Positions 1 through 34,573 of a DNA stretch of 34,573 bases are shown here, one piece after another; the stretch's first letter is position 1, and every line of letters starts with the position of its first letter. The position numbers and the translations under genes were made by a program. The stretch covers positions 1 to 34,573 of the forward strand of contig JANQHV010000032.1 in the NCBI GenBank assembly GCA_028282505.1, in the 5' to 3' direction. The DNA is from SAR324 cluster bacterium (GTDB lineage Bacteria; SAR324; NAC60-12). The notes under the pieces were generated by a model. It was not told the origin of the DNA and ran no database searches. It worked only from the letters and a program-made list of their open reading frames with translations.

Positions 1-216
1 AAAAAATTGCCTCAGCCTTCCTTAAGAGCTTGTTTGAAAAACCTGATTCTGCTGTAAAACCGCCTCATTGGCGTCTGTTTTGAGAAAATTTTCGTTAAAT
101 AACAGGTTGGTTATCCGCCTTCGATTTCTCAAAAATCGACTCAACGAGATCGATTTTTTGTGACGAACCATCTTGTCCAAACAGGTTCTACAGAGTTTTT
201 CAAATCAAAATAATTT
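1..216. other. Non-coding left edge with inverted repeats
   Basis: No convincing gene is seen here. A 7-bp stem hairpin lies at 121-139 (tcgattt / aaatcga). A 10-bp inverted pair, TTTGAAAAAC at 33-42 and its complement at 195-204, frames the segment, and both arms continue with a similar CTGTA(A/G)AACC-like stretch, the left arm carrying extra bases. This could be a small inverted-repeat element or the downstream terminator region of the methyltransferase gene ending at 217. There is no strong T-run after the hairpin in the direction of transcription, so a Rho-independent terminator is not claimed. Confidence 0.35.
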
Positions 217-1218
217 TTATGCTTGAACTACCAAGCGAGCATGAGAACTGAGACGATGCTGCTGAAGAAATGCTTTGAACGATTGATGAGCTTCCTGGTC
301 TCGTTTTTCAATCAAATAACGAATAAAAGGAGGCACATCGAATTGAGGATTATGTCGCATAAAGTTTGCCACCACTTCCAAGTCTAACTGTCCAGGGGTT
401 GAAAGTTCTCTGACGGTTAAACCATAATTTTCAAATAAAGCAACCAATCCTTCTATAGAAAATAACGTAACGCGATTAGGAGGTAAAATCGACTTGGCAT
501 GCTCTCCCAAAATTTGTAAATCAAACCCAGAAATTGTACGAGTCGTTAATACTAAAATTCCTCTAGGAGCCAAAACTCTTTTTACATGCTGGACGAATAT
601 CTCACTACGAAAAATGCCATCCAAATAATCAAAGGCACTTAACACTGAAATCGAGTGATCTGTTTGATTGGCTAATCGTTCAATAGGGGCAACTGAATTA
701 CGAAGCGACTCCTTCATCCAAAAAGGAGAATAATATTGTGCTTTTTCAAAGAATCTTTCCTGAATTATTTGTTCCAGAATCGCAGGATACTTGGTTCCTA
801 AATCTAAATAAAATTCTCGAGGGGCTCCATACTCAACAACTGCGTCCAAAATCCAGTTAACCCTGCGATAAAAAACTTCCTGGTGCGTTTTAGATTCTAA
901 TCGTGTTAGATATTCCTGAACATAAAATTGATGAGAGGGAGATTCTTGATAATATCGATTTAAGGCCTCATTAGTTGGTATTTCACGGACATATAATGAA
1001 CCACATTGGTTGCATGCCAAATAATGAAAACCGAGCTTCATAAATACTTCTGTTGATCCCTCGGCATGACAACCAGGACATGCAATTCTCTCTTCTTCAT
1101 ATTGGTTAGATAAATAATAAGGGATGTCTTTGTTGAGTAAAGACATATAATGAGCAAATTGTTCCTGTGGCCGCAATTCTACTTCTCTAATTTCATCAAG
1201 AGTGACCACATTTTTCAT
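217..1218 (-). CDS. Class I SAM methyltransferase with N-terminal zinc-ribbon-like module
   Basis: A 333-residue protein probably transferring a methyl group from SAM to a sugar or sugar nucleotide in the cytoplasm. Cys47, Cys50, Cys69 and Cys72 form two CxxC pairs typical of the zinc-ribbon head of polysaccharide-cluster methyltransferases. A Rossmann-type core follows: a degenerate motif I (LDLGTKYP, residues 138-145) and a late LxPRGxLVLTT strand (216-226). The LSTPGQLDLEVV segment (272-283) is characteristic of sugar C-methyltransferase-like proteins in O-antigen loci. The expected GxGxG glycine loop is not intact, so SAM binding may be altered. The ATG overlaps the stop of the upstream oxidoreductase by 4 bp (ATGA), with an AAAGGA ribosome site inside that gene, so the two are likely translationally coupled. 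The fold call is solid; the substrate is unknown. Confidence 0.8.
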   Translation of the reverse strand: MKNVVTLDEIREVELRPQEQFAHYMSLLNKDIPYYLSNQYEEERIACPGCHAEGSTEVFMKLGFHYLACNQCGSLYVREIPTNEALNRYYQESPSHQFYVQEYLTRLESKTHQEVFYRRVNWILDAVVEYGAPREFYLDLGTKYPAILEQIIQERFFEKAQYYSPFWMKESLRNSVAPIERLANQTDHSISVLSAFDYLDGIFRSEIFVQHVKRVLAPRGILVLTTRTISGFDLQILGEHAKSILPPNRVTLFSIEGLVALFENYGLTVRELSTPGQLDLEVVANFMRHNPQFDVPPFIRYLIEKRDQEAHQSFKAFLQQHRLSSHARLVVQA

Positions 1219-2237
1219 AAACTATCCTTTCGGCTTTCCCACCATTTGGGATCAGCCCGATAAATCCGATAAACCAAATCAATTGCATTGAGCGCATCTG
1301 CAGAAGACCCTATTTGTACAGGTCGATCTTTTTGAATACAATCTAAAAATTCTTCTAGTTCTCGTTCCCAGGAGTGATCCTGATCAAAAAAATAATTTTC
1401 CTCATTGGGATTTCCCATTCTTTCTTGCTCATAAGTCTTACGGGCCACTGTCAAAGATTCCCTTCCATAAGAACGAGAACCCGAAAGAATGCCATTTAAA
1501 GCAATATACCCCTCGGTAAGGGTAATTATTAAATCAAACGTATGCTTCCATTGTGTGGCAGAAGAAAGAAGCATGCCGATCTGTCCCTTCTGATTCCTCA
1601 TCAGAACAAAAGCATTATCTTCCACTTCAATATCCCAAAATAATGCGTCGACAAAACTGTGAATTTCTGTGAATTCATGGCAAAATAACAGCATCAAATC
1701 CAGCATATGAATCCCTTGGTCAAGAAGGATTCCCCCGCCAGAACGCTGCATTTGATTTCGCCACTCCTTTTCAAATTCAAGAGAACCTGACTTTCCGTAG
1801 ATACCTCTTACAGAAAGTACATTTCCCAAGCGTCCGCTATCAATTAAACGCTTTGCTTGAACAACAGAATCATGATAACGATGATTAAATCCGAACTTAA
1901 GTTTGAGATGTGGATTACGACGTTCTGCTGCAATCATACGGCGTGTTTCCTCAACAGTCCTGCCAGGGGGTTTTTCCGCAAAAACATGACAACCCCTATC
2001 CAAGGATTGTATCACTATCTCAGCAATAACGTCATTGGAAGTACAGACAAATACAATATGAGGAGTGCGATCTAATACAGCAGAGGGGGTTTTAAAAACA
2101 GGACACTCAGGCAAAATACTCAGGGGCAAATCAGAGAGTTCACAAACTGAATCTAACTCCAGAAGCGGCGAATTTCGAACAAGTTTTGCTCGCAGTTGAC
2201 CAATTTTTCCATATCCAATAATTCCGACTTTAAACAT
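1215..2237 (-). CDS. Gfo/Idh/MocA family oxidoreductase
   Basis: A 340-residue NAD(P)-dependent sugar oxidoreductase. The N-terminal Rossmann fold shows GxGxxG (GYGKIG, residues 9-13) and the family's EKP motif at 88-90, whose lysine is the usual catalytic residue. The C-terminal substrate domain has the GGGILLDQGIHMLDL signature, with Asp173 and His177 as likely active-site residues. Length is normal. Such enzymes oxidise or reduce a ring hydroxyl of a sugar nucleotide or cyclitol. It lies between an AroB-like cyclase and a methyltransferase, so its substrate may be the cyclase product or a derivative; that is inference from position only. The start has no strong ribosome site but agrees with the family's usual N-terminus. 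Confidence 0.88.
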   Translation of the reverse strand: MFKVGIIGYGKIGQLRAKLVRNSPLLELDSVCELSDLPLSILPECPVFKTPSAVLDRTPHIVFVCTSNDVIAEIVIQSLDRGCHVFAEKPPGRTVEETRRMIAAERRNPHLKLKFGFNHRYHDSVVQAKRLIDSGRLGNVLSVRGIYGKSGSLEFEKEWRNQMQRSGGGILLDQGIHMLDLMLLFCHEFTEIHSFVDALFWDIEVEDNAFVLMRNQKGQIGMLLSSATQWKHTFDLIITLTEGYIALNGILSGSRSYGRESLTVARKTYEQERMGNPNEENYFFDQDHSWERELEEFLDCIQKDRPVQIGSSADALNAIDLVYRIYRADPKWWESRKDSL

Positions 2238-2294
2238 ACAGATGGAGAAGTACAGCCTAGTAAAATTTTATAAGGAAGTGAGTGTTTTTGCTAA

Positions 2295-3386
2295 TCAGGC
2301 TACAGCCCCAATTTGTTTAAGATAATCCACAATAATGGTTTGAGAAGTTTCAACCAATGGAACACGATGTTTAAACATTTTGCCAAATCCCTTTGTGAGA
2401 ATGAAATTCACCCGGTCATCAATATTCTTTTTATCCTTTCTTAACGCATTCCAATAATCATCCAGGGATTCTATGAAAAACTGATGCTGTTTGGTATTCT
2501 CTTTTACCAACGTATTCATTTTCTGATAATCGTCTTCTGACAGAAAACCCATTTGCCAAGACATATAGTTTGCCAGGCCAATCCCAAAAGTAACAGCAAT
2601 TCCATGAGGCACCACATAATTTGTGACAGATTCTATTGCATGACCAAACGTATGACCATAATTCATAATATTGCGATAATCTCGATCATACTCATCAATC
2701 TCAATCACTCTTTTCTTAATGACTAAACTGTCATAAATCACTTGTTCCATGACATCAGGGTCCGACAAAGCTCTCTGATAATGATCAAAGATCTGTTGAA
2801 AGCGTCGTTCCTCATCCAAATAATGAACTTTGATGGCCTCTCCCAGGCCAGAAAGTACATCCTGTTCTTCCAGAGTTTGCAGAAAGTTCACATCAATGAT
2901 GACCTTTTGAGGAGGATAGAAGGTGCCCATCTGATTTTTAAAAAGGCCGACATTGATAGAACTCTTACTCCCAATACAACTATCACACTGAGCTAATAAA
3001 GTGGTTGGATACAACACCCATTGGATTCCCCGAAAAAGAGTTGACGCAATAAAACAGGTAATGTCTTGCGTGATCCCTCCACCAATTCCAATTAACTGAT
3101 AATTTCGCTTCACACCATGTTCAATCAAATACACAATGATTTTTTCAGCAGAAGCCAATGATTTATTATCTTCTGTTGCATCTAACAAATAAACAACCTG
3201 ATTTTTCAGAAGAGGAGCTAATGTTTTTTGGTAAATTTGAGAGACATTCGCATCTAAAATAACAGCACTCGGCTGCTCAAGATCACTTTTTAAAGATTCT
3301 GCAAAAGCACTAACAAATTGTGCCTGATAATCCTGGATATTAGACTCAATCTCAATCGACCGTCGAACATTTTTAGAAGAGTTCAT
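2295..3386 (-). CDS. AroB-like sugar phosphate cyclase (3-dehydroquinate synthase superfamily)
   Basis: NAD- and metal-dependent cyclase of the 3-dehydroquinate synthase / 2-epi-5-epi-valiolone synthase superfamily, about 363 residues. Visible motifs are the GIGGGITQD dinucleotide loop, RGIQWVLYPTTLLAQ, a GSKSSINVG substrate loop, the metal-ligand motif GLGEAIKV, NYGHTFGHAIE with two histidines, and VPHGIAV. The substrate loop differs from canonical AroB (GGKTGVNHP) and the last motif lacks the usual Glu of HGEAV. That argues against housekeeping shikimate synthesis and for cyclisation of another sugar phosphate into a cyclitol or pseudosugar precursor. The start is taken at ATG 3384-3386, preceded by AAGGAA at 3390-3395; an in-frame ATG at 3461 would overlap the SDR gene and add an atypical N-terminus. 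The exact product cannot be read from sequence. Confidence 0.85.
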   Translation of the reverse strand: MNSSKNVRRSIEIESNIQDYQAQFVSAFAESLKSDLEQPSAVILDANVSQIYQKTLAPLLKNQVVYLLDATEDNKSLASAEKIIVYLIEHGVKRNYQLIGIGGGITQDITCFIASTLFRGIQWVLYPTTLLAQCDSCIGSKSSINVGLFKNQMGTFYPPQKVIIDVNFLQTLEEQDVLSGLGEAIKVHYLDEERRFQQIFDHYQRALSDPDVMEQVIYDSLVIKKRVIEIDEYDRDYRNIMNYGHTFGHAIESVTNYVVPHGIAVTFGIGLANYMSWQMGFLSEDDYQKMNTLVKENTKQHQFFIESLDDYWNALRKDKKNIDDRVNFILTKGFGKMFKHRVPLVETSQTIIVDYLKQIGAVA

Positions 3387-3438
3387 AGATTCCTTCAAAT
3401 GCAATAGATTAATTCGATTTAACAGACAGACACATACA

Positions 3439-4185
3439 TCAATGACTGACAAACCCACCATCTACTACGATGTTTTGTCCTGTGAGATACGTATTGAGAT
3501 CACTGGCTAAAAAAAGTACTGTATTTGCAATCTCTTCTGGTTGAGCAAATCTCTGCAAAGGAACCTGTTGTGCTAGCTCATCTCTTTCTGCAGAAGAAAG
3601 TATATTCAATGTCAACTCTGTCATCACAAAACCAGGGGAAATAGAATTTACCAATATATTGTATGGGGCCAAGTCCAGAGCAATTCCTTTTGTAAAACCA
3701 ATCAAACCAAACTTTGTTGTAGAATATACAGATCGTTTTGCCTTACTGACAACACCAAAAATTGAGGCAACATTAACGATTTTTCCCGATTGACAAGGGA
3801 TCATTTTTCGTGAAACCAATTGAGTCAATAAATACACACCTTTCAAATTGACCTGCTGAAGCAAATCCCAGTCTTCTTCTTGAATTTGATCTACCGGATT
3901 GATCTTATTTACCCCAGCATTATTGATCAACACATCCACACTCGGCAAACTATCAATCCAATTGGATAAATTGTCCAGAGACTCTTTTTGAGTAAAATCA
4001 ACAGCCCAGTAATGTCTTCTAGCATCTTTTGCATACTGCTGATTCAACTCTTTTATTTGCTCTTCCTGAGTTCCGGTACCATAGACTATTGCCCCTGCCT
4101 GATAAAAAGTGTCTACTAAGGATGCTCCAATTCCCCGTGTTCCTCCTGTAACTATCACCGTTTTATTGGTAAAATCTATTTCCAC
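3439..4185 (-). CDS. Short-chain dehydrogenase/reductase (SDR)
   Basis: Classical SDR of about 248 residues. It has the TGGTRGIG cofactor loop, NNAG, the catalytic Ser in VNVASIFG, the YSTTK catalytic Tyr/Lys, and a C-terminal LTGQNIVVDGG strand typical of FabG-like enzymes. It probably oxidises or reduces a keto or hydroxy group on a glycan precursor. The start is uncertain: a TTG at 4207-4209 gives 8 more residues and a 4-bp overlap with the upstream radical SAM stop, while the GTG at 4183-4185, used here, follows an AAAGGA-like site and gives the usual SDR N-terminus. It sits directly upstream of the AroB-like cyclase, which makes a shared pathway plausible. Confidence 0.87.
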   Translation of the reverse strand: MEIDFTNKTVIVTGGTRGIGASLVDTFYQAGAIVYGTGTQEEQIKELNQQYAKDARRHYWAVDFTQKESLDNLSNWIDSLPSVDVLINNAGVNKINPVDQIQEEDWDLLQQVNLKGVYLLTQLVSRKMIPCQSGKIVNVASIFGVVSKAKRSVYSTTKFGLIGFTKGIALDLAPYNILVNSISPGFVMTELTLNILSSAERDELAQQVPLQRFAQPEEIANTVLFLASDLNTYLTGQNIVVDGGFVSH

Positions 4186-4205
4186 ACTTTCCTTTATTAT
4201 CAATA

Positions 4206-6341
4206 TCAATTCGACAAGGTATAACGAACAAACCTATCTGGCTCTATTTCATCACTCATTTGGTTTGTGCTACTATGTCCATATAGTTTAATGTTTCTGA
4301 ATAAGCTCTCAACATTACTTACACGAGTGACAATTTTACTTAGCGCATTATGATCTGTTCCGTAGCGAGCAAACTGATCTGTACGGGCTTTAATTTGTTC
4401 AGTGGTATAGAAAAACTCATATTGGATCGATTCTTTCAGCAAATAATTTGATAAAGAGACACTTCCATCGGATTTCGACCATCCAATAAGATCATAATCA
4501 CTCACCATCTGGAGAGAAGAAACATCAGCATTCACCTGCAACAAACCGTTTAACTTTTTCTTAACAAATTCAGAGACTTGACTTATTTCGTGTTCTCGTT
4601 GCTCAATCTCTTCTTTAGTAGCGGCGTATTTCTTGGCCATATTCACACAAATTTGGGCGAGAAAATCACTCCATTCGTTTGAGCAATCAGCTAATCCCAT
4701 TGCTTTGTGTTTATATATAATGTTCCCACCAATTTTTCCATTGAGCAAATTTTGATAATTCTCTTCTTCCTCAAAATACTGGATCAGCTCTTCACCAGAT
4801 TCCCATAATTCTGATTTGGTTTCATCAATAAAACTTTGATACACCTTTTGAACTTTTGTTGGAGCCAGATGAATATTCTCATACAAATGCACGATAAAAT
4901 CAAAGATAGTCAAACCCCATATCCTTGTATAATTAAAAAACTCATGAAAAGGTCTGCTATTATGAATCATTTCAATGATGTAACACAATCCGCGAATCCA
5001 CAGATAGTCCTCAAACGGCATGTCTTTTGTTGCTATTCCAATTTCTTCGGTATCAAATACTTTTTTCCCTTCGTACTCACCAAAATTTAATGCAACAACC
5101 CTATGCTTACCTTGAATTTGAAAATTTGCCTTGTAATCTGGATCTTGAAAATCGGTCCCATACAAAAGCATAAGAGAGTAAGAACAAATTTGTGAAACTC
5201 CAGAATCCAACATTTTGCGAATCCCGGTTACAAAGGACTGCCTGGTTTCTCCTGGCAAACCGATAATCACCTCTCCTTTTGTTGCACGTCCCCGTTCATT
5301 TAAAGACTTGTTGATTTCTATATAGTCTTCCAGTTTTATGTTATCTCTTTTAATATTTTTCAAAACTGTTGAATCCATTGATTGAACAGACATATTCACT
5401 GAAAAAGTATTTCCCAGGATTTGAGTTGCTTGAATGACTCGTTCTTTTTGATTTTTTCCAGTTGTAGACATTATATGCAATGGCCACGAATATTTTTCCC
5501 TGGTTTCATATAAAACTTCACAGATTTCTTTATCTCTTGCGAACATACCAAAGTTTGTATCTGCTATATGCAAATTGACTATTCCCAATTTTTTCATAAT
5601 GGGAGCAATATACTGTATTTCTTCTTTAATGCGATCCAAACTAAACATATTCATTTTATTATAGTAATCGATACCCGTATGGCAAAATGAACATCTAAAC
5701 GGGCATCCCCGATTAGTTTCAAGAAATGGAGTTAATTTGCCATCAAAAAACGGGCTCAATATACCACTTAAGTAAGGCGATGGAATTTCGTCTAAATCGC
5801 GAATTCTTTTGAGAGATTCTCCTTTACAAAGCTCAATATCTGTATCCTCTCCTCGATTTTTAATAAACACACACCCTGGGATTGCTCGCTCAAAAACAGA
5901 TTGTTGACTCTCTCTGCTGGTTAATACTCTTTGAATAATTTGAGAAAAAGTTATTTCTCCTTCAGATTCTACAAAAATATCTGTATTGGGTCTGGTCTTC
6001 AAAAATCTTAACTGTGTATCAGCACGATGAGGGAAGTTGGTTCCTCCCTGTACAGTGATAACATGCTTATTATATTGTTTTGCAATTCCGGCTACATGCT
6101 CTGACAGTCTGCTGTTCCAGGAATAATTACTCAGGGCAATTATATCAGGAGGAGTTTCTTTAATGGCCTCTATAATAGTTTTAGGATACTTAAAAAGAGA
6201 AATATCTATATCTTTTCCAAAAACCTTCTTTGCATAGGCAGCAATGAAACCTATATTGATAGGGATAGTATCTGACACCAGTATGATGGTATCATGAGTC
6301 AAATCTCCCATGAATATTTTCAAGGGCTTAGTGGTATTCAT
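4206..6341 (-). CDS. B12-binding-type radical SAM protein (group g)
   Basis: A 711-residue protein with a cobalamin-binding-like Rossmann domain at about residues 10-145, followed by a radical SAM core. The [4Fe-4S] cluster motif CPFRCSFC supplies Cys213, Cys217 and Cys220. Further core features are the EGEITF segment near 128 and the SMQSMDSTVL and GEVIIGLPGETRQSF strands, as in BchE/P-methylase-like enzymes. A canonical DxHxxG base-off motif is not evident, as in many members. The remaining 300 residues have no recognisable domain. Family members methylate unactivated carbons or rearrange rings; the substrate here is unknown, but the neighbours point to a sugar or cyclitol. The ATG has a GGAG site 7 nt upstream, and a 109-bp gap precedes it. 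Confidence 0.85.
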   Translation of the reverse strand: MNTTKPLKIFMGDLTHDTIILVSDTIPINIGFIAAYAKKVFGKDIDISLFKYPKTIIEAIKETPPDIIALSNYSWNSRLSEHVAGIAKQYNKHVITVQGGTNFPHRADTQLRFLKTRPNTDIFVESEGEITFSQIIQRVLTSRESQQSVFERAIPGCVFIKNRGEDTDIELCKGESLKRIRDLDEIPSPYLSGILSPFFDGKLTPFLETNRGCPFRCSFCHTGIDYYNKMNMFSLDRIKEEIQYIAPIMKKLGIVNLHIADTNFGMFARDKEICEVLYETREKYSWPLHIMSTTGKNQKERVIQATQILGNTFSVNMSVQSMDSTVLKNIKRDNIKLEDYIEINKSLNERGRATKGEVIIGLPGETRQSFVTGIRKMLDSGVSQICSYSLMLLYGTDFQDPDYKANFQIQGKHRVVALNFGEYEGKKVFDTEEIGIATKDMPFEDYLWIRGLCYIIEMIHNSRPFHEFFNYTRIWGLTIFDFIVHLYENIHLAPTKVQKVYQSFIDETKSELWESGEELIQYFEEEENYQNLLNGKIGGNIIYKHKAMGLADCSNEWSDFLAQICVNMAKKYAATKEEIEQREHEISQVSEFVKKKLNGLLQVNADVSSLQMVSDYDLIGWSKSDGSVSLSNYLLKESIQYEFFYTTEQIKARTDQFARYGTDHNALSKIVTRVSNVESLFRNIKLYGHSSTNQMSDEIEPDRFVRYTLSN

Positions 6342-6450
6342 AATTTTGCTCCAAATTTATAAAAGCTTAATAAACCCTGTAACCATTCACCAATCTTCTG
6401 TTTGAGAATTACACAAAACCTGTATCTATTCAATACCACCATTACACAAA
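6342..6450. other. Intergenic gap with a 10-bp direct repeat
   Basis: A 109-bp gap upstream of the radical SAM gene starting at 6341. The decamer ATTACACAAA occurs twice on the + strand, at 6408-6417 and 6441-6450, with starts 33 bp apart (about three helical turns). It could be an operator or chance. I see no clear sigma-70 pair or terminator. Confidence 0.25.
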
Positions 6451-7473
6451 TTAACCTATTTCTTCCTGAATTCTTCTCAACAATCTGAGAGTTTCACGGT
6501 TCAAATTCACTCTATTTTCAATCGTAGCTAGCTCTTGGGGTAAAGCCATAATCTTGATGCCCAGGTAGCTTAGATTCTGGCAATCTGCTGCCAACAAACA
6601 TCGTTTTATTTGCTCAGGAGTCATCAATGCATGTTTAGTAGAAAACAGATTGTCATCCATATCAGATGGTGGCATATGAGTGTCTTTCCAAACTCCGTAA
6701 GCTGTATCCTGGTTCGAACAACCTGAAAACATCAATCCTTTCAGAAATCCAGCCTCTTTTGCCTGAAGTACATGAATCACAGGAGTTTCTGTTTGCCTTG
6801 TTTCTAAGACAGATCGTGCCCAATTAATGGTGATTCCCAGAGAAAGCTGTTCTGCCAAAGGTAGAACATTTTTTATTGCCTGAATTTCTTCCTCCAATGT
6901 TAAAAATCCTTTCTCAGGAATATGAGATTTAGAAAAAGCATCACAATGCTCAACAACCAAATCAGCTCCTTGCCAATCCCACAGAATCAACTCTTGTAAA
7001 GAACGCTGAAATGCCTCGCCAGAAGATTCTCCTGGAATTGCTGATCTTTGAGGAGCCGATACGAATTGCACAGCAATTACGCTTTGTTTACCTGTATGTT
7101 CATTAATTTGATGCACTGCTTGTTGGGCAAGTTTCATGAAATTTAACGCCAACATACGTCCTTCTGGATTGTTGGAAGCTAATCCATGCGAAGGCAATTT
7201 AGTCATCTCCTGCATGGTTCCAGGAACACAAGTGAGCACAATTTCCCATGAAGGTTCTAAATGTTCCAGAAACCATTGCTCATCAAACGGATGAAGGCTA
7301 CCCCAAAAAGGGTGCTCTAGCCCGCGTAAATAAGGCAAAGATCGAATTCCCTCCCAATATTCCTCTTCCTGTGTTTGATTCCAATCAAATAGACAGGGAG
7401 AAGTCACATAGGCTCCGACAATATAACCCTTTCGAAAATTCTCAGCTGTCACTCTATCAATTGCGATACTCAT
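6451..7473 (-). CDS. DUF4862 family protein
   Basis: A 340-residue protein that I recognise as DUF4862, an uncharacterised TIM-barrel-like family resembling sugar isomerase/epimerase proteins. Shared features are the N-terminal YIVGAYVTSP strand, GLEHPFWGSLHP, the VPGTM strand, an SAPQRS segment, VVEHCDAF, PEKGFLTLEEE and the late GLMFSGCS strand. His, Glu and Asp residues at strand ends could bind a metal or sugar, but no catalytic role is established for the family. The gene overlaps the sulfotransferase gene by 17 bp, so the two are probably co-translated. The start at 7473 has no obvious ribosome site, though the resulting N-terminus fits the family. Its presence in a surface-glycan locus is unusual; function is unassigned. 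Confidence 0.78.
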   Translation of the reverse strand: MSIAIDRVTAENFRKGYIVGAYVTSPCLFDWNQTQEEEYWEGIRSLPYLRGLEHPFWGSLHPFDEQWFLEHLEPSWEIVLTCVPGTMQEMTKLPSHGLASNNPEGRMLALNFMKLAQQAVHQINEHTGKQSVIAVQFVSAPQRSAIPGESSGEAFQRSLQELILWDWQGADLVVEHCDAFSKSHIPEKGFLTLEEEIQAIKNVLPLAEQLSLGITINWARSVLETRQTETPVIHVLQAKEAGFLKGLMFSGCSNQDTAYGVWKDTHMPPSDMDDNLFSTKHALMTPEQIKRCLLAADCQNLSYLGIKIMALPQELATIENRVNLNRETLRLLRRIQEEIG

Positions 7474-8563
7474 CTAAAAAAACTTTGCCCAAATATTCTT
7501 TTTCATATGCTTCCGATAACCGATCCATCACATCGAGTGCATCCTTTTTAACGTCTTTCTTGACCATTTCTCTTCGCAAACGAAACTCGTCCACTTCACT
7601 TGCTGACTCAGAAGGTTGCCAGCCACACCGCTCATAAATCGGGAGATTGATACCATCTGCGATCATTCTTCGAGGTACTTTTTGTCGCTTCATTTCTTTT
7701 TTGGTTATCCAGGTCACCCTTGTTCCCAGTTCAGAAACGATTTGCTGCAAATAAGGCTCTGGTGCTAAAACAAATTTTTCAAAAGGAACGGTGATGATCT
7801 TTGCATTGTACTTAGCTCGACATCGTTGAGCGGCTTCTTCTATCCTTCGCGTCATTCTGTCAATTAAATAAACTGCTCGCTCCATGTAGGAGGAGGCCAG
7901 ATAAAGCTCTTCCCATCCATGGACATAGTAAGGTAACTGCATATCCTGGTATTCGAAATAAACATTCACATTTCTAGGATTCGATGGGAGTCGTTCCATA
8001 TTAAGAGCTTGCTGCTTAACCATATACAAAGGATGCCGAACGACATGAATCATGAGGACGTTTTCTTGTAATCCTGCAAAAAAAGGTTCTCCATCCGCAA
8101 GAAGATTATGAGCAGCCAGATGTAAAATAGGACGCTCTCTTTGAATTCTTTCGGGGATGATCTCATCTCCTTTCTGAAAGAAACGCACCAAGTATTTTAG
8201 AGGATTGGGAGCCCGAAATACACTGGAAAGATCTTTCCATCGGCAGTTCATCTCCCGCCCCATCATCCCATGATACAATCTGTGATCACACATCATTTTA
8301 ACCCAGGCAGCAGCTGCATCCTCCGAAATCTTACCCAGTTGATGAAATCGGCAAATGAATTCAATTTCAACAGGAAAAGACATCAATTCTACCCTGTCTA
8401 AAGCGCCAACAATCGGAGATAACATGGTTTTACCACAACCAGGCTGACCGTCTACAATTACAACTTTTTGTGTCAGGACATTTTTACGGACAACCTTTGG
8501 TACTGTAGAAAAAATAGAAGTATTTTGTTCTTTTTGCATAAGAGTGTTTAAACTACCAGGCAT
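7457..8563 (-). CDS. Sulfotransferase family protein
   Basis: A 368-residue P-loop protein likely to move sulfate from PAPS to a hydroxyl of the glycan or its precursor. The 5'-phosphosulfate-binding loop is GQPGCGKT (residues 39-46), and the 3'-phosphate-binding strand is HVVRHPLYMVKQQ with Arg176 and His177. A conserved Trp/Tyr-rich middle and a basic C-terminal segment follow. The first ATG (8561-8563) is supported by a GGAGG at 8569-8573, 5 nt upstream, inside the upstream SDR gene; an internal ATG at 8539 has no such site. The gene overlaps the SDR by 11 bp. Sulfate on a bacterial surface glycan is uncommon, and no PAPS synthesis gene is visible in the window. Other P-loop kinases are possible but fit less well. 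Confidence 0.75.
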   Translation of the reverse strand: MPGSLNTLMQKEQNTSIFSTVPKVVRKNVLTQKVVIVDGQPGCGKTMLSPIVGALDRVELMSFPVEIEFICRFHQLGKISEDAAAAWVKMMCDHRLYHGMMGREMNCRWKDLSSVFRAPNPLKYLVRFFQKGDEIIPERIQRERPILHLAAHNLLADGEPFFAGLQENVLMIHVVRHPLYMVKQQALNMERLPSNPRNVNVYFEYQDMQLPYYVHGWEELYLASSYMERAVYLIDRMTRRIEEAAQRCRAKYNAKIITVPFEKFVLAPEPYLQQIVSELGTRVTWITKKEMKRQKVPRRMIADGINLPIYERCGWQPSESASEVDEFRLRREMVKKDVKKDALDVMDRLSEAYEKEYLGKVFLDEYRN

Positions 8564-9380
8564 TCAATCCTCCATCTATGATAATATTTTCTCCTGTTAC
8601 ATAACTAGATGCATTTGAGGCCAAATAAAGCAAGGCACAAACCATTTCATCCTGATTTGCCATTCGCCCTAAAGGGATTCTAGCAGAATATCGAGATTTG
8701 AATGTTTCATTTTGTCCACTTTCCACACCACCTGGAGTTAGAGCATTGACTCGAATTCCATGAGGTGCCCAATAAGTAGCAAGGTATTTAGTCAAACCAA
8801 TCACCCCCGCTTTAGAAGCAGAATAAACCGCAGGGGTATTGATCTGTCGCTCAAGATAATAGGAGTCTTCATAAATTCTTTGATCTGGAGCCATAATGCC
8901 ATATATTGACGCAGTCTGAATGATACTGCCCCCTTTTTTCTGTTTTACCATCTGTTTGCCTACTGCCTGTGCCACCAAAAACATACCGTCCAGGTTCACC
9001 GACATCACCTTCCGCCATTCCTCCAAAGAATACTCTTCAAATGGCGCAAAAAAGGATTCAAGATCATCGGACTTACTCGCAGCGTTATTGTGTAAGATAT
9101 GAACCTCCCCAGACCAGTCTAGTACTCTATCCACCATTGCTTTAACGGAATCAGGCGATGACACATCACAACCAATACCAATGGAAGAATGTTGATAGGT
9201 TTCTTGTAACTCATCCGCCAGCTCCTGGCTCAAAGACTCATCTAAATCGACAACAGCAACATTGGCACCCATTTCTGATAAACCATGACAAAATCTTTTT
9301 CCTAAAATTCCAACACCACCCGTTACTACTGCATTTTTCCCTCTTAGATCAAATTGTTGAGAAAAAGTATTCATTTCCAT
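8553..9380 (-). CDS. ptmA: SDR oxidoreductase, PtmA-like
   Basis: An SDR of about 275 residues. Seen are the TGGVGILG cofactor loop, HNNAAS, the IQTASIYG catalytic Ser strand, a short insertion (EDSYYLERQ) before the YSASK catalytic motif, and a VTGENIIIDGG C-terminus. This layout and its place beside a CMP-nonulosonate synthetase and a PtmF-like oxidoreductase match PtmA (Cj1332) of the Campylobacter legionaminic acid locus. PtmA and PtmF are placed early in that pathway, at the amino-sugar stage, and their exact chemistry is less certain than that of the other enzymes. The start is taken at ATG 9378-9380, 5 bp after the upstream stop; an in-frame ATG at 9422 would overlap that gene and add 14 atypical residues. 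Confidence 0.8.
   Translation of the reverse strand: MEMNTFSQQFDLRGKNAVVTGGVGILGKRFCHGLSEMGANVAVVDLDESLSQELADELQETYQHSSIGIGCDVSSPDSVKAMVDRVLDWSGEVHILHNNAASKSDDLESFFAPFEEYSLEEWRKVMSVNLDGMFLVAQAVGKQMVKQKKGGSIIQTASIYGIMAPDQRIYEDSYYLERQINTPAVYSASKAGVIGLTKYLATYWAPHGIRVNALTPGGVESGQNETFKSRYSARIPLGRMANQDEMVCALLYLASNASSYVTGENIIIDGGLNAW
8569..8573 (-). promoter_or_regulatory. Ribosome binding site fixing the sulfotransferase start
   Basis: GGAGG on the minus strand, 5 nt before the ATG at 8563. It selects this start over the internal ATG at 8539 and lies within the last codons of the preceding SDR gene. Confidence 0.65.
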
Positions 9381-9385
9381 AATTG

Positions 9386-10087
9386 TTAATTGAGTTGATG
9401 TTCCATGAGAAAACGAACCCATTCAAAATCAAGATTCGAATCGATATCGACAGAGCGCTCTTCCGGCATTTCAAACAAACGGGTATCATGATGGAAAACA
9501 CCAGGGACATCTGAAAACAGGGCAGAGCGTTTCCACACATATATAGAGGCGTTCATATCATAGCACTGAGGCGCATCCTGGCGTCGAACAACAGGAGCCT
9601 GTAAATCTTTTGACAGTCGTACCACTTGGTCATCCCCAATTTCTACGAGATTGAAATAAGGCGAACGACGGGCTCTCGCTCCAGTAATAACATTCGAAAC
9701 CCCTGTCTTTTCTAATAAATTTATACAATCTTGAATGTCTTTCACCGTGCGTAGAGGAGAAGTTACATCCAAATCAACAATTACATCAAACCGTTCTTTT
9801 CTTTCTTTTTCAACGACATTCACACAATGTTGAATAGCTGGAATTTTCGCAGCAACATCTGAAGCCAACTCAGGTGGTCTCTGGATCAAATATTCAATCC
9901 CCCAGGATTGAGCAACTTCAAGAATCTCAGAAGCATCACTACTCACCGCAATACCATCAAACATATTGGTTTCCATTGCCTGCTCTAAGCTATAAGCAAT
10001 AAGAGGTTTTCCCAACAAATCACGAATATTCTTATTTTTGACTCCCTTAGACCCACCACGAGCACAGATGGTACATAAACGTTTCAT
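9386..10087 (-). CDS. legF: CMP-nonulosonic acid cytidylyltransferase (NeuA/LegF/PtmB-like)
   Basis: A 233-residue acylneuraminate cytidylyltransferase that couples CTP to a nonulosonic acid to give the CMP-sugar used by glycosyltransferases. The N-terminus carries the CTP-binding motif ARGGSKGVKNKNI, then the DVTSPLRT strand with metal/sugar-binding residues, the GARARRSPYFN segment, and a C-terminal ERSVDIDSNLDFEW motif. It has the single-domain length of LegF/PtmB and Neisseria-type NeuA. The ATG at 10085-10087 overlaps the upstream stop by 4 bp (ATGA). Family assignment is firm; whether the sugar is legionaminic, neuraminic or a variant cannot be decided, so the symbol rests on the ptm-like gene order. 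Confidence 0.9.
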   Translation of the reverse strand: MKRLCTICARGGSKGVKNKNIRDLLGKPLIAYSLEQAMETNMFDGIAVSSDASEILEVAQSWGIEYLIQRPPELASDVAAKIPAIQHCVNVVEKERKERFDVIVDLDVTSPLRTVKDIQDCINLLEKTGVSNVITGARARRSPYFNLVEIGDDQVVRLSKDLQAPVVRRQDAPQCYDMNASIYVWKRSALFSDVPGVFHHDTRLFEMPEERSVDIDSNLDFEWVRFLMEHQLN

Positions 10088-10998
10088 GAAAAAATCCACT
10101 GTTGCGTATCAATTGAACTTTCAATGGCATCAATCATCTGCAGGACTTCAAATCCTTCTTCTGCAGTACATAACGTACCGGAATTTCCTGCCAGCATGGA
10201 CATGTGTTGCTGAAGATAAGTCTGGTCTCTTGGAATATCCCCAGACAACAATATTTCTGAATCCTTCTTCAAATGTCCTTTTATAAGATCAGCAATGAAA
10301 GTATGACGAGTCGTGTTGATTATTAATTTGCGTTGCCCAGGCTTATCTAAATAGTTGATTTGAAGAGAAATACCAGGACAACGCTGGGTTGAAAACAAAA
10401 CAGATACAACATCCTCTGTCTCAATCTCCAAATTACTGTAATGCCCCCCAATTGCAGCAAGTGATTTCCATTTTCCAAACAGCCACATGAGATAGTCCAA
10501 TTCATGGCTGAGGTCTCTTAACACCCCACCTCCCTCTTTTCGAAAAGCAGAGTAGCTCCGACGATAATCACTCTCTGGTCTCCAATTTGGCAGATACTGT
10601 CCAGCGTAAACTTGAGCCGATATTATTTTCTCATCTCCAATTTCTTGCTTAATTCTTTGAAGCACAGGATGAAATCGTAAATTGTAGGCTACGCAAAACT
10701 GAGAAAATTGATGGTTGAATAAAGAGTTTGCGTGATGAAAGAGAGGTTTTTCTACCAGGACTTTACCAGAAAATCCCCGATCAACCAATTGAACTAAAGT
10801 GTTGTAATGCTCTTGGGTTTTGTTAGCAATCACAATATATTGCGGTTGTTCCTTTTCCAGAGCAGAATTCAGATCAAAATAACTCTTCTCCCATTCCTTA
10901 GAGTGCCGACTCACGACACTGACTTCTCCGCCCAATTCCTTTAAAAGACGAGCGTGTCTCCGTCCAATGGAACCATATCCCACAACCACGATCCTCAT
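10084..10998 (-). CDS. ptmF: Gfo/Idh/MocA family oxidoreductase, PtmF-like
   Basis: A 304-residue NAD(P)-dependent oxidoreductase with GYGSIGRRHARLL at the N-terminus (Rossmann GxGxxG), the VEKPLF motif carrying the usual catalytic lysine, and a GGGVLRDLSHELDYL segment in the substrate domain. It is slightly shorter than typical family members. Its place between the acyltransferase and CMP-sugar synthetase genes matches PtmF (Cj1330) next to PtmB in Campylobacter, so a role in making the amino-sugar precursor of the nonulosonic acid is likely. Protein family is clear; the PtmF label is inferred from neighbourhood. Confidence 0.85.
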   Translation of the reverse strand: MRIVVVGYGSIGRRHARLLKELGGEVSVVSRHSKEWEKSYFDLNSALEKEQPQYIVIANKTQEHYNTLVQLVDRGFSGKVLVEKPLFHHANSLFNHQFSQFCVAYNLRFHPVLQRIKQEIGDEKIISAQVYAGQYLPNWRPESDYRRSYSAFRKEGGGVLRDLSHELDYLMWLFGKWKSLAAIGGHYSNLEIETEDVVSVLFSTQRCPGISLQINYLDKPGQRKLIINTTRHTFIADLIKGHLKKDSEILLSGDIPRDQTYLQQHMSMLAGNSGTLCTAEEGFEVLQMIDAIESSIDTQQWIFS

Positions 10999-11016
10999 AC
11001 AACTTATACCTTTAAA

Positions 11017-11643
11017 CTATCTAGGAGTAGCCGGATTGCCATAGACTTTTATTCCATCGCATAGCGAGCGAATCACTACTGAGCCTGCCCCAATCACACA
11101 CTCTCTTCCGATTTGAACCCCCTGGATGACAACAGCTCCCGTTCCAATATGTGTTTTTTCGCCTACAACAACACTACCGGACAATGTGGCCCCAGGAGCA
11201 ATGTGACAATGCTCTCCAATTTTACAGTCATGGTCCACTATGGCTCCAGTGTTGACTATGACATTATTCTTCAGTTCCACACCACATTGTAGGACAGCAC
11301 CTGCTAAAACTTGAGACCCTTCGCCTAAAACACAAGACGTCCCTAGTATCGCCTGGGGATGAATAACCGAAGCGAAACGATATCCGTGTTGTTTAAATTT
11401 ATTAAATAGCTGCTCTCGTTGGAAAACTTTCTCGACACTTCCTAATCCATTTACCAAATCAACATGATCAGGCTGATATTGTTTCATGACTTCATCACCG
11501 CCCAAAATGGGAACGCCTAGAATAGTGGAGCGAGAACTAGATGGATCCAAGACTCCTAAAATGGGATGGTCTTTTTTTTTAAGAGTGTCAATCAGTACTC
11601 CGGCGTGACCACCACCGCCTAAAATCAGGAGAGGTTTCTGCAT
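11017..11643 (-). CDS. neuD: NeuD/PglD-like sugar acyltransferase
   Basis: A 208-residue acetyl-CoA-dependent O- or N-acetyltransferase. The N-terminal Rossmann-like domain begins LLILGGGGHAGVLIDTL, binding the sugar nucleotide. Residues about 95-195 are left-handed beta-helix hexapeptide repeats, with the VDHDCKIGEHCHIAPGATL segment supplying the catalytic His pair seen in PglD and NeuD. It could act as the N-acetyltransferase of a 4-amino sugar (the LegH/PglD step) or O-acetylate the finished nonulosonic acid (NeuD role). Position directly after neuB suits either. It is separated from neuB by 17 bp and from the ptmF-like gene by 18 bp, consistent with one transcript. Confidence 0.88.
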   Translation of the reverse strand: MQKPLLILGGGGHAGVLIDTLKKKDHPILGVLDPSSSRSTILGVPILGGDEVMKQYQPDHVDLVNGLGSVEKVFQREQLFNKFKQHGYRFASVIHPQAILGTSCVLGEGSQVLAGAVLQCGVELKNNVIVNTGAIVDHDCKIGEHCHIAPGATLSGSVVVGEKTHIGTGAVVIQGVQIGRECVIGAGSVVIRSLCDGIKVYGNPATPR

Positions 11644-11660
11644 GATTTTTGGATCTGAAC

Positions 11661-12734
11661 TTAATCAATTAATTCGTCGGTTTCATAATCACGCGGGGCT
11701 TGCTTGCCGAGCCACTCCCAAAATAACATAGGAGATATGCCATTACCTGGCCGTTTAACCCCCAGATTATCCTTTGTGAAAATTTCCCCTTTTTTAATAG
11801 GAAGTGCAGCTACAAGGCTTTTACGCGCAGCAACAATGTTTTTGATTTCTGAAGGTGAAGGGATTTTACGAGAATCCCCTAAAGCTTGTTGAACTTGCCG
11901 AATTGACTGGATCATCTGGATTAGTTCTCGAGGCTCTAAAGAAGCTCGATGGTCCGGTCCTGGTAATTCTCGACTTAAAGTAAAATGTTTTTCAATCACA
12001 CAGGCCCCTCTTGCCGCAGCAGCGATGGGAACGGCAATGCCTTCGGTATGATCAGACAAACCAACATCGAGATTGAAGGCTGTTCTCAATGTTTCCATGG
12101 CCCGAAGATTGACATCCTGAAAAGGACTGGGATATTCCGTGGTGCAATGAAGCAACGTAACGTTTTTTTTCAAACACTCATATCCTTCATTAGAGTAATA
12201 GGCAGTCCTAAACGCCCTTAAAGATGGAGACTCCTTACTGTTCAAAAAACCAAAGGCCAGTGTTCCTAAAGCCGTTTCAATCTCTTGTAAACCACACATT
12301 CCTGTTGATAAAATTACTGGCTTACCTTTTTCAGCCACACTCAACAAAAGCAAAGGATTTGTCAATTCTCCGGAAGGAATTTTAAAACGTGACAAGTTAA
12401 ACTGGGAAGAGAGAATCTCCAGGCTCTCCAAATCAAAAGCAGTTGATAAAAACTCAACTCCTTTTTGTTGGCAATACTTGTATAATTCATCATGCTCATC
12501 GGTTCCCAATTCCAATTTTTTAAGCATGGCCATCTGTGACTCTGTTTGATGGGTTGATAACTTCTGATATTCAGCTTTTGGGGCATACTGACTCACTAAC
12601 TGCTCAGCTTTAAAAGTCTGGAACTTTATAGCGTCAGCCCCCGCTTCTACAGCCACATCGATTAGTTGACGTGCAACCGACAATTCTCCATTATGGTTGA
12701 CCCCCGCCTCTGCAATAATATAAACCTTCCTCAC
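11661..12734 (-). CDS. neuB: Nonulosonic acid synthase (NeuB/LegI family)
   Basis: A 357-residue synthase condensing phosphoenolpyruvate with a 6-carbon N-acyl sugar (ManNAc or its 2,4-diacetamido analogue) to form a 9-carbon nonulosonic acid. The TIM barrel shows AEAGVNHNGE, KFQTFKAEQL, IPSGELTN, LHCTTEYPSP, GLSDHTEGI and EKHFTLSR with GPDHRASLEP. A C-terminal SAF/antifreeze-like domain (about residues 290-350) contains RSLVAA-type and VKRPGNGISP motifs. The start is GTG (12732-12734) after GAGAGGATGA; the nearby ATG at 12738 is out of frame. Sequence alone does not separate neuraminic from legionaminic substrates, but the adjacent PtmE-like gene favours the legionaminic type. Confidence 0.93.
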   Translation of the reverse strand: MRKVYIIAEAGVNHNGELSVARQLIDVAVEAGADAIKFQTFKAEQLVSQYAPKAEYQKLSTHQTESQMAMLKKLELGTDEHDELYKYCQQKGVEFLSTAFDLESLEILSSQFNLSRFKIPSGELTNPLLLLSVAEKGKPVILSTGMCGLQEIETALGTLAFGFLNSKESPSLRAFRTAYYSNEGYECLKKNVTLLHCTTEYPSPFQDVNLRAMETLRTAFNLDVGLSDHTEGIAVPIAAAARGACVIEKHFTLSRELPGPDHRASLEPRELIQMIQSIRQVQQALGDSRKIPSPSEIKNIVAARKSLVAALPIKKGEIFTKDNLGVKRPGNGISPMLFWEWLGKQAPRDYETDELID

Positions 12735-12750
12735 TCATCCTCTCATAGAT

Positions 12751-13920
12751 TTATGGTAACTCAGGCAAATCATAGAATTTTTTAAAGATGATTTGTGATA
12801 GGTCTCTGGTCTTTAACACATGCTTAATTTTCTCAGAAGTGTTTCCTACCCCATAGGGAGGATTGACATGTTTTAATGAATTTTGAAATTCAGGAGATAG
12901 CGCTTTTTGAATAGCACTCACAATAGAATCTTTATTCTCATCACAGTCAATAATTGAAGCACACTTTAGCCGCCCAGCCTGCCTCTTTCCAATATTGACG
13001 GTCGCTTTTTTAAAAACTGGAGTCTCAATGATCCCACTAGAGGAGTTACCAATAACCACATCCGTCTGTTTCAAAACACTGTAATAACGTAATTGGCCAA
13101 GACTTGAAAAAGATTTCGCTCGCCCGCGATTTGCTCCAACAAATTTATCGATTTTCGCTCCAATCACCCTCCCATCCGTATCTGAGTTTTGTTTTGTGAA
13201 AATTACATGGGCTCCGGGAAATTCTTCTATGGCTTCAAGCAAAGCCTGAATCCCTATCTCAGTATGATTCAATTGCAAGGTGACTGGATGGTAGGTGACC
13301 AAAAAATTTATTTGGCCAAAAGAAAACTCCAAAGCTTTCTCTAAGGATCCTCGGGGAAGTAATCGGGTTTTCGCAATCGCTTCCAATCCTGGAGCGCCCA
13401 CATTAAAAACAGAGTCAGGATTTTCTCCTAATTGAATAACCCGTTGGCGATAAACTTGAGCAGATACAAAATGCAAATGTGACATTTTCGTAATAGAATG
13501 ACGAATGGCGTCATCCACCGCTCCTGCGGTAATCTCGCCTCCATGTAAATGGGCGACAGGGATTCGAGCGATTAGGGCTGATTGAACTGCGGCTAAAATT
13601 TCATATCGATCTCCCAAAACCACTATAACTTCAGGTTTTATCCTTTCCCAAACCTCAGCAAATCCTATGGTTCCCAAAGCAATCGATTTGGATATTCCAA
13701 CCGGTGTGTCACTCGAAAGAACCGTCTCTACTTTCGCATCAATGCCAAAATCATCTTTCTCAATTTGCCGGTAAGTTAAACCAAATTCTGGTGAAAGATG
13801 CATTCCAGTGACAACAACCTGGAGGTATAAATCAGGATCGCTTTTAATCTCCTTCATCAGCCAAAACAGGAGTCCATATTCGGCTCGGCTTCCGGTTACA
13901 ACGCAAATCCTCTTATTCAT
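12751..13920 (-). CDS. neuC: NDP-sugar 2-epimerase, hydrolysing (NeuC/LegG family)
   Basis: A 389-residue GT-B-fold epimerase that inverts C2 of an NDP-GlcNAc-type sugar and releases NDP, giving the N-acyl mannosamine substrate of NeuB. The N-terminal domain starts VVTGSRAEYGLL; GDRYEILAA and HLHGGEITAGAVDDAIRH follow; the C-terminal nucleotide domain has VTYHPVT and the GNSSSGIIETP loop. Length is normal. The next gene upstream encodes a PtmE-like guanylyltransferase, so the donor may be GDP-linked as shown for LegG in Campylobacter, rather than UDP-linked as in NeuC. It lies 16 bp upstream of neuB. No ribosome site stands out at this start. Confidence 0.92.
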   Translation of the reverse strand: MNKRICVVTGSRAEYGLLFWLMKEIKSDPDLYLQVVVTGMHLSPEFGLTYRQIEKDDFGIDAKVETVLSSDTPVGISKSIALGTIGFAEVWERIKPEVIVVLGDRYEILAAVQSALIARIPVAHLHGGEITAGAVDDAIRHSITKMSHLHFVSAQVYRQRVIQLGENPDSVFNVGAPGLEAIAKTRLLPRGSLEKALEFSFGQINFLVTYHPVTLQLNHTEIGIQALLEAIEEFPGAHVIFTKQNSDTDGRVIGAKIDKFVGANRGRAKSFSSLGQLRYYSVLKQTDVVIGNSSSGIIETPVFKKATVNIGKRQAGRLKCASIIDCDENKDSIVSAIQKALSPEFQNSLKHVNPPYGVGNTSEKIKHVLKTRDLSQIIFKKFYDLPELP

Positions 13921-13987
13921 TTCTACGCTGGAAGGAATGACATTTTAAATCAAAAGCCCACTCAAAATGATTTTTAACAGGGCTATT

Positions 13988-15052
13988 TTACTCCGTATTG
14001 TTTGAGAAGATATAAGCGAATTCTCCATTTGCCCGGATCAAATCATCTTTTTGTCCAATATCTAACCAATATTCCCGAATGGGAAAGGCACTTGTTACAA
14101 ATTTTTGCTGAATCAGTTGATCAAATAAGGTAGGCATATCATAATATTCTTGACTGGGAATTAAAGACAACACCTCTGGTTGTAAAACATAAACACCTGC
14201 ATTAACAAAAAAACGATGAACTGGTTTCTCACTAATTTGTCGGATTTCGTGCTTTTCGAGATCCATTGAAACAACACCATAAGGAACTTGAAAATCATAC
14301 TCCCTTACACACATCGTGGCACTTGCCTCATGCTGAACATGAAATTCCATCAATTGATGAAAATTTATTTTTGTCAACAAGTCTCCATTCATTATAATCA
14401 ATGGAGATTTTGGTTTTTCAGACAGTAAACTCAAGGCACCTGCTGTTCCTAAAGGTTGTTCTTCTCGCAAATACTGGATGCTCACATCCCATTTTGTCCC
14501 ATCACCAAAATGATTTTCAATGATTTCTGATTTATAATTGACTGATAAGAAAAAACGATGAAAACCATATTGTATAAAATTTTCTAATATGGTTTCCAGT
14601 AACGGCTTATTTCCTACCTTGAGCATAGGTTTTGGACAGTCATCCGTTAAAGGACGAAGTCTGGAACCAAACCCTCCCACCATCACAACCACCCAATTAT
14701 CCCGATGCAGAGTATGAGGTAAATCATTTAAAAAAACGATATTCGTCACTCTTCCTTTTGAATCAATCATAGGAAGATGACGAAAACGAGTACTTTCCAA
14801 CAAATTAATTATTTGTTGATGCTCCATACCCTCTGGAACCGTCGTTGGACTTGAGTTCATTATTTCTGTTATAGGAGCATCTAAAGAAATCCGACGCAAC
14901 AAACCTCTACGAATATCCCGGTCCGTAACCATTCCTAAGAGCTTTCTCTCTTCGTCAACTATGAATGCAGCCTGCATTCGGTGCTGGTCAATAGTCTCAA
15001 TGGCATCCTGAATCGTAGATGTTTTGCTGATTAATGCTTTTTCCCAATGCAT
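13988..15052 (-). CDS. ptmE: CBS-domain sugar-1-phosphate nucleotidyltransferase, PtmE-like
   Basis: A 354-residue fusion of an N-terminal CBS pair (about residues 8-118, with VTDRDIRRGLL and a second repeat ending LNDLP) to a nucleotidyltransferase domain (about 120-350). The pyrophosphorylase signature VGGFGSRLRPLTDDCPKPM is followed by MNGDLLT, which carries the metal-binding Asp, and VNAGVYVLQP. This architecture is that of PtmE (Cj1329), the glucosamine-1-phosphate guanylyltransferase that makes GDP-GlcN for legionaminic acid. The CBS pair may sense a nucleotide. ATG at 15050-15052 follows an AAGGAA about 10 nt upstream. It heads the nonulosonate cassette, after a 182-bp gap with a repeat. 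Sugar and nucleotide specificity are inferred from architecture and gene order. Confidence 0.88.
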   Translation of the reverse strand: MHWEKALISKTSTIQDAIETIDQHRMQAAFIVDEERKLLGMVTDRDIRRGLLRRISLDAPITEIMNSSPTTVPEGMEHQQIINLLESTRFRHLPMIDSKGRVTNIVFLNDLPHTLHRDNWVVVMVGGFGSRLRPLTDDCPKPMLKVGNKPLLETILENFIQYGFHRFFLSVNYKSEIIENHFGDGTKWDVSIQYLREEQPLGTAGALSLLSEKPKSPLIIMNGDLLTKINFHQLMEFHVQHEASATMCVREYDFQVPYGVVSMDLEKHEIRQISEKPVHRFFVNAGVYVLQPEVLSLIPSQEYYDMPTLFDQLIQQKFVTSAFPIREYWLDIGQKDDLIRANGEFAYIFSNNTE

Positions 15053-15093
15053 GAAGTAGAATTTCCTTAGTTAACGTCATGTGCGACTTTTCT

Positions 15094-15178
15094 TGTCATT
15101 CCGGGCTTGACCCGGAATCTAGGAGCTTACGTTTTATGGATCCGATGGCGGCCCCACCGTCTCAAATCCGGTATGACA
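15094..15178. repeat. Palindromic intergenic repeat (TGTCATtCCGG type)
   Basis: An 85-bp imperfect palindrome between the ptmE-like and ABC genes. Its outer arms, TGTCATTCCGG at 15094-15104 and the complement of TGTCATACCGG at 15168-15178, differ at one base. Inside, ATTCCGGG-cttga-CCCGGAAT (15098-15118) is a perfect 8-bp stem. The left part matches the widely dispersed 'gtcattccgggcttgacccgg' repeat seen in many bacterial genomes. It may act as a transcript hairpin, but it is more likely a dispersed mobile or REP-like element. Local G+C is higher than in the surrounding genes. Confidence 0.75.
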
Positions 15179-15234
15179 TGCTCTGTTATAGTAATATCAA
15201 TCACTTACAAGAAAAAGTTGCACACGGCGTTTAG

Positions 15235-17022
15235 TTATGAAGCAATTAAACCAGCCATTTTTTGGAACTGAGTGTTGTTAGACATCAACTGATCGTAACT
15301 TCCTGAGTCAATGATTTGTCCGTTTTGCATAAAATAAATGGTGTCACAGTTTTTCACGGTGGTTAAACGGTGAGCAATAATGATTAATGTTTTCTTGCCA
15401 CTAAAGCGATTTATGGCACTAGTGACTTCCCGTTCCGTTTCACCATCCAGGGAAGAAGTTGCTTCATCTAAAATCAAAATACTGGGGTCGTGATAAATAG
15501 CTCGGGCAATTCCAATCCTTTGACGTTGTCCACCCGACAGTTTCACGCCACGTTCTCCTAACATCGTCTCCATTCCTTCAGGTAGTTCATCTACAACAGA
15601 TTTCAATTGTGCGGCTTCGATGGCTTTTTCCAGTGCGTTTTCATCAATCTGATCTTCTGGAATCCCGAAGGCCACATTCCTTCGTACTGTATCATCACAA
15701 ATGTAAACAAATTGAGGAATGTAACCTATGCTTTTTCGCCAGGCATACATACAAGATTGGATGTCCAGGTTATCAGCCAAAATCTGTCCTTCTGTTGGTT
15801 CCAACAACCCCAGAATAATATCGACTAAGGTCGTTTTACCCGCACCTGAAGGGCCTGCAAAAGCGACAGCAGCACCTCTGGGAATGGTCAAGGAAAGATG
15901 GTTGATTACTTTTTGCTCTCTTTTAGGATAATGAAAGCTTATATTTTTAAGTTCGATCTGACGCTGAAAAAGAAGATCTTTTGCATCCTCTCCCGGTTCA
16001 TGTTGACTTTTTATTTGATCCAAATAATGAATTTCATTATAAATCAACTCGACTATTTCTTTACTATAATTCAAATTATTAACTTGACTTAGAATTTTGC
16101 TCATAGATCCCATTATTCGATAAACTGCCAGAGCAAAAAAAGAAAGAGTTGGTACAATTGTGGCAATGTCTTTTTCTTGCATCAAAAGATAAAAAATAAT
16201 GGATAGCATTCCGACGACTACAACCACTTCCATAATAAGCCGGGGAGACTGGGAAATTAAACCGCGCAACAGTATGGATCTTAAAAACTTTGTTATACTC
16301 TGGTCATAAGTTCGAATGAATTCCGTTTCTCTTCTAAGGGCCTGTACATCTTTTATCCCACCCAACCCCTGAAAAAAGGCTTTATTCATCTCAGCATTTG
16401 AGTCCAGTTTTACTTGCCCCAAATAAATCAGTTGATTTTTAAATACTCGATTGATAATAAACGCACTGCCTCCTAAGCACAGAAAAGCAATCATCGCTAC
16501 CGTGGGCTCATTAATCACAAGAAGGGTAACAATACAAAGGAGCACCGTGGCTTCCGTAAGAATCTGTATCAATGGTACCAGGAAACTTTGAAACAAAGTA
16601 CCAACCTCATCAATGTTGCGCATCAGTGTAGTTGAATTGTTTTCCAGATGATAGGTATACGGAGCCTTAAGATATGCTGTGTATAAGCGGGAATGCATAA
16701 CAAGGCGTTTCAAGATAAAAAATCTCTCTTGACAATAAAAAAACAGAAGAGCATATACGTTTTTTCCTACAAACACCCCCATAAATGCCAAACTTAAAAA
16801 AATTAAAAAATTTCGATCTGTTGTAAAGCCCAAAAATGTATACAGAAAATTCAACCAGGAATTGGTGTGGATGATTTCTGGATTCATAATGAGACTCATG
16901 AGAGGCAAGACCAGCCCGACTCCCAGAGTTTCCAATGCAGCCGAAATCAACATCATTAGACCTAATCCGCTTATGATATAATGGTCACGTCGATTAAAAA
17001 GACCTAATATTTTCCAAAGCAT
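15235..17022 (-). CDS. ABC exporter, PglK/MsbA-like lipid-linked oligosaccharide flippase
   Basis: A 595-residue half-transporter fusing six predicted membrane helices (about residues 15-310) to an ATPase domain. The ATPase shows Walker A (GPSGAGKTT), a Q-loop (YIPQF), the signature LSGGQRQR, Walker B (ILILDEATSSLD) and the switch His (AHRLTTV). Length and layout match PglK and MsbA-type flippases in the inner membrane, which use ATP to flip lipid-linked glycans to the periplasmic face. Beside the nonulosonate cassette it is the best candidate for export of the glycan made here. No Wzx/Wzy or ABC-2 polysaccharide exporter is visible in the window. It lies 111 bp downstream of the SPASM gene. 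The cargo is inferred. Confidence 0.9.
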   Translation of the reverse strand: MLWKILGLFNRRDHYIISGLGLMMLISAALETLGVGLVLPLMSLIMNPEIIHTNSWLNFLYTFLGFTTDRNFLIFLSLAFMGVFVGKNVYALLFFYCQERFFILKRLVMHSRLYTAYLKAPYTYHLENNSTTLMRNIDEVGTLFQSFLVPLIQILTEATVLLCIVTLLVINEPTVAMIAFLCLGGSAFIINRVFKNQLIYLGQVKLDSNAEMNKAFFQGLGGIKDVQALRRETEFIRTYDQSITKFLRSILLRGLISQSPRLIMEVVVVVGMLSIIFYLLMQEKDIATIVPTLSFFALAVYRIMGSMSKILSQVNNLNYSKEIVELIYNEIHYLDQIKSQHEPGEDAKDLLFQRQIELKNISFHYPKREQKVINHLSLTIPRGAAVAFAGPSGAGKTTLVDIILGLLEPTEGQILADNLDIQSCMYAWRKSIGYIPQFVYICDDTVRRNVAFGIPEDQIDENALEKAIEAAQLKSVVDELPEGMETMLGERGVKLSGGQRQRIGIARAIYHDPSILILDEATSSLDGETEREVTSAINRFSGKKTLIIIAHRLTTVKNCDTIYFMQNGQIIDSGSYDQLMSNNTQFQKMAGLIAS

Positions 17023-17133
17023 AATGGATTGTTAACTTAAATGGAAAGATGAAACAAAAAACTTCGGTTCACTGAAAGTTATAGTGTCGAGTTAAGGGAA
17101 ACAAGGGTGGGATATTCGCTGTGGTTTTATAAA

Positions 17134-18201
17134 TTAAACAAAATTTGAATGATTTTGATCTGCATTTAGATACTGAAGAATCATTTGGTTTTTAAGATTC
17201 GCGACACAATGATGATTACAATGGAGAGACGGATTAATCTTATAAAATTTTTCTTTCCCTTTGGACCAAAACGTCGAGAAGCGCTGAGTTTTGATACTGC
17301 CGATTTGACCAGTTGGAGTATAAGCTTTATCTTGACACGAATAGACATTCAAATCAGCACCTATCACACAAAGCATCTGTAAAAAAGGACACCAGGTGTA
17401 ATCTTTATCGAATTTTTCATCCAATTCATGGTAGGCATCAAATACTTCAAAATCAGAATTTGAGGTTTCTGCCAATAATCGATCCACTTGTTGGCGTACC
17501 AATCCGAAAACAGGTTGTTGGTATGCATTGCTCTCCTTACTGTCATTACTAACAATGCAAGCTGAAACTTTCACACTGTCTACTCCTAAATCTTTTAGTC
17601 GAGAAACAGTATCATATACATGAGCAGCGTTTTTCTGATCAACAATAAGGCTAATGCCTAAATAACATTTGCCATTCAATCGCTTAAAATTTTTTAAACG
17701 GTCCATCAGTTTTGTGAATTCACCCAAGCGTATACTTCTATATTGAGAATAGCTTTCATCATCCCATCCGTCTAAAGACACCCTCAACCAAGTCCCGTGG
17801 TGGGCAAACACTTCCGCAAGTTCGCCGTCCAAACGGGCCCCGTTGGTTAATGAAGCGAATTGAATGGGGCTGTCTGCCAAGCGTTTGACAGTTTTTAACA
17901 ACGGTTTATATAAAAAAGGATCTCCACCACCACTGAAGGTAACCGCCTTCACTCCCATTTCGATAATGTCTTCCAGAATCTCCATCATTTTTTCCTCTGG
18001 AATTTGATCTCGTGCCTCCATATCACTTCCCAGCTGCAAATCATCAGCTTTATAAGCACAGTACCAGCAACTATGTCCACACATATTGGTCGGTTTGATA
18101 CGGATGTGGATCGGCGGCAAGATCTTGGAATCTCCAGGAGTTAAGCTATTTATTTTTTCAGAATAATGGAAAATTTTGTAAGGAGTATATAGTAGAGCCA
18201 T
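17134..18201 (-). CDS. Radical SAM / SPASM domain protein
   Basis: A 355-residue radical SAM enzyme. The cluster motif CGHSCWYC gives Cys41, Cys45 and Cys48, and the FSGGGDP strand binds SAM methionine as in the family. The C-terminal third is rich in Cys (CPFLQMLC, VYSCQDKA, HCNHHC), which fits a SPASM-type region for auxiliary iron-sulfur clusters. SPASM enzymes oxidise or crosslink peptides or act on small molecules such as aminoglycosides; no precursor peptide gene is seen nearby, so a carbohydrate substrate is more plausible here. The start is taken at ATG 18199-18201, with GGAG at 18211-18214 placed 9 nt upstream; a TTG at 18216 would add five residues. Confidence 0.85.
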   Translation of the reverse strand: MALLYTPYKIFHYSEKINSLTPGDSKILPPIHIRIKPTNMCGHSCWYCAYKADDLQLGSDMEARDQIPEEKMMEILEDIIEMGVKAVTFSGGGDPFLYKPLLKTVKRLADSPIQFASLTNGARLDGELAEVFAHHGTWLRVSLDGWDDESYSQYRSIRLGEFTKLMDRLKNFKRLNGKCYLGISLIVDQKNAAHVYDTVSRLKDLGVDSVKVSACIVSNDSKESNAYQQPVFGLVRQQVDRLLAETSNSDFEVFDAYHELDEKFDKDYTWCPFLQMLCVIGADLNVYSCQDKAYTPTGQIGSIKTQRFSTFWSKGKEKFYKINPSLHCNHHCVANLKNQMILQYLNADQNHSNFV

Positions 18202-18262
18202 TGGCTTATGCTCCAATTAGTTTCATGATGTGATAACACGTGATTTCTGCCGAGCCCCTCCC

Positions 18263-18287
18263 GACCTCCCCTTGTAAAAGGGAGGTC
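18263..18287. repeat. Intergenic hairpin (GACCTCCC / GGGAGGTC)
   Basis: A perfect 8-bp stem, GACCTCCC at 18263-18270 and GGGAGGTC at 18280-18287, with a 9-nt loop (cttgtaaaa), preceded by a C-rich run (cccctccc). It resembles dispersed 'cctcccct...aaaggggagg' intergenic repeats of environmental genomes. No T-run follows on the minus strand, so a classical terminator for the HemN-like gene upstream is not supported, though it could still affect the transcript. Confidence 0.65.
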
Positions 18288-18323
18288 GTTATTTTCTCTT
18301 CATTTTTATTAAGAAGGGACTAA

Positions 18324-18339
18324 GGGAACGTTTGTTCCC
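18324..18339. repeat. Short hairpin/palindrome GGGAAC-gttt-GTTCCC
   Basis: A perfect 6-bp inverted repeat with a 4-nt loop, about 60 bp beyond the stop of the HemN-like gene that ends at 18400. It could be part of a transcript end or a protein-binding palindrome. There is no adjacent T-run in the transcription direction. Confidence 0.4.
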
Positions 18340-18399
18340 AAATAAGTTGACAGCCTTAAAATTAGGATAAGCTGTAACTTAATGAAGAAACTTCAAAAT

Positions 18400-19839
18400 T
18401 CAAGCTTCAACTGCAGCATAACTCTCATCTTTAGCAAATCCCGTTGAATGCTCTCTAGAATGTTTGTAATCTATGCCTGATCTTTTTAAGACATCAAAAA
18501 CAGCACAGATATTACGACTAAACTGCTTTCCTAATTCAGTAACAGTTATTTTGTCATCATCAAGTTCCAAAATACCTTCTTCGATAAAATCACTTAATTG
18601 ACCAAGTTCATAATCAAAGTATTCTTTAAAGGCAATATTAAATTCTTCTTCTACTTTGCAAAAATCAACAAAAAAATAATTCATAATTTGATGCATCACA
18701 TGACGCCTTATCAGTAAATCTTCATCTAATTTCCATCCTCGCATCACTGGAAGTTTCCCTTGCCGAACAGAGTCTTCATATTCTTGCAATGAATACAAAT
18801 TCTGGACATAATAATAATCTGTTATTCTACCAGCTCCTGATGGACCAAGAGGTATCATATCGGTACACCTACCGGGGGTGTATCCTAAGGAACTTCGATG
18901 CATTTGTTTTTTATTCATAGCTTTCGATACATCATCCTGGCGTTTCGCAAAATGATCCAAACCTATCCGTTCATAGCCATTTTCTAACAGTATTGCAATA
19001 GCGTCACGATTAATCAAAGTTCTTTCCTCAAGTTCCGGCAATTCGCCCATCATTGCGCCATGGTGCTTAAAAATATCAGGCCTGTATCCCAGCACACACA
19101 ACGCAATTCGATCAGGAGACAAGTCAATCACATGTTCCATCGTTTTTCTAAATGTTTCTCTGGTTTGCCCTGGCAACCCGTAAATGAGATCAAAGTTAAC
19201 ACTGTCAAAGGGTTTCCTTAGCTCTGGAGTCAAAAATTTTGCCACCATTTCAGGAGAATGGACTCGGTTTACATTATCTTGAACTTGAGGATCAAAATCT
19301 TGGATGCCAAAAGATATACGATTTATCCCTTTTTCGGCATAAGTCTGTAGCCTTTCTGGTTTAATCGAACGGGGATCGATTTCGATGGTAAATTCCCATA
19401 ACTTCTCAATATTAACTAATGTTTTTAATTTTTCAATCAATTCATCAAACTCTTTTTCTCTAATATAGGTAGGAGACCCACCACCAAGGTGTAATTCCTG
19501 AAACTGAGGAGTGATTGAGTGCTCTTCAAAGAATTCACGTAATAAATCTATTTCTAAATGAAGATTATTTAAAAACCTTTTTACCTTTGCATAGTCGGTA
19601 GTAATATTGACATAGCACTGACAAAAATAACACAATTTAGAACAATAAGGAAAGTGAACATATAAAAGAGCGGGAGTATCTTTTTTATGAAGAAATAGTT
19701 TTTTCAAAGCTGTTTTATAATCTTCTTCCGTGAAATCCTCCGTCCAAACACCCATCAAAGGATAATCCGTATAGAATGACCCTTTGGTGTTATATTTCTG
19801 AATCAAAGTTAGCTCATTTTCCATTAACTTCGTTTTCAT
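18400..19839 (-). CDS. HemN-like radical SAM protein A
   Basis: A 479-residue relative of oxygen-independent coproporphyrinogen III oxidase. It has the N-terminal FYTDYP trip-wire-like segment, the SAM-site Tyr in LLYVHFPYC, and the HemN-type cluster motif CSKLCYFCQC (Cys66, Cys70, Cys73, Cys75). HLGGGSPTY, TIEIDPRS, NFDLIYGLPGQT and a complete C-terminal HemN domain follow. The E. coli HemN substrate-site stretch HRNFQGY reads HRSSLGY here, so the Phe-Gln pair is lost, which argues against a plain haem role. The start at ATG 19837-19839 is set by AAAGGAG at 19848-19854, 8 nt upstream; a start at 19899 lacks support. It has a paralogue at 31713-33119, and both sit just beside duplicated transferase-like genes. 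Confidence 0.85.
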   Translation of the reverse strand: MKTKLMENELTLIQKYNTKGSFYTDYPLMGVWTEDFTEEDYKTALKKLFLHKKDTPALLYVHFPYCSKLCYFCQCYVNITTDYAKVKRFLNNLHLEIDLLREFFEEHSITPQFQELHLGGGSPTYIREKEFDELIEKLKTLVNIEKLWEFTIEIDPRSIKPERLQTYAEKGINRISFGIQDFDPQVQDNVNRVHSPEMVAKFLTPELRKPFDSVNFDLIYGLPGQTRETFRKTMEHVIDLSPDRIALCVLGYRPDIFKHHGAMMGELPELEERTLINRDAIAILLENGYERIGLDHFAKRQDDVSKAMNKKQMHRSSLGYTPGRCTDMIPLGPSGAGRITDYYYVQNLYSLQEYEDSVRQGKLPVMRGWKLDEDLLIRRHVMHQIMNYFFVDFCKVEEEFNIAFKEYFDYELGQLSDFIEEGILELDDDKITVTELGKQFSRNICAVFDVLKRSGIDYKHSREHSTGFAKDESYAAVEA

Positions 19840-19847
19840 TTTTTCTT

Positions 19848-19854
19848 CTCCTTT
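19848..19854 (-). promoter_or_regulatory. Ribosome binding site fixing the HemN-like A start
   Basis: AAAGGAG on the minus strand, 8 nt before ATG 19839. It makes the shorter protein (479 residues) far more likely than the upstream in-frame start at 19899. A weak promoter-like pair (TTGAAA at 19891-19896, TATAAA at 19870-19875, 15-bp spacer) lies just upstream; it is too short-spaced to call. Confidence 0.7.
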
Positions 19855-20038
19855 TATAAAATTCAGTTCTTTATAGCTACCGGGAACCTGTTTCAACACA
19901 GGGCTGGTAGTCTATCAGACTTGTTTTGATGAATAATCTTCTCTTAAAAAATTGATATTATTACACTGATAATTTTTAAATCCAGCGATTTGCACTTGTT
20001 CGCCTGTGCATCTTTAAAAAATCTACAATTTAAAAGCA

Positions 20039-21022
20039 TCACTCTGCTCTCCAGGAACAATAGATTTTATTACAAATCTGATTATGTAAGAAACTCCCAA
20101 TGTATTTATCGTTATAACGCAAATTTTTGCGAGGTTTACTTTTTACGGCTTCTGCACGGGTCAATTCCGTAGAGAAGTAGAAATCGCTGGATCCAACAAA
20201 TTTTATCCGATCCTGTTGTACTAAAGAATGCGCCCATGTGCGATCCCACATATTTAAACTTTTGACTTCTTTAAAAAAATCCACGTCATATCTCTGGGGC
20301 CTCAGTACACAAACTGAAGGAAGATTGTGCACAACTGAATATAAATTCTCACTAATCCGACGGACAGCCATCCCCTGAAAAGTGTTATTCTCATCATGAT
20401 GATCAAATACCCTGTCAAGGAATGGATTTTCAAAAGCCAAGCGCACCAATACAGGATTTGAAAGTTCAACTTTCCCGTCTTTAAAATCTTCTACTTCCTT
20501 CATTTTTACGAAATTATTTATCAACACTCTCGCATGGGCTACCGCAATTGCTTCCAGCTTGTGCTCCGATAGCTTAACAACATTATACCAGGAAAAATTA
20601 CCGATGATTAAGTCCGGAGGAAGCCATAACATGATCGCATTATTTTCCAAGCACATTTTCATATGCTTTGTTAAAATATCCGCAAGAACTTCAACCAACA
20701 CTCCTGATGTTTCAACAAGCCTCATATGCACAGGAATATCAATTTTTATCTCAAATTCTTCATCTGTATAGACATATAACTCTATCTCATAGCCCTCTTC
20801 CAAAAGTTTTGGGATATTTCCTGATTGCAAAGCAGAAGGTAAAGCATAGGACATCAGTAGTTCCAAATAGGATCCCCAAACTGGACAAAAAATATAGATC
20901 TTATTCGTCTCACTAACTGGGCGTCTATCAATCTTAGGAAGATATCTACCCATGAAATATTCATATTTTTTTTTATTAAATTCTCGTTTTATCTTATTTT
21001 CAATTTTATTAATTAATTTCAT
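20039..21022 (-). CDS. Uncharacterised WG/NIP-motif protein, copy 1 (glycosyltransferase-like)
   Basis: A 327-residue protein of a family I cannot name, and the last of four tandem paralogues. Visible signatures are IFCPVWG (44-50), LPSALQSGNIPKL (61-73), a YVYTD strand (83-87), LPPDLIIGN (134-142), AHARV near 163-167, D-ENNT-QG (208-217) and SSDFYF (278-283). The strand-then-slots pattern (open strand with WG, 'PSLL..NIP', 'yTd', 'PD...GN') resembles GT-A-like nucleotide-sugar transferases of surface loci, with PD near 137 a candidate for the metal/sugar site. There is no signal peptide; the N-terminus is strongly basic, as in membrane-associated transferases. It is most like copy 2 (21031-22035), sharing nearly all of its last 25 residues. 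Function is inferred. Confidence 0.75.
   Translation of the reverse strand: MKLINKIENKIKREFNKKKYEYFMGRYLPKIDRRPVSETNKIYIFCPVWGSYLELLMSYALPSALQSGNIPKLLEEGYEIELYVYTDEEFEIKIDIPVHMRLVETSGVLVEVLADILTKHMKMCLENNAIMLWLPPDLIIGNFSWYNVVKLSEHKLEAIAVAHARVLINNFVKMKEVEDFKDGKVELSNPVLVRLAFENPFLDRVFDHHDENNTFQGMAVRRISENLYSVVHNLPSVCVLRPQRYDVDFFKEVKSLNMWDRTWAHSLVQQDRIKFVGSSDFYFSTELTRAEAVKSKPRKNLRYNDKYIGSFLHNQICNKIYCSWRAE
20376..20571. repeat. Highly conserved patch shared with copy 2 (partner 21368-21563)
   Basis: In the first 122 bp (20376-20497 against 21368-21489) I count three differences, and high identity continues to about 20571. The flanking parts of the two genes are clearly more diverged. Synonymous positions are conserved too, so protein constraint alone does not explain it; gene conversion or recent partial duplication does. 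Confidence 0.65.
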
Positions 21023-21030
21023 GGTAATGC

Positions 21031-22035
21031 TTACTCTGCTCTCCAGGAGCAGTAGATCTTATTGCAAATTTGGTTATGTAAGAAATTTCCAATGTATTTA
21101 TCGTTATAAAGCAAATTTTTGCGAGGTGGACTTTTTGTGGCTTCTGCACGGGTCAATTCCGTACAGAAATAGAAATCACTGGATCCGACAAATTTGACAC
21201 GATCTCGTTGAACTAAGAAATGAGTCCAAGCTCGATCCCACATGCTTAAAGCACGAGCTTCTTCAAAAAATGTGATATCTTCCTGCTGGGGTCTGAACAG
21301 ACATATGGAAGGAAGGTTGTGCACAACCGAATATAAATTTTCACCAATCTGACGGGCAGCTATCCCTTGAAAAGTGTTATTCTCATCATTATGATCAAAT
21401 ACCCTGTCAAGGAATGGATTTTCAAAAGCCAAACGTACCAATACAGGATTTGAAAGTTCAACTTTCCCGTCTTTAAAATCTTCTACTTCTTTCACTTTTA
21501 TGAAATCATTTATCAACACTCTCGCATGGGCTGCCGCAATTGCTTCCGGCTTGTGCTCTGAAAGTTTCACAAGGTTGTACCAGGAATAATTTCCGATGAT
21601 TGAATCTGGTGGAAGTGACAACAATATGGCATTGTGCTCCATACACAACTGCATGTGGCGTATTAAAAGACTTGCTAGAATTTCATTCAGCTTCCTGGAG
21701 GTATCAATGATTTTTACATGCAAAGGAAAATCAAGTTCTAACTCAACTTTTTTATCAGTATAGAGATATAACTCTATCTTGTATCCTTCTTCTAATAGTT
21801 TTGGAATGTTTCCAGATTGCAAAACAGAGGGTAAAGAATAGGATGTTAACCAATCCAAGTATTCGCCCCAGGCAGGACAAAAGATATATATCTTATCACT
21901 TTCCTTGACAGGGCGTCTATCGATCTTAGGAAAGTAGTTGCACAAAAAATAATCATATTGTTTTTTTTCAAATTTATTGGCAGTTCGATCAATTCCCCAT
22001 TTCATCCTGCGCCAAATCCTGCTGATCAAAGCCAT
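21031..22035 (-). CDS. Uncharacterised WG/NIP-motif protein, copy 2 (glycosyltransferase-like)
   Basis: A 334-residue close paralogue of the gene just downstream, 8 bp away. It keeps IFCPAWG, LPSVLQSGNIPKLL, LYLYTD, LPPDSIIGN, AHARVL, D-ENNT-QG and SSDFYF. The N-terminal third differs most from copy 1, while the middle and the C-terminus (YNDKYIG-FLHNQICNKIY) are almost the same. The DNA in the middle is nearly identical between the two (see 20376-20571 and 21368-21563), which suggests recent exchange. A basic N-terminus without a signal peptide suggests cytoplasmic, membrane-near work. No strong ribosome site precedes the ATG at 22033-22035. Likely a transferase acting on a glycan step related to that of copy 1; substrate unknown. 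Confidence 0.75.
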   Translation of the reverse strand: MALISRIWRRMKWGIDRTANKFEKKQYDYFLCNYFPKIDRRPVKESDKIYIFCPAWGEYLDWLTSYSLPSVLQSGNIPKLLEEGYKIELYLYTDKKVELELDFPLHVKIIDTSRKLNEILASLLIRHMQLCMEHNAILLSLPPDSIIGNYSWYNLVKLSEHKPEAIAAAHARVLINDFIKVKEVEDFKDGKVELSNPVLVRLAFENPFLDRVFDHNDENNTFQGIAARQIGENLYSVVHNLPSICLFRPQQEDITFFEEARALSMWDRAWTHFLVQRDRVKFVGSSDFYFCTELTRAEATKSPPRKNLLYNDKYIGNFLHNQICNKIYCSWRAE

Positions 22036-22077
22036 AATGTTTTTTGTTCTTTAAACTGATCTCACTATCCACACAGC

Positions 22078-23169
22078 TCAAATATCTCTGTTCACAGTCC
22101 AGAAATTAATCACCGCATTAGCAACGTAATTTGCCATATTTGTTACTGGGGTCAGATACTCATCATTGTATAATCTTCCACTGCGTAGGCAAGGCTTTTT
22201 TTCATGGTCAAAAGTCAATTCCACTGCAAAAAACAGATCACTACTCGGCAAATATTTTATTCGATGCTCTTTAAACAATTCCCTTGGCCACACTTTATCA
22301 AAATAATTGAACGAGTTTTTTTTAAAAAATTCTATATCTGCTGTTGTAAAAAATACCAACCAGAGGTTAGGCACATTATAAATTACTTGATAAGTGTGAT
22401 TATTTAGTTTTCGAATAGCGCACCCATCCCCTGTAGTATTCATCTCCTGATCCTCAAAACAGTTCAAAAAACTTGGGTGACCGTAGTCAAATGAAGCAGC
22501 TACTAAATCCCTATTCTCAATTAGAGAGTGACTCAATCTAGCCTCAAAATCAGCCGCTTTAAATTTTTCATAACTCACCCTTGGCTGGCCTGCGGCTATA
22601 CAAATGGGTTTAGGATAAGCCACTAAATACATATTTGTTATGGAACCATTGCCGAAGATATGATCAGGAGCACAAGCAAACCAATAGGATGCCCTCTCAA
22701 TACACTTTTCTATCGCATGAAGCAAAATATGATCTGCTTTCTGAAATTCATATTTTACAGATAAGTTTTCTAAAAAAATAATTTCAACATCGACCAGCTT
22801 TGATAGTTCTGCAAACTTTTCCTTGTGGTTTTGTTGGATATAGTCGAGATCCGTTTGGTATAAATAAAATAAATGATGGAGTTTACATAGTTTGGATAAT
22901 CGAGGAGCGTTATTGGATTGCAATAAGGAAGGAATACAATAATTGAAGAGCATATCCACGTGTTTTTTTCCCCAAACCATAGTAAAAAAAGTAACTTTAT
23001 TTTCCGGCAAAACTGCGGGTCTTTCGGAAAAAAGTAGATTGTCGAACCGTATTTTCATCCATCTTTTTATTTTTTGTGTGACTACAGAATTCCATACAAA
23101 TTTGTAGTAACCCATGCTTCTGGGATTTATTAAATGATCAAATATTTTTTTTAGCAATCGAGTGTCCAT
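22078..23169 (-). CDS. Uncharacterised WG/NIP-motif protein, copy 3 (glycosyltransferase-like)
   Basis: A 363-residue member of the same family, forming a second sub-pair with copy 4. Signatures are FFTMVWGKKHVDMLF, IPSLLQSNNAPRLSKL, YLYQTDLDY, APDHIFGNGSITNMYL, IAAGQPRVSYEKF, DQEMNTTGDGCAIRKL and SSDLFFAVELTFD. These line up with the motifs of copies 1 and 2, so all four derive from one ancestor, but identity between the sub-pairs is low. The D-E-x-N-x-T-x-x-G-x-x-[VIA]-R segment is the best shared signature. The gene is 6 bp from copy 4's stop, so translational coupling is likely. A basic N-terminal region is present and no signal peptide is seen. Function inferred: transferase-like. Confidence 0.75.
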   Translation of the reverse strand: MDTRLLKKIFDHLINPRSMGYYKFVWNSVVTQKIKRWMKIRFDNLLFSERPAVLPENKVTFFTMVWGKKHVDMLFNYCIPSLLQSNNAPRLSKLCKLHHLFYLYQTDLDYIQQNHKEKFAELSKLVDVEIIFLENLSVKYEFQKADHILLHAIEKCIERASYWFACAPDHIFGNGSITNMYLVAYPKPICIAAGQPRVSYEKFKAADFEARLSHSLIENRDLVAASFDYGHPSFLNCFEDQEMNTTGDGCAIRKLNNHTYQVIYNVPNLWLVFFTTADIEFFKKNSFNYFDKVWPRELFKEHRIKYLPSSDLFFAVELTFDHEKKPCLRSGRLYNDEYLTPVTNMANYVANAVINFWTVNRDI

Positions 23170-23175
23170 ACAATT

Positions 23176-24252
23176 TTATTTTGCTTTCCATACATTGATC
23201 ACAGAGTTTGCATACAAACTACCAAGATTGTAAAAAGGGGTGTCGTATTTGTCACTGTATTTTCGATTTTCGCGTAATCTCGGTTTCTTTTCGTTGTCAA
23301 ATGTGACTTCTGCCACAAAAAAAACATCACTATCACTCACATATTTAATTCTTCTCTCTTTCAATAATTCTCTCGGCCACAGTTTATCAAAATGATTGAA
23401 AGCAAACTGATCAAAAAAACGCATGTCTTTTTCCGTAAAAAATACCAAATAAGTACTGGGTACACTATGAATCGCAGCATAAGTATCTTCGGACAATTTT
23501 CGAACGGAAAGACCATCGCCTGTGCTATTAAGCTCTTGATCATCAAAGCAGTTGGACACACTATCATGCATACATTCAAAAGAGACTTTTACCAGTTCAT
23601 TGTTTTCCACTTGAGTCGTTTTCAACTTTTTTGAAAAATCAATACCTTCTAACTTTTCATAACTCACTCTTATATTAGCGGCGGCTAAACAAATGGGTTT
23701 AGGGTAAGCAGATAAATACATGTTCGTAATCGATCCGTTGCCAAAAATAGAATCTGGAAAACAACCGAACCAGTAAGAGTTTTTTTTGATACACTCTTTT
23801 ATTGAATGAATCAAAGCAAAATGTTGAGTATTCGGGGCATAGCCTTGGGAGGACAAATCTTCCAAAAAAGTGGTTTCGATTTCAACGTACTTTGACAATA
23901 TTTCGAATTCTTCTTTGTAGAATTGATTGATATATTCTAAATCAGATCGGTATAAATAGAAAAGTTGGTAAACCTTGCACAGTTGAGACAATTTGGGGAT
24001 ATTATCAGGCTGCATCATAGTAGAATAACAATATTTGAAGAATAGATCTATATGCTTTTCCCCCCAAACCACAGTGCATAAAGAGAGTTTATTATCTGGT
24101 TTAATTTTGGGTCGTTGGTCAAATATCAATCTATCACACCATACTATAAATTTCAGTCGCAATCTCCGTGCAATATGGACATTAAACAACATGCGATAAA
24201 AATCCAATTTATCAGGATTGTTTTTCAGATGACTCAAGATTCGCTTTAACAT
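23176..24252 (-). CDS. Uncharacterised WG/NIP-motif protein, copy 4 (glycosyltransferase-like)
   Basis: A 358-residue protein and the first transcribed of the four paralogues. Motifs are LCTVVWGEKHIDLFF, MMQPDNIPKLSQL, YLYRSDLEYI, FPDSIFGNGSITNMYL, AAANIRVSYEKL, DQELNSTGDGLSVRKL and DSDVFFVAEVTFD. It is closest to copy 3 throughout. The start overlaps the LIC12192-family gene by 7 bp, tying this family to the sporadic carbohydrate cluster genes. The fold looks like a soluble transferase with a basic amphipathic N-terminus. It is not a recognised CAZy family by eye; other possible roles are a glycan-modifying or glycan-binding enzyme. Confidence 0.75.
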   Translation of the reverse strand: MLKRILSHLKNNPDKLDFYRMLFNVHIARRLRLKFIVWCDRLIFDQRPKIKPDNKLSLCTVVWGEKHIDLFFKYCYSTMMQPDNIPKLSQLCKVYQLFYLYRSDLEYINQFYKEEFEILSKYVEIETTFLEDLSSQGYAPNTQHFALIHSIKECIKKNSYWFGCFPDSIFGNGSITNMYLSAYPKPICLAAANIRVSYEKLEGIDFSKKLKTTQVENNELVKVSFECMHDSVSNCFDDQELNSTGDGLSVRKLSEDTYAAIHSVPSTYLVFFTEKDMRFFDQFAFNHFDKLWPRELLKERRIKYVSDSDVFFVAEVTFDNEKKPRLRENRKYSDKYDTPFYNLGSLYANSVINVWKAK

Positions 24253-24695
24253 TTTCGATTTTCTCTCTGCTCATTGGCATCTTCACATTCAAATACCTGT
24301 GAAACATCGCTTTCCTGTAAAGACAATTGTCTACAAAGAATAATGTCCTCAATCTTAGCGATATCTTGACGATTCTTTATAATTAATTCTTCCAATGCAA
24401 AATGAATTTCAGATCCGTTATCTAGGATTTTTGTATACAGCATTTGCCTTTGTTCAAAGGACTCTGGCAACAAATGTGTCGAATAGAAGATTAAACCAGA
24501 AATGTCATCCAACTCTTCAACAAAAGCATTAAGCATCATATGGCAATGATCCATATAAAATTCAAATATACTGAATATAACATTCAGCATTCTTTTTTCT
24601 GCGTATTTCAAAATGACAAGGTTTTGTACTCTTTGAGGAACGAGTTGCCCTCCAAACTCTCGACTGAATGCGTAGCCCCTATATCCTTTTTTCAT
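24246..24695 (-). CDS. Sporadic carbohydrate cluster protein, LIC12192 family
   Basis: A 149-residue protein whose N-terminus (GYRGYAFSREFGGQLVPQ followed by RVQNLVI) is the signature of the LIC12192 family (TIGR04323), small proteins found only in scattered surface-carbohydrate clusters such as those of Leptospira. The remaining part is mostly helical, and the 24 C-terminal residues are acidic and probably disordered. Biochemical function is unknown. In known clusters it pairs with a 2OG-Fe(II) oxygenase gene, as here: its ATG overlaps that gene's stop by 4 bp (ATGA). The pair probably works together on one glycan modification step. Confidence 0.85.
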   Translation of the reverse strand: MKKGYRGYAFSREFGGQLVPQRVQNLVILKYAEKRMLNVIFSIFEFYMDHCHMMLNAFVEELDDISGLIFYSTHLLPESFEQRQMLYTKILDNGSEIHFALEELIIKNRQDIAKIEDIILCRQLSLQESDVSQVFECEDANEQRENRKC

Positions 24696-25495
24696 TGCAT
24701 TTTAGGCTTTTTATAGTTGTAACCAAAACGAGTTGCTGGACGAATGGTAATGGGCAAAAAGGATTCTCCCATCTCTTTCATGGCATATGGAGACAACAAA
24801 CTCTTGAATCTTACATTGAATGACCATCTGGATTCGTCTTCCTCATTGACTCTACCTCCATGAAACAGAGTATGTGAAAAAATCACACCGCTTCCATAGG
24901 GCACTTCCAGCCAAATGAGATCATGTTTAATTGTCTGATATAACTGTTCCGTGGAAAAATGGTAATATTGATGAAAATTATCTAAAATTTTCTCTGAATC
25001 TGGTTTAGGTAGGATAAAAATAGATTTGGTACGGTAACAATCCACCAGGGAAAACCAGAACACAATTTCATAGGGAGAATTTCCACTCCACACATCTGTA
25101 TGAAGAGGTAACAAAGAGCTATCATCATGGGGCAATTGTAAACTCAAATTACAATTTCTTTGCATGGCCAATTCATTTCCAACAATCCACCCTATATAAG
25201 TTTTTGCCAGGGAATAGATATCTGAACGGAGATCAGGATCATTGACTATTTCTGCAATTATTTTCAGACGAAATTCATTCAGTTCCTCAACCCTGACATG
25301 GTGATGAGTATTATTAAAAAAAATCTCTTCTTTAGAATCTATCTGAGTTTGCAGAATGTTGAGGCTCCACTTGAAAATCTGTGCACGAATCTTATCTAGA
25401 AGATGATAATCTTCCAATGGGAAAATCACATATCCGTTTTCCAAAAACTGCTGAATCACTTCATTTTCTTGTTTATCAAAAAATTTATTACTCAT
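24692..25495 (-). CDS. Sporadic carbohydrate cluster 2OG-Fe(II) oxygenase
   Basis: A phytanoyl-CoA dioxygenase-like Fe(II)/2-oxoglutarate oxygenase of about 267 residues, resembling the TIGR04324 type that accompanies LIC12192-family proteins. The iron facial triad is HTD (His132, Asp134) plus the distal His212 in LFHGGRV; an Arg in RWSFNVRF, 11-17 residues later, would hold 2-oxoglutarate. The double-stranded beta-helix core (FWFSLVDC, IFILPKP, GSGVIFSH) is intact, so it should be active. It probably hydroxylates or oxidises a sugar or its acyl group. The start is placed at ATG 25493-25495, with GAGG 5 nt upstream (25501-25504); ATG 25513 would add six residues. Confidence 0.85.
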   Translation of the reverse strand: MSNKFFDKQENEVIQQFLENGYVIFPLEDYHLLDKIRAQIFKWSLNILQTQIDSKEEIFFNNTHHHVRVEELNEFRLKIIAEIVNDPDLRSDIYSLAKTYIGWIVGNELAMQRNCNLSLQLPHDDSSLLPLHTDVWSGNSPYEIVFWFSLVDCYRTKSIFILPKPDSEKILDNFHQYYHFSTEQLYQTIKHDLIWLEVPYGSGVIFSHTLFHGGRVNEEDESRWSFNVRFKSLLSPYAMKEMGESFLPITIRPATRFGYNYKKPKMQ

Positions 25496-25586
25496 TCTCG
25501 CCTCATAATCCATCTATCCAAAAACATCAACGAAATTTTGATGTTTCTCTGTACATTTTGCCGATTAAAAATCATTCTCCTGAAAT

Positions 25587-26258
25587 CTAACCTCTCGTCA
25601 AATGCAAAGATGAAGCCGTTGTAAAAAAATAATCTCCTGTATAACCCGTCTCTTTAAAAACTTCTAACCATTCTTCCACATGCAAAACAGTTGTTCCCAA
25701 CAAGGTCCACATTTCGAACAATTCCTTTTCTTCTTTATCTCGATAGGCTCCCAGGGTAATGTAACTTTTCCCTTTACCAACGCGCTGTATTTCACGCAAG
25801 GCCCCCATAACCCCTCTAAGGTTCAGCATGTAAATGGCAGCAAACCCCATCACAAAATCAAATTCGTGATCCTGATAAGGCAACTGATCGTATTCTCCAA
25901 GGATCATGTCATCTTTCACAGATTCCATTGCACATTCTAAAGGATAGGGATGGTTTTCAATTCCCTTAACCGTGATTCCGGGTAAAGCTTGTTTTAAATC
26001 ATGCATGAAAAACCCCTTCTTACATCCCAAATCCAAGACAGCAGAATCAGGGGTCAATTGATACCTCTCAATGATGCCAGGCATCAATGTAGACCACCTT
26101 CCATCATATTTAAAACCGCCATAGCCATTTTCCCGGTCGCCATCATAATAATCTTTACCTAATTCAAAAGCTTTCATACGGTTATGAATTGTCCGCACCC
26201 CTTGCTTGACAAATCTTTTGGCCTTTGAGTGGGGATACCCAATATCAAATTCTGGCAT
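25587..26258 (-). CDS. Class I SAM-dependent methyltransferase (surface-carbohydrate type)
   Basis: A 223-residue methyltransferase. Motif I reads VLDLGCKKGFF (residues 74-84), followed by the acidic KGIENH strand and the DFVMGFAAIYML motif. An N-terminal GKDYYDGDRENGYGGFKYDGRW segment is typical of methyltransferases in Leptospira-like and other surface glycan clusters and may bind the sugar substrate. The start is very well supported, with AAGGAG just 4 nt from ATG 26258. It sits between the radical SAM and the 2OG-oxygenase genes, so its product may be an O- or N-methyl group on the same sugar; the acceptor is unknown. Confidence 0.87.
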   Translation of the reverse strand: MPEFDIGYPHSKAKRFVKQGVRTIHNRMKAFELGKDYYDGDRENGYGGFKYDGRWSTLMPGIIERYQLTPDSAVLDLGCKKGFFMHDLKQALPGITVKGIENHPYPLECAMESVKDDMILGEYDQLPYQDHEFDFVMGFAAIYMLNLRGVMGALREIQRVGKGKSYITLGAYRDKEEKELFEMWTLLGTTVLHVEEWLEVFKETGYTGDYFFTTASSLHLTRG

Positions 26259-26285
26259 AGTTCTCCTTTGGAATAATCTTAAAGT

Positions 26286-28169
26286 TTACGCAGATTTAAG
26301 GTGTGATCCTATGTTAAGTTCTGACAAAGACAGACCAAAATTTTTGAAGCAGTCTTGCCAATACTCCGAAGCACCCAGACGAGATTCAAGACGAGAAAAT
26401 AAAGCTGGATCAACGGCCCCTCTTACTTTTTTTTGCAAATATCCGCAAAAATACATTGGTAGTGGATCATCAGGGGCTACCAGGTTAGCCACATACTCTA
26501 GATATCCCAACTGTTGTCTTATTTTTATCGGATCCTCAACATTGAGAATCCTCGAAAAATTCAAATGATAGTTCATATACAACCAGATTGGTTCCAGCTC
26601 TTCTTTGGAAGGGATTTTATCTCGATTTTCCAGATTAGCAAAAGGACTGACAATTTGTGAGAATTGGTTTTGTTCCATCAGTTTACGTTTCTTTCCATAA
26701 GCACCACTATTATACCGAACATCTTCTGCTTTAACATCTTCAACCAATCCTTGCTGTACCATAGAATTAAAGATGGGAGTGTTGGGCAATGGCTGCAGAA
26801 TTGTTAAATTGTACCAATCCAGATCCATCTCCATAGCTACATTGAACGTATCTTCAATCATTTCATAGGTTTCATTGGGAAACCCCAGCATCAAAAACAC
26901 ACGAGCATTGATTTGTTTGTATTTTTTCAAGGTTTTAGCTGCTTTCAGGAAATTTATTACTTTGCCCGGTTTTTTCACAATTTTTAAGATTTCAGGATTA
27001 CCTGATTCCATTCCAATATTTAAACCAATACACCCGCTTTCTGCTGCTGCTGCTATCATTTCTTCCGTACAAGACGCAGCAATGACACCATTAGTACAAT
27101 CCCACGTAATGCCTACGTTCTGCCGGACCATCTCATTGAACAATTCCAAGGCCCGTTGATGGTTGAACAGAAGGTCATCATCAAGCCACATGATATGATC
27201 GACTCCAAAATCATTACGAAGTGTCAGCAACTCATCAACAACAGTCTGTACGGATTTAATGCGTACCCCTCTTCCATTAAAACTACGAACACTACAAAAA
27301 GTACACTGAGCCCGGCAACCACGATTTGAAAGTACAGTAGCACAACGTGCTTTCTTTTCTTTAATACACGCAAAAGATCCAATCACGCCATTATTCGATA
27401 AATCTTCCAGTTCCATTAGATCATAGGCAGGTACGATATCCAGTTCACTATCCTTAGGCACTCGTTTTTCTGCAAAATGGAGTTTGGTTTGAGACGTATT
27501 GAAATAGACTTGAAATAACGAATCCAAAGACTTTTGCCTGTTGACTGCTTGCACAAAATTTTTAAAGGCCAATTCAGCTTCATAGAGAAAAAATAAATCC
27601 ACTTTGGCAAAATCATTCAGAATGCTTTTACACTGTTCTTTGTGATTAAAACTGTTCGTAATATGAACACCTCCTAACGTGACAGGGATGTCTGGGCGTA
27701 AATATTTAACTTCCTCACAAACTTCTACCGATGCTGTATGAGTTTGAGTAAACATACAGGTAACCCCGATCAGATCCGGTTGAAACAGATCAATTTTTCG
27801 AGCAAGAGATTCTTTCCATACAGTATCGAAATCAAATGATTCAGGAGTAACAGATTGCCGACAAGTCCGCAACACGTGGTTGTTCAAATTCAGAATATCT
27901 ACTTCAATTCCTTCTTGCCGCAGATGACTTGCCACAACACCAATACCATAAGCGGGAAAGTTCCAATACCTTCCACGCTTACCTGTAGCATAATCAAACA
28001 TAGTTTGGTCACCATCCGGAGGGGCAACAAATAAAACCTTTTGGATATTCCTTTCTGGAAATAAACGAGTCAATTCCTGATCCGCTAACTGTTCCAGATT
28101 GAGAACATCAGCAGATTTTAAAGAAGGCCCTTCCAGTTGTCCTTGGTTAATTGTTAACGCTTCTAACAT
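26286..28169 (-). CDS. B12-binding domain radical SAM protein (group d)
   Basis: A 627-residue protein with a cobalamin-binding Rossmann domain at about residues 45-210 (VLFVAPP, GIGVVASHLRQEG, PDLIGVTCMF, VTLGGVH) and a radical SAM core with RGCRAQCTFC (Cys285, Cys289, Cys292). LDDDLLF, GLNIGMESGN and MLGFPNETYEMI are in the expected core order. This architecture is that of BchE-like and other methylating or ring-modifying enzymes. No DxHxxG base-off motif is seen. The ATG at 28167-28169 follows a strong GGGGAG. The gene starts the carbohydrate-cluster segment ending at 24246. It is not a close copy of the B12-type gene at 4206-6341, so the two probably do different chemistry. Confidence 0.88.
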   Translation of the reverse strand: MLEALTINQGQLEGPSLKSADVLNLEQLADQELTRLFPERNIQKVLFVAPPDGDQTMFDYATGKRGRYWNFPAYGIGVVASHLRQEGIEVDILNLNNHVLRTCRQSVTPESFDFDTVWKESLARKIDLFQPDLIGVTCMFTQTHTASVEVCEEVKYLRPDIPVTLGGVHITNSFNHKEQCKSILNDFAKVDLFFLYEAELAFKNFVQAVNRQKSLDSLFQVYFNTSQTKLHFAEKRVPKDSELDIVPAYDLMELEDLSNNGVIGSFACIKEKKARCATVLSNRGCRAQCTFCSVRSFNGRGVRIKSVQTVVDELLTLRNDFGVDHIMWLDDDLLFNHQRALELFNEMVRQNVGITWDCTNGVIAASCTEEMIAAAAESGCIGLNIGMESGNPEILKIVKKPGKVINFLKAAKTLKKYKQINARVFLMLGFPNETYEMIEDTFNVAMEMDLDWYNLTILQPLPNTPIFNSMVQQGLVEDVKAEDVRYNSGAYGKKRKLMEQNQFSQIVSPFANLENRDKIPSKEELEPIWLYMNYHLNFSRILNVEDPIKIRQQLGYLEYVANLVAPDDPLPMYFCGYLQKKVRGAVDPALFSRLESRLGASEYWQDCFKNFGLSLSELNIGSHLKSA

Positions 28170-28242
28170 AGTCTTCTCCCCTAAAGGGTTAGTAGATCGC
28201 TTCTTTGTTACTTAGAGGCCAGAAACATCAGCCTTTGTTTAT

Positions 28243-29019
28243 TCAAGATCCAATATATGCCAGTCCTTCACCGGCATCAATGGGAATACAACTGCCTGCC
28301 ATCATAGAGGCCTGCTCACTGGCTAGCAGAGCAATTAATGGCATCAACTCGCTCGCTTCTCCAACTTTTCCTCGAGGCAACCGATTCTGGATAAATTGTT
28401 CCACAACTTCTGGTTTGTTAGCCTCAAGTCGCTTCCATGCATTTTCAGGAGCATAGAAGGCTCCTGGAAGAATGCCTGTCACCACCACACCACTTTTGGC
28501 AAGTTCACGTCCTAGACTTCTGACATAGGCTGCCAAAGCAGCCTTAGCTGTATTATAACCAACGGAACCTGTTGCTTCTTGAGAAGCAATAGAACAGATA
28601 TGAATCACATTGCCTTTCCCCTTCGTCACCATTTCAGGCAGAAAATGACGATTGATTTCTGCAGCGGCTGCCACATTGAGTTTATACAGGGTATTGATTT
28701 GTTCCCAGGAAAGCAAAGGGTCCCGGAACCCATACCCCCCCCCTAGTGAGTGTATGATCACATCGACGTCTTGCAAAAATGCTTTTCCCTCTTGTACTAA
28801 ACGTTCGATCTCTTCCTTTTCTAATAAATCAGCAGGTATGGACAGATGTTGATCCGGTTGAGCAAAACTCAAACGAAGAGCTTCCAATTTTTCCTGATTT
28901 CTGCCTGTTATCACAAGACGGCTGCCCCATTGCTCGAAATATTGTGCACAGACCCAGCCCAGTCCTTTTGAGGCACCAGTGATCAAAACTTTTTTATTAC
29001 GAAAACAATCTTGAAACAT
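28243..29019 (-). CDS. Short-chain dehydrogenase/reductase (SDR)
   Basis: SDR of about 258 residues. Motifs are ITGASKGLG (cofactor loop), an IIHSLGGGYG segment where NNAG usually lies, IHICSIAS with the catalytic Ser, and YNTAKAAL with the catalytic Tyr and Lys. The HSLGGG sequence replacing the usual NAG is unusual but occurs in some sugar-modifying SDRs. C-terminal MMAGSCIPIDAGEGL is the terminal strand. The start is taken at ATG 29017-29019; ATG 29049 would add ten residues without a usual SDR N-terminus. It is a likely nucleotide-sugar or glycan keto-reductase; the substrate cannot be told. Confidence 0.85.
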   Translation of the reverse strand: MFQDCFRNKKVLITGASKGLGWVCAQYFEQWGSRLVITGRNQEKLEALRLSFAQPDQHLSIPADLLEKEEIERLVQEGKAFLQDVDVIIHSLGGGYGFRDPLLSWEQINTLYKLNVAAAAEINRHFLPEMVTKGKGNVIHICSIASQEATGSVGYNTAKAALAAYVRSLGRELAKSGVVVTGILPGAFYAPENAWKRLEANKPEVVEQFIQNRLPRGKVGEASELMPLIALLASEQASMMAGSCIPIDAGEGLAYIGS

Positions 29020-29099
29020 GATAGTAAAACCCTCTCTTCTAGACTCCAATCATTCATTATGAATCAAAAAAATTCAGTGAATCATGAAACTTTTCTTAC

Positions 29100-30380
29100 T
29101 TATTCCAATAGTTCTGCATTCTGCCTGAGAAATTCTGCACCAATACGTATACGAAAAACACCACTTTTTCCAGTATTCAAAAATACATGATGCCCATGTT
29201 TAAATAGTGCACGAAAACGTTCCTGTAATATTTCATCTTCTTCCGTCGTTTGCCATACACCATTCAAACGATCATCGAATTCTTTGACCGCCGAGGCAAT
29301 TTCATCTTCTGTGTTTTCAATAGCCTCAATCCCTGCTTCCTCATATAGTTGAGATTTGCCATAGCAATAGACTTCCGAATTAAAAATTTCACGAAATGTC
29401 ATGAAACGGCGTTCCTGAACCAACCAAAGCTTTTTAGGAATACACAGACTATGCTCACACCACGTCCGCAACTGGCCTATCGGCACAAAGTTTACTTGAA
29501 GCGTTGGTATACGGAAATTAACAAAAGAAATTGAATCGAGTCCAGACATACCATTAATAAAAAACTGGCACTTTGCACAAAGATACACGTCAAGGAAATC
29601 AGTCCTATACTTTGTTGCATAATCAATCACCTTTGGATGCTCCATTGAAAAAGCTTCTTTTACAAAATGTCCCATCCGAATAACAGTATACCCCCTTTGC
29701 ACTAACTCACTAACGGCTGATTTAAAATTTTGAATATCCATATTACGGTAGTCATGGTAACCCCAAGAATCTGCTGCAATAAAATTCTGCATATAGGTTT
29801 CATCTCTTCCAATAAAACAGACAAAAGGGGTCTGAGGCGTGATTCCCATTTTTACCAACTGCTCTTCTCCAAACTTTTCTTCCTCTTCTGTAAAAGAAAG
29901 ATGGACAGGAGTTCTACGAAGTAAATCATGTACATCAACATCATGAGGAGGTGTTGGTGCAATATGAAGTTGACCTTTGGGCAAACAAGAGTTTGCAAGT
30001 GCTAAATAATAGGCCCACACAGAGATGTTTAATTTCCGTTCCCACATTTTCTTTAACTGATAATTGGAAACTGGTGGCAGCATATAGAAAATATCATGAA
30101 CATTTTTTTCATGCATCCCTGCATCCCGTTCACAAAGATACAATTCGGTATTTGCTGAAAAATGCCCTATTTTTTCACAACGTAATTCACCAAACCGAAT
30201 AACTAAAAGCGGACGCAAGCACCTGATCACCAAGATCACAGGCAATAAGCACAATGAACCGGTCAAAGCAATTATATAAAATAGTTTCCTACGTATCTTA
30301 AAGAAAACGGACGCATCTTTTCTATTTTCATATACTTTACAAATAATAAATTCATGGATGTTAGAAAAACACACTTTCAT
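29100..30380 (-). CDS. TIGR04372-family glycosyltransferase, copy 1
   Basis: A 426-residue putative glycosyltransferase of the TIGR04372 type. It has an N-terminal membrane helix (about 33-60) that would anchor it at the inner membrane, an IGHFSANTELYL segment, SNYQLKKMWE, the FTEEEEKFG motif near 163-171, VCFIGRDETY (187-196), HDYRNMDI (209-216), a GYTVIRMG strand and a VIDYATKY-DFLDVYL stretch. The C-terminal FINGMSGLDS loop is probably at the nucleotide-sugar site by analogy with GT-B enzymes. It starts in the TAATG overlap with copy 2's stop, so it is translationally coupled. The two copies are near-identical except in a few blocks, notably residues 278-285 and 305-313. Confidence 0.85.
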   Translation of the reverse strand: MKVCFSNIHEFIICKVYENRKDASVFFKIRRKLFYIIALTGSLCLLPVILVIRCLRPLLVIRFGELRCEKIGHFSANTELYLCERDAGMHEKNVHDIFYMLPPVSNYQLKKMWERKLNISVWAYYLALANSCLPKGQLHIAPTPPHDVDVHDLLRRTPVHLSFTEEEEKFGEEQLVKMGITPQTPFVCFIGRDETYMQNFIAADSWGYHDYRNMDIQNFKSAVSELVQRGYTVIRMGHFVKEAFSMEHPKVIDYATKYRTDFLDVYLCAKCQFFINGMSGLDSISFVNFRIPTLQVNFVPIGQLRTWCEHSLCIPKKLWLVQERRFMTFREIFNSEVYCYGKSQLYEEAGIEAIENTEDEIASAVKEFDDRLNGVWQTTEEDEILQERFRALFKHGHHVFLNTGKSGVFRIRIGAEFLRQNAELLE

Positions 30381-31654
30381 TACGCTAACAGTTGCACATT
30401 TTGTCTGAGAAATTCGGCACCAATACGCATACGAAAGGCATCATTTTTTTTAGTATTCGAAAACACACGATACCCATATTTAAATAATGTACGGAAACGT
30501 TTTTGTAAAATTTCATCCTCTTCTGTAGTTTGCCACACACCATTCAAATAGTCGTCAAATTCTTTGACGACTGCGGCAATTTCATTTTCTGTGTTTTCAA
30601 TCACCTCAATTCCCGCTTTCTCATACTGTTCGGATTTGCCATAGCGATAGACATCCGAATTAAAAATTTCACGAAATGTCATGAAACGACGTTCCTGGAC
30701 CAACCAAAGCTTTTTGGGAATGAAAAAAATATGTTCTCTGTATGGCGGTAACTGACCTATCGGCACAAAGTTGACATGAAGCGTCGGTATACGGAAATTG
30801 ACACTAGCAATTGCCTGAATTCCAGAATTACCATTAATAAAAAACTTACACTTTGCACATAGATATACGTCAAGGAAATCGGTCCTATACTTTGTTGCAT
30901 AATCAATCAATTTTGGATGCTCCATAGAAAAAGCTTCTTTTACCAAATGTCCCATCCGAATAACAGTATACCCCCTTTCCACTAACTCACTAACGGCTGA
31001 TTTAAAATTTTGAATATCCATATTACGGTAGTCATGGTAACTCCAAGAACGCGTGGGAATAAAATTCTGCATATAGGTTTCATCCCTTCCAATAAAACAG
31101 ACAAAAGGGGTCTGAGAAGTGATTCCCATTTTCATCAACTGTTCTTCTCCAAACTGTTCTTCTTCTTCAGTAAAAGAAAGATGGACAGATGTTCTACAAA
31201 GTAAATCATGCACATCAACATCGTGAGGAGGTGTTGGAGCTATATGACGTTGCCCTTTAGGCAAATAGGAGTTGGCAAGTGCCAAATAATAAGCCCAGGC
31301 CGAGATGTGTAATTTCTGTTCCCACATTTTCTTTAACTGATAATTAGAAATCGGTGCTAGTAAATAGAAAATATCATGAACATTTTTTTCATGCATCCCC
31401 GCATCTCGTTCACAAAGATACAACTCTGTATTCGCAGAAAAATGCCCTATTTTATCACCACGCAATTGCCCAAATCGAATCACCAAAAGCGGGCTTAAAC
31501 ACCTGATGAGCATAATTACAGGAATTAAGGAATAAGAAATTATCAAAACTAATGTATAGAATAGCCGTCTACGGATCCTAAAAAAAACGGAAAGATCGCT
31601 TCTGGTTTCATATGCCTTATAAATAATAAATTCATGGATATTAGAAAAATGCAT
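30380..31654 (-). CDS. TIGR04372-family glycosyltransferase, copy 2
   Basis: A 424-residue tandem duplicate of the gene downstream, with the same N-terminal membrane helix and motifs (IGHFSANTELYL, FTEEEEQFG, VCFIGRDETY, HDYRNMDI, GYTVIRMG). By eye the two proteins are well over 80% identical. In place of GMSGLDSISF it has GNSGIQAIAS, and RTWCEHSLC is replaced by PPYREHIFF, so sugar donor or acceptor preference may differ. The ATG at 31652-31654 has a GTGGA-like site about 5 nt upstream. It lies 58 bp from the HemN-like B gene, which precedes it in transcription. Role: addition of a sugar to a lipid-linked glycan, inferred from family. Confidence 0.85.
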   Translation of the reverse strand: MHFSNIHEFIIYKAYETRSDLSVFFRIRRRLFYTLVLIISYSLIPVIMLIRCLSPLLVIRFGQLRGDKIGHFSANTELYLCERDAGMHEKNVHDIFYLLAPISNYQLKKMWEQKLHISAWAYYLALANSYLPKGQRHIAPTPPHDVDVHDLLCRTSVHLSFTEEEEQFGEEQLMKMGITSQTPFVCFIGRDETYMQNFIPTRSWSYHDYRNMDIQNFKSAVSELVERGYTVIRMGHLVKEAFSMEHPKLIDYATKYRTDFLDVYLCAKCKFFINGNSGIQAIASVNFRIPTLHVNFVPIGQLPPYREHIFFIPKKLWLVQERRFMTFREIFNSDVYRYGKSEQYEKAGIEVIENTENEIAAVVKEFDDYLNGVWQTTEEDEILQKRFRTLFKYGYRVFSNTKKNDAFRMRIGAEFLRQNVQLLA

Positions 31655-31712
31655 ACTGATCCACTCTCACTCATTAAATCGTTTACATAAAACCACACTA
31701 CTTGAATAAATA

Positions 31713-33119
31713 CTACAAGTGATTTTTGTTCCCGGTTCCATGAATTTCATAATGTTTATTTCTTAAGAATCGATCAAATTCTTTGCAAATATGACGATTA
31801 AAGATCTTTCCAAGAGGAGTGATTTGAATATCGCCTGAAGTGAACTCCACCATTTCGTCTTGAACAAAATGCTGCAATCCCTGGATCTCTTCTGAAAAAT
31901 ATGAATTAAAATCGATTTGATATTTAGCCTCCACTTTTTTCAGACCCACTCGATCCTCACAAAGAATGCTTTCGATGATCTCTCTTCTGACTAGATCATC
32001 TGAAGACATTCGATAGCTCTTTTGAATAGGAAATCTACCCTTGCTGATACTGTTGGCATATGTCTCCAGGTTACACGTATTTTGATAATAAGCATATGAA
32101 GTTTTGAGAGTGCTGGAAGGCCCGATACCAAACAATGTATCACAGCCGTGGGATGAAAAACCAATAAACTCCCTCTTCATTGTTCTATTCTTCATTGCTT
32201 TTGTTAAACTATCGGTCGGTTTGGCAAAGTGATCAATGCCGATATGGTTCCAACCATTAGACTTAAAATTATCCATTGCCTCAAAAAACATCCAAGCCTT
32301 TTCCTCATCATTGAGGGTTGGGTAATTGTCTAATACTTTCATGTGCTTATTGATATTCGGGACATGGGCATATTTCAGCAAAGTAATTCGATCTGGAGAG
32401 AGCTTTTTGATCAACTCGATGGTTTCATGAAAAGAATCCCTGGTTTGCAATGGCAGTCCATACAATAAGTCAAAGTTAATGCTATTAAAATAACTCCTCA
32501 CTTCGGAAGTAAGTAGTGAATCGATCATTTCAAAGGAATGCACTCGATTGACTGCTTGCTGAACTTCCAGCTTAAAATCTTGAATTCCCATAGAAAGTCG
32601 ATTGAATCCCAATTCATGAGCGAGTCTAAATTTTTCAGGTGTTGCAGAACGAGGATCAAATTCAATAGAAAATTCCTTTAACTGTCTTACATCAATCCAA
32701 CTGTTCAACTTTTCTACCAGAGAGATGATTTCTTCTTCTGTCAGATAGGAAGGAGTGCCTCCGCCAAAATGAATGGCCTGAAAACTGGGCATATCTCCAT
32801 TTTTTCCCAGTTGAGAAAATAACATGTCTATTTCTGTTAACATGTATTGTAAAAAGGTATTTATCTTTTGACGATCTTTCGTAATGGTGACATTGCAAAT
32901 GCAAAAGTAACATTGCTGGGGACAATAGGGAAAATGAATATATAGTGCCACCTGCTTGTCGTTCTCTCTTTGACTCCATTTAGACAAGGCTTCGACATAC
33001 TCATGTTCCTGGACATTAGCTGACCATGCTCCTAAAGTTGGGTAACTTGTATAGTAAGGCCCCGGAGCAATAAATTTTTCGATTAATTCTTGATTTGCTA
33101 TTTCAGATATTTTAAACAT
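31713..33119 (-). CDS. HemN-like radical SAM protein B
   Basis: A 468-residue HemN-type protein paralogous to the one at 18400-19839. Features are YYTSYP near the N-terminus, the SAM-site Tyr in ALYIHFPYC, CPQQCYFCIC (Cys66, Cys70, Cys73, Cys75), HFGGGTPSY, SIEFDPRS, NFDLLYGLPLQT and the full C-terminal HemN domain. Where E. coli HemN has HRNFQGY it reads KREFIGF, keeping Phe but losing Gln. Both window copies share VNRVHS and a LSPDRI block, so they are closer to each other than to E. coli HemN. With no haem genes around, and glycosyltransferases right downstream, a glycan or lipid-carrier reaction is at least as likely as a coproporphyrinogen one. ATG at 33117-33119 follows AAGG about 6 nt upstream. 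Confidence 0.85.
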   Translation of the reverse strand: MFKISEIANQELIEKFIAPGPYYTSYPTLGAWSANVQEHEYVEALSKWSQRENDKQVALYIHFPYCPQQCYFCICNVTITKDRQKINTFLQYMLTEIDMLFSQLGKNGDMPSFQAIHFGGGTPSYLTEEEIISLVEKLNSWIDVRQLKEFSIEFDPRSATPEKFRLAHELGFNRLSMGIQDFKLEVQQAVNRVHSFEMIDSLLTSEVRSYFNSINFDLLYGLPLQTRDSFHETIELIKKLSPDRITLLKYAHVPNINKHMKVLDNYPTLNDEEKAWMFFEAMDNFKSNGWNHIGIDHFAKPTDSLTKAMKNRTMKREFIGFSSHGCDTLFGIGPSSTLKTSYAYYQNTCNLETYANSISKGRFPIQKSYRMSSDDLVRREIIESILCEDRVGLKKVEAKYQIDFNSYFSEEIQGLQHFVQDEMVEFTSGDIQITPLGKIFNRHICKEFDRFLRNKHYEIHGTGNKNHL

Positions 33120-33142
33120 ATGGCCTTTTTTAACAAGATCTA

Positions 33143-33231
33143 ATAGTGTTCCAGAAAAGTGTTTTCAACACCCCCCTGGCCCCCTTTGAAAAAAGGGAGA
33201 ACTTCCAGAAACAACTTTTCTGGAACACTAT
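33143..33231. mobile_element. MITE-like inverted-repeat element
   Basis: An 89-bp element between the DJ-1-like and HemN-like B genes. Its ends are a perfect 18-bp inverted repeat: 33143-33160 (ATAGTGTTCCAGAAAAGT) and its complement at 33214-33231. The centre has a C-run (cccccctggcccccttt) and a 'tttgaaaaaaggg' hairpin-like stretch. No coding sequence fits. The structure is typical of a non-autonomous miniature element or a long transcript hairpin. No clear target-site duplication is visible at the edges. Confidence 0.7.
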
Positions 33232-33292
33232 AGATGGAGCCTGTATCTGACAAAGTGCGGGTAGAGAATTCAGATAAAAATCAACCTAATAA

Positions 33293-33811
33293 CTATTGAT
33301 TGTTTAGGTAGGCAATAACTGCTTTCATAAAATCTCCGTTGTTATTGTAATGAGGAGAACTGATAAAGTTATCATCAATGACCACAGGAACTTTATGTTG
33401 ATAGTCCGCACCTGAATTTCGCATATCCGCCTCAATACTCCAAAACGCAGTCAGTTTCCGACCTTTAGTTACTCCGGCAGAAATCATAATCCAGGGACCA
33501 TGACAAATTGCAGCAACCAGTTTCTTTTGCTGATCCATTTCTTTCACAAACTCCTGGACTTCTGGCAGCAACCGAACCCGATCTGGAGCCTCGAAACCTC
33601 CTGGTAAGACAACCGCATCAAAATCATTAGCATTCAAATCCTGTGTACTCATAGTAGCTCTGGCTGGAACCCCGTATTTTCCATAAACAACGGCCCCATC
33701 CTTTGTGGCAATTTCAGTGGTAAATCCTTCTTCCAATAACCGATAGTAAGGATAGACAACTTCTTCATCCTGAAAGCCAGGACCTGTAATAATGACTACT
33801 TTTTTACTCAT
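33293..33811 (-). CDS. DJ-1/PfpI family protein
   Basis: A 172-residue cytosolic protein of the DJ-1/PfpI/YhbO class, probably a glyoxalase- or deglycase-like hydrolase, or a peptidase. The nucleophile elbow is AICHGPW, with Cys103 followed by His104 and a conserved Glu in the N-terminal FQDEEV strand as the third residue. The oxyanion segment LPGGFEAPD is intact. Length equals the family norm. The start is certain: GGAGG lies 4 nt before ATG 33811 (33816-33820). It sits just downstream of a sugar-acid dehydratase-like gene, and both may be unrelated to the glycan cluster, forming its right flank. Confidence 0.9.
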   Translation of the reverse strand: MSKKVVIITGPGFQDEEVVYPYYRLLEEGFTTEIATKDGAVVYGKYGVPARATMSTQDLNANDFDAVVLPGGFEAPDRVRLLPEVQEFVKEMDQQKKLVAAICHGPWIMISAGVTKGRKLTAFWSIEADMRNSGADYQHKVPVVIDDNFISSPHYNNNGDFMKAVIAYLNNQ

Positions 33812-33847
33812 TATTCCTCCAGAATAATATGTTATAAAAACATGCTA

Positions 33848-34573
33848 CTAATTTACCTGAAATTGTAGCACCCTCTCGTTTAGTTCAACCCCAAGTCCTG
33901 GATGTTTTGGGACCTCTATGTACCCGTCTGCTATTTCAAGAGGAGAAATCAGCAATTCCTGATACACTGCATTTTCAGACGTATCCATTTCCAACAGCAT
34001 TGTATTTGGGGTGCTTGCCATCAGCTGGATAGTAGCGGCCAATAAAATGCCCGATGAATAGTTATGAGGAGATACAGGAATTCCATAAGCGTCCGCCAAT
34101 GCACAAATTTCTTTTGTCGCCTGAATTCCCCCCACTCTGCCAATGTCCGGCATCGCAACATCCACAGCCTGACAGTCAAATAATTGTTTAAATCCTTGCA
34201 AACCAAATTCATTTTCTCCGCACGCGATGGGTATGTTAGATTTCAGCCTCAAATCACGCATGACTGAAATTTGATCTGGATGTACCGGCTCTTCCAACCA
34301 GAAAATGTCATAGTCCTCCCATAATCGTATGGCCTGTTGTGCTTCTAATAGATTATATCCAGCATTCAAATCGATCATCAATTCAATGTCCTCCAAAGCT
34401 TCACGGATCGTTTTCACTCGAATCAAATCATCCTTTGGAGTTCCATAACCGATATGAACTTTCGTCACTAAGAATCCTTCTTTCACAATCCTTTCTACAT
34501 TCTGGACCATTTTTGCGGGATCTTGTTCCCAGTAGGTATCACTGGCATACGCTTTAATCTTGTCTCGATATTT
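33848..34573 (-). CDS. Enolase-superfamily (mandelate racemase/muconate lactonising type) dehydratase-like, partial
   Basis: The C-terminal 241 residues of an enolase-superfamily enzyme; the N-terminus runs off the right edge of the window, and 21 in-frame codons without a stop extend it to 34573. Metal ligands are visible as Asp in LMIDLNAGY, Glu in WLEEPVH and Glu in ACGENEFG. The AMPDIGRVGG Asp with SPHNYSSG His forms the His-Asp dyad of the mandelate racemase subgroup, and LEMDTSE supplies the next Glu. The second-strand K-x-K motif appears as KVH, so its last lysine is replaced by His. It is likely a sugar-acid dehydratase or racemase. Substrate unknown; it probably flanks the glycan cluster rather than belonging to it. 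Confidence 0.85.
   Translation of the reverse strand, partial: KYRDKIKAYASDTYWEQDPAKMVQNVERIVKEGFLVTKVHIGYGTPKDDLIRVKTIREALEDIELMIDLNAGYNLLEAQQAIRLWEDYDIFWLEEPVHPDQISVMRDLRLKSNIPIACGENEFGLQGFKQLFDCQAVDVAMPDIGRVGGIQATKEICALADAYGIPVSPHNYSSGILLAATIQLMASTPNTMLLEMDTSENAVYQELLISPLEIADGYIEVPKHPGLGVELNERVLQFQVN

Follow-up and report, generated by a model that had tools for sequence, protein, structure and literature searches.

The window analyzed here, a stretch of 34,573 nucleotides (positions 1 to 34,573) of contig JANQHV010000032.1 of a SAR324 cluster bacterium, encodes a homolog of AroB, the 3-dehydroquinate synthase (DHQS), among sugar-modifying genes, which raises the question of what an AroB-like cyclase does in such a setting. 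A first-pass annotation of the sequence had suggested that it belongs to a pathway for a valiolone- or inosose-type cyclitol in a surface glycan, together with a short-chain dehydrogenase (SDR), a Gfo/Idh/MocA oxidoreductase, a methyltransferase and a B12-binding radical SAM protein. These five reading frames were all open and tightly packed on one strand, and Pfam agreed with the assignment of each (Table 1). For the cyclase, a start at position 3386 matched the N-termini of relatives more closely than did position 3461, to which the longest frame extends. There were 4-base overlaps between the methyltransferase-like and Gfo/Idh genes and between the SDR and radical SAM genes, while 52 bases separated the SDR from the cyclase and 57 bases separated the cyclase from the Gfo/Idh gene. 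The contig stops 216 bases past the methyltransferase-like gene. In the other direction the neighborhood extends well past position 8563, with NeuB, NeuC, CMP-transferase and PtmE-like genes up to 15052. The placement of the cyclase in a surface-glycan locus is supported.

Table 1. Genes of the window around the cyclase, in order of position.
Feature	Coordinates	Strand	Remarks
Methyltransferase-fold protein	217..1218	-	N-terminal CPxC/CxxC zinc-ribbon-like motif
Gfo/Idh/MocA oxidoreductase	1215..2237	-	GxGxxG and EKP motifs
Sugar phosphate cyclase homolog, NCBIfam TIGR04425	2295..3386	-	Pfam DHQ_synthase; GSKSSINVG loop
Classical SDR	3439..4209	-	NNAG and YxxxK kept; directly upstream of cyclase
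B12-binding radical SAM protein	4206..6341	-	CPFRCSFC motif
DUF4862 protein	6451..7473	-	Pfam
P-loop protein, weak sulfotransferase match	7457..8563	-	24.1, below the Pfam cut-off of 27
Second SDR, adjoins CMP-transferase	8553..9422	-	Pfam
CMP-sugar cytidylyltransferase, PseF/NeuA-like	9386..10099	-	Profile matches
Second Gfo/Idh/MocA protein	10084..10998	-	Pfam
PglD/NeuD-like hexapeptide acyltransferase	11017..11643	-	
NeuB-family nonulosonate synthase	11661..12734	-	
NeuC-like UDP-GlcNAc 2-epimerase family protein	12751..13920	-	
CBS and nucleotidyltransferase protein, PtmE-like	13988..15052	-	

Elsewhere in the window there were tandem paralog pairs at 20039-24252 (genes starting at 20039 and 21031, 71% identical, and at 22078 and 23176, 50%) and at 29100-31654 (29100 and 30380, 81%), with no Pfam match among the members tested. 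The glycan locus also contained five radical SAM genes (4206-6341, 17134-18216, 18400-19899, 26286-28169 and 31713-33119), two of them with B12-binding domains and two HemN-like and 40% identical to each other.

The cyclase matched the NCBIfam family TIGR04425, named 'AroB-related putative sugar phosphate phospholyase (cyclizing)', with 439.8 bits (cut-off 400) over positions 1-347 of 348, and it scored below the cut-off of the AroB model (280.3 bits vs 305). A separate true AroB was encoded in the same genome on contig C78, and a second AroB homolog was present in 28 of the 29 genomes with a TIGR04425 gene, 25 of these homologs scoring above the AroB cut-off. A tree was inferred from the 29 TIGR04425 proteins, the AroBs of the same genomes, solved DHQS enzymes, and EEVS, DDGS and DOIS (2-deoxy-scyllo-inosose synthase) references. 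The TIGR04425 proteins formed one clade (support 100/99), recovered in all 200 bootstrap trees and apart from the AroBs, EEVS and DDGS. The phylogenetic placement proposed in the first-pass annotation yielded a distinct clade, which may be a sister of DHQS or may have arisen inside it, the EEVS, DDGS and DOIS references lying on long branches. The outcome named there as a refutation, grouping within true DHQS as the only aroB of the genome, was thus not seen: the protein has a clade of its own, and the genome encodes a second AroB. These results indicate that the cyclase is, as first proposed, a non-shikimate sugar phosphate cyclase homolog; its family is catalogued but uncharacterized.

Assembly contamination was considered and is unlikely, since G+C content was similar in the window contig (38.5%) and at the AroB locus (40%), and since the cyclase and AroB both pair with those of a second genome of the same class (G045). 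That genome has a third AroB-like gene (G045:C107:57458-58450), which scored below the AroB cut-off (221.6 bits vs 305).

Comparison of 29 TIGR04425 loci from many phyla showed two mutually exclusive gene settings, type A (18 loci, including the window) and type B (11 loci: L046, L071, L074, L075, L078, L079, L080 and L084-L087). Every type A locus contained a Gfo/Idh gene and no type B locus did, while an acetolactate-synthase-like TPP enzyme was found in none of type A and in all 11 of type B. Type A was further marked by a 2-hydroxyacid dehydrogenase resembling PGDH (16/18 vs 0/11) and a KdsB-, NeuA- or PseF-like CMP-sugar transferase (17/18 vs 0/11). Fisher tests of the split gave values of about 1e-4 or lower, to be read with the facts that related loci are not independent and that two of the genes defined the types. 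Other type A genes encoded a GmhA-like SIS isomerase (13 of the 18 loci), a methyltransferase-like protein (11), an HpcH/HpaI aldolase (10), a PF04199 hydrolase (8) and a YhcH anomerase-like protein (6). HpcH-type aldolases of a different subtype were found in 6 of the 11 type B loci, and CDP-glucose or RfbH genes were present in some of the type B loci examined. The constant unit was the SDR-cyclase pair, its genes mostly overlapping, with the SDR in 26 of the 29 loci (type A 16/18, type B 10/11) and nearly always directly upstream. The setting switched at least two to three times on the tree, indicating that the same enzyme seems to be used in both. That the cyclase is dedicated to a surface-glycan pathway is well supported.

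The nearest relative of the window locus was that of G045, in which the SDR was 54.8% identical, the cyclase 61% and the Gfo/Idh protein 63%. The two loci also had in common the methyltransferase-like (45%), DUF4862 (55%) and sulfotransferase-like (46%) genes, and the G045 locus likewise included NeuB and a PseF-like transferase. Contig C348 of the window's own genome encoded NeuA-like and SDR proteins 68% and 55% identical to those beside the G045 cassette, a second pair of Gfo/Idh (48%) and methyltransferase-like (37%) genes, a transaldolase/FSA-family gene, an HpcH/HpaI aldolase (33%), a HAD hydrolase and a KdsB-like gene. This content indicates that much of the type A set is present in this genome, split over two contigs. 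In the C348 stretch L119:7126-11369 the Gfo/Idh-methyltransferase-like pair was followed by the transaldolase/FSA-family, aldolase and hydrolase genes, and no second cyclase was found there.

TIGR04425 was found in only 2 of 52 genomes of the phylum, those of the window and G045, and sporadically elsewhere (11 of 396, 5 of 395 and 4 of 397 genomes over three scans); named loci came from Bacteroidota, Fidelibacterota, Ignavibacteriota, Spirochaetota, Bacillota, Pseudomonadota and a delta-type endosymbiont of Olavius. Plasmid and phage collections contained no close relative of the cyclase, only AroB-like matches below 35% identity. The patchy distribution of the family among genomes would suit horizontal transfer of surface-glycan genes.

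The first-pass annotation had noted that the GSKSSINVG loop (cyclase residues 139-147) is unlike AroB, and this was borne out across the family: serine replaced the second glycine of the GGK loop in 25 of the 29 TIGR04425 members and in none of the AroBs compared. In the window protein all DHQS catalytic residues checked were kept. In an alignment of TIGR04425 proteins with the AroBs of their genomes and with BtrC (DOIS), ValA (EEVS) and Anabaena DDGS, the sequences of these three being taken from PDB matches or verified with them, the cyclase kept the metal ligands E183, H245 and H261, and the family kept R130, D146, K152, K161, N162, E194, K250, R264, N268, H271, H275, H287 and K356 (A. nidulans numbering). 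In the A. nidulans DHQS structure, some of these residues bind the carboxylate of DAHP. In the same alignment DOIS lacked R264, N268 and K356, EEVS lacked K250, N268, H275 and K356, and DDGS lacked K250, R264, N268, H275 and K356. EEVS (ValA, 4p53) and DDGS (5tpr) belong to the same superfamily and share the metal ligands, but their fingerprint replacements at K250, N268 and H275 were absent from the cyclase, which has K, N and H. DOIS (BtrC, 2d2x) shares superfamily and fold, but its replacements at R264, N268 and K356 were likewise absent, the cyclase having R, N and K. The valiolone- or inosose-type product first proposed is therefore not supported, and the retention of DHQS residues where the other three enzymes differ points to a DAHP-like substrate. 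K197 was replaced by His in 11 of the 29 members, all type A (for example L039-L043), while the window protein keeps Lys; chemistry or substrate may thus differ within the clade. An AlphaFold model of the cyclase (pLDDT 87.5) matched DHQS structures best (TM about 0.83-0.85), with DOIS structures close behind, so that the fold alone does not decide function. In sum, the cyclase resembles AroB in fold and in all catalytic residues checked, and differs from it in its separate clade, its loop, its score below the cut-off and its glycan context.

The best explanation of these data, though we put it at somewhat less than an even chance, is that TIGR04425 cyclases carry out DHQS-type chemistry on a carboxylate-bearing heptulosonate phosphate and that the product is tailored for a surface glycan. 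We infer from residues and gene context what class of substrate is used, in which order the steps run and where the product ends up. The substrate would most likely be DAHP or a closely related isomer, a 3-deoxy-heptulosonate 7-phosphate that is either produced by an aldolase or drawn from metabolism, and a carboxylate-bearing, DAHP-like compound of this kind seems likelier than sedoheptulose-7-phosphate or glucose-6-phosphate. HpcH/HpaI aldolases join pyruvate to aldehydes, and those recurring in these loci could supply it. The cyclase would oxidize the substrate transiently with NAD, release phosphate, re-reduce the intermediate and, assisted by a bound metal ion, close the carbon ring; the SDR and Gfo/Idh protein would then reduce or oxidize the ring, and the product would join or decorate a surface polysaccharide that also contains CMP-activated ulosonic acids. 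Several observations count against this explanation. Nearly all type A loci encode a CMP-transferase, and this suggests that the pathway ends in an ulosonic acid, which would not form directly from a quinate-like ring. For two other type A proteins, the GmhA-like isomerase and the 2-hydroxyacid dehydrogenase, there were only distant homologs elsewhere in this genome. The main doubt is that 2-epi-valiolone synthases (EVS), which use sedoheptulose-7-phosphate, have been reported to be DHQS-like in trees (PMC5133447), so that DHQS-like residues are no proof of a DAHP-like substrate.

A bolder reading, rather unlikely in our estimation, is that TIGR04425 is a new class of cyclase in which a DHQS active site converts an ulosonate phosphate other than DAHP, made by a pyruvate aldolase, to a carbocyclic acid found alongside CMP-sugars in the glycans of many phyla. 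If true, this would mean a widespread and previously undescribed carbocyclic residue in bacterial glycans.

A sedoheptulose-7-phosphate cyclase, providing a valiolone-type cyclitol for the glycan, is unlikely. The precedent of the EVS enzymes speaks for it, as do the GmhA-like isomerase of most type A loci, which belongs to a family acting on sedoheptulose-7-phosphate, and the transaldolase/FSA-family gene adjoining the aldolase on contig C348; the missing EEVS/DDGS substitutions and the separation of the clade from both enzymes tell against it. Still less probable is a second true DHQS that converts DAHP to 3-dehydroquinate, with the SDR forming quinate or a similar acid to decorate the glycan; the chemistry would be that of AroB itself and only the destination would be novel. 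The full DHQS active site and the modeled fold agree with this, but the sub-cut-off score, the separate clade, the altered loop and the K197 replacement in relatives do not, and neither a dehydroquinase nor a shikimate gene was seen in the vicinity.

It is improbable that the enzyme closes no carbon ring and acts only as a phospholyase, stripping phosphate from an ulosonate phosphate to leave a deoxy sugar acid for activation by the CMP-transferase. The frequency of CMP-transferases and 2-hydroxyacid dehydrogenases in type A would be accounted for, but the active site is unchanged, and in DHQS, after phosphate has been lost, the ring closes with little assistance from the enzyme. A glucose-6-phosphate cyclase of the inosose type is very improbable: the Gfo/Idh neighbor scored best against inositol 2-dehydrogenase, though far under the cut-off (109.8 vs 355), and the replacements typical of DOIS are missing. 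An AroB isozyme feeding only aromatic amino acid synthesis would explain the intact DHQS residues but is equally hard to credit beside a separate AroB in the genome and a glycan context conserved across phyla.

The methylation step attributed to the 217-1218 protein is doubtful: the usual SAM motif I is degenerate (DLGTKYP vs DIGAGFG in relatives), and the protein may, judging from its sequence, be inactive or have another role. Relatives were encoded in 10 other type A loci, and five relatives retained the glycine-rich motif. Some members of this family therefore have motif I and others, including that of the window, have lost it; a C-terminal motif (TPGxLDxxxV ... LSSH) was conserved even where motif I was lost. 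The radical SAM protein was a distant relative of KedN5-type C-methyltransferases (225 bits vs a cut-off of 700). Its gene is local to the window locus and was missing from related cassettes, and for this reason its proposed role in the cyclitol pathway was dropped. A DUF4862 protein was encoded near the cyclase in three loci (the window, G045 and L039), and its model, of moderate confidence (pLDDT 70), resembles xylose-isomerase-like sugar isomerases and epimerases.

We know of no enzyme of the TIGR04425 clade with an assigned activity, and no paper naming the family was found in the literature searched, which was only part of the whole; a search of it on cyclitols and O-antigens likewise found nothing direct. 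The family itself is not new, and the two gene contexts and the residue pattern come from the present analysis. A parallel is the EboD lineage, also uncharacterized and misannotated as AroB, which differs in lying near the sedoheptulose-7-phosphate cyclases and in being encoded in a prenyltransferase operon and not a glycan cassette (PMC5133447). Carbocyclic residues are very rare in bacterial surface glycans. The example found in the literature searched was bradyrhizose, an inositol-fused bicyclic sugar of an O-antigen (PMC4743980; PMC9912281), which sets a precedent for such a residue in a surface polysaccharide and whose biosynthesis genes, apart from a single cluster of 11, were described as unknown (PMC4743980).

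TIGR04425 is a protein class that automatic annotation tends to label 3-dehydroquinate synthase. In this bacterium a second AroB-related enzyme probably makes a carbocyclic building block for the surface coat. The occurrence of the cyclase with a fixed set of partners in many phyla provides a concrete list of genes for expression and assay, and with these conserved partners the product of a known family becomes testable.
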